Below, in pieces: positions 1-64,000 of a stretch of DNA of 64,000 nt. A program made the position numbers and the translations under genes. The notes under the pieces are model-generated. The model searched no databases, was not told the origin of the DNA, and saw nothing but the letters and a program-made list of their open reading frames with translations. The first letter of the stretch is position 1; each line of letters starts with the position of its first letter. The stretch covers positions 1,493,501 through 1,557,500 of the forward strand of contig NC_003063.2 in the NCBI RefSeq assembly GCF_000092025.1. The letters run 5' to 3'. The stretch comes from Agrobacterium fabrum str. C58 (GTDB taxonomy: Bacteria; Pseudomonadota; Alphaproteobacteria; Rhizobiales; Rhizobiaceae).

Positions 1-226
1 GTCCGGGTTCGCTGTTCAGGAGATCGACCGTCTTGCGGAATTTTTCCTCGTAGGTCGTGGAGAACGCCTTGGTCCTGATGGCCGAGGCCTGCGGTATTTC
101 GGGCTGTTCGGCCGAGCGGTTGCCCGGAGGCACAACGACCATCTGCTGGGCTGCGGCATAAGAAGGCAGGAAGGCCAGCGCCAGAAGGACGGCGGCCGCG
201 CGGGTGGACTTCGCAAACAGGCTCAT
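1..226 (-). CDS. Exported protein, N-terminal part (possibly DUF1402)
   Basis: Seventy-five codons are visible; the rest lies beyond the left edge. The start has a basic N-terminus (MSLFAKSTR), a hydrophobic stretch of about 14 residues and an AAA-Q junction near residue 24, so it is a Sec signal peptide. The mature part begins with a proline-rich segment (VVPPGNRSAEQPEIPQAS) followed by a charged helix (TYEEKFRKTVDLL). From memory this resembles the N-terminus of rhizobial DUF1402 periplasmic proteins, but the domain itself is outside the window. It is divergent from the cysteine protease gene at 459. Confidence 0.6.
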   Translation of the reverse strand, partial: MSLFAKSTRAAAVLLALAFLPSYAAAQQMVVVPPGNRSAEQPEIPQASAIRTKAFSTTYEEKFRKTVDLLNSEPG

Positions 227-458
227 ACGGCGGTCTCTATGATGGGGATCGTGTTGCGGTGAGGGCTCCTTCTTAGGGCAGGCCGCCTGCGCGTGGCAAG
301 TTGCCCCCGCTCACTTTACCGTTGTTGCCGCCCGGAATGCTGTCACACCTCATTGTGCAAGCATCCGGCCGGGAATTTTCGGGGTCGTTAAAAGTCGAGC
401 ATTTTGTTTCATGTGACCTCAAGTCGCCACGGGTAGCTCATGTCGTCAGGAGACGAAC

Positions 459-1124
459 ATGACCCATCTCATCAAATCGCTGCAAGCATGTTTCATTCTG
501 GCTGTCGTGGGTTTGGCCGCGCCGGCGCAGGCGTCTCCTTCGATGCAGACGGGCAGGATCACCTCACAGCCCGTCGGACATTACGACTTCTGCCAGCGGC
601 ATTCGGCTGAGTGCCAGCCGGTGAAGTCCATGCCGCCGGTCAGTCTTACCCCTGATGTCTGGGCTACCCTCGTCTCGGTCAACAATGCCGTCAATACCGA
701 GATCGACCAGCGGACCGACATGGAAGTGTGGGGTTACGAGGATTATTGGGAATATCCCTATAACGGCGCGGGAGACTGCGAGGACCTCGCGCTGGAGAAA
801 CGGAAGCGGCTGATGGACGCCGGTCTGCCGGTTTCCGACCTGCTGATCACCGTCGTCCGCGACGAAAAAGGTGATGGCCACGCCATCCTCACGGTCAGAA
901 CCGACCGCGGAGATTTCATTCTCGACAATATGAAGCCGAAGATTTTTCGCTGGGACGAAACGCCCTATACCTATCTCAAGCGTCAATCCACCGAGCATGC
1001 CGGTCGGTGGGTGGATATTGAAGGCACCGGTTCGCCCGCCATCGCCGCCCGCGAGGTTGGCCGCGCCACCGCCACCTCCGCCACCGCGCGCCGGAATATC
1101 GTCGACATCATCATGGGGCGCTGA
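459..1124 (+). CDS. Periplasmic transglutaminase-like cysteine protease (BTLCP family)
   Basis: A 221-residue protein with a signal peptide (cleavage likely after APAQA, residue 25). The family signature is clear: Cys107 in GDCED, His141 in GHAILTV and Asp156 in FILDN form the predicted Cys-His-Asp triad of bacterial transglutaminase-like cysteine proteinases (DUF920/BTLCP). Rhizobial members are usually exported and of this length. Their substrates are generally unknown; some relatives process surface adhesins. The start is supported by AGGAGA seven bases upstream of the ATG. It is a single gene, with the sugar operon converging on it. Confidence 0.88.
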   Translation: MTHLIKSLQACFILAVVGLAAPAQASPSMQTGRITSQPVGHYDFCQRHSAECQPVKSMPPVSLTPDVWATLVSVNNAVNTEIDQRTDMEVWGYEDYWEYPYNGAGDCEDLALEKRKRLMDAGLPVSDLLITVVRDEKGDGHAILTVRTDRGDFILDNMKPKIFRWDETPYTYLKRQSTEHAGRWVDIEGTGSPAIAAREVGRATATSATARRNIVDIIMGR

Positions 1125-1198
1125 AGCTTTCGCCTCTCATGAAGGACGCGGAGAGCCCCAAACGGGCTGTCCGTTTCCAATATGCCCCATGTTTCGTT

Positions 1199-2284
1199 TT
1201 ACCGGCCTCCGAGACCGGCTCCGGTTTCTTCGTCGAACAAATGCAGGTCGGTCGGGTTGATGTCGAGGCCGACGACTTCGCCGCTCCTGACCTCGCTGCG
1301 CCCCTGTATCGCGATGACCACTTCGGTCGTTGTGCCGAGGGTGAGGAAAGTGGCCGAACCAGTGGTTTCCACGGTCGACACAGGTAACGTCAGCGCCGCA
1401 CCTGTTGCTGTTGCGGGCCGGATATGTTCCGGCCTGATACCAACGATGATGCGCTTGCCGGGCGGCAAGGGAGCCGGAGCCCTGATCGATTGCTGCGGCT
1501 CACCTTCGCCGAATTGCAACAGAAGCGAAGCGCCATCCGAGCTGACCATGGCCGGAATGAAATTCATGGCCGGCGAGCCGATGAAACCTGCAACGAAGCG
1601 ATTGACCGGGCGGTCGTAGAGTTCGAGCGGCGTGCCCTGTTGTTCGATGACGCCATCGCGCATGACGACGACATGATCGGCCATGGTCATTGCCTCGATC
1701 TGGTCATGGGTGACGTAGACCGAGGTTGCATGCAGGCGATCATGCAGTGCGCGGATTTCCTTGCGCATATGAACACGCAGCGCCGCATCGAGGTTGGAAA
1801 GCGGTTCATCGAACAGAAAGGCCTGCGGATTGCGGATGATCGCCCGGCTCATGGCCACACGCTGCCGCTGGCCGCCGGAGAGTTCGCGCGGATAACGTTT
1901 CATCAGCTTGGAAAGTCCGGTCGTCGCGGCAACTTCTTCCGCTGCCTTACGGGCCTCCGCCTTGGCGACGCCACGCATGCGCAGCGAGTAGGTAAGGTTT
2001 TCCTCCACCGTCATATGCGGGTAGAGCGCATAGGACTGGAACACCATGGCCACATCGCGCTTGCGCGGCGGCACACCGTTCATCAGCGTGCCGGCAATGC
2101 GCATGTCGCCGGCGGATATGCTCTCCAGCCCGGCCAGCGAGCGCAGAAGGGTGGACTTACCGCAGCCGGAAGGACCGACAAGTGCGACGAAGGTGCCCTT
2201 CTTGATGGAAAGGTCGATATTTTTCAGAGCATGGAAGGCGCCGTAATATTTGTTGACGCCGGAAAGTTCGATCTGAAATGTCAT
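1199..2284 (-). CDS. Sugar ABC transporter ATP-binding protein (MalK/UgpC type)
   Basis: Cytoplasmic ATPase of 361 residues that powers the importer encoded upstream. Walker A is GPSGCGKST (residues 37-45), the ABC signature LSGGQ is at 135-139 and Walker B FLFDE at 156-160. The remaining C-terminal third is the TOBE/OB-fold extension (GIRPEHIRP) typical of MalK-type ATPases. The ATG at 2284 was chosen because it overlaps the TGA of the permease gene by four bases (ATGA); a longer frame would start inside that permease. It is the last gene of the minus-strand sugar operon. Confidence 0.93.
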   Translation of the reverse strand: MTFQIELSGVNKYYGAFHALKNIDLSIKKGTFVALVGPSGCGKSTLLRSLAGLESISAGDMRIAGTLMNGVPPRKRDVAMVFQSYALYPHMTVEENLTYSLRMRGVAKAEARKAAEEVAATTGLSKLMKRYPRELSGGQRQRVAMSRAIIRNPQAFLFDEPLSNLDAALRVHMRKEIRALHDRLHATSVYVTHDQIEAMTMADHVVVMRDGVIEQQGTPLELYDRPVNRFVAGFIGSPAMNFIPAMVSSDGASLLLQFGEGEPQQSIRAPAPLPPGKRIIVGIRPEHIRPATATGAALTLPVSTVETTGSATFLTLGTTTEVVIAIQGRSEVRSGEVVGLDINPTDLHLFDEETGAGLGGR

Positions 2285-3108
2285 TTGAGCGCTCCTGATG
2301 TCAGGCCGGAAACGATGCGGCGCTGCAAGAGAATGAAGAGGGCAAGAATGGGCGTCACATACATGGTCGCATAGGCCATGATATTGTTCCATTCGCTGGT
2401 ATTGGGGCCCATGAAGGAGTTGAGGCCGACGCTGGCGGGCTGCAGTTCCGCCGCCTGGATCATCGATTTCGAATAAACGAATTCACCGAAGGCTTGCATG
2501 AAGATGAGAATGGCGCTGACGAGAATGCCGTTTCTGGCAAGCGGCAGCACGATGTGGAAGAAGGCGCCCACCCGCGAATTGCCGTCCACCAGCGCCGCCT
2601 CTTCCAGTTCCTGCGGCACGGCCATGAAGGTGGCGCGCACCAGCACCACAAAGAAAGGCATGCTTTTGGCCGCGATGGCGAGGATGACCGACAGGCGCGG
2701 ATAATCCAGAAGCCCGAATTGCGAGAAACCGACGAAGATCGGCGTGATCATCAGCGATGCCGGCAGGACCTGCAGCATGAGGATGAGGAACAGGCCGATA
2801 TCCACCCAGACATTGCGATAGCGGGCCAAAACATAGGCGCAGCCAACACCGAGAATGGTGATCAGCAGCACCGCGCTGGAGGCGATCAGCACCGAATTCC
2901 ACAGGTAACGCCCCATGTTGCGGCTTTCCCAGACGTAGGCATAGGTCTGCCATTGCGGGTCGCCGGGCCAGAAGGCGGGCGGACTGGCGAACATTTCCGA
3001 ACCGCTTTTAAGCGAGGTCAGGTACATCCAGTACAGCGGAAAGAGATAGATGATCGCGAGAATGATGGCGATGGCCAGCATCAGCTGGTTGCGGTTGGTG
3101 ATGCTCAT
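2281..3108 (-). CDS. Sugar ABC transporter permease (MalG type)
   Basis: A 275-residue inner-membrane protein with about six membrane segments. The coupling-helix EAA motif is present as EEAALVDGNSRVGAFFHIVLP, which contacts the ATPase. Length and position identify it as the MalG partner of the MalF-like gene just upstream. It overlaps both neighbours by four bases, so the three genes are translationally coupled. Confidence 0.92.
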   Translation of the reverse strand: MSITNRNQLMLAIAIILAIIYLFPLYWMYLTSLKSGSEMFASPPAFWPGDPQWQTYAYVWESRNMGRYLWNSVLIASSAVLLITILGVGCAYVLARYRNVWVDIGLFLILMLQVLPASLMITPIFVGFSQFGLLDYPRLSVILAIAAKSMPFFVVLVRATFMAVPQELEEAALVDGNSRVGAFFHIVLPLARNGILVSAILIFMQAFGEFVYSKSMIQAAELQPASVGLNSFMGPNTSEWNNIMAYATMYVTPILALFILLQRRIVSGLTSGALK

Positions 3109-4007
3109 CCGCGCACCTCATGCCGTGTCGAGCGCACATAGACGATGGAAGCCAGCATGACGAAAACGATCATGATGACCGATATCGTCGCGCCCTTGGC
3201 GAAATCATATTGCCGGAAGGAAAGATCCCAGGCCCAATATTGCGCCACGTTGGAGCTGTTGTTCGGCCCGCCATCGGTAATGGCGGCGAAAAGGTCGAAC
3301 TGTTGGAGCGTGAAGATAAGGCCCAGCGACACGATCGCACCGATGGTGGACCGCATCATCGGCAGAGTGATGGTGTAGAAACGCTGCCAGGCGCTGGCGC
3401 CGTCCAGTTCTGCCGCCTCGTAGAGATCGCCGGGAATGGAAGCGAGGCCCACCGAAAGCAGGATCATGTTGAAGGAAGTGCCGAGCCAGATATTGGCAAT
3501 GACGACGGCCCAGAGCGAAAAATTCGCATCCGAACGCCAGAAGATATTGCCTGAGATCAGGCCGCTTTCCCGCAGGAAGAAATTCAGGACGCCGAAATCG
3601 CCCGACAGGATCCAGTTCCAGATGGCGCCGACAACGAGGCCGGGCATGACCCAGGATACGAGGAACAGGCCGCGCAGCCAGGTGGCCCCGGGAAAATTCA
3701 CCCAGAAGAACAGCGCCAGGCCGAAGCCGATGGCGAATTGCCCGGCAATGGAGGCGACGACGAAGGTGACGGTGTTCATCAGGATCGGCAGGGTTTCAGG
3801 CTGCCGGAACAGATCGACATAATTCTTGAAGCCGACGAATGGGCGCACGAAGGTGCCCAGGCTGAACATGTCGACTTCCTGAAAACTCATGACGATGTTG
3901 TAGATGAGCGGCAGCCCCGCCATCACGAACAGGAAGCCCAAAGGCAAGGCGACAAGGACGATGTCGAACCCGCGACCGTCGTTGACGCTGGAAAACAGTT
4001 TTTTCAT
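3105..4007 (-). CDS. Sugar ABC transporter permease (MalF type)
   Basis: A 300-residue inner-membrane permease with an N-terminal transmembrane helix (IVLVALPLGFLFVMAGLPLIY region) and five further segments. The EAA loop reads YEAAELDGASAWQRFYTITLP. It pairs with the MalG-like protein to form the translocation pore. The gene follows the binding-protein gene after a 113-base gap that holds a GC-rich stem-loop. Confidence 0.92.
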   Translation of the reverse strand: MKKLFSSVNDGRGFDIVLVALPLGFLFVMAGLPLIYNIVMSFQEVDMFSLGTFVRPFVGFKNYVDLFRQPETLPILMNTVTFVVASIAGQFAIGFGLALFFWVNFPGATWLRGLFLVSWVMPGLVVGAIWNWILSGDFGVLNFFLRESGLISGNIFWRSDANFSLWAVVIANIWLGTSFNMILLSVGLASIPGDLYEAAELDGASAWQRFYTITLPMMRSTIGAIVSLGLIFTLQQFDLFAAITDGGPNNSSNVAQYWAWDLSFRQYDFAKGATISVIMIVFVMLASIVYVRSTRHEVRG

Positions 4008-4087
4008 GAAACATCCTCACAAGCTCCGATCGGGGCCGCCGTCGCTTATCACGACAGGCAGCCCCACCGGGAGGAACCCGTGGATGG

Positions 4088-4105
4088 GGCCGGATGAACC
4101 CGGCC
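4088..4105 (-). terminator. Intercistronic stem-loop between binding protein and permease genes
   Basis: GGCCGG and CCGGCC pair around a six-base loop, with no U tract after it. In ABC operons such hairpins usually protect the binding-protein message or reduce read-through to the membrane components. That role is inferred here. Confidence 0.4.
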
Positions 4106-4120
4106 GCCTACCCAAATGGA

Positions 4121-5416
<1,296 letters not shown>

Positions 5417-6319
5417 TTATGTCGGGTCGACGACGAAATCGCCACCGCGGCATTTTTTCAGATAGTTCAGACCATGCACCTGGCCCGTCATTTCCAGCGC
5501 GTCGCGGTAGACGGGGTCATGCCAGCCTTCGATGTCGATCGAGCCGGACCAGCCGGCGAGGCGCAGTTCGGAAATAATGTCCGTCCAGTTGCTGTCGCCG
5601 AAGCCCGGCGTGCGCATGAAGACGAATTTCTCCTTGCCGAAAATGCCGTGCTCGCGAATGACATCCCAGCGAATGGTCGCATCCTTGCCGTGCACATGGA
5701 AAATCTTGTCCGCCCATTTGCGGATCTGCGGCAGCGGATCGATGAGATAGACCATCTGGTGGCAGGGTTCCCATTCGATGCCGATATTGTCATCCGGCGT
5801 TTCGTTGAACATCAGTTCCCAGGCGTCGGGATTGTGCGCGATGTTCCAGTCGCCGGTCTGCCAGTTGCCGTCCATGGCGCAGTTTTCAAAGGCGATCTTC
5901 ACGCCCTTGTCGGCGGCGCGTTTGGCAAGCTCGCTCCAGATTTCCTTGTATCTGGGCAGGCTTTCTGGCAGCGGTTTGCCGCGCAGCCGGCCGGTGAACC
6001 CCGCAACGCAGGTCGCGCCGAAATGATGGGCATTGTCGATGCAGTCTTTCCAGCCCTGCAATGTCTCAAGGTCGATTTCGGTTTCCTCAAGCGGATTGCC
6101 GAACATGCCGAGTGTGCCGATGGTGATGTCGCGGTCGCCGATAGCCTCAAGGCAGCGCTTGCCCAGATCGGCAAGGTCCTGACCGTTGGTCGTCTGCCAG
6201 AAGAACGGCTCGAAGCTTTCGAAGCCGAGATCGGCGATCTGCCCGATGCGTTCGGCCGCCTGGCCCTTGCTGGCGCTGACCATGGTGCCGATGCGGATGG
6301 ATGTTGCCGGATTGCTCAC
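5417..6319 (-). CDS. Sugar phosphate isomerase/epimerase-like TIM-barrel protein
   Basis: A 300-residue cytoplasmic protein of the xylose-isomerase-like TIM-barrel superfamily. Putative metal ligands lie in the usual places: a Glu in AFENCAMDG, IEWEPCHQM, HVHGKDA and a C-terminal Glu in SIDIEGWHDP. Family members isomerise, epimerise or dehydrate keto-sugars and cyclitols. It sits between the dehydrogenase and the binding protein, so it probably acts on the imported sugar after oxidation. The exact reaction cannot be read from the sequence. Confidence 0.88.
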   Translation of the reverse strand: MSNPATSIRIGTMVSASKGQAAERIGQIADLGFESFEPFFWQTTNGQDLADLGKRCLEAIGDRDITIGTLGMFGNPLEETEIDLETLQGWKDCIDNAHHFGATCVAGFTGRLRGKPLPESLPRYKEIWSELAKRAADKGVKIAFENCAMDGNWQTGDWNIAHNPDAWELMFNETPDDNIGIEWEPCHQMVYLIDPLPQIRKWADKIFHVHGKDATIRWDVIREHGIFGKEKFVFMRTPGFGDSNWTDIISELRLAGWSGSIDIEGWHDPVYRDALEMTGQVHGLNYLKKCRGGDFVVDPT

Positions 6320-6331
6320 GTCTTTCAGTCC

Positions 6332-7366
6332 TTATGCTGCAATTGAAACACGCTGGCCGAGGCGGGCGCTTTCGATCGCGCCGATCACCATGGCAAGGCT
6401 GTTGATGTTGTCGAAGGAGGCCGTTTCCGGCATCTCACCCGTGCGGATGGAGTCGAGGAACGATAGAATGACGCTGGCATGGCCGCGCGTGTCCTTTTCG
6501 GAAACGACATCGGAAACGTTTACGGTCTTAAATCCGCGTAAAAGTCCCTTGTCGTCACCGGCCACGGAGGCGGAGAAATTGTCTTCGCCGTCCCACAGGA
6601 TCATTCCCTTCGAGCCGATCAGCCGCCAGCGCGCTTCCCAGCTGGTCCGCTCGCCCTCGGCGCACCATGAACCGCGATAGGTGAAGACGACATCATTGGA
6701 GAACTCGAAAATGGCGTTGGCGCTCGCCCCGTGGGCATACCAGGAGCCGGCCGGGTTCTTCTCAACGCAAAAAACGGAAAGGGGCTTTTCATTGGCAACG
6801 AAACGGGCGGCATCGAAGGTGTGGATCGCCATGTCGAGAAGCAGGACGTTCTTCATCTCCTCACGAAAGCCGCCGAAATGCGGGCCGAGGAAGAAATCGC
6901 AGTGGATGGCCGTCAGGTCGCCAATGACGCCGTCTTCCAGTGCGCGGCGCAGCCGCCGGATACCGGCAATAAACCGCCGGTTTTGCACCACGGCATGAAT
7001 TTTGCCGGCTTTTTTTGCCAGCTCCACCAGCGTGGCGGCTTCTTCCATCGAGGCGGCCAGCGGCTTTTCGCTCAGCACGTGGCACCCGGCATCGAGACCG
7101 GCTTCAACCACGGCGAAGCGTGCCTGCGGGATGACGATGTCAAAAAGGATGTCGGCTTTCGTTTCAGCAAGAACCGCGCGAAGATCTGTGCCGATGACCG
7201 CGTCGGTGAGGGCGAATTCTTCGGCAAGCGCGCGGGCCGTGTTCTCGTTCAGATCCACCAGACCGGCGATCCTGATCGCGCCGGAAATCTCCGGCGTGGA
7301 TTGAATGGCGCGCAACCAGCCTTTGGCCATGGCTCCGCATCCGCATAAAACGGCATTAAATGTCAT
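6332..7366 (-). CDS. Gfo/Idh/MocA family NAD(P)-dependent oxidoreductase
   Basis: A 344-residue cytoplasmic dehydrogenase. The N-terminal Rossmann motif is CGCGAMAKGW, and the family EKP motif is at LSEKPLAAS. The C-terminal alpha/beta domain contains the HTFDAARF segment with the conserved His/Asp. The ATG at 7366 is preceded by GGAGATGAG; an in-frame start eight codons earlier lacks a site. It is the first gene of the LacI-controlled minus-strand operon. It presumably oxidises or reduces a hydroxyl/keto group on the imported sugar, working with the isomerase 12 bases downstream. Confidence 0.9.
   Translation of the reverse strand: MTFNAVLCGCGAMAKGWLRAIQSTPEISGAIRIAGLVDLNENTARALAEEFALTDAVIGTDLRAVLAETKADILFDIVIPQARFAVVEAGLDAGCHVLSEKPLAASMEEAATLVELAKKAGKIHAVVQNRRFIAGIRRLRRALEDGVIGDLTAIHCDFFLGPHFGGFREEMKNVLLLDMAIHTFDAARFVANEKPLSVFCVEKNPAGSWYAHGASANAIFEFSNDVVFTYRGSWCAEGERTSWEARWRLIGSKGMILWDGEDNFSASVAGDDKGLLRGFKTVNVSDVVSEKDTRGHASVILSFLDSIRTGEMPETASFDNINSLAMVIGAIESARLGQRVSIAA
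6510..6525. promoter_or_regulatory. Possible secondary LacI operator inside the dehydrogenase gene
   Basis: TCGGAAACGTTTACGG matches 14 of 16 bases of the perfect operator at 7411, about 900 bp away and inside the first structural gene. A downstream auxiliary operator would allow a repression loop. It could equally be chance, since the bases encode protein. Confidence 0.3.
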
Positions 7367-7410
7367 CTCATCTCCCCGGGCTCCTGGCAAACTCCTCTTT
7401 GCGCAGAGCG

Positions 7411-7455
7411 TCGTAAACGTTTACGAGACTATGACGATGGTGTTAGATATGTCAA
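7411..7455 (-). promoter_or_regulatory. LacI operator and promoter of the sugar operon
   Basis: A perfect 16-bp palindrome, TCGTAAACGTTTACGA, lies at 7411-7426, with the central CG typical of LacI-family operators. On the minus strand a TTGACA -35 (7450-7455) and a CATAGT -10 (7428-7433), 16 bp apart, place it directly at the transcription start, the classic position for repression. On the plus strand TTTACG (7420-7425) and TAGATA (7444-7449) could form a promoter for the repressor gene, implying autoregulation. Confidence 0.8.
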
Positions 7456-7504
7456 GACCGTTAAGGGACGCGTTGATTGCGCGTCAGGCCTGGGAGGGGA
7501 ATGC

Positions 7505-8569
7505 ATGAAAGGAATCCGGCAGCTTGCCGATTATCTTCAGATATCTATTGGCACCGTTTCCCGTGCCCTGAACGGCAAGCCCGATGTGAACGAAGAGACG
7601 CGTCGCCGTGTTCTCGAAGCGGCGGAAAAGCTCGGTTACGTCGCTAACCAGTCCGGCCGCAGTCTCCGGCAGGGAACCACCAATGTCATCGGCCTTATGA
7701 CCGGCAGCGACGCGCAGACCGTTGAAAACTCCGACAACTTCTTCTTAGGCGTGACGGATGGCCTGCAAAGCGTGTTTTCCGGACATAATCTCGACCTCAT
7801 CGTTCTGCCCTGCCCGGGGGAAGAAGATCCGGATGAATATTTAAAGCGTATGGTGGCGCGGCGCATGGTGGATGCAATGATCATTTCCGCCACCCGGCGC
7901 ACCGACAAACGCGTGGATTTCCTCAAGCAGAACCGTTTGCCTTTCGTGGCGCTCGGCCGGACAGCCTCCAGCGATGATCACGCCTGGATCGACCTCGATT
8001 TCGAGGGGGTGGCGAAAAATGCCGTCGACCGCCTTGTTGCTGCCGGTCATCGTTCGATCGCTGTGGCTGCGCCCGACAGCGATATCAATCTCGGTTATGT
8101 TTTTCTGGAGGGATACAGGCGCGCGCTGGAGGATAATGGCATCCCTTACGATTCTTCCCTGGTCGTCCGCGCGAAATCGAGCGAGCAGGGCGGTTATCAC
8201 GCCGCCAGCGAATGGCTGCAGATGCGGCCCCGGCCAACGGCGATTGTGCTGATCTATGAGCTGATGGCGGTCGGTCTTTATCGCCGTCTTGCGGAAGCTG
8301 GCCTGAAACCGGGGCAAGATCTCGCCGTTATCGGCTTCCGCGATGGTCCACGCGGCCAGTTTCTCGAGCCGCGCCTCACCAGTTTCCGCACGTCCCTGCA
8401 TGATCTCGGCGTGACGGTGGCCCAGACCTTATTGTCCACCATGCCGGCCTATGCGCCCTTTTATCCCGATCAGGCTCGTCATCGTGTCTGGCCCATGCTT
8501 CTGGTGCCAGGCGAGAGTGACCCCGCGCCTGCTGCACAGGCAGCTGCGCCCGGGGGCGTCAAAGCTTGA
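7505..8569 (+). CDS. LacI-family transcriptional repressor of the adjacent sugar operon
   Basis: A 354-residue regulator. The N-terminal HTH (IRQLADYLQISIGTVSRALNG) and hinge region (VANQSGRSLRQG) are followed by a periplasmic-binding-like effector domain. It starts at an ATG with GGAGGGG upstream and is divergent from the dehydrogenase gene; the perfect operator lies between them. Effector unknown, presumably the imported sugar or a metabolite. Its 3' end overlaps that of the convergent gene by 11 bases. Confidence 0.92.
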   Translation: MKGIRQLADYLQISIGTVSRALNGKPDVNEETRRRVLEAAEKLGYVANQSGRSLRQGTTNVIGLMTGSDAQTVENSDNFFLGVTDGLQSVFSGHNLDLIVLPCPGEEDPDEYLKRMVARRMVDAMIISATRRTDKRVDFLKQNRLPFVALGRTASSDDHAWIDLDFEGVAKNAVDRLVAAGHRSIAVAAPDSDINLGYVFLEGYRRALEDNGIPYDSSLVVRAKSSEQGGYHAASEWLQMRPRPTAIVLIYELMAVGLYRRLAEAGLKPGQDLAVIGFRDGPRGQFLEPRLTSFRTSLHDLGVTVAQTLLSTMPAYAPFYPDQARHRVWPMLLVPGESDPAPAAQAAAPGGVKA

Positions 8570-9434
8570 CGTCGTTAATGCTGACGACGCCGAAAGGGTT
8601 GAATTTATATTCGTCTTCCTCATAGCGCGTATCATCGGCAAGGGCGGCGCGACGATCCTTCACGGCCGCTTCGACGCCGTCACGCGCCATTTGATCGGCG
8701 ATATCGTCTATCAGCGCCGCGATCTTTAGCTGTTCTGTGTTCGTGGACGGCTGATCGCCGTTTTTGGTAAAGTGCACCTGCACATCTGGCAATCCAATCA
8801 GGTGAAACCCGACACTCATCATCCCGTCGGCATCACCGCCTATGGGGCGGCGTGCGAAAGCCAGACGGCAGGTTCTGGCAAGCGCCATTCCGTCATCGGC
8901 AGCAGCTTCGCTGCGCGATTGCTCGAACAGCTGCTTCCAGCGCCTTGCCCCATGGGCAATGCCGGCACTTTCTCCCTTCACGGCGATGGCGCCGTTATCG
9001 AGCATATGCTGCACGAATCTAAGCGCATTTTCGGATGTCTTCACGGCTGTTTCGGCGTCCATGGACGGGCCAAGTACGTAAAGAACCGAGCCGTGCCCGG
9101 CGACAGCCTCCTCATCGGCCAACTGGTGGGCCTCGGGGTCGACACGGTCCCAGCAGACATTGAAGGAACGGTTCATCCGGTCGTCCGGCTCATCCTGCGA
9201 ATAATCGTCGTCGAGGCTGAAATCGGGCGCAAAATCATCGATCGCGGCGCGGGCGCTCTTCCGGAGAGCCTCAAGCCCATTTTCAGGGCCGAGAAAACAG
9301 AGGATATGTCGCGGCTTGTAACTGGAGCGGGAGGCGGCAACGGCTGCCGGCTTGCTCGACGCTGCGCTGAGAGACGGCCTTGCCAGCACAAGACCGCCCA
9401 GAAGTGCGAGAACGCCACGACGCCCTGAATTCAT
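8559..9434 (-). CDS. Exported protein of unknown function
   Basis: A 291-residue protein I do not recognise. The N-terminus MNSGRRGVLALLGGLVLARPSLSA has a twin arginine and a hydrophobic core, so it is probably exported, perhaps by Tat. The mature part contains ILCFLGPENG, an acidic patch (SLDDDYSQDEPDD) and a segment, GFHLIGLPDVQVHFTKNG, that faintly recalls DUF4261; I am not confident of that. The ATG at 9434 has GGGAGAT seven bases upstream. The last 11 bases overlap the end of the convergent LacI gene, so it has no room for its own terminator. Confidence 0.65.
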   Translation of the reverse strand: MNSGRRGVLALLGGLVLARPSLSAASSKPAAVAASRSSYKPRHILCFLGPENGLEALRKSARAAIDDFAPDFSLDDDYSQDEPDDRMNRSFNVCWDRVDPEAHQLADEEAVAGHGSVLYVLGPSMDAETAVKTSENALRFVQHMLDNGAIAVKGESAGIAHGARRWKQLFEQSRSEAAADDGMALARTCRLAFARRPIGGDADGMMSVGFHLIGLPDVQVHFTKNGDQPSTNTEQLKIAALIDDIADQMARDGVEAAVKDRRAALADDTRYEEDEYKFNPFGVVSINDVKL

Positions 9435-9609
9435 CCGATATCTCCCGGGTTTCCAATAACAGGATGGCAGGGTTTTATACCGGTAGCGGCAGTTCAGGCC
9501 ATATGGCCCTCGCACTTTTTGGCATGACGGTTTCAAAATTTGCCTCAGGCCGGGCAGGGGGAAATGGCACCGAGTTACCCGCCCGCCTCGGCCCGTCACC
9601 CGGAGGGGA

Positions 9610-10383
9610 CTATTTCGTGGTGTAACCGCCATTGACGAGAATGGTCTGGCCGGTCATCCACCAGCCGTCCGTTACGAGAAAGCGAATATAGGGAACAATG
9701 TCCTCGATATCGGTAAGACCGGTTTTCGAGAAGGCGGAAAGTGCAGCCGCGGTCTTGTGATAGCCCTGCGCCTCCGGCGTTTCCTGACCGTAGAAGAACG
9801 GCGTATCCATCGGTCCGGGACCAATCGCCGTCACGGAGATGCCGCGTTCGCCGAATTCCTTGGCCGCAGCGCGGGTAAAATGCTCCACCGGGGCCTTGGT
9901 GCCGGCATAGCTGGCGTAAAACGGTGTGAAAGCGCCCAGGAGAGACGTCACGAGCGTGCAGATCTTGCCATTGTCACTGACGTGGCGGCCGGCCTGTTGC
10001 AGGAAAAAGAAGGCCGACTTGGCGTTGACGGCGGTCATTTCGTCATATTCGGCTTCCGATGTTTCGAGGATCGGCTTTTTCAACACCTTGCCGACGGTAT
10101 TGATAGCGATATCCGGGCGGCCAATGGCGGCGACGGCATCGGCAAATAGCTTTTCGACGGCGCCTGCCGTGGTGAGATCGGCCTGAAGGGCGATTGCCTC
10201 AGCGCCTGCGGCCTTTACGGCGGCAACGGTTGCATCGGCATCGGCCCTGCTTGCCGCGCTGTTGTAATGGATCGCGATGGCGCCCGCACCCTGGGCAGCA
10301 AAATCGCGGGCAATCAACCCGCCGAGATTTTTTGCTCCGCCGGCGATGATGACGGTTTTGCCCTTGAGGGAATGATCTGTCAT
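9610..10383 (-). CDS. Short-chain dehydrogenase/reductase
   Basis: A 257-residue cytoplasmic SDR. The cofactor loop is AGGAKNLGG, a variant of TGxxxGxG. The NNAG position reads NTVG, and the catalytic Ser (VTSLLG) and YAGTK (YxxxK) are present. The C-terminus VNGGYTTK is typical of classical SDRs. The gene is divergent from a LysR regulator across 136 bp holding a palindrome, a common arrangement in which the regulator controls the SDR. Substrate unknown. Confidence 0.9.
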   Translation of the reverse strand: MTDHSLKGKTVIIAGGAKNLGGLIARDFAAQGAGAIAIHYNSAASRADADATVAAVKAAGAEAIALQADLTTAGAVEKLFADAVAAIGRPDIAINTVGKVLKKPILETSEAEYDEMTAVNAKSAFFFLQQAGRHVSDNGKICTLVTSLLGAFTPFYASYAGTKAPVEHFTRAAAKEFGERGISVTAIGPGPMDTPFFYGQETPEAQGYHKTAAALSAFSKTGLTDIEDIVPYIRFLVTDGWWMTGQTILVNGGYTTK

Positions 10384-10475
10384 GGGTCGGCCTCCTTTGC
10401 CGGTTATCGGCCACGCGGTGACCGCTTTCATTCCAGCAGGATATCGTCTAGCATTTCGTGATAAAGGCGATCATT

Positions 10476-10492
10476 CTGACAGGACTTGTCAG
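10476..10492. promoter_or_regulatory. LysR-type palindromic operator
   Basis: CTGACA-ggact-TGTCAG is a perfect 6+6 inverted repeat in the gap between the divergent SDR and LysR genes, 27 bases before the LysR start. Its position suits a regulator site controlling both genes. Confidence 0.55.
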
Positions 10493-10519
10493 AAAATCCG
10501 CACAATAGGGTGTTTTCGG

Positions 10520-11419
10520 TTGGACCGTATCGACCTGTTCCGTATCTTCACGCGCGTGGTTGACTGTGCGAGCTTCACCCGGGCCGCCGATACGCTTGGC
10601 ATTCCACGCTCTTCGGTTTCTGCGGCGGTGCAGGAACTGGAAGGGCGCGTTGGTGCGCGCCTGCTCAACCGCACCACACGTAAGGTCTCGCCGACCGAGG
10701 ATGGTTCGGCATTTTACGAGCGCTGCCAACGGCTGATCGCCGATGTCGAAGACACGGAAAACCTGTTCCGGCAGACGGCGGCGCAGCCTTCCGGCCGGCT
10801 GCGCATCGATGTGCCGGGCCGGATCGGCCGGCTGGTCATTGCACCGGCGCTGCCGCAATTTCTCGACCTTTATCCGCAGATCGACATCAGCCTTGGCGTT
10901 ACCGACCGCGCTGTCGATCTGGTGGAGGACAATATCGATTGTGTGCTGCGCGTCGGTCCGCTTAGCGATTCCGGCCTCATTGCGCGGCCGATTGGCAAGC
11001 TGCGGCTGATCAATGTCGCAAGTCCTGCCTATCTCGCGCAGTATGGAGCGCCGAAAACGCCCCACGATCTCTCCCGCCACTGGGCGGTCAACTACGCGTC
11101 GCCTTCCAGCGGGCGCGTGGAAAACTGGGAATGGATCGAAAACGACGCCCTGCATTCGGTTCCCATGCGCAGCCGCGTCACCGTCAACAATGCCGAGGCC
11201 TATATCGCCTGTTGTCTTGCCGGTCTCGGCTTGATCCAGATACCCGCTTACGATGTCAGGCTGCATCTTGAGAGCGGCGAACTCATCGAGGTCATGCCGG
11301 GCCATCGGGCCGAGCCGATGCCGATGACCTTGCTTTATTCCCATCGCCAGCATCTGTCGCGGCGATTGCAAGTCTTCGCGGAATGGCTGGAGGCCTTGCT
11401 GCGGCGGCAGCTTCTGTAA
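10520..11419 (+). CDS. LysR-family transcriptional regulator
   Basis: A 299-residue regulator with the winged HTH at the N-terminus (DLFRIFTRVVDCASFTRAADTLG, then SSVSAAVQELEGRVG) and a substrate-binding effector domain. The start is taken at TTG 10520 because family members begin MDRIDLF at this point and AGGG lies upstream. A longer in-frame start at 10382 would overlap the divergent SDR gene. It probably senses the SDR substrate or a related carbonyl compound. Confidence 0.85.
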   Translation: MDRIDLFRIFTRVVDCASFTRAADTLGIPRSSVSAAVQELEGRVGARLLNRTTRKVSPTEDGSAFYERCQRLIADVEDTENLFRQTAAQPSGRLRIDVPGRIGRLVIAPALPQFLDLYPQIDISLGVTDRAVDLVEDNIDCVLRVGPLSDSGLIARPIGKLRLINVASPAYLAQYGAPKTPHDLSRHWAVNYASPSSGRVENWEWIENDALHSVPMRSRVTVNNAEAYIACCLAGLGLIQIPAYDVRLHLESGELIEVMPGHRAEPMPMTLLYSHRQHLSRRLQVFAEWLEALLRRQLL

Positions 11420-11489
11420 AGTGGACGCGTGGATTGTTCGACAACCCTGCCACTGTCCCGTTGCTGCCTGTTATTCGCCCGCTGCTGCG

Positions 11490-11885
11490 TCAGCTGCCAT
11501 ACTGGTCATCCGTCACATGTTCCATCCAGTCCACCACCTTGCCGTCTTTCACCTCCTGAAGCGCAATATGGGTCATGGCGATGTTGGGTGCGGCGCCGTG
11601 CCAGTGTCTTTCGCCCGGTGCGAACCAGACGATATCGCCGGGGCGAATCTCCTCCACCGGGCCGCCCTCACGCTGTGCGCGGCCAAGGCCGGATACCACG
11701 ATCAGGGTCTGGCCGAGGGGATGGGTGTGCCAGGCGGTGCGGGCGCCGGGTTCAAAGGTGACCTGGGCACCCTGCACCCGCTCGGCATCGAAGGGGTTGA
11801 AGAGCGGATCGATCCGGACCGTACCGGTGAACCAGCCGTCCGGGCCTTTGGCCGATGCCCGTGTTCCCGCGCGCAATATTTCCAT
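11490..11885 (-). CDS. Small cupin-domain protein
   Basis: A 131-residue single-domain cupin. Motif 1 is [20 protein letters not shown] and motif 2 is [16 protein letters not shown], giving three histidines and a Gln/Glu for a metal site. The organisation resembles the small cupin (R)-hydroxynitrile lyase/carboxymuconolactone-associated group. The physiological reaction is unknown. The ATG at 11885 was preferred to one six bases earlier because AGGAGA is seven bases away. Confidence 0.85.
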
Positions 11886-12076
11886 GGTCATTCTCCTGAC
11901 GAGTCTCAAGCGGTGATTTGATGCGGGAATTTCCCTCTTGTCCACAGGGGAGAGTGAAAAGCCGATCAAGCGGCAGGTGCGTGTGCGTCGTTATATCCCG
12001 TTTTCGAAGGGATTATGTTTGCTGTTTCATTGGCATTTTCCACAGCTGCCGCTCGGCATTTCATTCCCTCATACGT

Positions 12077-12102
12077 ATCCCGATAAAAATCATTCTCGGG
12101 AT
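12077..12102. repeat. 7-bp inverted repeat just upstream of the -35 box
   Basis: ATCCCGA and TCGGGAT pair perfectly across 12 bases, immediately before the -35 of the sugar operon promoter. It could be an activator site or a structural element; no factor can be named. Confidence 0.4.
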
Positions 12103-12150
12103 TGACTCGAATATGAAACCGGTTACATTTGTCGATGTAAACGGTTTCAT
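12102..12150 (+). promoter_or_regulatory. Promoter with two LacI-type operators
   Basis: TTGACT (12102-12107) and TACATT (12124-12129), 16 bp apart, form a promoter. Two operator-like 16-mers, ATGAAACCGGTTACAT (12113-12128) and ATGTAAACGGTTTCAT (12135-12150), are reverse complements of each other except at one base. Their centres are 22 bp apart, about two helical turns, so two dimers would sit on the same DNA face over the -10 and the start. The LacI-family repressor at 16718 is the obvious ligand. Confidence 0.75.
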
Positions 12151-12183
12151 CGTTGAGAACCGTGCTTGGAGGAGCAAACTTTC

Positions 12184-13206
12184 ATGTTTAGAAATTTGAT
12201 GGCTGCCGCCGCGATGGTGCTGGCGGCCGGCACGTCCGTGCACGCGCAGGAGCAGAGCTTCAAGATCGGTCTTTCCAATTCCTTCGTCGGCAGCGAATGG
12301 CGCACGCAGATGATCGAAGAAGCCCAGGCCGCCGCGAAAGCGTGGGGCGAAAAGGGCGTCAAGGTTGAAGTCGTCGTCCAGAGCGGCAATGTCGATGTGC
12401 AGGGGCAGATCGGTCATATCCGCAATTTCATGAACCAGGGCGTTGATGCGATCCTCATCAATCCCGGCAGCCCGACCGCTTTCGATCCGATCTTCGCACA
12501 GGCCAAGGCACGCAACATCCTCGTCATCGCCACCGACGCCGAAGTGTCGTCGAAGGATGCACTTTACGTCGGCATCGATCAGAAGGCATGGGCGGCCCAA
12601 TCCGCACAATGGCTTGCGGATGCGCTGAAGGGCAAGGGAAGCGTGGTCGCCATCAACGGCATCGCCGGCAACCCGGCAAATGAAGCCCGCGTCGCCGGTT
12701 ATCGCGAAGTGTTCAAGAAATATCCTGACATCAAGGTGCTGAACGAAGCCAATGCAAGCTGGGATCAGGCGCAGGGCCAGCAGGCCATGCAGAACCTGCT
12801 TGCCACCTATCCCGACATCAGTGGTGTGTGGGTGCAGGACGGCATGGCAGATGGTGCATGGCGCGCCATCGAGGCAGCCGGCAAGACCAAGGACATTGCC
12901 GCAACGGGTGAAATCCGTAAGGACTTCATGACCCGCTGGGAAAAGGAAAAGTTCAATTCCGGCGCTTCGGTCAATCCTCCGGGCGTCATGGCCAGCGCGC
13001 TCAACGTTGCGGTCTTGAAGCTGCAGGGCAAGGAATTCAAGGACGGTATCTTCGGCGGCACCTATGGTAACGCCGTCTATATTCCGATCCCCTTCGTCAG
13101 CAGCGATAACCTTGCCGACAATATCAAGGCTGCCGATGGTAAGCCCGGCTACTGGTCCGTCACGGCAACCGTGACGCCGGAGCAGGCTGGCGAGTTCTTC
13201 AAGTAA
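12184..13206 (+). CDS. Periplasmic sugar-binding protein (RbsB-like)
   Basis: A 340-residue exported protein with a signal peptide ending SVHA (residue 22). The mature sequence KIGLSNSFVGSEWRTQMIEE opens a type I periplasmic-binding fold (Peripla_BP_4), and GVDAILINPGSPTAFD and GVWVQDGMADGAWRAIEAAG are typical. It starts at the ATG with GGAGGAG upstream. It is the first gene of an Rbs-type import operon under the double operator. The ligand is probably a glycoside or a 3-keto sugar, judged only from downstream genes. Confidence 0.92.
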   Translation: MFRNLMAAAAMVLAAGTSVHAQEQSFKIGLSNSFVGSEWRTQMIEEAQAAAKAWGEKGVKVEVVVQSGNVDVQGQIGHIRNFMNQGVDAILINPGSPTAFDPIFAQAKARNILVIATDAEVSSKDALYVGIDQKAWAAQSAQWLADALKGKGSVVAINGIAGNPANEARVAGYREVFKKYPDIKVLNEANASWDQAQGQQAMQNLLATYPDISGVWVQDGMADGAWRAIEAAGKTKDIAATGEIRKDFMTRWEKEKFNSGASVNPPGVMASALNVAVLKLQGKEFKDGIFGGTYGNAVYIPIPFVSSDNLADNIKAADGKPGYWSVTATVTPEQAGEFFK

Positions 13207-13309
13207 GATTTCTCCCGGGCCGGCGACAGACGTCGGCCCGAACCGGAATTTCGAGTGCGGAGCAGGCCTTGGCCGTCCGCCTGTGACAAGCATTATTCGG
13301 GGACATGCG

Positions 13310-14803
13310 ATGGCGAACGCTCTGGAAGCGGCCGGCATAACGAAGAATTTTGGCGCCGTGCGTGCGCTTTCCGCCGGCAGGCTGACCGTTGGTCGCGGTG
13401 AAATTCACGCGCTGCTAGGCGCCAATGGCTGCGGCAAGAGCACGCTTTGCAAGATCGTTGCGGGCGCGGTGGCTCCGACCAGCGGCACCATCAGGTTCAA
13501 TGGCGAAGACGTGCGCTTCAAGAGCCCGCGGGATGCCGAAAATGCCGGTATCGCCCTGTTTTATCAGGAGCTGAGCCTCATTCCGCAGCTCTCCGTCGCT
13601 GACAATATCTTTCTCGGCCGCGAGCCGAAGCGCGGCATCTTTGTTGATGGCAAGGCGCTTAAGGCGGAAGCAGCAAGACTGATCGCGCTGTTTGATGGTG
13701 TGGCAGGCGAGGGACTGGAGCCGGATGCGATCGTTGGCAATCTGCCGCCCGATCAGCGCCAGCTCGTCGAAATTCTCAAGGTCTTCGCCCAGAATGCCAG
13801 CCTGATGATCATGGATGAGGCGACGGCGGCGCTCGATGGCCGCCAGTCCCAGCGCTTTTTCGAGATACTCCGGGCCAAGAAGGCCGATGGTGTCTCCACC
13901 ATTATGATTTCCCATCGTCTCGACGAGGTCTTTGCCGTCTGCGACCGCATTACCGTGATGCGCAACGGTGCGACCATTTCCGAACTCGACACCGCTGCCA
14001 CCACCCGTGAAGCCGTGGTGCACGATATGGTCGGTGATGTCCGCGCCGCACCCGCCCGCGAGCAGGGGCGGGCCGCCGCAGTTCCCAGCCTCAAGGTAAC
14101 TGACGTTGCGGGCGACGGCGTGCGCGGCGTCTCTCTAGAAGCTTATCCGGGCGAAATCGTCGGTCTGGCCGGCCTGCAGGGGCAGGGACAATCGGCCTTG
14201 CTGAGAGGCCTCTTCGGCGCCAGTCCGTTTGCAACCGGGCAAGTCCGGTTCGAGGGCCGCGAAATCATCGTCGGCAAGCCTTCGCAGGCGGTTCACAACG
14301 GTTTTGCTTATGTCTCGGGTGACCGTGGGCGCGACGCCTCGCTTCAGGGCCGGTCGATCTTCGAAAATCTCGTCGCCGCGCTGATGGTGCGCGAAAAGAT
14401 GCGGCTGGTTCGGCCGGCAACGCTGAAGCCGCGGGTGCAGAAGGTCGCGGATGACATGAAGACGAAATTTGCCGGCATGGACATGCCGATCGGCACGCTT
14501 TCGGGTGGCAACCAGCAGAAGATCTTCATTTCCCGCTGGCTCGCCACTTCGCCCAAGCTGCTGCTGCTCGATGATCCGACCAAGGGTATCGATCTCGGCG
14601 CCAAGGCCGATCTCTTCGCGCTGATGCGGCAGCAGGCCGATGCCGGTGCGACCATTCTTCTCTATTCCTCGGAAGATGCGGAAATCCTCGAATATGCCGA
14701 CCGCATTCTTGTCTTCAACGGCGGACGCATCTCTGCGGAACTGACCGGAGCCGACATGACATCCGTCAACATGACCCGCGCCGCCTATGGAGACGCCGCA
14801 TGA
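13310..14803 (+). CDS. Sugar ABC transporter ATPase, two-domain (RbsA/MglA type)
   Basis: A 497-residue protein with two tandem ABC domains. The N-terminal Walker A is GANGCGKST. The C-terminal P-loop reads GLQGQGQSA, where the catalytic Lys is replaced, as is common in this family. The signature LSGGNQQK is intact in the second domain and degenerate (LPPDQRQ) in the first. The ATG at 13310 has a CGGGGA site. It overlaps the next permease gene by four bases. Confidence 0.93.
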   Translation: MANALEAAGITKNFGAVRALSAGRLTVGRGEIHALLGANGCGKSTLCKIVAGAVAPTSGTIRFNGEDVRFKSPRDAENAGIALFYQELSLIPQLSVADNIFLGREPKRGIFVDGKALKAEAARLIALFDGVAGEGLEPDAIVGNLPPDQRQLVEILKVFAQNASLMIMDEATAALDGRQSQRFFEILRAKKADGVSTIMISHRLDEVFAVCDRITVMRNGATISELDTAATTREAVVHDMVGDVRAAPAREQGRAAAVPSLKVTDVAGDGVRGVSLEAYPGEIVGLAGLQGQGQSALLRGLFGASPFATGQVRFEGREIIVGKPSQAVHNGFAYVSGDRGRDASLQGRSIFENLVAALMVREKMRLVRPATLKPRVQKVADDMKTKFAGMDMPIGTLSGGNQQKIFISRWLATSPKLLLLDDPTKGIDLGAKADLFALMRQQADAGATILLYSSEDAEILEYADRILVFNGGRISAELTGADMTSVNMTRAAYGDAA

Positions 14804-15744
14804 ATTCGCAAGGCGTTCTGCGCAGGCAACCCTGGATCATCACCCTCGTCGTTCTGGCCGTGCTCGTCGCCGTGAACACGTTTCTGCAGCCGTCCTTCGT
14901 TCAGCCTTCCGTGCTGCAATCGAACCTGACGACATTTCTGCCGTTGATCCTGGTCGCCATCGGCCAGACCTATGTCATACTGGCGGGAGATATCGATCTG
15001 TCCGTCGGCAGCATCGTGGCGCTCGCCAATGTCGTTACCGTCAGTGTCGTGGCCGCACTCGGCGGCACGACCGGTGCCGTCTTCGCCGGCATGGCGGCGG
15101 GTGCGGCCGTCGGGCTGCTGTGTGGACTGGTCAATGGCCTCTTCATATCCGGCCTGCGCTTCCAGCCGATTGTCACCACCTTCGCAACCGGCATCATCTT
15201 CGCCGGTCTGGCGATCTGGGTTCTGCCGCAGGCAGGTCTTCCGGTTCCCGAAGCCTATTGGCAGACCTATTCCGGCAGCTTCGTCGGCCTGCCCTTCGTG
15301 CTGTGGGTGCTGATTGGGGGCATCGCTTTCACGCTCATCGTGTCGCGCATTCCTTTCCATACACATCTGCTGGCAGTGGGTGGCAATCGCACCGGCGCCT
15401 TCCAGACGGGCTTGCGCCTCTCCGGCATCCGTATCGGCGCCTACATGATTTCCGGCCTGTTTTCGGCACTGGCTGCGCTGTGCCTGACTGGCGAGACAGC
15501 CTCGGGCGATCCTTTGCTCGGTGCGAGTCTGGCGCTCTCTTCCATCTCGGCCGTGGTTCTGGGCGGCACCGCGCTTTCGGGCGGCTTCGGCAGCTCGACC
15601 GGGTCGATTGCCGGCGCGCTGGTGCTCGGCATGATCGGTAATGTAATTTTCTTTGCGGGTCTGCCCTTCGAGTACCAGACATTGGTGCAGGGTTTGATCG
15701 TGCTGACGGCGCTGGCCGGCGGCGTTCTGGTGACGAGGCGTTGA
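14800..15744 (+). CDS. Sugar ABC transporter permease (RbsC type), first copy
   Basis: A 314-residue inner-membrane protein of the branched-chain/ribose permease family, with the conserved GQTYVILAGDIDLSVGSIVAL motif after the second membrane segment. It is translationally coupled to the ATPase. A second, different permease follows one base later, so the importer probably uses a heterodimeric channel. Confidence 0.92.
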   Translation: MNSQGVLRRQPWIITLVVLAVLVAVNTFLQPSFVQPSVLQSNLTTFLPLILVAIGQTYVILAGDIDLSVGSIVALANVVTVSVVAALGGTTGAVFAGMAAGAAVGLLCGLVNGLFISGLRFQPIVTTFATGIIFAGLAIWVLPQAGLPVPEAYWQTYSGSFVGLPFVLWVLIGGIAFTLIVSRIPFHTHLLAVGGNRTGAFQTGLRLSGIRIGAYMISGLFSALAALCLTGETASGDPLLGASLALSSISAVVLGGTALSGGFGSSTGSIAGALVLGMIGNVIFFAGLPFEYQTLVQGLIVLTALAGGVLVTRR

Positions 15745-15745
15745 T

Positions 15746-16714
15746 ATGACCAATCCCGGCTTGCAACTCAAAACCATCATCACCGATCCCCTGACCATCG
15801 CCATTGGCGCATCAGCCTTCCTGCTGCTGGTCGGCGAGCTATTGTCGCCCGGCTTCGCGCAGGGCTCGCAGATCGTGCGGCTGCTGACGATTGCCGCCAT
15901 TCTCGGCATTGTCGCGGCGGGCCAGAACCTCGTCATCCTCGGTGGGCGCGAAGGCATCGATCTTTCCGTTGGCGCGATGATCTCGCTTGGCGCAGTCCTT
16001 GCCGGCAATATGATGAATGGCCAGAATGCCGGCATTCCGCTTGCCATTCTGGTTGCCGGCGGCATTCCCTTCCTGATTGGCCTCATCAATGGCCTCGGCA
16101 TCACCTTCGTGCGCATTCCGCCGCTGGTGATGACGCTTGGCATGACGGCGGTCATTCAGGGCGGGCTGGTGGTCTATTCGCAGGGCGTTCCTTCGGGTGC
16201 GGCTGCACCCCTGCTGGCGGGCTTCATCAACCGGCCGCTCATTTTCGGCATTCCCGGCGTGCTCTTCGTCTGGCTTGGTATTGCTGCGATCATGCTGTTC
16301 GTACTGCGCCGCACGGCCTTCGGTTTCGCCATCTATGCCATCGGCTCTAACGAGCGGGCGGCGACGCTGGTAGGACTGCCTGTCCCGCTGATCCGCACGT
16401 TGCTTTACGGCCTGTCCGGCCTGTTCGCCGGGCTGACCGGGGTCTGCGTCATCGGTTACACCGGCACCTCCTTCATCTCCGTCGGCGACCAGTATGTGCT
16501 TCCGTCGATCATTGCTGTTGTCATCGGCGGCACCTCGCTTGCCGGCGGTGCGGGCGGATATGTCGGAACCATGGCCGGAGCAGTTGCGCTCACCATTCTG
16601 CAAAGCGTACTGATAACGCTCAACCTCGATGTATGGGCACGGCAGATCATATTCGGTGTCACGTTGCTAGCGCTGATGCTGCTTTATGGCCGCCAAAAGC
16701 AGTTGCGTGTGTGA
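15746..16714 (+). CDS. Sugar ABC transporter permease (RbsC type), second copy
   Basis: A 322-residue permease homologous to its upstream neighbour; the family motif reads GQNLVILGGREGIDLSVGAMI. Paired non-identical permeases are common in sugar importers of rhizobia. The repressor gene begins three bases after the stop, so the regulator belongs to the same transcript. Confidence 0.92.
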   Translation: MTNPGLQLKTIITDPLTIAIGASAFLLLVGELLSPGFAQGSQIVRLLTIAAILGIVAAGQNLVILGGREGIDLSVGAMISLGAVLAGNMMNGQNAGIPLAILVAGGIPFLIGLINGLGITFVRIPPLVMTLGMTAVIQGGLVVYSQGVPSGAAAPLLAGFINRPLIFGIPGVLFVWLGIAAIMLFVLRRTAFGFAIYAIGSNERAATLVGLPVPLIRTLLYGLSGLFAGLTGVCVIGYTGTSFISVGDQYVLPSIIAVVIGGTSLAGGAGGYVGTMAGAVALTILQSVLITLNLDVWARQIIFGVTLLALMLLYGRQKQLRV

Positions 16715-16717
16715 CAG

Positions 16718-17740
16718 ATGAGCAAAGACCAAGGTTCGAATATCAGGGAAGTTGCAGCTCTCGCGGGCGTTTCCATCGCGACCGTATCGCGGGCGCTGCA
16801 ACAACCCGACAAGGTTCGCCCGGAAACCCGAAAGAAGGTTTTCGACGCCGTCCGGCAGGCGAACTTCGTTCCCAACGCCCAGGCCGCAAGCTTCCGGCGT
16901 CAATCCAACAACACCGTCATCCTTCTCGTCCGAGATATCGGCAACCCGTTTTATCTCGAAATCTACAAGGGTGTGGAAGAAGCAGCCGGCGAAGCAGGTT
17001 TCAAGGTCCTGATGGGTGACGCCCGCAATGACGAACACCGCGTGGCGACCCATATCGACATGGTCAGGCAGAAACATGCCGACGGCCTGATATTGATGAC
17101 CGGACAGTTTCCGTCCGAGCTTCTCGATCAAGCCGATGCGCTGCCGCCGATTGTCATCGCGTCGGAGACGGTGCCGGGCCTCGCGCTGCCGACCGTCAAG
17201 GTGGACAACCGTGCCGCCTCCATGAATGCCATGCGCCACCTCATCGCTGCGGGGCATCAAAGGATCGTGCATCTTGCTGGCCCCGTTCCGGAAAGCCTGG
17301 CGCAGGAACGTTTCGATGGTTACCGCGCGGCACTTGCCGAGGCCGGTATCGCTTATGCCGACGAACTTGTCGTGACGGGCGATTACAGCATTGAGGCCGG
17401 CCGCCAGGCGATTGCCGGTCTTCTCGAAGGTGGCATCGCCTTCACCGCGATCTTCGCATCGAGCGACCAGATGGCGATTGGCGCGATCAGCGAGCTGCGG
17501 GGCAGGGGTCTCTCGGTTCCGGCTGACGTCTCCGTCATCGGCTTCGACGACATCATCTTCGCCAATGCCTTCGAACCGCCGCTGACGACGGTACGTCAGC
17601 CCCGGCAGGAAATGGGCCGCAGGGCCATGGCGCTGATGGTGGACCGGCTGAACGGCAAACGCACGGCAGAAACCATCGTGCTGGATACGGAACTTGTGGT
17701 GCGCGGCTCGGTCGCGCCCTGCCGCCCGCCGCATCGGTAG
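16718..17740 (+). CDS. LacI-family repressor of the second sugar operon
   Basis: A 340-residue regulator with HTH NIREVAALAGVSIATVSRAL at the N-terminus and a periplasmic-binding-like effector domain (VIGFDDIIFANAFEPPLTTV). It is encoded within the operon it most likely represses through the paired operators at 12113 and 12135. Effector not known. Confidence 0.92.
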   Translation: MSKDQGSNIREVAALAGVSIATVSRALQQPDKVRPETRKKVFDAVRQANFVPNAQAASFRRQSNNTVILLVRDIGNPFYLEIYKGVEEAAGEAGFKVLMGDARNDEHRVATHIDMVRQKHADGLILMTGQFPSELLDQADALPPIVIASETVPGLALPTVKVDNRAASMNAMRHLIAAGHQRIVHLAGPVPESLAQERFDGYRAALAEAGIAYADELVVTGDYSIEAGRQAIAGLLEGGIAFTAIFASSDQMAIGAISELRGRGLSVPADVSVIGFDDIIFANAFEPPLTTVRQPRQEMGRRAMALMVDRLNGKRTAETIVLDTELVVRGSVAPCRPPHR

Positions 17741-17773
17741 CGGCCAGACTGTGAATGCAAGGAGTGTAAGGAC

Positions 17774-18823
17774 ATGAAGACGATCAAAGGCCCGGCGATT
17801 TTCCTCGCGCAATTTGCCGGAAACGAGGCCCCTTTCGACACGCTCGACAATCTCGGCCAATGGGCGGCTTCGCTCGGTTACAAGGGCATTCAGGTGCCGA
17901 CCGACCCCAAACTCTTCGATCTGGAAAAAGCCGCCGCCTCCAAGACCTATTGCGACGATATCAAAGGCCGTCTCGCCGAGATTGGCGTCGAAATCACCGA
18001 GCTTTCAACCCACATTCAGGGCCAGCTCGTCGCGGTTCACCCCGTCTATGACGAAATGTTCGACGGTTTCGCACCGGCTGAACTGCGCGGCAAACCGCAG
18101 GCGCGGCAGGAATGGGCGGTCAATCAGCTGAAGTGCGCGGCGAAAGCCTCGCAGCATCTTGGCCTCAAGAGCCATGCGACTTTCTCCGGCGCGCTTGCGT
18201 GGCCCTTCGTTTATCCGTGGCCGCAGCGCCCGGCAGGCCTTGTCGAAATGGCCTTTGCCGAGCTCGGCAAGCGCTGGACACCCATTCTGGATGCCTTCGA
18301 GGAGAATGGTGTCGATCTCTGCTACGAGCTGCATCCGGGTGAGGACCTGCATGACGGCGTCACCTTCGAGCGTTTTCTCGAGGTCACCGGCAATCACCCG
18401 CGTGCCAACCTCCTCTATGATCCCTCGCATTTCGTGCTGCAGGCGATGGATTATCTCGGCTTCATCGACATTTACCACGAGCGTATCCGTGCCTTTCACG
18501 TCAAGGATGCCGAATTCAATCCGACCGGTCGTTCCGGCGTTTATGGCGGCTATCAGAGCTGGGTTGACCGGCCGGGCCGTTTCCGTTCGCTCGGCGACGG
18601 GCACGTTGATTTCGGCGCGGTGTTTTCCAAGCTCACCCAATATGACTTCGACGGCTGGGCGGTGCTGGAATGGGAATGCGCGCTGAAACACTCGGAAGAC
18701 GGCGCGCGTGAGGGCGCGGGCTTCATTGAAAACCACATCATCCGTGTGACCGAGCGGGCTTTCGACGATTTCGCCAAAAGCGGCGTCGATGACGCCGCAA
18801 ACCGCCGCCTTCTCGGACTTTGA
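17774..18823 (+). CDS. Sugar phosphate isomerase/epimerase-like TIM-barrel protein
   Basis: A 349-residue cytoplasmic member of the xylose-isomerase-like TIM-barrel family. Putative metal ligands are in CYELHPGED, NLLYDPSHF, IRAFHVKDAEF and AVLEWECALK. No signal peptide is present, unlike the homologue at 20127. The following dehydrogenase gene starts 11 bases later. In known systems this pairing handles 3-keto sugars or inositols; here the substrate is inferred only from the GMC dehydrogenase downstream. Confidence 0.88.
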   Translation: MKTIKGPAIFLAQFAGNEAPFDTLDNLGQWAASLGYKGIQVPTDPKLFDLEKAAASKTYCDDIKGRLAEIGVEITELSTHIQGQLVAVHPVYDEMFDGFAPAELRGKPQARQEWAVNQLKCAAKASQHLGLKSHATFSGALAWPFVYPWPQRPAGLVEMAFAELGKRWTPILDAFEENGVDLCYELHPGEDLHDGVTFERFLEVTGNHPRANLLYDPSHFVLQAMDYLGFIDIYHERIRAFHVKDAEFNPTGRSGVYGGYQSWVDRPGRFRSLGDGHVDFGAVFSKLTQYDFDGWAVLEWECALKHSEDGAREGAGFIENHIIRVTERAFDDFAKSGVDDAANRRLLGL

Positions 18824-18834
18824 AAGGGATAGTC

Positions 18835-20004
18835 ATGTCCTCCGCTACAAAGAAATTCGATAGTCGCCGCATTCGTCTCGGTATGGTCGGCGGCGGTCAG
18901 GGCGCCTTCATTGGCGCGGTGCATCGCATCGCGGCCCGGCTGGATGACCGTTACGAGCTGGTGGCCGGAGCGCTTTCCTCCGATCCCGCGCGTGCCGCCG
19001 CCTCGGCAACACTGCTCGGCATTGCGCCGGAGCGCTCCTATGCCTCGTTCGAGGACATGGCGGCGACTGAGGCCGGCCGGGAGGATGGCATCGAGGCAGT
19101 CGCCATCGTCACCCCCAACCATCTGCATTTTGCCCCGTCCAAGGCCTTTCTCGAAGCCGGCATCCACGTCATCTGCGACAAGCCGGTGACCGCGACGCTG
19201 GAAGAAGCGAAGGCACTGGCCGGGATCGTCAGAGCCTCGGATAGCCTTTTCGTGCTGACGCATAACTACACCGGTTACGCCATGCTGCGGCAGATGCGCG
19301 AGATGATCGCTGAAGGCGCCATTGGCAAGCTGCGCCATGTCCAGGCCGAATATGCGCAGGACTGGCTGACCGAAGCGGTCGAAAAAACCGGCGCAAAAGG
19401 TGCGGAATGGCGCACCGACCCCAGCCGCTCCGGTGCGGGCGGCGCCATCGGCGATATCGGCACTCACGCCTTCAACGCTGCTGCCTTTGTGACGGGTGAA
19501 ATCCCCAGCAGTCTTTATGCGGATCTCACGTCGTTTGTGCCGGGCCGGCAGCTGGATGACAGCGCCAATATTCTTTTGCGTTACGACAGTGGCGCCAAGG
19601 GCATGCTCTGGGCAAGCCAGATCGCGGTCGGCAATGAAAATGCGCTGTCACTCCGGGTCTATGGCGACAAGGGCGGGCTTGAATGGCACCACCGGGTGCC
19701 GGACGAGCTGTGGTTCACGCCCTATGGCGAGCCGAAGCGGCTGATTACCCGCAACGGTGCGGGCGCGGGTGCCGCTGCAAACCGTGTCAGTCGTGTGCCA
19801 TCCGGGCACCCGGAGGGATATCTCGAGGGTTTTGCGACGATTTACCGCGAAGCCGCAGACGCAATCATCGCAAAGAGGGAGGGAGAAACAGCCGCCGGGG
19901 AGGTGATTTACCCCGGCATGGAGGACGGCCTTGCGGGTCTCGCATTCATCGATGCGGCCGTTCGCTCCAGCCAGACCTCGACCTGGGTCGGGATCGACAT
20001 CTAG
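18835..20004 (+). CDS. Gfo/Idh/MocA family oxidoreductase
   Basis: A 389-residue cytoplasmic dehydrogenase. The Rossmann motif is GMVGGGQGAFIG, and the family KP motif is CDKPVTAT. The second domain shows DIGTHAFNAAAF with the conserved His. The ATG at 18835 follows AAAGGGATAG; a TTG five codons upstream overlaps the previous stop and is less likely. It may interconvert hydroxyl and 3-keto forms of a sugar in the cytoplasm. Confidence 0.9.
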   Translation: MSSATKKFDSRRIRLGMVGGGQGAFIGAVHRIAARLDDRYELVAGALSSDPARAAASATLLGIAPERSYASFEDMAATEAGREDGIEAVAIVTPNHLHFAPSKAFLEAGIHVICDKPVTATLEEAKALAGIVRASDSLFVLTHNYTGYAMLRQMREMIAEGAIGKLRHVQAEYAQDWLTEAVEKTGAKGAEWRTDPSRSGAGGAIGDIGTHAFNAAAFVTGEIPSSLYADLTSFVPGRQLDDSANILLRYDSGAKGMLWASQIAVGNENALSLRVYGDKGGLEWHHRVPDELWFTPYGEPKRLITRNGAGAGAAANRVSRVPSGHPEGYLEGFATIYREAADAIIAKREGETAAGEVIYPGMEDGLAGLAFIDAAVRSSQTSTWVGIDI

Positions 20005-20126
20005 GTCGCAGCCAATCGGAGGAGACGGCGCGGGCAGTTGAGGCTGTGCCCGGCATGACCCGGTTCATGAGACCGGCAATGGCGGGCGTGTCGTCATATT
20101 GATCAAACGGAAAGGGAGTTACGCGT

Positions 20127-20981
20127 TTGAAAACGTTCAAGTCAAAATTCGCAAGCATGGCAGCTGTCGTCGCATTGGCGGCCGGTATCGCAAACCCGGT
20201 TTTTGCCGATGACAGCAAGACGCTGCCGATTGCGGCGCAGATGTACACATTGCGCAACGCCGGAACGCTTGAGGAGCAGCTTGCCATCCTCAACCGCGCC
20301 GGCGTTTCCGCCGTTGAAACGGTGGATATGCAGAAGGTTAGCGCCAGTGAGCTGAACGCGCTTCTGGAAAAGCACAAGATCAAGGTCATTTCCTCGCATG
20401 TGCCGATCGACAAGCTGCGCGGCAACCTCGATGAGGTCATCACCGAGCAGAAGGCCGTCGGCAATCCTGTGGTGACCGTGCCGTTCCTGAAGCCGGAAGA
20501 CCGCCCGAAGGATGCCGCAGGCTGGACCGCCTTCGGCAAGGAGCTCGGCGGCTATGCCGACAAGCTGTCGGCCGCAGGCCTCTCCATGGCCTATCACAAC
20601 CACGATTTTGAAATGGCCAAGTTCGACGGCAAGACGGCGCTCGAGCTGCTGCTCGATGCCGCCGGTCCGAAACTGCAGAGCGAACTCGATGTCGCCTGGG
20701 TGGCGCGTAGCGGCACTGATCCGGCGGAATTCCTCGGCACCTTAAAGGGCCGGGTATTTGCCATCCACGCCAAGGACAATGCGCCTGCGGGCACGGCGGA
20801 AAACGAGCGCGGCTTTGCAACGCTTGGAACCGGCGTTCTCGACTGGAAGGCAATTCTGCCGGCGGCCAAGCAGGCCGGTGTCAAGCTGTTCATTCTTGAA
20901 CACGACCTTCCGCTCGATGCCGAAGCGGTCGTGACCAAGGGTAACGCGTTCCTGAACGAACGCCTTCCGACCCTTCAGTAA
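20127..20981 (+). CDS. Exported xylose-isomerase-like TIM-barrel protein
   Basis: A 284-residue TIM-barrel of the sugar isomerase/epimerase superfamily with a clear signal peptide (MKTFKSKFASMAAVVALAAGIANPVFA, about residue 27). The mature barrel carries AMYTLRNAG-like entry, SMAYHNHDFEM, SELDVAWVARSG, FAIHAKDNAP and LFILEHDLPL, which hold the predicted metal ligands. It starts at TTG with AAAGGGAG upstream. Periplasmic location is unusual for this superfamily. Next to a periplasmic-type GMC dehydrogenase it may cleave or epimerise 3-keto-glycosides outside the cytoplasm. That function is inference. Confidence 0.85.
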   Translation: MKTFKSKFASMAAVVALAAGIANPVFADDSKTLPIAAQMYTLRNAGTLEEQLAILNRAGVSAVETVDMQKVSASELNALLEKHKIKVISSHVPIDKLRGNLDEVITEQKAVGNPVVTVPFLKPEDRPKDAAGWTAFGKELGGYADKLSAAGLSMAYHNHDFEMAKFDGKTALELLLDAAGPKLQSELDVAWVARSGTDPAEFLGTLKGRVFAIHAKDNAPAGTAENERGFATLGTGVLDWKAILPAAKQAGVKLFILEHDLPLDAEAVVTKGNAFLNERLPTLQ

Positions 20982-21007
20982 ACACTGCCAGTAAAACCAG
21001 AACCGCT

Positions 21008-21031
21008 CCCCGGCGGCGGGTTTCGCCGGGG
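21008..21031 (+). terminator. GC-rich stem-loop before the GMC dehydrogenase gene
   Basis: CCCCGGCG and CGCCGGGG form a perfect 8-bp stem with an eight-base loop. There is no U tract, so it may be an attenuator or a message-stabilising element rather than a full terminator. Confidence 0.4.
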
Positions 21032-21132
21032 CGCATGAGGTTCGACAGACGCATAGCCAGTTTCCGCCGCATTGCGACGGGGAGCGCTTCGTCTCGTCGA
21101 GTTTTTCCCAAAGACCACTCGGAGGAGTTATC

Positions 21133-22818
21133 ATGGCAGACAATCATTATGATGCGATTGTTGTCGGCTCAGGCATCAGTGGAGGCTGGGCCGCGAAGGA
21201 ACTCACGCAAAAGGGCCTGAAAGTCCTGATGCTGGAGCGTGGCCGCAATATCGAGCACGTCACCGACTACCAGAATGCCGACAAGGAAGCCTGGGATTAT
21301 CCCCATCGCAACCGCGCCACGCAGGAGATGAAGGCGAAATATCCCGTCCTCAGCCGCGATTACCTGCTGGAAGAAGCAACACTCGGCATGTGGGCCGATG
21401 AGCAGGAAACGCCCTATGTCGAGGAAAAGCGCTTCGACTGGTTCCGCGGTTATCATGTCGGCGGCCGCTCATTGCTCTGGGGGCGCCAGACCTATCGCTG
21501 GTCGCAGACCGATTTTGAGGCCAATGCGAAAGACGGCATCGCCGTCGACTGGCCGATCCGTTATGAAGACGTCTCCCCCTGGTATGACTATGTCGAGCGT
21601 TTTGCCGGCATCTCCGGCAGCCGCGAGGGGTTGGATATTCTTCCCGATGGCGAATTCCTGCCGCCCATTCCGCTCAATTTCGTCGAGCAGGATGTCGCCA
21701 GCCGGCTGAAGAAGGCTTTCAAGGGTACGCGCCACCTCATCAATTCGCGCTGCGCCAACATTACCCAGGAGCTTCCCGATCAGGAGCGCACCCCCTGTCA
21801 GTTCCGCAACAAGTGTCGGCTGGGCTGTCCCTTCGGCGGCTATTTCAGCACGCAGGCCTCGACCCTGCCTGCGGCCGTCGCCACCGGTAATCTGACGCTG
21901 CGGCCCTTCTCCATCGTCAAGGAAATCCTCTACGACAAGGATAAGAAGAAGGCGCGCGGTGTCGAGATCATCGATGCCGAGACGAACCTGACCTATGAAT
22001 ATACCGCCGACATCATCTTCCTGAACGCCTCGACGCTGAACTCGACATGGGTGCTGATGAATTCGGCGACCGATGTCTGGGAAGGCGGGCTTGGCAGCAG
22101 CTCCGGTGAACTCGGCCATAATGTGATGGACCACCATTTCCGCATGGGCGCGACCGGCCAGGTGGACGGTTTCGAGGACTTCTATTTCAAGGGCCGCCGT
22201 CCGGCGGGCTTCTACATTCCGCGTTTCCGCAATACCGGCGATGACAAGCGCAAATATCTGCGCGGTTTCGGTTATCAGGGATCGGCCAGCCGTTCACGCT
22301 GGGAGCGGGAAATCGCCGAGCTAAACATCGGTGCCGACTATAAGGATACCCTGACCGAGCCGGGCGGCTGGACCATTGGCATGACCGCCTTCGGCGAAAT
22401 GCTGCCCTATCACGATAACCGCGTGAAGCTCGATCATGACAAGAAGGACAAATGGGGCCTGCCGGTCCTTTCCATGAATGTCGAGATGAAGCAGAACGAA
22501 CTCGACATGCGTGAAGATATGGTCAATGACGCCGTCGAGATGTTCGAGGCGGTCGGCATCAAGAACGTCAAGCCCTCGCGGGGTACCTACGCCCCCGGCA
22601 TGGGCATTCACGAAATGGGAACGGCCCGCATGGGACGCGACCCGAAAACCTCCGTCCTCAACGGCAACAACCAGGTCTGGGATGCACCCAATGTCTTCGT
22701 CACCGACGGTGCCTGCATGACCTCTGCCTCCTGCGTTAACCCGTCCTTGACCTACATGGCGCTGACGGCGCGTGCTGCCGAGTTTGCCGTTTCCGAACGT
22801 AAGAAGGGGAACCTGTGA
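21133..22818 (+). CDS. GMC-family FAD dehydrogenase, large subunit (glucoside 3-dehydrogenase-like)
   Basis: A 561-residue flavoprotein. The FAD-binding motif VGSGISGGWAAKEL is at residues 10-23. The catalytic pair expected in GMC enzymes is His493 (GIHEMGTARMG) and Asn536 (SCVNPSL). Cys222, Cys228 and Cys232 (C-X5-C-X3-C) match the 3Fe-4S motif known in bacterial FAD glucose dehydrogenase large subunits. It has no signal peptide of its own and would be exported with the small subunit encoded next. Known Agrobacterium enzymes of this type oxidise the C3 hydroxyl of glucosides, giving 3-ketolactose or 3-ketosucrose. The specificity is inferred from family and context. Confidence 0.87.
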   Translation: MADNHYDAIVVGSGISGGWAAKELTQKGLKVLMLERGRNIEHVTDYQNADKEAWDYPHRNRATQEMKAKYPVLSRDYLLEEATLGMWADEQETPYVEEKRFDWFRGYHVGGRSLLWGRQTYRWSQTDFEANAKDGIAVDWPIRYEDVSPWYDYVERFAGISGSREGLDILPDGEFLPPIPLNFVEQDVASRLKKAFKGTRHLINSRCANITQELPDQERTPCQFRNKCRLGCPFGGYFSTQASTLPAAVATGNLTLRPFSIVKEILYDKDKKKARGVEIIDAETNLTYEYTADIIFLNASTLNSTWVLMNSATDVWEGGLGSSSGELGHNVMDHHFRMGATGQVDGFEDFYFKGRRPAGFYIPRFRNTGDDKRKYLRGFGYQGSASRSRWEREIAELNIGADYKDTLTEPGGWTIGMTAFGEMLPYHDNRVKLDHDKKDKWGLPVLSMNVEMKQNELDMREDMVNDAVEMFEAVGIKNVKPSRGTYAPGMGIHEMGTARMGRDPKTSVLNGNNQVWDAPNVFVTDGACMTSASCVNPSLTYMALTARAAEFAVSERKKGNL

Positions 22819-23378
22819 TGAACAGACGCGAACTGTTGAAACTGATAGCCATTGCCACGGGCCTTCCGCTGATCGGCGCGGATGTCCTCACGGCGGCGGA
22901 AAATGCCGCCAAACCAGCCGGCGGCGGCCATGTGTTCAGCCCGGAGGAAATCCGGTTTCTGGACGAGGTGGCGGAGACCATCATTCCCCGCACCTCCACG
23001 CCGGGTGCGAAGGATGCTGAAGTGGGTGCATTCATGGCCGTCTATGCCGCCGATTGTTATACCGACGAGCAGCGGGCGCTCTTCCTTTCGGCAATCCCCG
23101 AAATAGAGAAACGTAGTCAGGCAGACCATAAAAAGGGCTTTCTGGATCTGACGGCAGAACAGAAGCAGGCGTTGCTTTCTGCGCTGGACAAGCAGGCCAG
23201 GGCGGAACAGACGCCGGCAAAGCCGCATGCCTTTACGCTGGTCAAGCAGTTGACGCTGCTCGGTTTCTTCACCTCGAAGATCGGCGCTACGGAAGTTCTC
23301 GTCTATGACGAGATTCCCGGTGGTTTCGAAGACCGCGTTCCCTACAAGAAGGGCACGCCTGCCTGGGGCACGACCTGA
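22818..23378 (+). CDS. GMC dehydrogenase small subunit (gluconate 2-dehydrogenase subunit 3 family)
   Basis: A 186-residue protein starting NRRELLKLIAIATGLPLIG, a twin-arginine signal that would carry the folded flavoprotein to the periplasm. The body matches the subunit-3 family: FSPEEIRFLDEVAETIIPRTSTPGAKD and a C-terminal YDEIPGGFEDRVPY. It overlaps the large-subunit stop by one base. The ATG is preceded by AGGGG at good spacing; a GTG three bases earlier is possible. Confidence 0.88.
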   Translation: MNRRELLKLIAIATGLPLIGADVLTAAENAAKPAGGGHVFSPEEIRFLDEVAETIIPRTSTPGAKDAEVGAFMAVYAADCYTDEQRALFLSAIPEIEKRSQADHKKGFLDLTAEQKQALLSALDKQARAEQTPAKPHAFTLVKQLTLLGFFTSKIGATEVLVYDEIPGGFEDRVPYKKGTPAWGTT

Positions 23379-23447
23379 ACCGAGAACCATCGGCCCGTCC
23401 GCCTTTGCGGGCGGGCCGCATTCATGCGGCAAGACAAGGATGACACG

Positions 23448-23843
23448 ATGCGCAATATATCAATCATCGCGGCAGCGATGCTAGCGGCCAGCACCGTTCC
23501 CGCTCTTTCGGAGGGCGATGTTGCCAAGGGGGAGGCGGTCTTCAAGCGCTGTTCCGCCTGTCACGCCATCGGCGAGGGCGCCAAAAACCGGGTCGGCCCG
23601 CAGCTTAACGGCATCATCGGCCGCGCAGCGGGCGGCGTGCCTGATTATACTTATTCGAGCGCGATGAAAAAAGCGGGTGAGGACGGGCTCGTCTGGACGC
23701 CGGAAGAATTGCGGGATTTCCTGAGCGCGCCAAAGAAGAAAATACCCGGAAACAAGATGGCGCTCGCCGGCATCAGTAAACCGGAAGATCTGGACAATCT
23801 CATCGCCTATATCGAGAGCACGGCTTCCAAGCCGGCTGAGTGA
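23448..23843 (+). CDS. Periplasmic class I cytochrome c, electron acceptor of the dehydrogenase
   Basis: A 131-residue exported cytochrome with a signal peptide ending PALS (about residue 21). There is a single heme motif C35-S-A-C-H39 and a likely Met ligand in PGNKMAL. The length and the GPQLNGIIGR segment fit a cytochrome c550/c2-like fold. It follows the dehydrogenase subunits and would pass electrons from sugar oxidation to the respiratory chain. Confidence 0.9.
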   Translation: MRNISIIAAAMLAASTVPALSEGDVAKGEAVFKRCSACHAIGEGAKNRVGPQLNGIIGRAAGGVPDYTYSSAMKKAGEDGLVWTPEELRDFLSAPKKKIPGNKMALAGISKPEDLDNLIAYIESTASKPAE

Positions 23844-23875
23844 GAGCTGCGGGGCTGCCCGGTCGAGGCACGGCC

Positions 23876-23891
23876 CTTGGCGAAGGCCAAG
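23876..23891. terminator. Stem-loop between convergent cytochrome c and nnrR genes
   Basis: CTTGGC-GAAG-GCCAAG is a perfect 6-bp stem with a stable GNRA-like tetraloop, in the gap between convergent genes. There is no U tract. Confidence 0.4.
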
Positions 23892-23913
23892 CAAATGGTC
23901 AGGCGTCGCCACC

Positions 23914-24621
23914 CTAAACCTGGCTGGTTTCGCCCTCCGCCAGCTGGGCAAGGCCCGGCAGGTTGCAGACCAGAAGTTTCTGCCGCCCGCCCTGCACCAG
24001 ACCCTTGCTTTCCCAGCTGGAAAGAATGCGCGAAACGGTGTGCAGCGTCGTGCCGGTCATTTCGGCTATATCCTGACGCGAAATCGGGAAGTCGATACGG
24101 ATGCCGTCCAGTTCCTTGCGTCCCGCCTGTTGCGAAAGGCGCAGCACGGCATGGGCCACCCGGCGCTCCACTTCCTGCGTCGACATTTCGCGGATGCGCG
24201 TATGGGCTTCTTCAAGACGCTGGCCTATCGTCTGCATGGCGGAGACGGCAAGATGCGGGTTCTGTTCGACGAATTGCGGCCAGAGGTCCGTCTGCCAGGA
24301 TAGAATCACGCTTTCGGCCGCCGTCGTGGCGGTGCCGGGATAATCCGACCGTTGCAGCGCCCGGGCGAAGCCGAAGAGATCGCCGGGATGCACCATACGC
24401 ACGATGATCTGCTGGCCGTCATGGGTCACCTGCGTCACCTTCAGGCGGCCGTGTATGAGCAGGAAGAAATGCGCGGCGGACTGGCCCTGCTCGAAAATGG
24501 CCTCGCCCGGCGGCACCAGCCGGGATGTGGCGTGGGTCAGCAGTCCGTCCAGCTCATCGTCGGCCATCTTGGCAAACAAGGCCAGCGACCGGATGACGCT
24601 TCGGTCAATCTTCACTTGCAC
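23914..24621 (-). CDS. nnrR: NnrR, Crp/Fnr-family NO-responsive regulator
   Basis: A 235-residue regulator with an N-terminal cyclic-nucleotide-binding-like fold, a long dimer helix and a C-terminal HTH (SRQDIAEMTGTTLHTVSRILSSWE). It lacks the N-terminal cysteine cluster of Fnr, so it is not a classical oxygen sensor. Family and position beside nirK and nor identify it as NnrR, the activator of nitrite and NO reductase genes in alphaproteobacteria. An FNR-type box precedes it, and sites fitting its own recognition sequence lie across the island. Confidence 0.88.
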   Translation of the reverse strand: MQVKIDRSVIRSLALFAKMADDELDGLLTHATSRLVPPGEAIFEQGQSAAHFFLLIHGRLKVTQVTHDGQQIIVRMVHPGDLFGFARALQRSDYPGTATTAAESVILSWQTDLWPQFVEQNPHLAVSAMQTIGQRLEEAHTRIREMSTQEVERRVAHAVLRLSQQAGRKELDGIRIDFPISRQDIAEMTGTTLHTVSRILSSWESKGLVQGGRQKLLVCNLPGLAQLAEGETSQV

Positions 24622-24727
24622 CCTCTCCGGTGATTGGCCGCCGCCTTGGTTCCCGCCATGGGCAACCGGGTGTCGGCCTTTTCTGTATCCTCACAATACA
24701 GCACTATCACTGGCTGAAGAAGAACAA

Positions 24728-24768
24728 ATGATATGAATCAACTAATTGTTTTAATTGACGATTATCAA
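24728..24768 (-). promoter_or_regulatory. FNR-type box and -10 upstream of nnrR
   Basis: TTGACGATTATCAA (24755-24768) fits TTGA-N6-TCAA. On the minus strand TATCAT (24728-24733) begins 28.5 bp from the box centre, the class II activator spacing. This supports oxygen control of nnrR by an Fnr-type protein encoded elsewhere, as reported for FnrN in A. tumefaciens. Confidence 0.7.
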
Positions 24769-25682
24769 GAAATCAGACGGGCTGCACGAAGCTTTTCGAC
24801 AAGCGGCGCATACCACCGCGTATCCTTCACCAGCCGGAAACCGAGATTGTCAGGCGGCACGCCAACGGCGCAGCCGCCGCTTTTCGGGTTTTTGACGAAG
24901 GCGCTCATCGCCGCCCGGTGTTTTCCCGATGCGACGGGAATGCCGCAGGCGGCGGCGGTGTCGACCACTTCGCCATCCTTGCCGAGCGTCACACGGTGGC
25001 TGCAACTCGCGGTCCATTCCCAGATATTGCCGCCGAAATCGGCAAGGCCATATTCGTTTTCGCCGAAGCTGCCATAGGATTGCGGAACGGGATTGCCCGC
25101 CGCCTTGCGGCTGGTCTGCCGCTCGTAATCCGCCAGCCAGCGCAAAGCGGGATTTTCGCTATCCGCAGCAACGCCAAGTGTCTCATCCGGAAAAAGTGAT
25201 CCGGCGGCAAAGGCAAGTTCAGCGTCGCTCGGCAGGCGCCAGACAGCGCCGGTCCGCTCGCTCAGCCACTTCGCATAGGCGTGGGCGTCATCCTGGCTGA
25301 TGCCGGTTGCCGGTATCTCGCCGCCGACGGGGGCGGCGAAGCCGGGTTCAGGCTGCTGGCAGCCGCCTTCCGCCACGCAGCGTGCATAATTCGCGCTCGA
25401 CACCTGATATTTCATGATCGTCAGATTTTGCCGCATCGTCAGGTCAACCATTGGGCCATCGACGGCATACCCATCGCGGAAATATTCACCCTCCGCCCGG
25501 TAGGTGAAACGTCCCGCGGGCACCGTAACGACCTGTGGAGCCGTCATGGCCGCGCGGGTATCAGCGCCGCTGCGGATGATCCCGGACTGGAAACCGATCG
25601 CCGTTGCCAGCACTGTTGCAAGCGAGAGCGGCAAAAGAAGCGAGACGGCATTTGGGAAATGGCTATTGCCGGGAATGCCCAT
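24765..25682 (-). CDS. nirV: NirV, formylglycine-generating-enzyme-like protein linked to nirK
   Basis: A 305-residue protein with an N-terminal membrane/signal segment (NAVSLLLPLSLATVLATAIG) and an FGE-sulfatase (SUMF1-like) domain: VPAGRFTYRAEGEYF, ATGISQDDAHAYAKWLSERTG, WRLPSDAELAFAAGS, GLADFGGNIWEWTASC and NLGFRLVKD. NirV proteins are consistently encoded beside nirK in rhizobia; their function is unproven. The gene is 108 bases behind nirK, separated by a strong stem-loop. The upstream Shine-Dalgarno sequence is weak. Confidence 0.88.
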   Translation of the reverse strand: MGIPGNSHFPNAVSLLLPLSLATVLATAIGFQSGIIRSGADTRAAMTAPQVVTVPAGRFTYRAEGEYFRDGYAVDGPMVDLTMRQNLTIMKYQVSSANYARCVAEGGCQQPEPGFAAPVGGEIPATGISQDDAHAYAKWLSERTGAVWRLPSDAELAFAAGSLFPDETLGVAADSENPALRWLADYERQTSRKAAGNPVPQSYGSFGENEYGLADFGGNIWEWTASCSHRVTLGKDGEVVDTAAACGIPVASGKHRAAMSAFVKNPKSGGCAVGVPPDNLGFRLVKDTRWYAPLVEKLRAARLIS

Positions 25683-25749
25683 GAGAACCTGCCTGCGTCG
25701 TGGAGACGCCAAAGTTCGGGCCTGCTTTCAGGCCGCAGAGAGCCGAAGG

Positions 25750-25783
25750 GGGAGCGCGCCGCGGCTGTCGGCGGCGCGCTCCC
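25750..25783 (-). terminator. Strong stem-loop between nirK and nirV
   Basis: GGGAGCGCGCCGC (25750-25762) and GCGGCGCGCTCCC (25771-25783) form a perfect 13-bp stem with an eight-base loop. There is no U tract on the minus strand, so it is better read as partial attenuation or 3' protection of the nirK message. Confidence 0.6.
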
Positions 25784-25790
25784 GTTTGCG

Positions 25791-26933
25791 TCAGATGCTC
25801 GATGGGGCGAGCACCGCCTGCATCAGGGTGTTGTTCCACTCACCCGTGACCTTGAAGTGGGCTGCAGCGCCCAGTTCGAAGGCTTCGATGAGGTTGTGGT
25901 TGACGTAGGCGTAGATGCCGGGCTGCTCGAAGGTGTAGAAGGCCGCGCCCGCCGTGCCGCCGGGGATGAACCAGGTTTCCTGGTCGAGATCCGGCGGGTT
26001 GCGGAATTTGCCCGTCGCCCAGACGTAGTCGCCGTGGCCGCCGATGAGGTGCGGGCGGGTGTCGCGGTTCGCCTGCGAATGAACGATCAGCACCTTTTCA
26101 CCCACAGCGGCCTGAAGGGCATGTTCCCCTGTCAGGGCACCGACTGCGCCATTGAACACGATGTGGCTTGGCGTCAGCTTGCGCATCACTTCCAGCGTGT
26201 CGGCCATGGCGTCACCGGCGCTTTCATATTTCTTGAAATTGCCGTTCTCGTCACGCGGGATGTAGAAGTCCTGCTCGCCGACATAATAGACCTTGTCATA
26301 AACAAGCTCCTTGCCGTGGCCGTCCGTCAGGCCCTCACGCGGCAGCACCATGATCGCGCCATTCATGCCCGAGGTGACATGCCACGGCACCATGCCGGGA
26401 GGTGCGCAGTGATAAACGAAGACGCCGGCCTTGGTGGCCTTGAAACGCAGGATCGCCTTTTCACCGGGGTTGACGATGGTGAGCCCGCCGCCGCCGAGCG
26501 CGCCGGTGGCCGAGTGGAAATCGATGTTGTGCTGCAGCTCGTTGGTATCGGGGTTGATGAGGGTCAGCTCGACGTAGTCGTCCTGATGCACCACCATCAA
26601 GGGGCCGGGAACCGAGCCGTTGAAGGTCATGGCGTGAACCTCGGTGCCCTTGTCGTCGAGGATCATCTTCTGTTCCTTGATCGTGAGCGTGAACTCGACG
26701 ATCTTCGGTCCGCCTTCGGCTTTCTGGGTGTGGGCGTGCACGAAGGGCGGCTTGACGAGATCAACCTTTGCGCGAGGCAGCGCTGCAATCTCCGCGCTCG
26801 TCAATGGCTTTGCTGCGGCCTTCTTTTCCTCTGCCGCGCCCGCCGCCGAGGGGATGATCATGGGGGCTATAGCCCCTGCAAATGCTGCGCCTGCGAGAAT
26901 ATTGCGCCGTGTGATGTGGAAGGTTTCCGTCAT
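25791..26933 (-). CDS. nirK: NirK, copper-containing nitrite reductase
   Basis: A 380-residue periplasmic enzyme that reduces nitrite to NO. A Tat signal ([14 protein letters not shown]) is present. All copper ligands can be seen. Type 1: His135, Cys176, His185, Met190. Type 2: His140, His175, His346. The catalytic Asp138 and His295 are also present. All are exactly 40 above the Alcaligenes numbering. The start uses the second of two adjacent ATGs, seven bases after AGGAG. It has its own NnrR-type box and a TACAAA -10. Confidence 0.97.
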
Positions 26934-26985
26934 CATGTTTCTCCTGTCCCTCTTAGGGCAGAGCATGTTTCGCTCTGTCACAGCA

Positions 26986-27027
26986 TTTGTAGCGGAGGAG
27001 CGGAAATACAATTTGAGATGGAACAAA
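26986..27027 (-). promoter_or_regulatory. NnrR-type box and -10 for nirK
   Basis: TTTGAGATGGAACAAA (27012-27027) fits TTTG-N8-CAAA. TACAAA on the minus strand (26986-26991) starts 28.5 bp from its centre. This places the box near -41.5 and transcription about 45 bases before the nirK start. Confidence 0.75.
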
Positions 27028-27097
27028 CTTCGCTTTCGGCGCCCTGCGACATTTTGGCAGGCGGCTGAAGGCTGGGGAGGAAGCGTCGCACCTCCTC

Positions 27098-27140
27098 TTT
27101 GCCTGTTCGCAAAGAAGCCGGACGGGCTTGCGTCTAGACA
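27098..27140 (+). promoter_or_regulatory. NnrR-type box and -10 for nnrS
   Basis: TTTGCCTGTTCGCAAA (27098-27113), with outer C/G extending the palindrome, is followed by TAGACA (27135-27140) 29.5 bp from the centre. The intergenic region thus has separate boxes for the divergent nirK and nnrS genes. Confidence 0.75.
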
Positions 27141-27169
27141 TATGTCAAGACCAAGCAAGGAGCACTATA

Positions 27170-28402
27170 ATGAGTGGCAGCGAAACCGTTCTCCCCCTAG
27201 GGCGCAGCCGGCCAAAGGGCGGCATTCCAAGAGGGCTGGCGCGCACCGGCCCGGTTATCTTTTCTTACGGCTTCCGGCCGTTTTTCCTCGGCGGCGCCCT
27301 CTGGGCCATCGTGGCGATGGTGTTGTGGATCGCAGCCCTTTCCGGCTTCATCGATATTGGCGGAGACTATGGCGCGCCGAACTGGCATGCCCATGAGATG
27401 CTGTTCGGTTTCGCTTCAGCGGTGCTGGCCGGCTTTCTCCTGACGGCTGTGCCGAACTGGACGGGGCGGCTGCCGGTGTCGGGCAAACCGCTGGTCTGGC
27501 TGTTTGCGCTCTGGTGCGCCGGCCGGCTTTTGCTGCTCGTGCCGGATCAGGTGGGCGTGGTCACCGCCGCAGCCGTCGACGGGCTGTTCCTGCCGGCGCT
27601 GCTGGCGATCTGCGCGCGCGAGGTTATTGCCGGACGCAAATGGAAGGACCTGAAGGTGCTGGGCGGGCTGCTGGCGCTTTCCGTCGCCAATATTGTTTTC
27701 CATGTGGCGGCGATTGGCGGCGATCACAGCCAGATGGCGACCCGCCTTGCCGTCTCGGCTTATACCGTGCTCGTCATCATCGTCGGTGGCCGCATCGTGC
27801 CGAGTTTCACCCGCAACTGGCTGAACCGTTTTGGCCGCACGGATTTTCCCGTGCCCTATAACGGCTTCGACACCGCCGCCATCCTCACCGGCATCGTGGC
27901 GCTTGCCGTGTGGACAATAGAGCCTGAGAGCATGCTGGCCGTGTCCACGGCGCTTCTGGCCGCGTTCATGCACGCTGTGCGTCTCATCCGCTGGCGCGGC
28001 TGGACGACCCGGCCGGAGCAGGTGCTGGTGGTGTTGCATGTGGCCTATGCCTTCATTCCCGTTGGGTTCATTGCCATCGCTCTGGCGGCTCTTGATGTCA
28101 TGGACACGCGCTCCGTCCTGCACATCTTCACCGTCGGCGTTATCGGCTGCATGATGCTTGCGGTGATGACGAGAGCGAGCCTTGGCCATACCGGACGCAA
28201 GCTCGCGGCTAGCAGGCTGACCATTGCAGCTTACGTATCTCTGATCGCCTGCGCGCTGCTGAGACCGGCAGCCGAGTTCCTTCCCGGCGTTATGATGCAT
28301 CTTTATGGCTGCTCGGCGCTTCTCTGGATCGTGGGTTTTGGTCTCTTCTGCGTCGAATACGGGCCGATCCTGATGCGCGAACGCAAACCGCTGAAAGCCT
28401 GA
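27170..28402 (+). CDS. nnrS: NnrS, heme- and copper-binding membrane protein
   Basis: A 410-residue integral membrane protein with about twelve hydrophobic segments and the family motif NWHAHEMLFGF near residue 65, whose histidines bind metal or heme in characterised NnrS proteins. NnrS is NO-induced and linked to tolerance of nitrosative stress. The ATG follows AAGGAG. Transcription ends at the bidirectional terminator 30 bases after the stop. Confidence 0.92.
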   Translation: MSGSETVLPLGRSRPKGGIPRGLARTGPVIFSYGFRPFFLGGALWAIVAMVLWIAALSGFIDIGGDYGAPNWHAHEMLFGFASAVLAGFLLTAVPNWTGRLPVSGKPLVWLFALWCAGRLLLLVPDQVGVVTAAAVDGLFLPALLAICAREVIAGRKWKDLKVLGGLLALSVANIVFHVAAIGGDHSQMATRLAVSAYTVLVIIVGGRIVPSFTRNWLNRFGRTDFPVPYNGFDTAAILTGIVALAVWTIEPESMLAVSTALLAAFMHAVRLIRWRGWTTRPEQVLVVLHVAYAFIPVGFIAIALAALDVMDTRSVLHIFTVGVIGCMMLAVMTRASLGHTGRKLAASRLTIAAYVSLIACALLRPAAEFLPGVMMHLYGCSALLWIVGFGLFCVEYGPILMRERKPLKA

Positions 28403-28430
28403 AACGCTCTCTTGCGATACCGTCAAAACA

Positions 28431-28461
28431 AAACGCCCCGGAAGTGATTTCCGGGGCGTTT
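28431..28461. terminator. Bidirectional Rho-independent terminator
   Basis: A perfect 13-bp stem (AAACGCCCCGGAA / TTCCGGGGCGTTT) with a five-base loop lies between the convergent nnrS and DUF2249 genes. Flanking A- and T-rich ends allow it to work in both directions. Confidence 0.85.
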
Positions 28462-28485
28462 CGTTATCAACCGTAACCGACGGTT

Positions 28486-29019
28486 TTAATGTGCGCCGGC
28501 CCCGGCGCGGATGAAGATGCGAAACGCCGTGCGCGCCTCGTCGAAATTGCCGGCCCATTGATGACCCCGGGCCAGAAGCTCCGGGTAAAGAAAGGTCGGC
28601 TCCTGCGGCATCAGCACGAAGATCACGGCGCCCGGCAGAAGACGATCCAGCGATTTAAGCGTGCGGCTCGTCTGGCCTTCGGCCGTCTCTTCGCTGAGAT
28701 CGAGATAGATGGCCGGATCAGGCCATATCTGCGGCTCTTCGGCATTGCCCGCAAGCGCTGGCGAAACAGATATCTGCTCGGTTTCAATGGATTGCGGCGT
28801 GAACAGTACTTCCCAGTCGCCGCCGCCGATTTCCCTGACCTGATGGTCGAAACCGCGCTCGGCCATCACCTTGAACAGCGGAACCGGCCGGAAGGTGGCG
28901 TATAATCGCAGCGCCTCACCGGGGGCGAGCCCGGCCACGGCTTCCATGATGGCCGGAAAGGGCTCGCCGCCGCTCTGCAAAAGCGGCCGGACATCAAGTT
29001 CCCTGATCATTTCCGTCAT
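28486..29019 (-). CDS. DUF2249 domain protein, two-domain
   Basis: A 177-residue cytoplasmic protein. The first half has the DUF2249 core: IRELDVRPLLQSGGEPFPAIMEAVAGLAPGE, then FRPVPLFKVMAERGFDH and GDWEVLF. The second half (PAIYLDLSEETAE onward) is less typical. DUF2249 proteins recur in denitrification clusters and are related in fold to TusA/SirA. No role is established. It is last in the run of minus-strand genes after the nor operon. Confidence 0.75.
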   Translation of the reverse strand: MTEMIRELDVRPLLQSGGEPFPAIMEAVAGLAPGEALRLYATFRPVPLFKVMAERGFDHQVREIGGGDWEVLFTPQSIETEQISVSPALAGNAEEPQIWPDPAIYLDLSEETAEGQTSRTLKSLDRLLPGAVIFVLMPQEPTFLYPELLARGHQWAGNFDEARTAFRIFIRAGAGAH

Positions 29020-29097
29020 TGCATCGCCTCATCTGTCGGCTGGCGGCGGCAAGAGCCGTCCGCCAGAGGTCTTTTCACCATGCCGCAGGCGCTGGGG

Positions 29098-29403
29098 TCA
29101 ATGTTCGGAACCGCAGCAGCATTCGCAGCCGGACATATCGTCCTCGGAACCTTCGGCCTGTTCTTCCAGCCGGCCGATATCGAGACGCCAGACTTCCGGG
29201 CCCTGTTCGAGATATTCCCAGCCGAACTGGCCAGGGAAATTGGTGGCGAGCTGGTAGAGCAGGGGGCGGGGATCGTGATCGCTGGTGATCTGCAGCGATT
29301 GACCCTCGGTCAACGCGCCAAGCGCACCGAAAATGCGCGGATGGCGTTCACGATGCGGAATGATGCGCACATCTATATTGGTTGCGGTCTGGGCTTCGGA
29401 CAT
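29098..29403 (-). CDS. DUF2249 domain protein, single-domain with Cys-rich tail
   Basis: A 101-residue protein. The core shows NIDVRIIPHRERHPRIFGAL, LQITSDHDPRPLLYQLATNFPGQFGWEYLEQGPEVWRLDI, a typical DUF2249/TusA-like fold with the DHDPRPL motif. The C-terminus CECCCGSEH has four cysteines and a His, a likely metal site. The ATG at 29403 gives the family-length protein. A possible NnrR-type site lies about 100 bases upstream. Confidence 0.8.
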   Translation of the reverse strand: MSEAQTATNIDVRIIPHRERHPRIFGALGALTEGQSLQITSDHDPRPLLYQLATNFPGQFGWEYLEQGPEVWRLDIGRLEEQAEGSEDDMSGCECCCGSEH

Positions 29404-29468
29404 TGGCTGGCTCCACGGCCGCGGATGGAATGATGTCCGGCGGTGCGGCCGGCCGGCGGACTGGAAAA

Positions 29469-29510
29469 ACCTATCCGCCGTGCCGTTGGGAGACATTGTC
29501 GCCGCGCAAA
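29469..29510 (-). promoter_or_regulatory. Weaker NnrR-type box for the DUF2249 genes
   Basis: TTGTCGCCGCGCAA (29497-29510) keeps TTG-N8-CAA but lacks one outer T. TAGGTT (29469-29474) on the minus strand is 29.5 bp from its centre, the same -10 and spacing as at ubiT. Confidence 0.45.
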
Positions 29511-29546
29511 CAAACCTGAGATTCGTCAGGTTCGTTGTGACAAGCA

Positions 29547-31445
29547 TCAGCCGGCAAGGCTGCGATAGATTGCCGGTAGCGCCGATGGCAGCTTCGCTAT
29601 CCTGCTGACGATGGCATAACCGTTCTGGCCGAACATGGCCGGAATATAGGATTGCGCCTTGCTGTCGACCGTTACGCCGAAGACACTGACGCCTGAGCGC
29701 CGCGCCTCGGAAACCGCACGGCGGCTATCCTCTATGGCGAAGCGGCCCTCGTAGTGATCGACATCGTTCGGCTTGCCATCCGTCAGCAGCAGCAGCAGCT
29801 TGCGGCGCTCCGGTCTTTCATGCAGCTTGGCGCTGGCGTGGCGGATGGCGGGGCCGATGCGGGTGTAGAAGCCGGGCTTCAGTGCCGCGATGCGACGCTC
29901 GATGGTGTGGCCCATCGGTTCATCGAAATCCTTCACCGTCTCCACCCGCACCCAGGAACGGCGGCGGGAGGTGAAGGTCAGGATTGAGTGAATGTCACCG
30001 CAGGCGGAAAGCCCGTGGGCAAGCACCAGCAGGGCTTCCTTTTCCACGTCCAGAACCCGACGATTGTCGAACCAGGCATCGGTCGATAGCGACACGTCGA
30101 CGAGGATCGTTACGGCAAGATCATGCGCCTGCGGGCGGCTTGCCACATGAATGCGGTCGCTGCCCTGTCCGCCGGCGGCAATATCGCTTCTGGCGCGAAC
30201 CACGGCGTCAAGATCGAGATCGTTACCGTCGAGCTGGGCGCGCAGCAGTTCGTGGCGCGGCCTCAGCACCTCGAATTGCCGCCTGACGCGGCGGATGAGG
30301 TTTTTGGTGTCCGGGTCGGGTTCCGGTGCCGTCTCGGCGTCCTTCGCCGGTCCTGAAATGACCCGGCAATGGTCGGCGAGATAAGTGCGGCTGCGATAAT
30401 CCCATTCGGGATAGGTCAGCTCCGCCGTCAGCGCGGTATGGTTCAGTGCTTCAGGCGGCAGGTCGAGATCGAAGCGGAAGCGGGCGGAAGGCCGCCCCTT
30501 TCTTTCACCCAGCGTCAAATCGTCAAGCTCGTCCGCCGCACTGCCGTCGGCATCGTCGCTGTCGTCACCCGGCCGGTCGACATTCACCATCTCGGCCATG
30601 GCGAGGATTTTTTCGAAGCGGTTGAGGATAAAGGGGCTGCGTTCCGTCTGCCGGTTCTCCGCCTTTTCACGCACGGCGATATGACGGGCGGCTTCCGCCT
30701 CCTGCGGCGCTGCCGCCGCTGCCGGCTGGTCCTCGCCCTGCCGGGCCTCGGATGTCTCCCGCAGCAACGTGTCCGGCCAGAGTGGAACAGGCAGCATCGG
30801 CAGGTAGCGCGGCGGTGCTTTTTCCGGAGGGCTCGCAGGCGGCGCATAGCCCTCGATCCCTGCCGCCGCGGCCAACATGAATAACACCCGTTGTTCCACC
30901 CGCTGTTCTGCCTGGGGTAAAGGCCGCGTCTGCCGCACCGCGAGCATGGCGGCGCACAGCCGGCGATAACGGGTTTTCATGCCGGGAAAAGCACGGGTCA
31001 CGATCTCTGCAAGTTCTGCGGCGCGGTGGAGCCGGGCGAGATCGTTGCGCAGCGGGTCAGCCGCCGCGACCGGTTCAAGCGGCATCAGCGCCATGGCGGC
31101 GGCGAGCCAGAGATAAAGATCGCGGTTGAGGCGGCGGTCGGGAAACAGATCGAGCACCGGCGGCAACATCAGCGTGGCATGATCCCGGCCCGGCTGGGCG
31201 AGCTTTTCTTCGCCAAGGCCCATGCGCTGGCGAAGCCTCAGCCGGTGTGTGGAAGTGCGGGCACGGGCCGGGGCTATCTGCACCGCATGTTCACCGCCAA
31301 AACCGCGGAAACAGATGGTCAGCACCGCCTGCATATCCTCCAGCTTCACGGCATGATCCGGGAAGCGCAGCCATGTGCCGGTTTCGCCGATCAGCCTGTG
31401 CCAGGCGCGGCCGACGGTTTCTTCCAGTTCCAGAAAGTCCAGCAT
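29547..31445 (-). CDS. norD: NorD, VWA-domain accessory protein of nitric oxide reductase
   Basis: A 632-residue cytoplasmic protein with a C-terminal von Willebrand A domain; the MIDAS motif is VDVSLSTD, with downstream LLLLTDGKPND. NorD works with the MoxR-type ATPase NorQ to activate the NorCB reductase, probably by metal insertion. It is the last gene of norEFCBQD, 71 bases after norQ. Confidence 0.93.
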   Translation of the reverse strand: MLDFLELEETVGRAWHRLIGETGTWLRFPDHAVKLEDMQAVLTICFRGFGGEHAVQIAPARARTSTHRLRLRQRMGLGEEKLAQPGRDHATLMLPPVLDLFPDRRLNRDLYLWLAAAMALMPLEPVAAADPLRNDLARLHRAAELAEIVTRAFPGMKTRYRRLCAAMLAVRQTRPLPQAEQRVEQRVLFMLAAAAGIEGYAPPASPPEKAPPRYLPMLPVPLWPDTLLRETSEARQGEDQPAAAAAPQEAEAARHIAVREKAENRQTERSPFILNRFEKILAMAEMVNVDRPGDDSDDADGSAADELDDLTLGERKGRPSARFRFDLDLPPEALNHTALTAELTYPEWDYRSRTYLADHCRVISGPAKDAETAPEPDPDTKNLIRRVRRQFEVLRPRHELLRAQLDGNDLDLDAVVRARSDIAAGGQGSDRIHVASRPQAHDLAVTILVDVSLSTDAWFDNRRVLDVEKEALLVLAHGLSACGDIHSILTFTSRRRSWVRVETVKDFDEPMGHTIERRIAALKPGFYTRIGPAIRHASAKLHERPERRKLLLLLTDGKPNDVDHYEGRFAIEDSRRAVSEARRSGVSVFGVTVDSKAQSYIPAMFGQNGYAIVSRIAKLPSALPAIYRSLAG

Positions 31446-31516
31446 GGTGTATCCTCATGGCATCGGACCGGAATGCGCGGGGCAACCGCGCAACCCGGTG
31501 TGGATATCAAAGCGCG

Positions 31517-32329
31517 CTATCGGATGATCGCATCCGCGACTTCATGCAACGCGGCCTTCACATCAGGCTCGTCGGTCAGCGGTTCGATCATGGTTGCGCG
31601 CACGGCCTGGCGGGCGGGAAGCCCGGTATCGATGAGGCTGGCGCAATAAACGAGCAGGCGGGTGGAAACGCCTTCTTCCAGATCGTGGCCTTTCAGGCCG
31701 CGCAGCCGGTGGGCGAGATCGACGAGCGGCTCGACATCGCGCGCATCCAGCCCGCTTTCATGCGAAACGACGGCGATTTCCTGCTCCTTCGGCAGAAAGT
31801 CGAATTCGATGGCGACGAAGCGCTGGCGGGTGCTGGGTTTCAGGCTTTTCAGAAGGTTCTGGTATCCGGGGTTATAGGACACGACGAGCATGAAGCCGGA
31901 GGGCGCTTCCAGAACCTCGCCGGTGCGCTCCAGCGGCAGGATGCGGCGGTCGTCGGTGAGCGGATGTAGCACGACGGCCACATCCTTGCGCGCCTCGACG
32001 ATCTCGTCGAGGTAACATATGCCGCCCTGGCGCACCGATCGTGTCAGAGGACCGTCCATCCACACGGTTTCGCCGCCTTTCAGCAGGTAGCGGCCGGTCA
32101 GGTCGGCAGCAGCCAGATCGTCGTGGCATGAAATGGTGGAAAGCGGCAGGCCGAGTTTCGCCGCCATATGGCTGACGAAACGGGTCTTGCCGCAACCGGT
32201 CGGGCCTTTCAGCAGCAGCGGCAATTGCCGCACCCAGGCGCTTTCGAACAGCACGCATTCATTGCCAAGCGGGGTGTAGAACGGCGCGTCCGGCAAAGGG
32301 TGCGGTGCGGGGCGGAAAATCGTATTCAT
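31517..32329 (-). CDS. norQ: NorQ, MoxR-family AAA+ ATPase
   Basis: A 270-residue ATPase. Walker A is GPTGCGKT (residues 42-49), Walker B is ICYLDEI, and the sensor region includes VVSYNPGYQ. MoxR-type proteins act as chaperones with VWA partners, here NorD, to assemble the FeB centre of NorB. The ATG at 32329 has GGAGATGA upstream; the frame extends further but only into norB's 3' region. Confidence 0.93.
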   Translation of the reverse strand: MNTIFRPAPHPLPDAPFYTPLGNECVLFESAWVRQLPLLLKGPTGCGKTRFVSHMAAKLGLPLSTISCHDDLAAADLTGRYLLKGGETVWMDGPLTRSVRQGGICYLDEIVEARKDVAVVLHPLTDDRRILPLERTGEVLEAPSGFMLVVSYNPGYQNLLKSLKPSTRQRFVAIEFDFLPKEQEIAVVSHESGLDARDVEPLVDLAHRLRGLKGHDLEEGVSTRLLVYCASLIDTGLPARQAVRATMIEPLTDEPDVKAALHEVADAIIR

Positions 32330-32393
32330 GGTCATCTCCATGGTTGATGGTAAGGACCGGCTCTCCGGGGGAAAAGGAGAGCCGGTCCGTTTC

Positions 32394-33740
32394 TCATTCG
32401 GCGGGCTGCACGAGGCGGGCGACGTCACCCTGTTTCTGCTTGCCCGGCACCAGGACTGCCCAGATGAACATGATTGCCGAAATGAGAACTGCGAAACCGG
32501 AGCCGAGGCGGATCCAGTAGAAGATGGCCAGCTGGTCCTGCACATCCATGAAGCTTTCGCCCATGACACGCTGAAGCTGGATCTGCACCACGCCAGCGAA
32601 GGTCAACGCGAAGGTCATGACCGACATGGCCGTGCACATGACCCAGAAGCTCGTCATCGAAAGCCACTGATTGTAGGGCGCACGTTTCTTCATTTCCGGT
32701 ATGGCATAGGCCATCATCGCAAGGTTCAGCATCACATAGGCGCCGAAGAAGGCGAGATGTCCGTGGGCGGCGGTCAGCTGCGTGCCGTGGGTGTAGTAGT
32801 TCACCGAAGACAGCGTGTGCAGGAAACCCCAGACGCCGGCGCCGAAGAAGGCCATGACCGAGCAGCCGATCGACCAGAGCAGCGCTGCGCGGTTCTCATG
32901 CTTGCGGCCGGCCTTCCAGGTCATGACGAAGGTGAAGATGACCATGGTGAAGAAGGGGGCCACTTCCAGCGTCGAGAACAGCGAGCCAATCCATTGCCAG
33001 TAACCCGGTGCGCCGATCCAGTAATAGTGGTGGCCGGTGCCGAGAATGCCCGAAAAGAGGGCGAGACCGACGATGACATAGAGCCATTTTTCCACCACTT
33101 CGCGGTCGATGCCGTTGAGCTTGATCATCAGGAAGGCGAGGATCGACGCCATGATCAGTTCCCACACGCCTTCCACCCACAGATGGATGACGTACCACCA
33201 GTACATCTTGTCGAGCGCCAGATTGATGGGGTTGTAGAAGGCGAAGAGGAAGAAGATCGCCAGACCCCAGAGGCCGAAGAGCAGGATGTTGATGACCGTC
33301 GTCTTGCGGCCCTTCAGCGCCGTCATGGTGATGTTGAATAGGAACATCAAAACGACAAGCACGATGCCGACCTTGATGGCGAAGGGCTGTTCGAGGAATT
33401 CGCGGCCCTCATGGATGCGGAACATATATCCGACCACGGCGACAGCGGCGGCCACCAGGAAGATCCAGAACTGCGCGATGGCGAGCTTGGGGCTGTAAAG
33501 CTCCGTTTCCGTTTCTTCCGGCAGAAGATAGAAGGTCGAGCCCATGAAACCCATCAACAGCCATACCACAAGGGCATTGGTGTGGATCATGCGCACGATG
33601 TTGAAGGGCAGTAGCTCGGAAAGCGTGTTGGGCAGCACGTAGATCGTGGCGGCGACGACGCCGAACAGGATCTGCGCCACGAACAGCCCGATTGCGCCGT
33701 AAAAATACAGCATGGCGACTTTTTGCGTCTGGTATTTCAT
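32394..33740 (-). CDS. norB: NorB, catalytic subunit of cytochrome c-dependent nitric oxide reductase
   Basis: A 448-residue inner-membrane enzyme with twelve predicted helices. It reduces 2 NO to N2O. The ligands are all visible: low-spin heme b His53 and His328, heme b3 His326, FeB His186, His237, His238 and Glu190 (HLWVEGVWE, GTGHHYYW, HGHLAFFG). The cNor type lacks the long N-terminal quinol-oxidase extension. It follows norC by 24 bases. Confidence 0.97.
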   Translation of the reverse strand: MKYQTQKVAMLYFYGAIGLFVAQILFGVVAATIYVLPNTLSELLPFNIVRMIHTNALVVWLLMGFMGSTFYLLPEETETELYSPKLAIAQFWIFLVAAAVAVVGYMFRIHEGREFLEQPFAIKVGIVLVVLMFLFNITMTALKGRKTTVINILLFGLWGLAIFFLFAFYNPINLALDKMYWWYVIHLWVEGVWELIMASILAFLMIKLNGIDREVVEKWLYVIVGLALFSGILGTGHHYYWIGAPGYWQWIGSLFSTLEVAPFFTMVIFTFVMTWKAGRKHENRAALLWSIGCSVMAFFGAGVWGFLHTLSSVNYYTHGTQLTAAHGHLAFFGAYVMLNLAMMAYAIPEMKKRAPYNQWLSMTSFWVMCTAMSVMTFALTFAGVVQIQLQRVMGESFMDVQDQLAIFYWIRLGSGFAVLISAIMFIWAVLVPGKQKQGDVARLVQPAE

Positions 33741-33764
33741 CTCGTCATCTCCTTGCCGTACACC

Positions 33765-34217
33765 TCAACCCGCCTCGTTCGGCGGCCAGTTCTGCGTCTT
33801 GATCCGGCTCGTCCATTCGAGGAAATCGACGAGATCATCGAGTTCCTGTTCGGTGAGATTGAACTGCGGCATCTGGCGGCGGCCTTCGATGCCGGTGGGC
33901 TGGGCGGCCATCCATGCCTTGATGGAATCGCGGGCCGTCTCCTTGTCTTCCACGCCGCCATAGCGCTTCCAGACATTGCCGAGTTCGGGTGCGAAATAGG
34001 CGCCTTCGCCGAGCAGCGTGTGACAGTTGATGCAGGAGTTTTTCTCCCACACGTGTTTACCGCGCGCGACGCTTTCGGTCAGCGTGCTTTCATCTGTCGA
34101 GGTGGTGCGCATGTAATAATGGCTATGGGCGGTCAGCCCGACGAATATGGCGAAGAAGAAGATGGAGCCGCCGTAAAAGACGTTTCGCGCTCCTGTTTTG
34201 GTCAGGCGTTCTGCCAT
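33765..34217 (-). CDS. norC: NorC, cytochrome c subunit of nitric oxide reductase
   Basis: A 150-residue membrane-anchored cytochrome. One transmembrane helix (residues 13-31) is followed by the heme motif C62-I-N-C-H66 and a Met ligand in RRQMPQF. It passes electrons to NorB. The start at 34217 (MAERLTKTGARN) matches family members and has AAAGGA upstream. An NnrR-type box is 122 bases before the start. Confidence 0.95.
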   Translation of the reverse strand: MAERLTKTGARNVFYGGSIFFFAIFVGLTAHSHYYMRTTSTDESTLTESVARGKHVWEKNSCINCHTLLGEGAYFAPELGNVWKRYGGVEDKETARDSIKAWMAAQPTGIEGRRQMPQFNLTEQELDDLVDFLEWTSRIKTQNWPPNEAG

Positions 34218-34312
34218 GCCAATGGTCCTTTCCATCCGGAAGACCGCTTATGCGGACTGGCTTGATTGAACCCTCGCGCCGGGATTTGCCGGCAGGCTTT
34301 GGGTCTCGCCCC

Positions 34313-34354
34313 TTTCTAGCCGCTGGCCGCCGGCGTTCTTTGCCATTTGGCAAA
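34313..34354 (-). promoter_or_regulatory. NnrR-type box and -10 for norC
   Basis: TTTGCCATTTGGCAAA (34339-34354) is a perfect palindrome fitting TTTG-N8-CAAA. TAGAAA (34313-34318) on the minus strand begins 28.5 bp from its centre. norCBQD can therefore be transcribed separately from norEF. Confidence 0.75.
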
Positions 34355-34383
34355 CAACGGCAGAGGTGCCGCCGCCGGCCTTT

Positions 34384-34674
34384 TCAAAGCGACAAAATGC
34401 CCTGCAGGAACGCCCGCAAAAGCGCGGCCGCGGCGAAGATGGCGGGCCATGCCAGAAGTGCCGTGCGCAGCAGGCCGCGCTCTTCGCGAAAGCCGAGAAA
34501 ATCGTCGATGACACGCCTGGATTTCATGAGGGCGAAAAGCAGCATCAGGCAGGCGGCGGCAACCGGCGGCAGCAGCGCCGCCTTCCACGATGTGACGACG
34601 GCGGTGCCGGCGAGAACGAGAATGGCGAGCACTGCGAAACTTCTTGCAAGCTGGTGGGAGGTGCGGTGGATCAT
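34384..34674 (-). CDS. norF: NorF-like small membrane protein
   Basis: A 96-residue protein with three hydrophobic segments (SFAVLAILVLAGTAVV, LLPPVAAACLMLLFALM, ALLAWPAIFAAAALLRAFL). Position directly after norE and size match NorF, which supports NO reductase activity. It starts five bases after the norE stop. The assignment rests mainly on context. Confidence 0.7.
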   Translation of the reverse strand: MIHRTSHQLARSFAVLAILVLAGTAVVTSWKAALLPPVAAACLMLLFALMKSRRVIDDFLGFREERGLLRTALLAWPAIFAAAALLRAFLQGILSL

Positions 34675-34679
34675 GACTG

Positions 34680-35213
34680 TCAAACCAGATAGATGATGGG
34701 AAAAATGACGATCCAGACCAGATCGATGACGTGCCACAACGTCGTCACCAGCGTGACGTTCTCGTTTTTCGGGAAGACTGCGACGAGAAACAGCAGCACG
34801 GCCACGAAGACGACATGCAGCAGGTGGAAGCCGGTGAGCAGGAAATAAAGCTCGAAGAACGCGCCATAGGCGGGATCGGAGGCGAAGGCGATTTCGGTGG
34901 AATATTCATGGAGCTTCACACCGACGAAAGCGAAACCAAGCAGTCCGGCAAGAGCAAGCGCCCGCCTTTTGCCCTTCAGCGTGGTGTGGCGGCTGGCCGC
35001 CACGGCCGCCTGCCAGCCGCTTGCCAGCAAAATCAGCGTGTTGAGACCGGCGAGCTGCGGCTGCAGATGCTGGCGCGCGGCGGCAAATGCCTCGGGATTG
35101 AGCGCGAAGGCGATGATGAAGGCGCCGGTCAGCGCGCCGAAGGCGGCAAGCTCGCTCCAGACCAGAATCCAAAGGAGCAGGTTTCCGCTTTCCTCTTCCG
35201 TATTTATCGCCAT
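34680..35213 (-). CDS. norE: NorE, cytochrome c oxidase subunit III-like protein
   Basis: A 177-residue membrane protein of the CoxIII family with five helices. It includes NLLLWILVWSELAAFG and the conserved GFHLLHVVF and TTLWHVIDLVWIVIFPIIY. NorE is an accessory in NO respiration, not a catalytic subunit. The ATG at 35213 gives the family start; a GTG eleven codons earlier is possible. Confidence 0.88.
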   Translation of the reverse strand: MAINTEEESGNLLLWILVWSELAAFGALTGAFIIAFALNPEAFAAARQHLQPQLAGLNTLILLASGWQAAVAASRHTTLKGKRRALALAGLLGFAFVGVKLHEYSTEIAFASDPAYGAFFELYFLLTGFHLLHVVFVAVLLFLVAVFPKNENVTLVTTLWHVIDLVWIVIFPIIYLV

Positions 35214-35245
35214 GGCCTTGTCCGTAATTGTAAAACAGCAAGCCA

Positions 35246-35314
35246 CGCTTAGGCGTCCTCAAACCCTGCTTCTTTGCGGTCGGTCAAAGAAGGGAGCGCG
35301 CAAAGTCCTATTGT
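35246..35314. promoter_or_regulatory. Shared NnrR-type box for norEF and the nnrU genes
   Basis: TTTGCGGTCGGTCAAA (35273-35288) sits within a longer palindrome (35270-35291). -10 candidates lie on both sides: TAAGCG for norE (35246-35251, 29.5 bp from the centre) and TATTGT for the plus-strand genes (35309-35314, 28.5 bp). One palindromic site could activate both directions. Confidence 0.75.
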
Positions 35315-35350
35315 CATGACAAAGCGCAACTCTGGAAAATGGAGCTTCCC

Positions 35351-35506
35351 ATGAACGACGCGCAGGTCGGGCTGATTGTCGCAACCCCTATTATCATTGG
35401 CTTTGCGGTGCTGTTGTACCGTATGGGAGTGCTGCAGCGCATGGGCGCGGTTTCCGCCGTGCTTGCCTCCGTGGCCATTGCTTCGGTGCTGTTCCTGAAC
35501 CAGTGA
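35351..35506 (+). CDS. 51-residue membrane protein before nnrU
   Basis: A small open frame starting MNDAQVGLIVATPIIIGF and ending SVLFLNQ. It has two hydrophobic segments joined by a short basic loop (YRMGVLQRMG), so a two-helix inner-membrane protein is likely. The start lies about 31 bases after the predicted NnrR-activated transcription start, and nnrU begins 12 bases after the stop. I do not know a family. Codon use and placement support a real gene. It may assist NorE, NorF or NnrU in the membrane. Confidence 0.7.
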   Translation: MNDAQVGLIVATPIIIGFAVLLYRMGVLQRMGAVSAVLASVAIASVLFLNQ

Positions 35507-35518
35507 GAAGACAGTCGG

Positions 35519-36196
35519 ATGCTTGAACTCGTCGCCGCTCTTTCGCTCTTCGTGGCGCTGCATTCCGTTCCCGCCGTGCCTGCCGTGCGCGGACGGCTGA
35601 TCGCGGCCGTCGGCCGGCCCGCCTATCTCGGGGCTTATTCCGTGGTCTCGCTTCTGACGCTGAGCTGGGTGTTTCATGCCGCGCTGTCGGTTGACTACAT
35701 ACCGCTCTGGGATGTCGCGCCCTGGCAGGCGCATGTCACGTTTCTGGCAGCGCCGATCGGCCTGTTTTTCGTGCTGGCCGGCCTTCTCAGCGTCAATCCG
35801 CTCTCCATATCCGTGCGGCAGGGGCAGCAGCCCGGCGCCATCGTGCGCATCACCCGCCATCCCGTGCTTGTCGGTTTCCTGTTCTGGTCGCTTGGCCATG
35901 TCGTGCCGAATGGTGACCTGCGCTCCGTCATCCTGTTCGGCGGTTTTGCGCTATTTTCGCTCGGCGGAATGGCGATGACGGAAAAACGCGCCCGCAAAAG
36001 ACTGGGCAATGCCTGGAACGCGACGGCCGCCGGCAGCGCCACGGTTCCCTTCGCGGCAATCCTTTCCGGCAAAACCCGTATCGCCGTGGATGGGCCGATG
36101 CTGCTCGCTGCAGCGCTGACGGGCTTGACGGTGTGGTGGCTGCTGGCCGGCGGCCACGCCATGCTCTTCGGCGCGGACCCCATGGCCTATTTCTGA
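35519..36196 (+). CDS. nnrU: NnrU family membrane protein
   Basis: A 225-residue membrane protein with about six helices and the family segments ALHSVPAVPAVRGRL and RITRHPVLVGFLFWSLGHVVPNGD. NnrU is needed for NO and nitrite metabolism in Rhodobacter, and its biochemical role is unclear. It ends only four bases from the convergent ubiX stop, so no terminator separates them. Confidence 0.9.
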   Translation: MLELVAALSLFVALHSVPAVPAVRGRLIAAVGRPAYLGAYSVVSLLTLSWVFHAALSVDYIPLWDVAPWQAHVTFLAAPIGLFFVLAGLLSVNPLSISVRQGQQPGAIVRITRHPVLVGFLFWSLGHVVPNGDLRSVILFGGFALFSLGGMAMTEKRARKRLGNAWNATAAGSATVPFAAILSGKTRIAVDGPMLLAAALTGLTVWWLLAGGHAMLFGADPMAYF

Positions 36197-36200
36197 AGAG

Positions 36201-36791
36201 TTACGACGTCTTCACCACATGCGGCTGCCATATCGGCGCTTGCGGTGCGGAGCTGATACCGAGCTGATCGATCGCGCGGGCAGCAAGCTGGTCGACAATA
36301 TCGAAGACGCTTTGCGGCCTGTTATAAAAGGCCGGCACCGGCGGCATGACGATGGCACCTGCCTCCGTCACAGCGCACATGTTGCGCAGATGGATGAGAT
36401 GCAGCGGCGTCTCGCGGGTCATCAAAACCAGTTTCCGCCGTTCCTTCAGGTGCACATCGGCGGCGCGGGTGATGAGATTGTCCGAAAGTCCGGTTGCGAT
36501 GGCGGCAAGTGTACGCATGGAGCAGGGGGCGACGATCATGCCTGTTGTCGGGAAGGAGCCGCTGGCAATTGCCGCGCCAATATCATCGACGGCGTGATTG
36601 ACGCTGGCGAGCGAGAGCATCCGCCCCATGCCCTCGGCACCTTCCTCATGCAGCACGGTGCGTCGGGCGGATGGCGACAGGACGAGATGTATTTCGACGC
36701 TTTTCATCGCGGCGAGGCGTTCGATGATGCGCAGCGCGATGCCGGCACCGGATGCGCCGGTAACACCGACCACGACGCGGCATGGGGTCAT
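36201..36791 (-). CDS. ubiX: UbiX, flavin prenyltransferase
   Basis: A 196-residue protein making prenylated FMN, the cofactor of UbiD decarboxylases. The FMN-binding signature VVGVTGASGAGIALRII is N-terminal, followed by SPSARRTV, IVAPCSMRTLAAIATGLSDNLITRAADVHLKE and PHLIHLRNM-type segments. The ATG overlaps the ubiD stop by four bases, so the cofactor and enzyme genes are coupled. Confidence 0.92.
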   Translation of the reverse strand: MTPCRVVVGVTGASGAGIALRIIERLAAMKSVEIHLVLSPSARRTVLHEEGAEGMGRMLSLASVNHAVDDIGAAIASGSFPTTGMIVAPCSMRTLAAIATGLSDNLITRAADVHLKERRKLVLMTRETPLHLIHLRNMCAVTEAGAIVMPPVPAFYNRPQSVFDIVDQLAARAIDQLGISSAPQAPIWQPHVVKTS

Positions 36792-38314
36792 GGCCGTTCT
36801 CCAAGGCCGAGGTCACGCCACACCAGATCCACTTTCGCGACGACGTCCGGCGTCATGGATAGCACGCGGCCCCATTCGCGCTCCGTCTCCGGTGGCAGCT
36901 TGCGGGTGGCGTCCAGCCCCATCTTGCCGCCGAGGCCGGCTTTCGGCGAGGCGAAATCCAGATAATCGATCGGCGTATCGTTGATGATCGTCGTATCGCG
37001 CGAGGCGTCGAAACGGGTGGAGAGCGCCCAGACGACATCCGTCCAGCTGCGGACATCAATATCGGGATCGACCAGAATGATGAGCTTCACATAGCTGAAC
37101 TGCGGCAGCATCGACCAAAGGCCCATCATCACCCGCTTTGCCTGTCCCGGATAACGCTTGTCGATGGAAGCGACCATGACGCGATAGGAACAGGCCTCCG
37201 GCGGCATCCACAGATCGACGATTTCCGCAAACTGCCGTTTCACGAGCGGCAGGAAAATCTCGAGCATGGCTTCGCCGAGAACCGAGGGTTCGTCCGGCGG
37301 GCGGCCGGTATAGGTGGAAAGATAGATCGGATCGCGGCGCATGGTGATCGCCGACAGCGTCATGACCGGGAAGGCTTCGACCGAATTATAATAGCCGGTG
37401 TGGTCGCCATAGGGGCCTTCCATTGCCGTTTCCGTTGCCGAAACAGTACCTTCCAGCACGATTTCAGCATTGGCTGGCACCGGCATCGGCACCGTCAAAG
37501 CTTTCGCGATGCGGCTTTTCGCGCCGCGCAGCAGGCCGGAAAAGCCAAGCTCGCTGATATGGTCGGGAAGCGGCATCACGGCGGCGAGAATAGTGGCGGG
37601 GTCTGCCCCGATGGCGACGGTAACGGGCATATCCAGCCCGCGCGCCTGCCACAGCCGGTGGTGATGCGCGCCGCCGCGATGCGCCAGCCAGCGCATGATC
37701 ACCCTGTCCGGCCCCAGCACCTGCATGCGGTAGATGCCGACATTGATATCGTCGGGATCATCAGGCGAGCGCGTGATGACCAGCGGCCAGGTAATGAGCG
37801 GAGCCGGCTCTCCCGGCCAGCACCATTGCACCGGCAGGCGGGCAAGATCGACTGCGTCACGCGTCAGTACCTTTTCCTGCACCGGCGCGCGGGAGACATT
37901 GCGTTGCCGCATGGAAAGTGCGGCTCTGAGCAAAGGCAGCTTGCTCCAGGCCTCGGCCATGGATTTCGGCGGCCGCGGCTCGCGCAATTCGGTAAGCTTT
38001 TGTCCAAGTGCTGGCAGGCCGCCCGTCTCCAGCCCCAACCCCCATTCGATGCGCTGCCGCGTGCCGAACAGATTGGCGAGCAGCGGCATCTTCCGCACCT
38101 TGCCCTCGTGATCGACGGGTTGCTCGAATAACAGCGCCGGCCCGCCATCGGCGAGCACGCGGCGGTGGATTTCGGTGATCTCGTGCACCAGCGAGACCGG
38201 CTGGCGGATTCGCCGCAGCTGCCCGCGTTCTTCCAGCAGCCGGATGAAACCGCGCAGATCGCTTGTGCGGGCGGGTTTTGCTTCTGCCTTTATATCTGTC
38301 GGTTCGTCTGTCAT
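36788..38314 (-). CDS. ubiD: UbiD-family decarboxylase
   Basis: A 508-residue prenyl-FMN-dependent decarboxylase, in ubiquinone synthesis removing the carboxyl of polyprenyl-4-hydroxybenzoate. Typical segments are DINVGIYRMQVLGPD, HRGGAHHHR, EGPYGDHTGYYN and TYTGRPPDEPSVLGEAMLEIF. The start is uncertain: ATGs at 38314 and 38344 are both possible, and a hairpin lies between them. Placement beside ubiTUV suggests it serves anaerobic quinone synthesis; another decarboxylase substrate cannot be excluded. Confidence 0.88.
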   Translation of the reverse strand: MTDEPTDIKAEAKPARTSDLRGFIRLLEERGQLRRIRQPVSLVHEITEIHRRVLADGGPALLFEQPVDHEGKVRKMPLLANLFGTRQRIEWGLGLETGGLPALGQKLTELREPRPPKSMAEAWSKLPLLRAALSMRQRNVSRAPVQEKVLTRDAVDLARLPVQWCWPGEPAPLITWPLVITRSPDDPDDINVGIYRMQVLGPDRVIMRWLAHRGGAHHHRLWQARGLDMPVTVAIGADPATILAAVMPLPDHISELGFSGLLRGAKSRIAKALTVPMPVPANAEIVLEGTVSATETAMEGPYGDHTGYYNSVEAFPVMTLSAITMRRDPIYLSTYTGRPPDEPSVLGEAMLEIFLPLVKRQFAEIVDLWMPPEACSYRVMVASIDKRYPGQAKRVMMGLWSMLPQFSYVKLIILVDPDIDVRSWTDVVWALSTRFDASRDTTIINDTPIDYLDFASPKAGLGGKMGLDATRKLPPETEREWGRVLSMTPDVVAKVDLVWRDLGLGERP

Positions 38315-38315
38315 G

Positions 38316-38333
38316 CCGCCTGTTTGCAGGCGG
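38316..38333 (-). promoter_or_regulatory. Hairpin covering the ubiD ribosome-binding region
   Basis: CCGCCTG-TTTG-CAGGCGG pairs perfectly over 7 bp and ends one base before the ATG at 38314. On the mRNA it would bury the AGGCGG Shine-Dalgarno-like sequence. If translation starts at 38344 instead, the hairpin is coding. Confidence 0.45.
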
Positions 38334-38370
38334 TTATGCGGCATGTCCTTGCGCTGCCGCAAATGCGGCT

Positions 38371-38721
38371 TCAGTGCGAGTGAAGATAGTCGGCGAGAAC
38401 GAGCGCGTGGTTGTGTTCAGTATCATGGGCGGCGTAAAGCAGCGTGACCCGGCCCTTCGCCATCAACTCCTTCATGCGCGCCACGGCATCGGGATTGGCG
38501 GAAAGCTCCTGATGGTAGTGCCCGGTGAAGTCGGCAAAACGTGACGGCATATGGGAGAATTGCTTGCGCAGTTCGTTGCTGGGCGCGATTTCCTTCATCC
38601 AGAGCGAGAGCTTTGCGTCTTCCTTGCGCATGCCGCGCGGCCACAGCCGATCCACAAGAACGCGCGTGCCGTCATCGTCGCTGGCGGGTTCGTAGATCCG
38701 TTTGATCCTTATATCGGACAT
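38371..38721 (-). CDS. DUF488 family protein
   Basis: A 116-residue protein beginning IRIKRIYEPASDDDGTRVLVDRLWPRGMRKEDAKL, the DUF488 signature, with LWMKEIAPSNELRKQF and a C-terminal LLYAAHDTEHNHALVL. Function is unknown in the family. It lies between ubiD and the divergent ubiT and may share the intergenic region containing the NnrR-type box, but no good -10 faces it. Confidence 0.88.
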   Translation of the reverse strand: MSDIRIKRIYEPASDDDGTRVLVDRLWPRGMRKEDAKLSLWMKEIAPSNELRKQFSHMPSRFADFTGHYHQELSANPDAVARMKELMAKGRVTLLYAAHDTEHNHALVLADYLHSH

Positions 38722-38796
38722 GGGCGGCCTCCTTCGCTCGGCAAGTGAATGATTTATAGCGGCTTTTGTGAAGACGCATCCGAAAATCTCCCTGTC

Positions 38797-38839
38797 TTTG
38801 CGTTCGCTCAAACCGGCGCCGACGCGCTGCGGTTAGGTT
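38797..38839 (+). promoter_or_regulatory. NnrR-type box and -10 for ubiTUV
   Basis: TTTGCGTTCGCTCAAA (38797-38812) is followed by TAGGTT (38834-38839), 29.5 bp from the centre, and by the ubiT start at 38871. It implies NO-responsive control of O2-independent ubiquinone synthesis. Confidence 0.7.
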
Positions 38840-38870
38840 CCTGCCCGCAACTGACCTGACAGGACCCTTC

Positions 38871-39386
38871 ATGAGACCTTTTCCCGCCGCCATCGCCACC
38901 CCGATGAATTTTCTGCCCCTTGCCGTGGTGCAGCGAGCGACGGCGGCGATGCTGGCACAGATCATGAAACGGCACCCGGATATGTTCGGCAGGCTCGGTG
39001 AACATAGCCGCAAGCGTTATGGCTTTCAGCCTGTCGATCTGCCTTTCGCCTTCATGGTCGAACCGGCACGTCCCGGCATCACCGTCAGCCGAAAGGGCCG
39101 CCTGCCGAAGGTGGATGCGGCGGTCGAAGGGCCGCTTTTCATGCTGCTGGCGCTGATGGAGGGGCGGCAGGATGCCGATGCGCTGTTCTTCTCGCGCGAT
39201 CTTGGTGTGACCGGCGACATGGAGGCGATGCTGGCGCTGCGTAATGCGCTTGACGATAGCGGCATCGACCTGCCGCGCGATCTCGGTGCCTTTGCCGGGC
39301 CTTTCGCGCCGGTGATAACGGGCCTTGCGAACCGGTTGCGTGGCCATGTTCTATCCGAAACGCGGGGAGGTGAGGCATGGAACTGA
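38871..39386 (+). CDS. ubiT: UbiT, SCP2-domain lipid-binding factor for O2-independent ubiquinone synthesis
   Basis: A 171-residue protein with an SCP2 sterol-carrier-like domain (FMVEPARPGITVSRKGRLPKVDAAVEGPLFMLLALMEGRQDADALFFSRDLGVTGD). UbiT binds polyprenyl quinone precursors and is needed for anaerobic ubiquinone synthesis in Escherichia coli and Pseudomonas. It overlaps ubiU by ten bases, and together with ubiUV it forms the complete three-gene set. Confidence 0.9.
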   Translation: MRPFPAAIATPMNFLPLAVVQRATAAMLAQIMKRHPDMFGRLGEHSRKRYGFQPVDLPFAFMVEPARPGITVSRKGRLPKVDAAVEGPLFMLLALMEGRQDADALFFSRDLGVTGDMEAMLALRNALDDSGIDLPRDLGAFAGPFAPVITGLANRLRGHVLSETRGGEAWN

Positions 39387-40354
39387 TCTGTCCGGCGGGC
39401 ACACCCGCCGCCTTCCGCGAGGCCGTGGATGCCGGGGCGGATGCCGTCTATTGCGGGTTCCGCGATGAAACCAATGCCCGCAATTTCCCCGGCCTCAATT
39501 TTTCGCGCGAAGAACTTGCCGAGGCCATCGCCTACGCGAAGAAACGCAGCGTGCAGACCTTCGTGGCGCTCAACACCTTCATGCGCGCCGGCAATGAGGA
39601 TATCTGGTATCGCGGCGCGGCCGATGCCGTGAAGGCGGGTGCGGACGCGCTGATCCTTGCCGATTTCGGCCTGATGGCGCATGTGGCGGAAAAACATCCG
39701 CAACAGCGCATTCACGTCTCCGTGCAGGCTTCCGCCTCCAATGCGGACGCGGTGAATTTCCTCGTTGATGCCTTCGGCGCGAAACGCGTTGTGCTGCCGC
39801 GCACTCTGACGATTCCCGACATCGCCCGGCTGGCGCGGCAAATCCGCTGCGAGATCGAGATCTTCGTATTCGGCGGCCTCTGTGTCATGGCGGAGGGGCG
39901 CTGCTCGCTTTCGTCTTACGCCACAGGCAAGTCACCCAATATGAACGGCGTCTGCTCGCCGGCAAGCCATGTGCGTTACCGGCAGGATGGGCGGGAGCTG
40001 GTGTCGGAACTCGGCGATTACACCATCAACCGCTTTCCGGAAGGAGAGGCGGCAGGTTACCCCACGCTGTGCAAGGGCCGTTTCGAGATTGCCGACGACA
40101 AGTCCTATGCCTTCGAGGACCCGGTATCGCTTGATGTGATGGACCAGATCGATGCCTTGCGCGACGCGGGCGTCAGCGCGCTGAAGATCGAGGGCCGCCA
40201 GCGCGGCAAGGCCTATGTGGCGGAAGTGGTTTCCACCCTGCACCGGGCGCTGGCCGCCAGCGCCGAAGAGCGGGGACGGCTGCTTTCACGCCTGCGGCTG
40301 TTAAGCGAAGGCCAGCGCACCACTGTCGGTGCTTACGAGAAACGCTGGAGATGA
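39377..40354 (+). CDS. ubiU: UbiU, U32-family Fe-S protein for O2-independent ubiquinone hydroxylation
   Basis: A 325-residue U32 'peptidase' family protein. Cys169, Cys176, Cys193 and Cys232 match the four 4Fe-4S ligands known in E. coli UbiU, at identical numbers. With UbiV it hydroxylates the ubiquinone ring without O2. The next gene overlaps by four bases. Confidence 0.94.
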   Translation: MELICPAGTPAAFREAVDAGADAVYCGFRDETNARNFPGLNFSREELAEAIAYAKKRSVQTFVALNTFMRAGNEDIWYRGAADAVKAGADALILADFGLMAHVAEKHPQQRIHVSVQASASNADAVNFLVDAFGAKRVVLPRTLTIPDIARLARQIRCEIEIFVFGGLCVMAEGRCSLSSYATGKSPNMNGVCSPASHVRYRQDGRELVSELGDYTINRFPEGEAAGYPTLCKGRFEIADDKSYAFEDPVSLDVMDQIDALRDAGVSALKIEGRQRGKAYVAEVVSTLHRALAASAEERGRLLSRLRLLSEGQRTTVGAYEKRWR

Positions 40355-41298
40355 TGGCGATGGCAAAAACCGCAAAGGCCACATTGGCGCTCGGCCCCGT
40401 CCTTTATCTCTGGCAGGGCGAGAAATGGCGCGATTTCTATTTTCGCATCGCCAATGAAGCGCCGGTCAGCCACGTCTATCTCGGCGAGACCGTCTGTTCA
40501 AAACGCTTCCATTTCACCGAGCCCCATCTGGCAGAGGTGATCGAGCGGCTGGAGGGTGCCGGAAAACAGGTGGTCCTCTCGACGCTTTCCCTGGTGACGC
40601 TGGAGCGGGAAAGCCGCCAGCTGCGCGGCCTGATCGCTGACAGCCCCTATCCCGTCGAGGCGAACGACCTTTCAGCACTCGGCATGCTGCACGGCACGCC
40701 GCATGTCGTCGGGCCGATGGTGAATGTCTATAATGCCGCAACCGCGCGGCTGCTCGCCTCGCGTGGGGCAAGCGCCATCTGCCTGCCGCCGGAACTGCCG
40801 GTCACCTCGGTGGAGCGCATCGTGGCGGAAACGCCTGACGTGGACTTCGAAATCTTTGCCTTTGGCCGCCTGCCGCTCGCCATTTCGGCGCGCTGCGCCC
40901 ATGCCCGCGCCAAGGGCAATATCAAGGATAATTGCCAGTTCGTCTGCGGCGACGATCCGGATGGGCTGCCGGTGCGCACGCTCGACCGGCAGTCTTTTCT
41001 GGCGTTGAACGGCGTGCAGACGGTGTCGCACACCTGCCAGTCGCTGCTTGGCGAGCTGCAGGATCTGGCCGCTGCCGGCATAGCGCGTTTTCGCCTGTCG
41101 CCACAGGATTGCGACATGGTGGCGGTGGCACGGATCCATGATGATGTTCTGGCCGAAAGGCGTGATGCGGAGGAAGGTCTCGTCCTTCTGCAACAAGCCT
41201 ATCCGGACGTGCCCTTTTCCAACGGTTTTCACCACGGGCAGGAAGGGGCAGCCTGGGTTGCCCGCGCCCGCAACACGGCGCATGGAGCCAACCTATGA
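40351..41298 (+). CDS. ubiV: UbiV, U32-family Fe-S protein partner of UbiU
   Basis: A 315-residue U32 family protein. Cys49, Cys182, Cys195 and Cys199 correspond to the four cluster ligands of E. coli UbiV; the spacing between the second and third is shorter (X12). It forms a heterodimer with UbiU. Its stop overlaps the start of the next small gene (ATGA), so four genes are coupled from ubiT onward. Confidence 0.93.
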   Translation: MMAMAKTAKATLALGPVLYLWQGEKWRDFYFRIANEAPVSHVYLGETVCSKRFHFTEPHLAEVIERLEGAGKQVVLSTLSLVTLERESRQLRGLIADSPYPVEANDLSALGMLHGTPHVVGPMVNVYNAATARLLASRGASAICLPPELPVTSVERIVAETPDVDFEIFAFGRLPLAISARCAHARAKGNIKDNCQFVCGDDPDGLPVRTLDRQSFLALNGVQTVSHTCQSLLGELQDLAAAGIARFRLSPQDCDMVAVARIHDDVLAERRDAEEGLVLLQQAYPDVPFSNGFHHGQEGAAWVARARNTAHGANL

Positions 41299-41672
41299 CG
41301 ATGAGCGGACAGGAACAGCAGGCACTCCCAGCACCGGGCGGCGCGGATATCGCGGCGGCGATCCATCTGGTGCGCGACGTTGTCTTACAGAGCGCGCTCG
41401 ATTGCGGCTGCCGCGACAAGGTGCACGAGGCCCTGCGCGAGCTCGAGGATTTCGAGCGCCAGCGCAACATCGTCAAGCTTCTGGCTGCCGCCCGTGAGGA
41501 GCGGCGCAAGATCGGACTTCTGACCGAGATGCTCGCTGATTTCGCCGAGGACGATACGGTCGATCAAGGTATCGTCGAAACCGCGAGCCTGATGTTTCTG
41601 GATATCGCCGCCGCCGCCCAGGAAGGCTCGCGAATTCTGCGTGACGCCCTGTCTCTTAAAACATGCAAATAA
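41295..41672 (+). CDS. Unknown 125-residue helical protein coupled to ubiV
   Basis: I do not recognise a family. The sequence is predicted largely helical (IAAAIHLVRDVVLQSALD, VHEALRELEDFERQRNIVKLLAAAREERRKIGLL, SLMFLDIAAAAQEGSRILRDAL), with two cysteines in DCGCRDK and one in the C-terminal KTCK. It has no signal peptide or membrane segment, so it is cytoplasmic. The four-base overlap with ubiV implies a stoichiometric partner in the ubiquinone complex or a regulator of it. Confidence 0.7.
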   Translation: MTMSGQEQQALPAPGGADIAAAIHLVRDVVLQSALDCGCRDKVHEALRELEDFERQRNIVKLLAAAREERRKIGLLTEMLADFAEDDTVDQGIVETASLMFLDIAAAAQEGSRILRDALSLKTCK

Positions 41673-41692
41673 AACTCATGTTTTTGGCGTTG

Positions 41693-41708
41693 TTTGATCG
41701 AGCGCAAA
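41693..41708 (+). promoter_or_regulatory. NnrR-type box before the TonB receptor operon
   Basis: TTTGATCGAGCGCAAA fits TTTG-N8-CAAA and lies 62 bases before the receptor start. At the class II distance the best hexamer is only TCATTC, so promoter geometry is less convincing than at the other sites. Confidence 0.55.
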
Positions 41709-41769
41709 GAGGCCGTTCTTGCAAAATGTCATTCCCGGTGCACGCAGAACATGACTGAAGGGGTGGCAT

Positions 41770-43923
41770 ATGCGGGGGCTGAAGGCTGGGTTTTTCACGA
41801 TAACGACAGGTCTGATGGCCGGGGTTTCCGGTGTTGCGCTGGCGCAATCGGCCACGCCGGGTTCGACCACGGTTCTGGAGAGGATCACGGTTGAGGGGAG
41901 CAGATGGGCGGATGGCGTGGAGCAGGCGCGAAAGCGGCTGAACGCCATTCCGGGTGGTGTTTCCGCGCTTCAGCCTCAGGACCGAACCTTGACTGCCGTG
42001 CCGACGCTTGCGGATGCACTTGCATCTGCGCCCGGCGTTGTCGTCCAGCGCTTTTTCGGCGGCAACGATCAGCCGCGCATTCAGATCAGGGGCTCCGGGC
42101 TGCAGCAGAACCCGGTCGAACGTGGCGTTCTGGTGCTGAAGGACGGGCTGCCGATCAACCGCGCCGATGGTTCTTACATCGTTGGGCTGGCCAATCCAGG
42201 TCAGGCCAGTCTCATAGAAATCTATCGCGGTTACACCGCCAACCGGCTGGGCGCCAGCGTGCTTGGCGGAGCGATCAATTTCGCTTCGCCGGTGGAGAAA
42301 GGAACCAGCATATCCGCCGGCGGCGGCAGCTTCGGGCAGGCGGACGCTTCCCTGCGCACCGGCTTCGATGCGGATCGCTTTGCAGCCGGCTTTTATGCCG
42401 ATGCCAGCCGCCGCGACGGTTATCGCGTCTATAATGAATCACGCCGGTTAAGCGTTGGAGGGGTGATCGAGGCGGATGTGTCCGACACGGTCAAAACCCG
42501 TGTCTTTGCCAGCTATACCGATCTTGGTTTCGACGTGGCAGGCCCCCTGACGAAAAGTGCCATGGATGCCGACCCACGGCAGGTTTCGCCCGGTCCGCCA
42601 ATCAGCCTCGGCCCGAATGTGACGCGTGACAAACCGCGCCGGGAAGCGAGTCAGTTCGTCATCGGTTCGCGCAGCTCGATCGAACTCGGCGATCATCTGT
42701 TCGATATCGGGCTGGGTTACACCTATACCAGGGACATGTTCCGTTTCCCTGTCTCGAGCGGCGTGCGGCGTACAGATGGCGGTGATGTGACGGGGCTTCT
42801 GCGTTATGCCTACCAGCCCGATGCCGATGCGCTGCTGCCGCTGTTCGAGGCGTCTGCGCTTTATACGGTCGGATCGGCGGAACGCACCTATCATATCAAC
42901 CGGGCAGGGGGCGATGGTCCGGCCTTTTCCAGCAACGATCTCGATGCGTCGACGCTATCCTTGAATGTGGGCCTGAACGTCCCGCTTTCGGAAACGCTCA
43001 CGTTGTCGCCATCGCTTTCCTATACCCACGCCACCCGTGACAATGAGGACCTCTGGCGGGCCGCGGGTCGGCCGCGGCTGAGCTTCGGACCGGGTGGCGC
43101 AGTCGCCTCTTCGGTGGCCGCCGTGGATACGAGCTATGAGCGCAGCTATAGCGGATGGTCGCCGGCGCTCGGCATCAGCTGGCGGCCGGGTGACAGCGAC
43201 ATGTTGTTTGCCGCCGTCAGCCGCAGTTTCGAGCCGCCGACCCATGACGATCTTCTCGGCACCACCGGCGGCACGCCGAACGCCTCGCCCACCGGCTTTT
43301 CGACGCCCGATCTTAAGGCACAGACCGCCACCACGGTTGAAATCGGCTGGCGCGGCGAGCGCGGCTCCTGGAATATCGACGCCACCGCCTATTATTCCTG
43401 GGTGGAGAACGAATTGCTCAGCCTGCGCGACAGCAGCGGTTCGCTGCTCTCCGCCTTCAACGCGGATGAAACCGTTCATGCCGGTCTGGAATTTGGCGTT
43501 TCTGGTGAGGTGCTGGATGGCCTGACCGCCCGTCTCGCTTATGTGCTGCAGGATTTCCTCTTCCGGGACGATCCGGTGCGCGGTGATAACCGGCTGGCCG
43601 GTGCGCCGCGCCAGGTCGTCAATCTCGCCGTACAATATGCCCTTTTCGAACAGTGGGATATCGGCGCGGTGCTGCAATGGGTCCCGTCCAAGACACCGGT
43701 CGATAACATGAACACCCTGTATGCCGATCCCTATGCGGTGGTCGATCTGCGGACCGAATATCGTGTCAATGACAGGTTCTCGGTCTATGGCGCCGTCACC
43801 AACGTCTTCGACAAGACCTACGCCTCCTCCACACTCATTCTCGATGAGGCAAGCGCCGGTCAGGCGGTCTATCTGCCGGGCGACGGACGCGGATTTTATG
43901 CCGGTATCAAGGCGCGTTTCTGA
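41770..43923 (+). CDS. TonB-dependent outer-membrane receptor, substrate unknown
   Basis: A 717-residue receptor with a signal peptide ending GVALA (about residue 24), a TonB-box-like segment (VLERITVEG), a plug domain (TLADALASAPGVVVQRFFGG, IQIRGSGLQQNPVERGVLVLKDGLPIN, GASVLGGAINF) and a 22-strand barrel ending in AGIKARF. Its operon partners are a NitT/TauT-type ABC importer and an NnrS-like protein, not a siderophore permease, so the ligand may not be a classical ferric siderophore. An NnrR-type box lies upstream. Confidence 0.92.
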   Translation: MRGLKAGFFTITTGLMAGVSGVALAQSATPGSTTVLERITVEGSRWADGVEQARKRLNAIPGGVSALQPQDRTLTAVPTLADALASAPGVVVQRFFGGNDQPRIQIRGSGLQQNPVERGVLVLKDGLPINRADGSYIVGLANPGQASLIEIYRGYTANRLGASVLGGAINFASPVEKGTSISAGGGSFGQADASLRTGFDADRFAAGFYADASRRDGYRVYNESRRLSVGGVIEADVSDTVKTRVFASYTDLGFDVAGPLTKSAMDADPRQVSPGPPISLGPNVTRDKPRREASQFVIGSRSSIELGDHLFDIGLGYTYTRDMFRFPVSSGVRRTDGGDVTGLLRYAYQPDADALLPLFEASALYTVGSAERTYHINRAGGDGPAFSSNDLDASTLSLNVGLNVPLSETLTLSPSLSYTHATRDNEDLWRAAGRPRLSFGPGGAVASSVAAVDTSYERSYSGWSPALGISWRPGDSDMLFAAVSRSFEPPTHDDLLGTTGGTPNASPTGFSTPDLKAQTATTVEIGWRGERGSWNIDATAYYSWVENELLSLRDSSGSLLSAFNADETVHAGLEFGVSGEVLDGLTARLAYVLQDFLFRDDPVRGDNRLAGAPRQVVNLAVQYALFEQWDIGAVLQWVPSKTPVDNMNTLYADPYAVVDLRTEYRVNDRFSVYGAVTNVFDKTYASSTLILDEASAGQAVYLPGDGRGFYAGIKARF

Positions 43924-43941
43924 ACGCGGAAAGGACTGACC

Positions 43942-44925
43942 ATGACCAGTTACACACGACGCCGGGCGCTGTCGCTGCTTTCCGGGTTGACCGTTGCGAG
44001 CCTTGCCGCGCCATCGATCCTGAGGGCCGAAGCTCCATTTGTCTTTTACGGTCCACCCGCAGCACCCTCGGCCGTGCTGGCCCATGCGGTAAAAGGCGGG
44101 TTCCTGAAGGATGTTGCGCCTGAGGCCGTCTTCAAGGCCTGGAAAACCCCGGACGAGATGCGCGCCGCCGTTGCCTCCGGCTCGATGGGGGCGGTGGTGA
44201 TGCCGAGCTACGGCGCTGCCAATCTGCATAATCGCGGCCTCGGCCTTGGGCTTCTGAACGTGCTGACCACCGGTCTGCTCTATGTGGTGTCGAAGGACGA
44301 AACGCTGACGTCGCTGGAAAGCCTTTCCGGCAAGACGCTCGCTCTGCCGTTCAAGAACGATATGCCCGATTTCGTCTTGCGCCGGCTGGTCGCTGAAAAA
44401 GGCTTGAAGCCCGGCGATATCAAGCTGGAATATGCCGCCTCGCCACCGGAGGCCGTGCAATTGCTGCTGACGGGCAGGGTGGATGCTGCGCTGCTGAGCG
44501 AACCGGCCGCAACTGCGGTGCTGATCAAGGCAAAGTCGTTTTTCATGACCGCTCATCGCACCATCGACATCCAGCAGGATTGGGCGAAGGTGGCGGGCAA
44601 GCCCGAAATCCCGCAGGCGGGGCTCGCCCTGACCTCGCAGGTTCAGGAAAAGCTCGGCAAGGCTGGCATTGGGGCCTTGCAGGCGGGCGTGGAAGCGGCG
44701 CTTGCCAGCGCTCTAGCGGATCCGCAAAGGGCGGCGGCGGCCGCCGCCGATGCCCTCGGTTTCCCGGCGGAGATCATCGCTGCCTCCTTTCCGACGAGCC
44801 ATTTGTCGGCGTTGAAGGCGAGCGCCGCACGCGCCGATCTCGAGGCATTTTACGATGAACTCGCCAAGGCGCACCCGGCCATCATCGGCGGTCGGCGGCC
44901 GGATGACGGCTTTTATCTGGTGTAG
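43942..44925 (+). CDS. NitT/TauT-type ABC substrate-binding protein
   Basis: A 327-residue protein with a twin-arginine-type signal (YTRRRALSLLSGLTVASLAAPSILRA). It has the SsuA/NrtA-like fold: AVLAHAVKGGFLKDVAPEAVFKAWKTPDEMRAAVASGSMGAVVMPSYGAAN, LTSLESLSGKTLALP and EAVQLLLTGRVDAALLSEPAATAV. A Tat signal would suit a protein folded around a cofactor or metal. The ligand is unknown; nitrate, taurine, sulfonates and thiamine precursors are known for the family. Confidence 0.88.
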   Translation: MTSYTRRRALSLLSGLTVASLAAPSILRAEAPFVFYGPPAAPSAVLAHAVKGGFLKDVAPEAVFKAWKTPDEMRAAVASGSMGAVVMPSYGAANLHNRGLGLGLLNVLTTGLLYVVSKDETLTSLESLSGKTLALPFKNDMPDFVLRRLVAEKGLKPGDIKLEYAASPPEAVQLLLTGRVDAALLSEPAATAVLIKAKSFFMTAHRTIDIQQDWAKVAGKPEIPQAGLALTSQVQEKLGKAGIGALQAGVEAALASALADPQRAAAAAADALGFPAEIIAASFPTSHLSALKASAARADLEAFYDELAKAHPAIIGGRRPDDGFYLV

Positions 44926-44930
44926 CAGGC

Positions 44931-45740
44931 ATGAACCGCATTCTTGAAAGCCTTGGCTGGACGGGTCGCTATCTCTGGGCGGGCTGGGCCGGGCTATCAG
45001 GCATTTTCTGTTTTCTCGCCGCCTGGCAGGCCGGCCATGAGATTTATGGCTCCTTCATCCTGCCTTCGCCGGGTGAGACTTTCGCGGCGATCGGGCTTCT
45101 GGCGGCGCGGCCGGATTTTTTCGCGATCCTGTCGCAGAGCGCCGTCAGGGCGCTGACGGGTTTTGCCATCGCCGCCGGCATCGGCACGGTGGCGGGTGTG
45201 CTGGCCGGTTACTCCTTCGCGGCCATGCGGCTGATGAAGCCTGTCGTCACCGTCCTCCTCGGCGTGCCGCCCATCGGCTGGATTGTGCTGGCGCTCATCT
45301 GGTTCGGCTCGTCGGGTGGCACGGCCATCATGACCGTGGTCATCGCCTCCGCCCCGGTTTCTTTCGCTGGCGCGCTGGAAGGTGTCGCCAAGCGGGACCG
45401 GCAGCTGGAGGTGATGGCGCAGGCTTTCGGCGCCCCATGGTTCTACCGCCTGCGCACGGTCACCATGCCGCATGTTCTCTCCTATCTCTTCCCGGCCTGG
45501 ACGACGACGGCCGGCAGCGCCTGGAAAGTGACCGTCATGGCCGAGCTTCTGTCGAATTCCGGCGGCATTGGCGGCGAACTGGCAACCGCGAGGGCGCTGT
45601 TCGATATCGCCCAGGTCAGCGCCTGGCTCACCATCACGGTCGGCCTTGCCTTGCTGACCGATTACGGCCTGCTGCATCTGCTGCGCGAAGCGCTGGAACG
45701 CTGGCGCGCCGCCGGGCTGCCATGGGGTGTCAAACGATGA
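44931..45740 (+). CDS. NitT/TauT-type ABC permease
   Basis: A 269-residue inner-membrane permease of the SsuC/TauC/NrtB family with about six helices. It has LPSPGETFAAIGLLA near the N-terminus and a coupling EAA-like loop, EVMAQAFGAPWFYRLRTVTMP. It begins five bases after the binding-protein stop and overlaps the ATPase gene. Confidence 0.9.
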   Translation: MNRILESLGWTGRYLWAGWAGLSGIFCFLAAWQAGHEIYGSFILPSPGETFAAIGLLAARPDFFAILSQSAVRALTGFAIAAGIGTVAGVLAGYSFAAMRLMKPVVTVLLGVPPIGWIVLALIWFGSSGGTAIMTVVIASAPVSFAGALEGVAKRDRQLEVMAQAFGAPWFYRLRTVTMPHVLSYLFPAWTTTAGSAWKVTVMAELLSNSGGIGGELATARALFDIAQVSAWLTITVGLALLTDYGLLHLLREALERWRAAGLPWGVKR

Positions 45741-46489
45741 GCGACCATTTTGCCCTCAGTTTCGAACAGGTCGGCCACGCCTTTCTCGGCCGCAGCCTGT
45801 TTGAGAATTTCGATCTGAGCATCGCGCCGGGGGAAACCGTTGCGCTGCTCGGCCCTTCCGGCAGCGGCAAGACGACGATTTTGCAGATCGCGGCCGGTAT
45901 CATCGATCCCGTTCGCGGCCGGGTACAGCGCAATTACCGCCGGCAGGGGCTGGTGTTTCAGGAACCGCGGCTGCTGCCATGGATGACATTGATCGACAAT
46001 ATCGCCTACGGGCTTGCGGCAGTCGGCATACCGAAACGGCTGCGGCGGGAGATCGTGGCGCAGTTTGCCCTGGAAGTTGGTCTGGAAGAGACGGATTTTC
46101 ACAAATATCCGGTCGAGCTTTCCGGCGGCATGCGCCAGCGTGCCGGGGTGGCGCGGGCGCTCGCCGTGGAGCCGGATATGCTGTTTCTGGACGAACCCTT
46201 CAGTGCCGTCGATGTCGGCCTGCGCCGGCATTTGCAGGAACTTCTGGTGGATGCCGCTCGCAGGCGTGGTTTTTCCACGCTTCTCGTCACCCATGATCTT
46301 CATGAAGCGCTGTTGGTGGCCGACAGGCTGATCGTGCTCTCGGGCGTCGATGGCCGCGTTGTTGCCGCGCATACTCCGGACGGTTCGCCGGGGCGACGCA
46401 TGGCGCGCGCGGTGTTCGACGAGGTGGAATTCCTGTCCGAAAGCCCGGCTTTCGCTGAATTGTTTTCGGCAAAGGAGCGGATGCGATGA
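45737..46489 (+). CDS. NitT/TauT-type ABC ATPase
   Basis: A 250-residue ATPase starting MSDHFALSFEQVGHAFLGRSLF. Walker A is GPSGSGKTT, the signature LSGGMRQR, and Walker B LFLDEPFSAVD. Family relatives are SsuB, TauB and NrtD. The ATG overlaps the permease stop, and the next gene overlaps its stop, so the operon is tightly coupled. Confidence 0.92.
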   Translation: MSDHFALSFEQVGHAFLGRSLFENFDLSIAPGETVALLGPSGSGKTTILQIAAGIIDPVRGRVQRNYRRQGLVFQEPRLLPWMTLIDNIAYGLAAVGIPKRLRREIVAQFALEVGLEETDFHKYPVELSGGMRQRAGVARALAVEPDMLFLDEPFSAVDVGLRRHLQELLVDAARRRGFSTLLVTHDLHEALLVADRLIVLSGVDGRVVAAHTPDGSPGRRMARAVFDEVEFLSESPAFAELFSAKERMR

Positions 46490-47673
46490 GGCAACCACCA
46501 ATTCTTTCGGAAGCTTTGCGGTTGTTTTTCCCTCTGGCCGCCCTGCATGGCGCGGTCTGGCCGTTTTTGTGGATTGTCATCGGCGGCTACGCCTTACCTT
46601 TCGCCAATGCCGTTCCGCCCTCGCAATGGCATGCCCATGAAATGATTTTCGGCACCTATGGCATGGCGCTCGCTGGTTTTCTCGGTTCGGCAGTGCCTGA
46701 ATGGACCGATACGAAAGCGGCGGCGGGCCGCACGCTGCTTTGTCTCGCCGGCCTCTGGCTGCCGGGCCGCCTGATCGGTTTCGTGGGGGCGGATACGTGG
46801 AGCCTGCTGGCGGGCTTTTTTGATCTGGCGTTTCTGCTCGCGCTCTCCGTCCTTATCGGCAAGGCGATGCTGGTGCGGCGAACGACGAAACATCTGGCGT
46901 TCCTCGTCTGGCTCATTCTGTTTGCGGCGGCGGAGACGGGCGTGCGCTACGCCTGGTGGATGGGTGATCTGGAATTCGCGGTCCGCTGTCTGGAGGCGGC
47001 GCTGTGCATCTTCATCGTGCTTTTCTCGCTCTCGGCCGCGCGCATCAACGTCGTCGTCATCAATCTGGCGCTCGATCCAAGCGGCGAGACCACGCCTTAC
47101 CGGCCACATCCCGGACGCCAGCATATGGCGGGTGCCATGGTGACGCTGTACATGGCAGCAAAACTTCTGTTTCCGGAAAGCGACGTCTGCGCCTGGCTGG
47201 CGCTTGCGGCCGGTGCCGCGTTTTTCGACCGGCTGGCCGAATGGTTCATCGGCCGCGCCGTCTTCAGGACCGAGGTCCTGTTGCTGGCGCTCGGCAATGC
47301 CTTTGCCGGGGCGGGATTTCTGGCGCTCGGGGCGACGCGGCTCGGCTTTTCCGTTACGTCTGCCGCAGGGCTGCACCTGCTGTCGGTCGGCGCGCTTGGC
47401 TGCGCCATTATGGCCGTCTTCATCATTGCCGGGCTACGGCACACCGGACGCGATCTGAAACATCTGCCCTGGCAGGCGCATGCAGCGGCTGCCCTGATGG
47501 TGATGGCAGGGCTCACCCGTATCCTGCCCGAATTCGATGTCGCAGCAGTCCTGTCACCCTATCATCACGGCCTCAGTGCTATCCTGTGGGCTGCGAGTTT
47601 CGGCATCTGGCTTCAGGGCTTCCTGCCCTTCATGCGCGCGCCTGGCACCGACGAGGCCGGCGCGTGTGGTTGA
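46486..47673 (+). CDS. NnrS-family membrane protein, second copy
   Basis: A 395-residue membrane protein with about twelve helices and the NnrS motif QWHAHEMIFGTYGMALAGF near residue 46, the same metal/heme-binding histidines as in nnrS at 27170. Sequence divergence between the two copies is large. It closes an operon of receptor, binding protein, permease and ATPase, linking that importer to NO or heme/copper handling. Confidence 0.88.
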   Translation: MRQPPILSEALRLFFPLAALHGAVWPFLWIVIGGYALPFANAVPPSQWHAHEMIFGTYGMALAGFLGSAVPEWTDTKAAAGRTLLCLAGLWLPGRLIGFVGADTWSLLAGFFDLAFLLALSVLIGKAMLVRRTTKHLAFLVWLILFAAAETGVRYAWWMGDLEFAVRCLEAALCIFIVLFSLSAARINVVVINLALDPSGETTPYRPHPGRQHMAGAMVTLYMAAKLLFPESDVCAWLALAAGAAFFDRLAEWFIGRAVFRTEVLLLALGNAFAGAGFLALGATRLGFSVTSAAGLHLLSVGALGCAIMAVFIIAGLRHTGRDLKHLPWQAHAAAALMVMAGLTRILPEFDVAAVLSPYHHGLSAILWAASFGIWLQGFLPFMRAPGTDEAGACG

Positions 47674-47798
47674 GAACGCAGATTGCCCGGCGTCTCCGGC
47701 ATCCATTTTTGCCCTCCTTGCGCTCTTTGTTTATTTTTTCGGCAAAAGCACAACATGAAATCAGTGACTTAGACGGGCGGTCTTGATGAATGTTAGTT

Positions 47799-47838
47799 TT
47801 GATAAATAATCAATAAAATCAAATGGTTGAATATTCAA
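47799..47838 (+). promoter_or_regulatory. AT-rich palindromes upstream of nap
   Basis: TTGATAAATAATCAA (47799-47813) is an FNR-like box with one extra base in the spacer. TTGAATATTCAA (47827-47838) is a perfect 12-bp palindrome. Both lie in a markedly AT-rich stretch before napE, unlike the surrounding DNA. No good -10 at activator spacing was found. Confidence 0.45.
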
Positions 47839-47883
47839 TCCTTTTGGCCGATGATGGTGTGAACCGAACAGGGAAACGCGAAT

Positions 47884-48069
47884 ATGCCTAAAATAGTCGC
47901 GCCTCTACACGCGGATGGAAAGCCGAGCCGGACGAAGGAGCTTATTACCTTCGCCGTTCTGGCCTTTGGAATCTGGCCTGTGCTGGCGGTCGGATTTGTC
48001 GGAGCCTTTGGCTTCATCGTCTGGATGTTCCAGATCATTTACGGGCCGCCGGGCCCCCCCGGCCATTGA
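47884..48069 (+). CDS. napE: NapE, small membrane component of periplasmic nitrate reductase
   Basis: A 61-residue protein with one membrane helix (FAVLAFGIWPVLAVGFVGAFGFIVWMFQ) and the family end FQIIYGPPGPPGH. NapE is of unclear function and is typically first in the alphaproteobacterial operon. Confidence 0.93.
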   Translation: MPKIVAPLHADGKPSRTKELITFAVLAFGIWPVLAVGFVGAFGFIVWMFQIIYGPPGPPGH

Positions 48070-48076
48070 GGGCGAA

Positions 48077-48577
48077 ATGACGATGGACGTCTCACTCAGC
48101 CGGCGCGATTTTCTGCGCGGCGGACAGAAACGGGAAATGCGTATCTGTCCCCCCGGGGTCGCGTTGAGCGACCTCGCCGCCTGCAGCGGTTGCGCAAAAT
48201 GCGTTGAAGCCTGTCCCACCGGCATCATCACCATGGTAGGCGGTTTGCCTTCGGTGAATTTCTCTGCCGGGGAGTGCACATTTTGCGGCAAGTGCGCGCA
48301 AGCCTGTCCCGAGCCGGTTTTTGCGACGCCTGACGCACATAGCTTCGATCACGTCATGGCGATCGGCGAGGGGTGTCTCGCTTTTGGCAATGTCGATTGC
48401 CAGGCCTGCCGCGATGCCTGCCCGACCGAGGCTATCCGGTTTCGTCCCCGCCGCGGCGGCCCCTTCGTGCCCGCGCTTGTCGAGGATGCCTGCACCGGCT
48501 GCGGGGCCTGCGTGTCCGTCTGCCCAGTCGGTGTGATCAAGATCAAGGAAACAGCCAGGGAGACGCAATATGCCTGA
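48077..48577 (+). CDS. napF: NapF, cytoplasmic ferredoxin-type maturation protein
   Basis: A 166-residue protein starting SLSRRDFLRGG, with cysteine clusters for several 4Fe-4S centres (CSGCAKCVEACP, CTFCGKCAQACP, CQACRDACP, CTGCGACVSVCP). NapF interacts with NapA and supports its Fe-S cluster assembly in the cytoplasm. It overlaps napD by eight bases. A start six bases downstream is also possible. Confidence 0.93.
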   Translation: MTMDVSLSRRDFLRGGQKREMRICPPGVALSDLAACSGCAKCVEACPTGIITMVGGLPSVNFSAGECTFCGKCAQACPEPVFATPDAHSFDHVMAIGEGCLAFGNVDCQACRDACPTEAIRFRPRRGGPFVPALVEDACTGCGACVSVCPVGVIKIKETARETQYA

Positions 48578-48857
48578 GAATACAGGCCGATATCATGTCT
48601 CAAGCGCTGTGGTTGCGGTGATGCCCCAGATGCGGGACGCCGTGTTTGCAACGCTTCTGACGCTCGACAATGTCGAGGTTCACGGCGAGGGCAACGGCAA
48701 AATCGTGATCGTCATAGACGGCAAGAGCACCGGCATGCTGGGCGACACGCTCACTTATATTTCGACACTCGACGGTGTGATTGCCGCCAACATGGTTTTC
48801 GAACACGTCGATACAGAGGAGACAGGCGGCGATGAGCAGCGAACTGACGCGGCGTAA
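48570..48857 (+). CDS. napD: NapD, chaperone of the NapA Tat signal
   Basis: A 95-residue protein with the NapD fold: [43 protein letters not shown] and a C-terminal [22 protein letters not shown]. It binds the NapA twin-arginine signal until the molybdenum cofactor is in place. Its end overlaps napA by 26 bases. Confidence 0.92.
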
Positions 48858-51336
48858 TCTATTGAAGGCGCATGCTGCCGGCATTGCGGCGGCAACGGCG
48901 GGCATTGCGCTGCCGGCCGCCGCCCAGCCGGTGCCGGGCGGTGTTTCCGCATTGCAGATCAAATGGTCCAAGGCGCCCTGTCGTTTCTGCGGCACGGGTT
49001 GCGGCGTCATGGTCGGCGTCAAGGAAGGCAAGGTCGTTGCCACCCATGGCGACATGCAGGCGGAGGTCAATCGTGGCCTCAACTGCATCAAGGGCTATTT
49101 CCTCTCCAAGATCATGTATGGCAAGGACCGCCTCGAGACCCCGCTTCTGCGCAAGAAAAACGGCGTCTACGCCAAGGATGGCGAGTTCGAGCCTGTCAGC
49201 TGGGACGAGGCCTTCGACGTGATGGCGCAGCAATGCAAGCGCGTGCTGAAGGAAAAGGGACCGACGGCCGTCGGCATGTTCGGTTCCGGCCAATGGACGA
49301 TCTTCGAAGGTTATGCCGCGACCAAGCTGATGCGCGCCGGCTTCCGCTCCAACAATCTCGACCCCAATGCCCGCCACTGCATGGCGTCGGCCGCTTATGC
49401 CTTCATGCGCACCTTCGGCATGGATGAGCCAATGGGCTGCTACGACGATTTCGAACATGCCGATGCCTTCGTGCTCTGGGGCTCGAACATGGCGGAGATG
49501 CACCCCATTTTGTGGACCCGCATCGCCGACCGGCGTCTGGGTTTCGACCATGTGAGGGTGGCGGTGCTTTCGACCTTCACCCATCGCAGCATGGATCTTG
49601 CCGATATCCCCATGGTCTTCAAGCCGGGCACGGATCTCGTCATCCTCAATTACATCGCCAACCACATCATCAAGACCGGCCGCGTCAACGAAGACTTCGT
49701 GAGGAACCACACGAAATTCGTGCGCGGCGTCACCGATATCGGTTATGGCCTGCGGCCAGACGATCCGGTTGAGGTGAATGCCGCCAATTCTGCCGATCCG
49801 ACCAAGACGGAAGCGATCGATTTCGAGACCTTCAAGGAATTTGTCTCCGAATACACGCTGGAAAAAACCGCCGCCATGACCGGGGTGGAAGCCGGCTTCC
49901 TGGAGGAACTGGCCGAGCTTTATGCCGACCCGAAACGCAAGGTCATGTCGCTCTGGACCATGGGTTTCAACCAGCATGTCCGCGGCGTCTGGGCCAACCA
50001 GATGGTCTACAACATCCATCTTTTGACCGGAAAGATTTCCGAGCCCGGCAACAGTCCGTTCTCGCTCACCGGCCAGCCCTCAGCCTGCGGCACGGCGCGT
50101 GAAGTGGGAACCTTCGCCCACCGCCTGCCGGCCGACATGACGGTGACCAACCCGGAACACCGCAAACATGCCGAGGAAATCTGGCGCATTCCGCATGGCA
50201 TCATCCCGGAAAAGCCGGGTTACCACGCCGTGCAGCAGGACCGCATGCTGCATGACGGCAAGCTGAATTTCTACTGGGTGCAGGTCAACAACAACGTCCA
50301 GGCCGGCCCCAACACCAAGAACGAGACCTATCTGGGTTATCGCAACCCGGAAAACTTCATCGTGGTTTCGGATGCCTATCCGACCATCACCGCCATGAGC
50401 GCCGATCTCATCCTGCCCGCCGCCATGTGGGTGGAGAAGGAGGGGGCCTATGGCAATGCCGAGCGGCGCACCCATGTCTGGCACCAGCTGGTGGAGGCCT
50501 CGGGCGAGGCGCGTTCCGACCTCTGGCAGCTGGTGGAGTTTTCCAAGCGTTTCACCACCGACGAGGTATGGCCGGCCGAAATACTCGACGCCAATCCCGC
50601 CTATCGCGGCAAGACGCTTTACGAGGTGCTCTACAAGGACAGCGATGTCGGCAAGTTCCCGCTGAGCGAAATCAACGCCGACTACAAGAACCAGGAATCC
50701 AGTGATTTCGGCTTCTATCTGCAGAAGGGCCTGTTTGAGGAATATGCTGCTTTCGGGCGCGGCCACGGCCACGATCTGGCGCCTTACGATGCCTATCACG
50801 AGGTGCGCGGCATGCGCTGGCCTGTCGTCGATGGCAAGGAAACGCTGTGGCGTTACCGCGAGGGTTACGACCCCTATGTCAAACCCGGCGAGGGTGTGAA
50901 GTTCTACGGCAACAAGGACGGCAGGGCGGTCATCATCGCCGTGCCTTACGAGCCGCCGGCGGAATCTCCCGACCAGGAATTCGATACGTGGCTGGTGACG
51001 GGCCGGGTGCTGGAGCACTGGCATTCCGGTTCCATGACCATGCGCGTACCGGAACTCTACAAGGCGTTTCCCGGCGCCCGCTGTTTCATGAATGCCGATG
51101 ATGCGCGCAAGCGCGGGCTCAATCAGGGCGCGGAAATCCGCATCGTCTCGCGGCGCGGGGAAATCCGCTCGCGGGTGGAAACGCGTGGCCGCAACCGCAT
51201 GCCGCCCGGCGTCATCTTCGTTCCCTGGTTCGATGCCAGCCAGCTGATCAACAAGGTGACGCTTGACGCAACCGATCCCATCTCCAAGCAGACGGATTTC
51301 AAGAAATGCGCAGTCAAGATAGAGCCAGTCGCATGA
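48832..51336 (+). CDS. napA: NapA, catalytic subunit of periplasmic nitrate reductase
   Basis: An 834-residue molybdoenzyme reducing nitrate to nitrite in the periplasm. The Tat signal is [17 protein letters not shown]. The 4Fe-4S ligands are Cys50, Cys53, Cys57 and Cys85, and the Mo ligand is Cys183 in ARHCMASAA. Downstream segments match bis-MGD-binding domains to the C-terminus. The ATG at 48832 gives the Tat signal at the right position; an earlier in-frame start is inside napD. Confidence 0.97.
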
Positions 51337-51797
51337 TCAGGAAACACGGATGGATCGCCGCCACGCTTCTGGTTGTGGCTCTTGCGACGGGGGCCGTTGC
51401 GCAGATGGTGCCGGAACTGTCCGGCCCGCGCGGCGATGCCATGAAGACCGAGCCGGCCAAACCGCTGCCGAAATGGGTGATTGACGACTTCCGGCGCATG
51501 CGTGCCTATCCGGAACAGCCGCCGGTCATCCCGCATTCGATTGACGGCTACCAGCTGTCGGTCAATGCCAATCGCTGTCTGTCCTGTCACAAACGCGAAT
51601 TCACGCAGGATTCCGGTGCGCCGATGATCAGCGTCACCCATTACATGACGCGGGAAGGCCAGATGCTGGCGGATGTTTCGCCAAGGCGTTATTTCTGCAC
51701 CGCCTGCCATGTGCCGCAGGCCGATACGCGGCCGCTCGTGCCCAACACGTTCGAGGACATGAGCACGATGGGCGTGAAACCGGCGGGTAGCGAATGA
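51333..51797 (+). CDS. napB: NapB, diheme cytochrome c subunit
   Basis: A 154-residue exported protein with a signal peptide ending AVAQ (about residue 24) and two heme motifs, C82-L-S-C-H86 and C122-T-A-C-H126. It transfers electrons from NapC to NapA. It overlaps napA by four bases. Confidence 0.96.
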
Positions 51798-52495
51798 TGA
51801 TTGCCCGTATCAAAAAACTCTTCATCTGGCTCTGGGCGGTTCTGACCACGCCGGCGGGTACGCTCAGCCTCGCCTTCCTGACGCTTGGCGGTTTCGTCGG
51901 CGGGGTGATGTTCTGGGGCGCCTTCAACACGGCGCTGGAAATGACCAACAAGGAAGCCTTCTGCATTTCCTGCCACGAGATGCGCGCCAATGTTTATGAA
52001 GAACTGACCCGGACGGTGCATTTCTCCAACCGCTCCGGCGTGCGTGCTTCCTGTCCGGATTGCCATGTGCCGCACGAATGGACCGACAAGATTGCCCGCA
52101 AGATGCAGGCTTCCAAGGAAGTCTGGGGCAAGATTTTCGGCACCATCGACACCCGCAAGAAATTCCTCGACAAACGGCTGGAGCTTGCCCAGCACGAATG
52201 GTCGCGCCTGAAGGCCAATGACAGCCTGGAATGTCGCAATTGCCACTCCTCTGTCGCCATGGACTTTACCAAACAGACGCAGCGCGCCGCCGATATTCAT
52301 TCGAAATATCTGCTGACGGGCAAGGCCACCTGCATCGATTGCCACAAGGGCATCGCGCATGAGCTGCCGAACATGGAAGGCATCGACCCCGGCTGGAAAA
52401 TGCCGCCGGCGCTCAACGATGAACCGGGACAGACGGCGTCCGCGGTCGATGATCTGCGCCGGGCGATGAGCGATGTGCACCGGAACGTGTTCTGA
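51794..52495 (+). CDS. napC: NapC, membrane-anchored tetraheme quinol dehydrogenase
   Basis: A 233-residue NapC/NirT-family cytochrome with one N-terminal membrane anchor (residues 10-42) and four CXXCH motifs at 57-61, 87-91, 147-151 and 180-184. It oxidises ubiquinol and feeds NapB. Ubiquinone made by the ubi genes of this island would be its substrate. It overlaps napB by four bases and ends the operon. Confidence 0.96.
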
Positions 52496-52527
52496 TCGGC
52501 CGCAATAATCGGTCTCTGGCGTTGTGA

Positions 52528-52548
52528 CCGGGCCGCAATCAGGCCCGG
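52528..52548. terminator. Stem-loop after napC
   Basis: CCGGGCC-gcaatca-GGCCCGG is a perfect 7-bp stem overlapping the 3' end of the convergent LysR gene. There is no U tract, so it is a weak or Rho-assisted terminator at best. Confidence 0.35.
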
Positions 52549-53402
52549 CCGGCCTCTTCGATGAACCGACGCAACAGCGGCAGATGCCGCCGTTCGGCGA
52601 GGCAGATCGCATATTCGTCGATGAGCTCGTTGGCGTCGCACAGCGGCACAAAGGCAAGGCGCGCATCGTGGCCGAATTCCAGGTCGGCGACCACGCCGCA
52701 TCCAACCCCATTGGCAATGGCTTCCCGCACGCCCTCGCGTGAGGAAATCTCGATTACCGGCTGGATGGAAATACCGTGATCGGCGAGGTTCTTTTCGAAG
52801 ATTTCACGGGTGCGCGATCCCCGTTCGCGCATGACGAAGGACATGTCCTCCAGTTCGGCAACGAAAGCGCTGTCGCGCTGAGCGAGCGGGTGGGAGATCG
52901 GCACACAGAGGCCAAGGCGCATGCTGAGAAACTTGACGCCATAAAGACGCGGATCGTCATCCGGCGCGCGGGCCGTGATGGCCACGTCGGCGCGGTAGTC
53001 GATGATCTGCTCCACCACCCGTGCGGAATTGTCGACCGAAAGGGAAAAGGTCAGCTGCGGACGTTCCGCTTTCAGCCGTGAGAGGATCGGCAGCGGCAGG
53101 ATGGGGCCATCCGCCGCGACGCGCAGATGACCGCCTGCCGCGCCGGCCTCGCCGCGCAGAAAGGCCGTTGCCTCGTTCTCGGCCTGAAACAGGCGTGCGG
53201 TGATTTCGAACAGGCGCTGTCCCTGCGGGCTGAGGCTGACGCCGCGTGGTTTGCGCTCCAGAAGGTTGACACCGCCGATCGCTTCCAGATCCCGCACATG
53301 GGCCGACAATGTGGACTGGCTGATCGCCATGTCCCGCGCGGCCTGCGAAAAACCGCCCGATTGCGCCACGATGTGAAAGGCCTTCAGCTGGGTGATCGAC
53401 AT
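52539..53402 (-). CDS. LysR-family transcriptional regulator
   Basis: A 287-residue regulator: the N-terminal winged HTH (LKAFHIVAQSGGFSQAARDMAISQSTLSAHVRDLE) and an effector domain with VISSREGVREAIANGVGCGVV. It is divergent from the giant RTX gene across 253 bp, so it may control it. The target is not proven and no clear palindrome was recognised. The ATG at 53402 gives the usual LysR start MSITQLKAFH. Confidence 0.87.
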   Translation of the reverse strand: MSITQLKAFHIVAQSGGFSQAARDMAISQSTLSAHVRDLEAIGGVNLLERKPRGVSLSPQGQRLFEITARLFQAENEATAFLRGEAGAAGGHLRVAADGPILPLPILSRLKAERPQLTFSLSVDNSARVVEQIIDYRADVAITARAPDDDPRLYGVKFLSMRLGLCVPISHPLAQRDSAFVAELEDMSFVMRERGSRTREIFEKNLADHGISIQPVIEISSREGVREAIANGVGCGVVADLEFGHDARLAFVPLCDANELIDEYAICLAERRHLPLLRRFIEEAGRA

Positions 53403-53655
53403 GGGTTCCTGTTCTGCCGCCGGCCGACACGACACTTGCCGGCGCGCCATGATCATCCGTCAAAACGCTGACAAAGGCATGACGCTCGCCGGAAGCCGCC
53501 ATTAACCTTACCGGCGGAAACCGATGGCGGGCATGGGAAAACGCTATGGCGGATTTACAGTTTGTTAAGAAATCGTCATCCGGGCGTTAGTCCGCATCTC
53601 TAATCGTGACGCCATGGCCTCAGGGCCACCCCGTTTCACGAAAAAGGCCAAAGAG

Positions 53656-56600
53656 ATGACAACTTCTCAAAACTCCATCGCCAATCCCATCGAAACCTCG
53701 TCCGACTGGCTGTTGACCGTTCCGCGCCTGTCCCAACAGCAGAGCATCCTCGTGTCGCCCAATGGCAGTGGCATGGCGACGTCCTACAGCCTTGTTTACG
53801 ATGTCTATTTCCCGTCGAACGGCTCCACCGGCTGGATGCCGTTCCTGCAGACGGATGTTACGAACGTCAGCGACGGTGATATTTTTGGCAAGGCGAGCGG
53901 TGACAGCTACGGCCTCGGTATCAGCAGCAATTATCGCGGCACGGCGAAACTGGATGCCTGGAACCGGATCGGTCTGACGATCGATAAAAACACCGACGGT
54001 ACGCTGTCGATGAACAAATACGTCAATGGCGAATTTGTTGCGACCCAGCAAATCGCGTCGTCCAGTGCCAGCCGTTTCGCGATCGATCTGCAGAAGGGTT
54101 TCCTAATCTTTTCCGATGAGGATGGCGAAACGTCTCCCGGTTATCTCAGCAATTTTCTCTTCCTGCAGAAATCGTTGTCGAAGGACGAGATGTCCTTGCT
54201 CGGCGGACCCAAGGCGTCAGGCATCGTGCCGGATTCGATGAAGCAGGCGGCCGAGCAGATCGGTGCCATCGAGACCCGTTTTTCGAATGGTTCCGCCGCT
54301 CCCGTGATGGGAACCGGGACCATCACCGCGAAGGGAACCTCCTTGCAGTTTACGACGCCGGAGGGTGCGGGCATCCTCGGTATTGGCGAAACTGCGGCCG
54401 TTGCTCCCTCAACGGTGGCAAAAATCGCCCCGATCAAGGACATGATGGTCACGCCCGACGCCGCCAATGCGACGATTGATCTCGCCAAATACTTTTCCGG
54501 TGAAAAGCTCACCTTCACCGTCCAGAACAGCGAAAACAAGGTGGTTGCCGCGACACTTGATGCCGGCGGCAAACTGACGCTCGATTTTGCGGAGCTAGGG
54601 CATTCTGATGTCCGTGTGACTGCGACCGACGACGCCGGCAAAAGCGTGACCGACGATTTTCGCGTGCGGGTGGCCGGCCCCAACGCCTATACCATCGCCG
54701 TTTTTCCCGACACGCAGGACTACACCTCGAACGACGGTATCAAGCATCTTTTCGGTGACATGACGCAGTGGCTGGTCGACAATCGTCAAAACCATTCGAT
54801 CGTCTTCATGAGCCACGTCGGCGACATAACCCAGAACAACAAGTCTTCCGAATGGGATATCGCCGAAGCTGCGCTGCGCAAGCTGGATGGCAAGCTTCCC
54901 TACGCATTGCTTCCCGGCAATCACGACCAGGGGACATACGGCAACGCCGCAAATCATTCCTCCGATCAACTGGACAGCCGCTTTTCGGCGGAAAAGCAGG
55001 CGGCAACCAATGCCGGCGTTTTCGGTGGCGCTTACGATCAGGAAAAGACAGCTGCCCGCAACACCTATAGTACCTTTACCGCGCCTGATGGCACGAAATG
55101 GCTGTCGATCTCGCTCGAATTCGGCCCGCGCGACGACGTGATCCGCTGGGCGGGTGACGTCATCGAGAAGTTCCCCGATCATCGTGTCATGCTTGCCACC
55201 CATTCGCTGACAAGCTACGCAACACGTCAGGACAATCTGGCCCTGCCGCTTTATGACGAGGGTGCGGGCTACGATTACGGCATGCGCACAGACCAGCGCG
55301 GTGCAAATGACGGCGAATATGTTGCCCGTGCCCTTCTTGCACGTTATCCGAACATCGTCATGACCTTCTCCGGCCACATTTTCGGCGACGGGGCGGAAAC
55401 GGACATCACCTATAACCAGTACGGCGAACCGGTCTTCCAGTTTCTGGTCAACTATCAGAACGGTGTCTCGCGTGAAATCACCGGCAACGGCATAGAGTCG
55501 CGCGGCAATAACGGCGGCAATGGTGCAATCCGCCTTATCACCATCGATCCGGACAATAATCGCATAACGACGGAAACCTATTTCACGGCTTTTGACGATT
55601 ACCTCGATGGTTATCGAACGAAGCCTGAACTCGATCGCGACGGCCTGACCGGTTATTATCGCGGCCATCAGGAAGTGTTCGAGAACATCTATGTCGGGCA
55701 GGGGAAGGCCCGCGCCATGGCCGATGCCGGTGACGATATCGTCGCCAGCGCCGCAAGCGGTGCGTCAGTCGCCAATGTCGCTCTTTCCGCGGCGAAATCG
55801 CTGCGTTCGCAGGACATCCGGAGTTTCGTCTGGACAGACAGCAATGGTGATGTCGTCGCCGAAGGCAAGGAAGCGATCGCCGATCTTTCGCTTGGCAAAC
55901 ACAAGCTGACCCTGACCACAACGGACGTCAACGGTGTCAAAACCAGCGATACACTCGATGTCCTGGTGCGCGGTGACCGCACGCTGCTCGTTGATAATTT
56001 CAATGACGGCAAGGCGGATGGCTGGGCGACCGACTTTGGCGCAACCGACGGCAATACCGGAAACTTCCTGCTGAAGGGCACGGTGTTTTCGCGCTCGACG
56101 ACGGGCGACGGTCTCGATGCGCCTGAAGCTGCCCTTTTCGACCAGAGCGATGCAACGGGCAACAAGCTGGTATACATCGGTGCTCAATCATCCGGCTGGA
56201 GCAATTACGTTTTCGAGGCGACGCTGACCCAACTCGATAACGACGCGATCGGTGTCTATTTCTACTATAGCGATGCGAAGAATTATTACCGCTTTACGAT
56301 GGATGGCGAGGCCAACCGTCGTCAACTGGTCAAGGTTTCGAATGGTGTCGAGACGCTTCTTGCCTCCGTTAATGAAGGTTCGCCTTACAATATGGATATT
56401 CCGTTGACCGTTGCCATCGTTGATGGCGCGATCAATGTTTTCCTGGGAGACAAGAACGTTTTCGGCGGGCCTGTGGTGGATGTGACGTCTCCACTTTCCG
56501 GCGGTACGGTCGGTCTGTATTCAAGCGGCCAACGCGCATCGGTTTTCGATGATATTGTCGTAACGAAGGCCGCCACCACTGCGAAAGCGGGCATCGATCA

Positions 56601-59586
56601 GCGTGTCTATGATTTCGACGGTGATGGCAAGGTTTCCGTCAGGCTGGACGCTTCAAGTTCGTTTTCAGCAGGGCAACTGCGCGATTTCGTCTGGACTGAC
56701 CTCGACGGCAACGTCGTTGCGATAGGCAAAAAAGTGGATGCCGATCTCAATGTCGGCGTCAACAAGCTGCTTCTCATGGTCAGCGACGCTCAAGGCTCCG
56801 TTTCGACGGACCGGATCGACGTAACCGTGGTGGACAAGACGAAAATCCTCGTGGCCGAGAACTTCTCAACCGCTGAAGCGATGGCGCGGTTCAAGATCGT
56901 TGATGAAGGCGAATTCGGCGGCATCGGTGCGGACGGCAAGTCGTCGGAATGGCTGATTTCCGATGGCAAGCTTCTCCAGACGACGGGGCTCATGAGCCGC
57001 GAATTGACGTGGAACGGTGCAACCAATTCCGACAAGTACAAGCGCGGATGGAGCCCGATGGGCGACGGCGTCAATGTGCTGCGTCTCGGAACCTATGCCC
57101 TGTTCAACGATCCGGCGGCGCAGGCGTGGACGGATTATGCCATCGAGGCGAATTTCCAGACGCCTGACAAGGATGGTCTCGGCTTCCTGTTCCGTTACAA
57201 GGACAGCAAGAACTACTACAAGCTCGAACTCGACGCTGACGGTATTCTTGATCGTAATCCCGGCAACGGTGCCGGCAGTATATTTAATCTTGTGCGCATG
57301 AAAAACGGGATCGAAGAGATCCTGGCGCAGGTGCCGGGCAAATATGAACCGGGGCAGGAGATGAAACTGCGCGTCGAGGTGATCGGCGACAAGATCACAG
57401 CCTTCCTCAATGAAGAGGCGCTGTTTGCCTATCCGATCGGTGATCGTGGGCTCGCTGCCGGTACTTTCGGCCTCTATTCCTGGGGTAATGCCGGCCTGAC
57501 CTTCGACAATTTGACCGTGGTCGATCTCAAATCCGGACTTGAAGTGAACCGTATCGTCGGGACCAATGGCGCTGACGTGCTCGTGGGAACAGCGGCTGCA
57601 GAAACGATGTTCGGCCTTGAAGGCAATGACGAACTGCAGGGTTTCGGCGGCGATGACCGGCTGGATGGCGGCGCGGGCGATGATGCGCTGGCGGGCGGTA
57701 CGGGCAATGACGCCCTTTCCGGCGGCGCCGGCAATGACGAGTTGTGGGGCGATGACGGCGACGACATGATCGCCGGCGGTCTCGGCGACGATTTCATCGA
57801 AGGCGGCCGTGGCAATGACCTGCTAATTGGCGGTGATGGGTCGGACCGTTATCGTTATGGACGCGGAGACGGGTCCGACGTCATCGTCGAGACGGCCTCG
57901 GCATCCGGTTCGGTTGACCGCCTGTCTCTCTATGACATCGACCGCAGCGAAGCGGTTCTGCGCAAATACGGCCAGTCCGTGGTCATCGAACTGGCCGATG
58001 GTGAGACGCTGACGCTGAGCAACCAGCTTGCCGATGGCGGCATCGAGAGGCTGTCCTTTGCCGATGGTGTGGTCCTGAACCGGGGCGATATCGTCAAGGG
58101 TCTCGTCAATCGTGGCCCGGTTGCGGCGGATGACGGGCTTGCGGCGGTAAACGAAGACGCGCCGTCCTTCGTCATCTCCTTCGCCACGCTGCTTGGCAAT
58201 GACCGCGACGCTGATCTCGATGGCCTGACGGTCACCGGCGTCTCGGCCCCGGTCGGCGGCACGGCGGTGCTGGAGGAAACCGGCATCCGCTTCACGCTCT
58301 CTGCCGATTTTAATGGCGACGCGGCTTTCCGTTACAGTATTGCCGATGGTCGCGGCGGGGTGAGCGAAGCGACGGCCTCCTTCAACGTCAAGCCGGTTAA
58401 TGACGCGCCGGTCTTCTCTTCGTCGGCCAATGTCGAAACGGAGGAAGACACGGCCGTCAGCGGCAGGATCGTTGCGACCGATGCCGACGGTGACACGCTC
58501 TCCTTCGCGCTGAAGGCCGACGCCGTGAACGGCATCGCCCGGATCAACGCGGAAACCGGCGCGTGGACCTACACGCCCAATGAAAATGTCAACGGAACCG
58601 GCAGTTTCACCGTCGTCGTCTCCGACGGTAAGGGCGCCGCGACCGAGAGTACTGTTACCGTCACCATCAAGGCGGTCAACGACGCTCCGGTCGCGGTTGC
58701 CGACTTGATTGCCATCGGAGAAAAGGACAAGGGCGTCTTTGATCTCGTGGCCAATGACAAGGATATTGAGGGTGACCGTCTGGCGCTGGTCGGTGTTGCG
58801 GTGACGGCCGTTGCCGGTCTCTCCCTGACGAACGAGCAGGCGGCGGCAGCCTTCTCGCTAGTCGACGGCAAGCTGGTGGCCGATCCTTCCTCCGCCTTCG
58901 CAAAGCTGGAAGACGACCAGCAGGCGACTGTCACGCTCACCTATACCGTGCGCGATGCCAATGGTGGTGAATCGACGGGCACGACCACCGTCACGGTCGA
59001 TGGTTATACCGAATACAACATCGTCGAAGGCAGCGATGGCGCCGATGTGCTGATCGGGACAAGCCGCAAGGACATGATCGAAGGCGGCGCTGGTGACGAC
59101 AGGCTGTCGGCTGGCTCCGGCAACGACATGGTGGATGCCGGCTCCGGCAACGACCGTGTGATCGCCGGTGAGGGCGATGACGTGGTTGACGGCGGCCCCG
59201 GCAATGACGTGCTGATGGGCGGTGCCGGCAATGACGTGCTTTATGGCGGCGACGGCAACGACGAGATCAGCGGCGGTTCGGGTAACGACACGCTGAGCGG
59301 CGGGGCAGGCAACGACGTCCTGACCGGCGGCAGCGGTGCGGATACCTTCGTCTTCGCTACCGGCAGCGGCCGGGATGTGGTGACGGACTTCCAGGCCGGC
59401 GCTGACGGCAAGGATGTCGTCGAACTCTCGAAGGAGGTCTTCGCTGATTACCGGGCGCTCATCGCCTCCGGCTCCTTCACGGACGGTGAGGATGGTGCGC
59501 AGATCGCCTTCAAGGATGGATCGACCATCACCTTTGACGGCGTGAAGACCGAGCAGTTCGTCATCGACGACTTCCGCTTCGCCTGA
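53656..59586 (+). CDS. Giant type I secreted RTX protein with metallophosphoesterase domain
   Basis: About 1976 residues with no signal peptide. Domains in order: LamG-like N-terminus (about 30-195); calcineurin-like phosphoesterase (about 345-640) with PDTQDYT, SHVGDIT, GNHDQGT, THSLTSY and SGHIFGDG, which carry the metal-binding Asp/His/Asn set; two LamG/DUF1080-like domains (about 776-970 and 1063-1292); a first block of Ca-binding nonapeptides (about 1305-1395); a hemolysin-related domain; cadherin-like repeats (about 1485-1778); a second RTX block (about 1788-1891); and a C-terminal secretion signal. The ATG at 53656 has AAGG upstream; an earlier in-frame ATG lacks a site. An ABC exporter and fusion protein follow. 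Confidence 0.88.
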   Translation: MTTSQNSIANPIETSSDWLLTVPRLSQQQSILVSPNGSGMATSYSLVYDVYFPSNGSTGWMPFLQTDVTNVSDGDIFGKASGDSYGLGISSNYRGTAKLDAWNRIGLTIDKNTDGTLSMNKYVNGEFVATQQIASSSASRFAIDLQKGFLIFSDEDGETSPGYLSNFLFLQKSLSKDEMSLLGGPKASGIVPDSMKQAAEQIGAIETRFSNGSAAPVMGTGTITAKGTSLQFTTPEGAGILGIGETAAVAPSTVAKIAPIKDMMVTPDAANATIDLAKYFSGEKLTFTVQNSENKVVAATLDAGGKLTLDFAELGHSDVRVTATDDAGKSVTDDFRVRVAGPNAYTIAVFPDTQDYTSNDGIKHLFGDMTQWLVDNRQNHSIVFMSHVGDITQNNKSSEWDIAEAALRKLDGKLPYALLPGNHDQGTYGNAANHSSDQLDSRFSAEKQAATNAGVFGGAYDQEKTAARNTYSTFTAPDGTKWLSISLEFGPRDDVIRWAGDVIEKFPDHRVMLATHSLTSYATRQDNLALPLYDEGAGYDYGMRTDQRGANDGEYVARALLARYPNIVMTFSGHIFGDGAETDITYNQYGEPVFQFLVNYQNGVSREITGNGIESRGNNGGNGAIRLITIDPDNNRITTETYFTAFDDYLDGYRTKPELDRDGLTGYYRGHQEVFENIYVGQGKARAMADAGDDIVASAASGASVANVALSAAKSLRSQDIRSFVWTDSNGDVVAEGKEAIADLSLGKHKLTLTTTDVNGVKTSDTLDVLVRGDRTLLVDNFNDGKADGWATDFGATDGNTGNFLLKGTVFSRSTTGDGLDAPEAALFDQSDATGNKLVYIGAQSSGWSNYVFEATLTQLDNDAIGVYFYYSDAKNYYRFTMDGEANRRQLVKVSNGVETLLASVNEGSPYNMDIPLTVAIVDGAINVFLGDKNVFGGPVVDVTSPLSGGTVGLYSSGQRASVFDDIVVTKAATTAKAGIDQRVYDFDGDGKVSVRLDASSSFSAGQLRDFVWTDLDGNVVAIGKKVDADLNVGVNKLLLMVSDAQGSVSTDRIDVTVVDKTKILVAENFSTAEAMARFKIVDEGEFGGIGADGKSSEWLISDGKLLQTTGLMSRELTWNGATNSDKYKRGWSPMGDGVNVLRLGTYALFNDPAAQAWTDYAIEANFQTPDKDGLGFLFRYKDSKNYYKLELDADGILDRNPGNGAGSIFNLVRMKNGIEEILAQVPGKYEPGQEMKLRVEVIGDKITAFLNEEALFAYPIGDRGLAAGTFGLYSWGNAGLTFDNLTVVDLKSGLEVNRIVGTNGADVLVGTAAAETMFGLEGNDELQGFGGDDRLDGGAGDDALAGGTGNDALSGGAGNDELWGDDGDDMIAGGLGDDFIEGGRGNDLLIGGDGSDRYRYGRGDGSDVIVETASASGSVDRLSLYDIDRSEAVLRKYGQSVVIELADGETLTLSNQLADGGIERLSFADGVVLNRGDIVKGLVNRGPVAADDGLAAVNEDAPSFVISFATLLGNDRDADLDGLTVTGVSAPVGGTAVLEETGIRFTLSADFNGDAAFRYSIADGRGGVSEATASFNVKPVNDAPVFSSSANVETEEDTAVSGRIVATDADGDTLSFALKADAVNGIARINAETGAWTYTPNENVNGTGSFTVVVSDGKGAATESTVTVTIKAVNDAPVAVADLIAIGEKDKGVFDLVANDKDIEGDRLALVGVAVTAVAGLSLTNEQAAAAFSLVDGKLVADPSSAFAKLEDDQQATVTLTYTVRDANGGESTGTTTVTVDGYTEYNIVEGSDGADVLIGTSRKDMIEGGAGDDRLSAGSGNDMVDAGSGNDRVIAGEGDDVVDGGPGNDVLMGGAGNDVLYGGDGNDEISGGSGNDTLSGGAGNDVLTGGSGADTFVFATGSGRDVVTDFQAGADGKDVVELSKEVFADYRALIASGSFTDGEDGAQIAFKDGSTITFDGVKTEQFVIDDFRFA

Positions 59587-59592
59587 CCCTTG

Positions 59593-59622
59593 AAAGGCGT
59601 ATCCTTCGGGATGCGCCTTTTT
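59593..59622 (+). terminator. Terminator between the RTX gene and its exporter genes
   Basis: AAAGGCGTATCC and GGATGCGCCTTT pair over 12 bp (one U-G) around a UUCG tetraloop and run into TTTTT. It lies only seven bases after the RTX stop. Confidence 0.85.
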
Positions 59623-59696
59623 CTCGTTTGCGGACGGTTGTCACCGGCATGTTGTCGCCAGCTGTTACGGACGCCGCGATCTCAACGGATAGTAAA

Positions 59697-61448
59697 ATGC
59701 GTTTTCATTCTGCCAATAATAATGTTCGCCGGTTCAAGGGTGTTTTTTCAGGTTGCGTGACAGCCTTCATCGGCATCGGCCTGATGAGTGCTCTGGTCAA
59801 TATTCTCTATCTCACCGGCTCGCTGTTCATGATGGAAGTCTATGACCGTGTGCTGCCGAGCCGAAGCCTGCCGACGCTGGTGGCCCTCTTCGCCATCGCG
59901 GCGGTGTTATATGCGTTTCAGGGGCTGTTCGACGCCATACGCGGGCGTTTGCTGGTGCGTATCTCCGATCGTCTCGATCAGGTGTTGTCAACGAAGGTGT
60001 ATGATGCGGTGATCGGCCTGCAATTGCGCCTGCCCGTCAGCGGCCGTCAGGCCCAGCCGCTTCGTGATCTCGATACGATCCGCTCTTTCCTGTCGGGAAG
60101 CGGGCCGACCGCGCTTTTCGATCTGCCCTGGCTGCCTTTTTATATCGCCATCTGCTTTGCCTTCCATTTCTGGCTCGGCGTTACGGCTCTTGCGGGCGCG
60201 GCCATTCTCACGGTGTTCACGCTGATGACGGAGCTTGTCTCCAGGCGTCCCGTGGAGGAGGCCGCGCAACATGCCTCCAGGCGCAACCGGCTGATCGAAG
60301 CCACCCGCCGCAATGCCGATATCATCGCCGTCATGGGCATGGCCTCACCGTTGCGGGATCGCTGGCAGACGGATAATCGCGCTTATGTGCGCGAGCAGCG
60401 TTCCGCAAGCGATATCGCCTCGGGTTTCGGTGTCGCGAGCAAGGTGCTGCGTATGCTGCTGCAATCCGGCATTCTGGCCGTCGGTGCCTGGCTCGTCATC
60501 AACGAGCAGGCGACACCCGGTATCATCATCGCCGGCTCCATCCTGTCGGCGCGGGCGCTGGCGCCGGTCGATCTCGCCATTGCCAACTGGAAGGGTTTTA
60601 TCGCGGCCCGGCAAAGCCGTTATCGGCTTGAAAAAACACTGGCGCTGCTGCCGGATGCCGCCATGCGGCTCGACCTGCCTGCACCGCAGGCCCTTCTATC
60701 CGTCGAGCGCGTCAACGCCATTCCGCCGGAAGCGACCGAACCGGTTTTGCAGGATATCGCCTTTACGCTTGCGGCCGGCAGTGGCCTCGGTGTGATCGGG
60801 GCGAGCGGATCGGGCAAGAGTTCCCTTGCGCGTCTGCTCGTCGGTTTGTGGCGGCCGGTCAAGGGTGCGATCCGGCTGGATGGTGCGACGCTGGATCAAT
60901 GGCCGCCGGAAGCACTGGCACGCCATATCGGTTACATGCCGCAGATGATCGAGCTTCTGGATGGCACCATTGCCGAAAACATCGCCTCCTTCGACCGGCA
61001 GGCGAGTCCGGAAAAAATCATCGCGGCGGCGCGGGCGGCCCGTATCCACGATCTAGTGGTCAGCCTGCCGGACGGTTATTCCACCGACGTGGGTGAAACC
61101 GGGCGGCAATTATCGGCGGGGCAGAAGCAGCGCATAGCCCTTGCACGGGCGCTCTATGGCGATCCCTTCCTCGTTGTGCTTGATGAACCGAATTCCAATC
61201 TCGATTCCGAAGGTGAGGATGCGCTGACGGCCGCCATTCTCGGCATTCGCGAGCGTGGCGGCGTGGCCATTGTCATCGCCCACCGCCCGAGCGCGCTTCT
61301 GGCCATGGACAAGGTGCTGATGCTCGCCGATGGCCGTCAGCAGGCATTCGGCGCCAAGGAGGAAGTGCTCGCCAAGGTGCTGCGCCCGGTCGGCGGTTCC
61401 GCCGGTGCCCTCAAGGTCGTGCAGACCACGGAACCAGGAAAGGTATGA
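59697..61448 (+). CDS. Type I secretion ABC transporter (PrtD/HlyB-like)
   Basis: A 583-residue inner-membrane exporter. The membrane domain (residues about 15-300) is followed by an ATPase with Walker A GASGSGKSS, signature LSAGQKQR and Walker B FLVVLDEPNSNLD. There is no N-terminal peptidase-like domain, so it belongs to the PrtD class that exports RTX proteins. The ATG at 59697 gives the usual family length; earlier in-frame starts (59649, TTG 59628) overlap the terminator region. The outer-membrane TolC partner is not in the window. Confidence 0.9.
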   Translation: MRFHSANNNVRRFKGVFSGCVTAFIGIGLMSALVNILYLTGSLFMMEVYDRVLPSRSLPTLVALFAIAAVLYAFQGLFDAIRGRLLVRISDRLDQVLSTKVYDAVIGLQLRLPVSGRQAQPLRDLDTIRSFLSGSGPTALFDLPWLPFYIAICFAFHFWLGVTALAGAAILTVFTLMTELVSRRPVEEAAQHASRRNRLIEATRRNADIIAVMGMASPLRDRWQTDNRAYVREQRSASDIASGFGVASKVLRMLLQSGILAVGAWLVINEQATPGIIIAGSILSARALAPVDLAIANWKGFIAARQSRYRLEKTLALLPDAAMRLDLPAPQALLSVERVNAIPPEATEPVLQDIAFTLAAGSGLGVIGASGSGKSSLARLLVGLWRPVKGAIRLDGATLDQWPPEALARHIGYMPQMIELLDGTIAENIASFDRQASPEKIIAAARAARIHDLVVSLPDGYSTDVGETGRQLSAGQKQRIALARALYGDPFLVVLDEPNSNLDSEGEDALTAAILGIRERGGVAIVIAHRPSALLAMDKVLMLADGRQQAFGAKEEVLAKVLRPVGGSAGALKVVQTTEPGKV

Positions 61449-62755
61449 AAATGGATGAATGGCAGGCACTCAGACGTTCGATCCGCAGCCACCTTCTGGT
61501 TGGCGGGCTCGGCTTTCTCACCCTGACGGGCGTGTTCGGCGGTTGGGCGGTTGGCACCGAGATCGTCGGCGCGGTGATCGCGCAGGGCTCGCTGGTGGTG
61601 GAAACCAGCCTGAAAAAAGTCCAGCATCCGGTGGGCGGCGTCGTCAGCGAACTGATGGTGCGCGACGGCGACCGGGTGAAGGCCGGCGACGTCGTCATGC
61701 GCATCGATGCAACGATGACGCGGGCCAATCTGGCCATCGTCGTTAAAAGCCTCGATCAATTCACCGCCCGCAAGGCGCGGCTGGAGGGCGAGCGCGACCG
61801 GGCGGCCAGCGTGGTGTTTCCGCAATCGTTGCGCGACCGGGCCGGCGATGCAGAAGTTCTGGCGATGATGAATGCCGAACAGAGGCTTTATGAAGACCGC
61901 AGGGCCGTCCGCGAAAGCAAAAAGCGCCAGCTGGAACAGCGCGTGCGGCAGCTTCGCGATGAGATCAGCGGCCTGGAAGCCGAGCGTGCGGCGAATGTCC
62001 GCGAGCAGGGCATGGTCGATGAGGAACTCATCCGCTTTCGTTCCCTGCAAGAAAGGGGATTGTTGGACAAAAGCCGGCTCAGCACGCTGGAACGCCAGGC
62101 GACGGATATCGATGGCGATATAGGCAGGTTGAGGGCCGGCATTGCCGGTATTGAGGCAAAGATCAGTGAGACCGCATTGCAAATCCTTCAGATCGACGAG
62201 CAATGGTCGGAAGAGGTCGGGTCCGATCTTCGTGAAATGGACGCCCGTATCGGTGAATATGTCGAACGGCGGGTGGCGGCCGAGGACCAGCTGAAACGTG
62301 TCGATATTCTCGCGCCGCAGGATGGCGTCGTACACCAGCTCGCCGTGCATACGGTCGGCGGCGTCATTGCGCCGGGCGAACAGATCATGATGATCGTGCC
62401 TGAAGTCGACAAGCTGGTAGTGGAAGCCAAGGTCGCGCCGCAGGATATCGACCAGATTTATTTCGGTCAGGTGACGAACCTGCGCTTTTCCGCCTTCAAT
62501 CAGAAAACCACGCCGGAAATCACCGGAACGGTGGAGCGTATTTCCGCTGACGTGACGGTGGATCAGCGAACGGGCGCCAGCTATTATCTTGTGCGCGTCG
62601 CCACCTCGCAGGAGCAGATAAAGCGGCTGGGAGAATTCAGCCTGATGCCCGGAATGCCGGTGGAAGCCTTCATCACGACAGGTGAAAGAAGCGTATTGTC
62701 GTATTTCCTCAAACCGCTGCTCGATCAGGCAAACCGCACGTTCCGGCAGGCTTGA
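61445..62755 (+). CDS. Type I secretion membrane fusion protein (HlyD family)
   Basis: A 436-residue protein with one N-terminal membrane segment (LLVGGLGFLTLTGVFGGWAVG), a biotinyl-like/lipoyl part (VQHPVGGVVSELMVRDGDRVKAGDVVMRID), a long coiled coil (residues about 130-265) and a beta-barrel domain ending with LSYFLKPLLDQANRTFRQA. It bridges the ABC exporter and TolC. The ATG overlaps the previous stop by four bases. Confidence 0.92.
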   Translation: MKMDEWQALRRSIRSHLLVGGLGFLTLTGVFGGWAVGTEIVGAVIAQGSLVVETSLKKVQHPVGGVVSELMVRDGDRVKAGDVVMRIDATMTRANLAIVVKSLDQFTARKARLEGERDRAASVVFPQSLRDRAGDAEVLAMMNAEQRLYEDRRAVRESKKRQLEQRVRQLRDEISGLEAERAANVREQGMVDEELIRFRSLQERGLLDKSRLSTLERQATDIDGDIGRLRAGIAGIEAKISETALQILQIDEQWSEEVGSDLREMDARIGEYVERRVAAEDQLKRVDILAPQDGVVHQLAVHTVGGVIAPGEQIMMIVPEVDKLVVEAKVAPQDIDQIYFGQVTNLRFSAFNQKTTPEITGTVERISADVTVDQRTGASYYLVRVATSQEQIKRLGEFSLMPGMPVEAFITTGERSVLSYFLKPLLDQANRTFRQA

Positions 62756-62966
62756 GGAGCGTCCCTCGTGGGGAATTCCCGGTTGCCGGCTGCGCGTCAT
62801 CGGCAGGGCCGGAGATAAATGCGTATCGTTGCGCCGATCTCCGGGTCGATGCATCAGCACGGGAACCATTGCGCGATATATTGCGGTCAAGGAAAATCAG
62901 CAGCGAGTTAGTAGTGCTGACGAATGAGCTGACGAAAGAAATGCCGGAACTGCCGGCAAGAAAAAC

Positions 62967-62992
62967 GCCGTGCATCCTTTCGGATTCACGGC
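62967..62992 (+). terminator. Imperfect stem-loop after the fusion protein gene
   Basis: GCCGTG-C-ATCC pairs with GGAT-T-CACGGC, with one mismatch in the stem, and is followed by ATTTTC. It could be a first, weaker terminator. Confidence 0.5.
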
Positions 62993-63021
62993 ATTTTCAG
63001 TCGATGAGGCGTGGTCAATGG

Positions 63022-63062
63022 GGCCGGATCGCTGCTTTCAAATCAATCCGGCCGTTTTTTTT
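63022..63062 (+). terminator. Rho-independent terminator of the secretion operon
   Basis: GGCCGGAT (63022-63029) and ATCCGGCC (63046-63053) form a perfect 8-bp stem, followed by G and eight T residues. Confidence 0.85.
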
Positions 63063-63071
63063 GCGTTTGCC

Positions 63072-64000
63072 TCAGCCGATCTTCGCGTTGTCATCGCGCT
63101 TGATGGCGATGACCGCCGAGCGCGGCAGTTTGCCTTCGCCGTCCGGGAAGGGAGCGTCGGGGTGCTGGATGCCGACGAAGTGGGTGCGCTTGTCGCCGGA
63201 CCAGGTCTGGCCGGTGACTTCGGAACCCTTCGGTGCGGTCAGGAAGCGCTCGATACGGCCCGTCGCCGGGTCGCCCGCCAGCATCTGGTTGTTGCCCTGG
63301 CCGGCGAAGTTGCCTTCATTGCTGTCTTCGCCGTCGGTCTGGATCCAGAGCAGACCGGTGCTATCGAACATCATGCCATCAGGCGAGTTGAACATGTTGC
63401 CTTCGTTGATGTTTGCCGAGCCGGCATAGGCGTCCTTGTGAACGGTGGGATTGCCGGCCATGCAGAACAGGTCCCACTTGAACTTGGCGTCCGCATGGTC
63501 GTCATTTTCCGGATACCAGCGCACGATCTGGCCGTATTCGTTCTTCTCGCGCGGGTTGGCGGCATTGATGACCATGGCGTCGCCGCCGGCATTGGCGCGC
63601 AGCTTGCCGTCCTTCATTTCGCCGCGGCGGCTGTTGTTGGTCAGCGCGCAATAGGCCTCAATGGCAACCGGGTTGATCGCGACCCATTCGGGGCGGTCCA
63701 TGGTCGTCGCACCCACCTTGGAAGCGGCCTGGCGGGTGAAGACGCAGATTTCGTCGATCTTCATGCCTGTCGTTTCCGGCGTGAGGGCGACCCACTCGCC
63801 AGCGCCGTCATCGGCGAACTTGGCGACATGGAGCGTGCCTTCGTCAAGGAGCCTGGAGGTATCGCCGCCCGGCACATAGATGCCGTTGGAGACGAATTTA
63901 TAGAGGAACTCGCCACGCTCGTCGTCACCCATATAAACGACGACGCGGCCGTCGCGGGCAATGACCACGGCGGCGTTTTCGTGCTTGATGCGTCCAAGCG
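63072..64000 (-). CDS. phoX: PhoX-type alkaline phosphatase (DUF839), 3' part only
   Basis: The last 309 codons of a PhoX-family protein; the 5' end lies beyond the window and the frame is open to the edge. Recognisable segments are IARDGRVVVYMGDDERGEFLYKFVS, MDRPEWVAINP, NTSPDGMMFDSTGLLWIQTDGEDSNEG-like text and VTGQTWSGDKRTHFVGIQHPDAP. PhoX enzymes are Tat-exported, Ca/Fe-dependent phosphomonoesterases induced by phosphate starvation. Proximity to a secreted metallophosphoesterase may be functional or chance. The visible start-like GTG at 63968 is internal. Confidence 0.87.
   Translation of the reverse strand, partial: LGRIKHENAAVVIARDGRVVVYMGDDERGEFLYKFVSNGIYVPGGDTSRLLDEGTLHVAKFADDGAGEWVALTPETTGMKIDEICVFTRQAASKVGATTMDRPEWVAINPVAIEAYCALTNNSRRGEMKDGKLRANAGGDAMVINAANPREKNEYGQIVRWYPENDDHADAKFKWDLFCMAGNPTVHKDAYAGSANINEGNMFNSPDGMMFDSTGLLWIQTDGEDSNEGNFAGQGNNQMLAGDPATGRIERFLTAPKGSEVTGQTWSGDKRTHFVGIQHPDAPFPDGEGKLPRSAVIAIKRDDNAKIG

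Follow-up and report, generated by a model that had tools for sequence, protein, structure and literature searches.

What does an operon import when it joins a TonB-dependent receptor and a NitT/TauT-type ABC importer to an NnrS protein, and what does NnrS contribute to it? These questions are raised by five genes in the 64-kb stretch of DNA analyzed here (the window), which are flanked by ubiTUV and a 125-aa ORF on the 5′ side and by napFABC on the 3′ side (Table 1). The gap between the genes for the receptor and the periplasmic binding protein (SBP) is 18 bp, that between the SBP and permease genes is 5 bp, and the permease–ATPase and ATPase–NnrS junctions are overlaps of 4 bp each. These coordinates confirm the proposal, made in a sequence-only reading of this DNA, that all five genes form one operon linked by four-base overlaps or small gaps. 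Its view that the composition of TonB receptor, NitT/TauT importer and NnrS is unusual is also supported. An NMT1-type SBP, a BPD_transp_1 permease and an ATPase encoded in one operon place the transporter in the broad NitT/TauT importer class. The pairing of a TonB receptor with a NitT/TauT ABC transporter is unusual, and precedent exists in the uptake of aromatic sulfate esters by Pseudomonas. The window SBP begins MTSYTRRRALSLL, and its RR pair, which we take to be a Tat-type signal, is invariant in 59 aligned relatives.

Table 1. Coordinates of the operon and of neighboring or comparable features, numbered from the first nucleotide of the window
Feature	Coordinates	Strand	Evidence
TonB-dependent receptor, 717 aa, plug present, cysteine-free	41770..43923	+	PF00593, PF07715; plug signature FFGGNDQPRIQIRGSGLQQNPVERG...DGSY
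Periplasmic binding protein (SBP), 327 aa, NitT/TauT (NMT1) family, Tat-type RR signal	43942..44925	+	PF13379, PF12974, PF09084
NitT/TauT-type ABC permease, 269 aa	44931..45740	+	PF00528; every NCBIfam match under cut-off
ABC ATPase, 250 aa	45737..46489	+	PF00005; TauB-like, 174.6 bits versus cut-off 357
NnrS2, ABC-coupled kind, 395 aa	46486..47673	+	PF05940, 262.1 bits versus gathering cut-off 28; position after ABC genes; tree
FNR/FixK/NnrR-type box TTGATCGAGCGCAA	41694..41707	+	Exact match; recurrence at module loci
125-aa ORF between ubiV and operon	41295..41672	+	No family in Pfam or NCBIfam; kept in genus
ubiT, ubiU, ubiV (oxygen-independent ubiquinone synthesis), upstream context	38871..41298	+	NF047962, NF047963, NF047965 above cut-off
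napF, napA, napB, napC (periplasmic nitrate reductase), downstream context	47915..52495	+	TIGR00402; TIGR01706, TIGR02161 above cut-off; PF03892
Ordinary NnrS of same genome, for comparison	27128..28402	+	PF05940, 393 bits

The 125-aa ORF yielded zero Pfam or NCBIfam matches and is present at 10 of 11 same-genus loci, being absent from the decayed locus L072. Because it overlaps ubiV by 4 bp, it is probably a member of the preceding ubiTUV transcription unit. Genes for nirK and NnrU also lie within the window, as does a gene for a CRP/FNR-type regulator at about 23914–24621.

To judge how widely this arrangement is kept, we relied on a scan of species-representative genomes that returned 352 relatives, the best 80 of which are the named loci referred to below. 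NnrS is encoded downstream of the SBP, permease and ATPase genes in 78 of these best 80 loci, a proportion biased toward NnrS linkage because the query alignment (A1) was made from NnrS-linked SBPs only, and one based on loci that are not independent (several each from Agrobacterium, Bosea and Afipia) and whose genes, where unannotated, were called with simple ORF scripts. The two loci that lack NnrS (L086 and L106) break off at contig ends. Most of the 80 belong to Alphaproteobacteria, including Agrobacterium, Shinella, Afipia, Bradyrhizobium, Bosea, Devosia and Paracoccus, with Rhodobacter, Roseibium, Hyphomicrobium, Rhodopseudomonas and others among the further genera. Conservation beyond close relatives had been set beforehand as a test of the sequence-only reading, and the ABC–NnrS core withstood it, since it also occurs outside the order.

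Genome samples of increasing breadth add detail to this distribution. Within the genus, the SBP is found at 83% identity or more in 11 of 36 other genomes, with a fragment in one more. At E ≤ 1e-40, and with the top candidates per genome scored, it is found in at least 50 of 397 genomes of the order and in at least 10 of 398 genomes of the phylum sample, seven of the latter being outside the order. Among 28 genomes of the order sample examined (the window's own included), NnrS follows the ABC genes in 18 and does not in 10 (G133, G096, G338, G406, G211, G349, G318, G213, G063 and G108, the last at a contig end). More distant SBP relatives are thus often without NnrS, and cNorB was found in three of these 10 genomes. 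Eight stretches from the seven genomes outside the order include two with the four genes in order (L173 and L176) and one with three small ORFs between them (L177); the other five are partial or arranged differently. A single in-frame ATPase–NnrS fusion, in Devosia indica (L131), was rejected as Rosetta-type evidence for joint function; it looks like a deletion because the ATPase C terminus and approximately the first 90 NnrS residues are missing.

The promoter region carries a candidate link to denitrification. The box TTGATCGAGCGCAA starts 76 bp upstream of the receptor ATG and is the sole exact TTGATN4CGCAA within the window; it is a palindrome of the TTG-N8-CAA type at promoter distance that recurs at related promoters, as expected for an FNR/FixK/NnrR-type regulon. 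It shares the form of TTGATCCAGCGCAA, the site given for the B. diazoefficiens operon blr0314–blr0320 (nos genes) in the available portion of PMC6710368. In a search of up to 350 bp upstream of the SBP or receptor gene, with start points taken from profile alignment, a strict FNR/NnrR-type box was found at 45 of the 80 module loci, whereas shuffled regions yielded one in 0.9% of cases and coding controls in 2 of 80; no strict box was present within the 350 bp examined at the other 35 loci. The NnrR-type box that the sequence-only reading had placed upstream of the operon is therefore an exact match that recurs. The forms of the motif at module loci agree with the NnrR consensus, which we took from the accessible part of PMC1274295, and with the nos-associated site (PMC6710368, likewise in part). 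A relaxed version of the pattern gave five matches in the window against 1.74 expected, with at least five in 3 of 100 shuffles. This enrichment is mild, and the box is credible because it recurs in other genomes more than because of the single-window count. A second pattern match, TTGCGCTGGCGCAA at 41834–41847, lies within the receptor signal-peptide codons and is probably a coincidence. Riboswitch control was considered and rejected, as Rfam gathering scores gave zero matches within the window. An Rrf2-type regulator gene adjoins the module in two Martelella plasmids, one Chelatococcus plasmid and one Paracoccus plasmid, and genes for Rrf2, DUF1971, hemerythrin and NnrU proteins occur near the module in several taxa.

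The operon-encoded NnrS2 is one of two NnrS matches in the genome (5.67 Mb, 4 contigs) and is 29% identical to the other. Its identity is 41 to 59% to eight ABC-coupled NnrS proteins from other loci, 25 to 30% to four further coupled ones, and 26 to 29% to the four ordinary or tandem NnrS proteins aligned. A midpoint-rooted tree was built from 147 NnrS sequences of these loci, some genomes being represented twice. One side of this tree holds 105 of 107 ABC-coupled NnrS sequences together with two uncoupled ones; the other side holds 26 tandem and 12 further ordinary sequences, and the two remaining coupled sequences, L130 and L175, are placed with them. Support for the ordinary NnrS clade is 0.999, whereas monophyly of the coupled kind is unsupported (0.37). 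Coupled and ordinary NnrS are alike in residues H49, H297, H319 and R95, which are invariant in 17 aligned sequences, but coupled NnrS differs in following an ABC operon and in falling mostly on a separate branch. According to the part of PMC1274295 available, the nnrS gene occurs in NsrR, DNR, NnrR and NorR regulons.

A further link to NO metabolism is the company of the NO reductase gene cNorB, whose query was identified by its place in the gene order and by the RefSeq names given to genes in the same arrangement on two annotated plasmids. The window itself holds a cNorB-like gene of the COX1 family that matches this query at 88%. Isolates carrying the module, drawn from the best 80 loci after 29 metagenome-assembled genomes and five further Agrobacterium were left out, and comprising 45 of the 46 loci that remained, have cNorB in 34 of 45 cases (1e-40), versus at least 69 of the 397 genomes sampled across the order (1e-60). 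Inside the order sample, cNorB is present in 11 of 18 NnrS-linked genomes versus 55 of 369 others (Fisher p = 2e-5, uncorrected for kinship). The order-sample counts are lower bounds, with the top candidates per genome scored, and its groups (18, 10 and 369) were tallied by hand, 22 of the 369 having an SBP match judged without the wider locus. Because 11 of 45 module isolates are missing cNorB, carriage of the module does not depend on NO reduction by cNor.

The receptor is the optional component. Near the module, the best 80 loci have a receptor of the window type in 43 cases, a second type (TBDR2, which is OprC-like and plug-less) in three, and neither in 34, although a few of the 34 have short upstream sequence (under 2 kb at L116 and L158) and all were assigned by profile. 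A genome-wide search of 13 genomes of the same genus found no window-type receptor in nine (E ≤ 1e-40). Seven of these nine Agrobacterium genomes retain an intact ABC–NnrS core (G026, G011, G014, G034, G018, G007 and G023); the remaining two are G003, at a contig end, and G005, which is decayed. The sequence-only reading had suggested a large or scarce ligand. Because the ABC–NnrS core occurs without the receptor, a ligand that is necessarily large is disfavored.

The receptor gene is inserted between those for the permease and ATPase in Azospirillum brasilense and lies nearby in other positions in Paracoccus and Cereibacter. Among the 23 receptor matches of the plasmid collection, 19 are near an SBP match by coordinates, and two more adjoin module genes by annotation; the remaining matches are in Bartonella HY329 and Prevotella, the Prevotella record being without such an SBP. 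The order sample contains at least eight strong receptor matches (53% identity or more), of which five adjoin the module and three lie elsewhere; the top candidates per genome were scored, and two weaker matches (31 to 33% identity) are omitted from this count. The plug signature FFG.NDQPR..IRGSG.Q.NP..RG...DGSY is present in 53 loci, including Prevotella, L191 and L192 and with some genomes counted twice, and it is not strict, as L042, L182 and L193 have the receptor without the exact pattern. The window receptor falls below every curated cut-off, scoring 133.6 versus 223.5 for TonB-siderophore and 101.3 versus 316.85 for TonB-hemin (TIGR01785).

In L191, L192 and Prevotella, the gene directly 3′ of the receptor homologue encodes a SAM methyltransferase, and the SBP was not found there at E ≤ 1e-8 (for Prevotella, in one replicon). 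A search for the methyltransferase in seven genomes or records located it in these three and did not find it in G000, G400 and G231, all of which have ABC–NnrS, or in G349, where no NnrS follows the ABC genes. L058 is an exception in which the methyltransferase and ABC–NnrS are both present. From this small sample, a single receptor type appears to be accompanied by either the methyltransferase or ABC–NnrS.

TonB-dependent receptors drive uptake across the outer membrane, and SBP-dependent ABC transporters use ATP for import, so that the families encoded by the module predict an SBP-dependent ABC importer with an optional TonB receptor. As to what it would import, we tentatively favor a small, scarce and iron-linked ligand, taken up with high affinity by a system that low oxygen or NO would induce and in which NnrS would be the dedicated membrane partner. 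An activator of the FNR/FixK/NnrR type would turn the operon on when the cell respires nitrate; in genomes that have it, the TonB receptor would carry the scarce ligand across the outer membrane; and the Tat-exported SBP would pass it to the permease–ATPase pair, which would import it to the cytoplasm. The ABC-coupled NnrS would protect or process the imported ligand at the inner membrane, a role that we infer from the strict gene linkage. The ligand may be heme-derived or an iron chelate, and is most likely small and iron-linked, and we propose that it would be needed because NO depletes usable iron. The ligand should be small because the core without a receptor is common, scarce because a receptor exists, and useful in nitrate respiration or under NO exposure because of the box and the neighboring genes. 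It is probably iron-linked because of some of those neighbors and because ordinary NnrS is reported, in the available portion of PMC10256816, to relieve stress from iron–NO complexes.

The neighborhoods point weakly to iron or heme and also to copper. Of 11 annotated module plasmids, three carry iron- or heme-type transporters close to the module: Cereibacter azotoformans has hutW, hutX, FeoA and iron/heme-type ABC genes, Martelella sp. NC18 has an iron-type ABC, and Bartonella sp. HY328 has an iron-type ABC with a second TonB receptor. In the other eight, the annotation names no iron or heme uptake transporter over a distance of 9 kb (7 kb in L197). Two loci have the receptor homologue and no module. 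In Prevotella, the homologue is separated by five ORFs from a hemoglobin-type receptor above the NCBIfam cut-off, and in L191 a receptor below cut-off that resembles hemin receptors lies near it. The module or the receptor homologue lies near genes of heme uptake clusters (hmu, hut) in Cereibacter, Prevotella and L191, but the window receptor itself is far under the hemin cut-off. ABC transporters for heme use another type of SBP, and we know of no NitT/TauT-type ABC transporter that carries iron or heme. In Shinella, ctaD/coxB lie near the module.

A rather unlikely alternative to an iron-linked ligand is that the operon imports a small organic redox cofactor, or a precursor, whose synthesis needs oxygen, so that the receptor scavenges it when the cell cannot make it. 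Small organic anions are the usual ligands of NitT/TauT binding proteins, and the operon keeps company with ubiTUV and, in certain genomes, with hemN, which replace oxygen-dependent steps. By rough clustering of the 80 loci, approximately 27 have ubiU-like genes, 22 have ubiD and 10 have hemN; RefSeq gives the name hemN to a neighboring gene on two annotated plasmids, and the cluster is treated here as HemN in preference to HutW. The nearest solved structures to the window receptor are those of E. coli YncD/PqqU, the PQQ importer (E 4e-34 versus 5e-14 for the next), to which the plug and C-terminal barrel align. PQQ itself fits poorly, in that the relevant PQQ enzymes are periplasmic, which makes an ABC step needless, and the receptor scores 92.7 bits versus a PqqU cut-off of 1200. 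The PqqU signature residue Y99, for which F or W is allowed (PMC12124388, in the part available), aligns with an invariant proline, P115, and uptake of PQQ in the manner of PqqU was rejected on this ground. PqqU residues R304 and R365 of the barrel fall in a region outside the HMMER-aligned stretches of the window receptor.

Copper, or a copper chelate, serving NirK, pseudoazurin and N2O reductase and received or handled by NnrS, is an unlikely ligand. In this reading NnrS counts as a copper and heme protein; it is listed as a cuproprotein in the available text of PMC6769254, and TBDR2 has its best matches to TonB-copper (174–232 bits, cut-off 472) and OprC. Two Martelella plasmids have a pseudoazurin annotation directly upstream of the module, and a plastocyanin/azurin-family gene lies near it in Bosea L097, its cluster being represented at 5 of 80 loci. 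Against this, the copper site of OprC consists of C143, M147, H323 and M325 (the CxxxM-HxM motif; PMC8610252, as far as available), and such a site cannot form because the window receptor is cysteine-free and TBDR2 lacks CxxxM (absent in 8 of 8). Furthermore, the window receptor scores 24.6 bits to TonB-copper, TBDR2 is without a detectable plug, the HxM strings in six of eight TBDR2 are off the positions aligned to OprC H323 and M325, and invariant Cys, His and Met are all absent from the SBP in aligned relatives. Therefore, although the TBDR2 of other module loci are OprC-like, copper uptake by the OprC/NosA mechanism was rejected; the same portion of PMC8610252 states that NosA has been tied to denitrification in P. 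stutzeri JM300, a link disputed in another strain. The copper or heme chelate named in the sequence-only reading accordingly survives in its second half, with iron or heme as a possibility for which the neighborhoods offer weak evidence, and loses OprC-type copper to the receptor sequences.

The ABC proteins resemble those of TauABC, SsuABC and NrtABC in the Pfam families of SBP, single permease gene and ATPase, and their best scores are to taurine, sulfonate and related models. This raises the quite improbable reading of an ordinary sulfonate- or taurine-type nutrient importer under anoxic control, whose NO link would be regulatory only. The scores are far under the NCBIfam cut-offs (TIGR01729, TauA, 23.4 versus 304.25; TIGR01728, 34.7 versus 163.5; TIGR01183, 48.7 versus 209.05; PRK11248, TauB, 174.6 versus 357), and on these values identity with TauABC, SsuABC or a nitrate ABC transporter was rejected. 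The module also differs from those systems in its constant NnrS partner (78 of the 80 best loci) and in its frequent TonB receptor. Least probable of all is a nitrosative-damage system in which an NO adduct, or a small molecule that has been nitrosylated, enters through the ABC transporter and is stripped of its NO by NnrS. The NnrS coupling, the NO-type box and the Rrf2, DUF1971, hemerythrin and NnrU neighbors would suit it, but such import has no example known to us, and a TonB receptor would be an unexpected component.

Each part of the module belongs to a known family, and the combination and its dedicated NnrS are new to us. The sequence-only reading knew of no described system of this composition, and we found no description of an NnrS–ABC or NnrS–ABC–TonB receptor module in the open-access literature among the matches listed, nor is one given in the available portions of PMC6710368, PMC1274295, PMC4417242, PMC9409073, PMC6769254, PMC8610252, PMC4999443, PMC10256816 and PMC12124388.

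A broader idea, which we offer with considerable doubt, is that the coupled NnrS branch is a working part of the ABC importer, with the pump either delivering its ligand to NnrS or needing NnrS to process it, and that the receptor family, with its one plug signature in Alphaproteobacteria and Prevotella, takes up one ligand that is handled by either ABC–NnrS or the methyltransferase. If true, this would define a new kind of importer and a first transport role for NnrS. The role of NnrS is an old question in denitrification, and its activity is not settled. That NnrS accompanies an importer operon at 78 of the 80 best loci turns this role into a transport question, approachable through assays of ligand binding. 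Should the ligand turn out to be a cofactor or metal source in short supply, its availability could constrain nitrate respiration, and alter the release of N2O, in soil and plant-associated bacteria.

Copies of the module, which comprises binding protein, permease and ATPase genes with a downstream NnrS gene, are not always intact. In Devosia indica (L131:10605-12347), an in-frame fusion joins the ATPase to NnrS, and the C-terminus of the former and the N-terminus of the latter are missing, a configuration that probably arose by deletion. The operon copy at L072, from a genome (G005) of the same genus as that of the window, has decayed: matches to the permease and ATPase are almost full length, that to the binding protein is partial, and NnrS is split. 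Separately, more distant binding protein-ABC operons at five loci (L052, L053, L059, L060 and L073), where NnrS was not seen, adjoin [FeFe]-hydrogenase-like and pyridine-nucleotide oxidoreductase-like genes; these neighbor families were checked for L059 and assigned at the other four by similar ORF ends.

Neighboring genes also vary (see table). The FmdE match in the Paracoccus cluster falls slightly under its cut-off; the resembling Bosea ORFs belong to neighbor clusters 18, 30 and 44, and Pfam gave no match for the FmdE-like member. After receptors like that of the window, which carry a plug, a SAM methyltransferase family replaces the ABC-NnrS genes in Prevotella and in two genomes that belong to one genus. 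In the window itself, the palindrome preceding the nap genes (napF-napA-napB-napC) has a spacer of five bases rather than four.

Features of the window and of loci from other genomes or records (L-numbers)
Feature	Location	Context
Rrf2 regulator, FmdE-like protein, DUF1971 cluster	L188:7483-8816	adjoins module, Paracoccus
ORFs resembling that cluster	L097:5085-5726	by module, Bosea
FNR-like palindrome TTGATAAATAATCAA	window 47799-47813	upstream of napF
1990-aa protein; RTX calcium-binding repeats, cadherin-like and Ig-like domains	window 53614-59586	downstream of nap
SAM methyltransferase	L191:3917-4747	directly after window-type receptor
SAM methyltransferase	L192:10255-11070	directly after window-type receptor
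SAM methyltransferase	L195:11063-11839	directly after window-type receptor
SAM methyltransferase homologue	L058:7458-8246	within a module locus
OprC-like TonB-receptor barrel	L043:5648-7657	adjoins module genes
OprC-like TonB-receptor barrel	L046:10255-12216	adjoins module genes
OprC-like TonB-receptor barrel	L048:14552-16477	adjoins module genes
OprC-like TonB-receptor barrel	L049:10861-12837	adjoins module genes
OprC-like TonB-receptor barrel	L051:3043-5025	adjoins module genes
OprC-like TonB-receptor barrel	L058:11074-13029	adjoins module genes
OprC-like TonB-receptor barrel	L174:7017-8903	adjoins module genes
OprC-like TonB-receptor barrel	L177:9962-11881	adjoins module genes

A different receptor type, the OprC-like barrel, occurs at 8 module loci and has no detectable plug. 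In a profile alignment, the barrel profile covered OprC only from residue 207 onward, and the Plug domain was absent from the Pfam matches of the two barrels tested (L043 and L048). A receptor barrel of this plug-less form would be an open pore, or would be closed in some other way.
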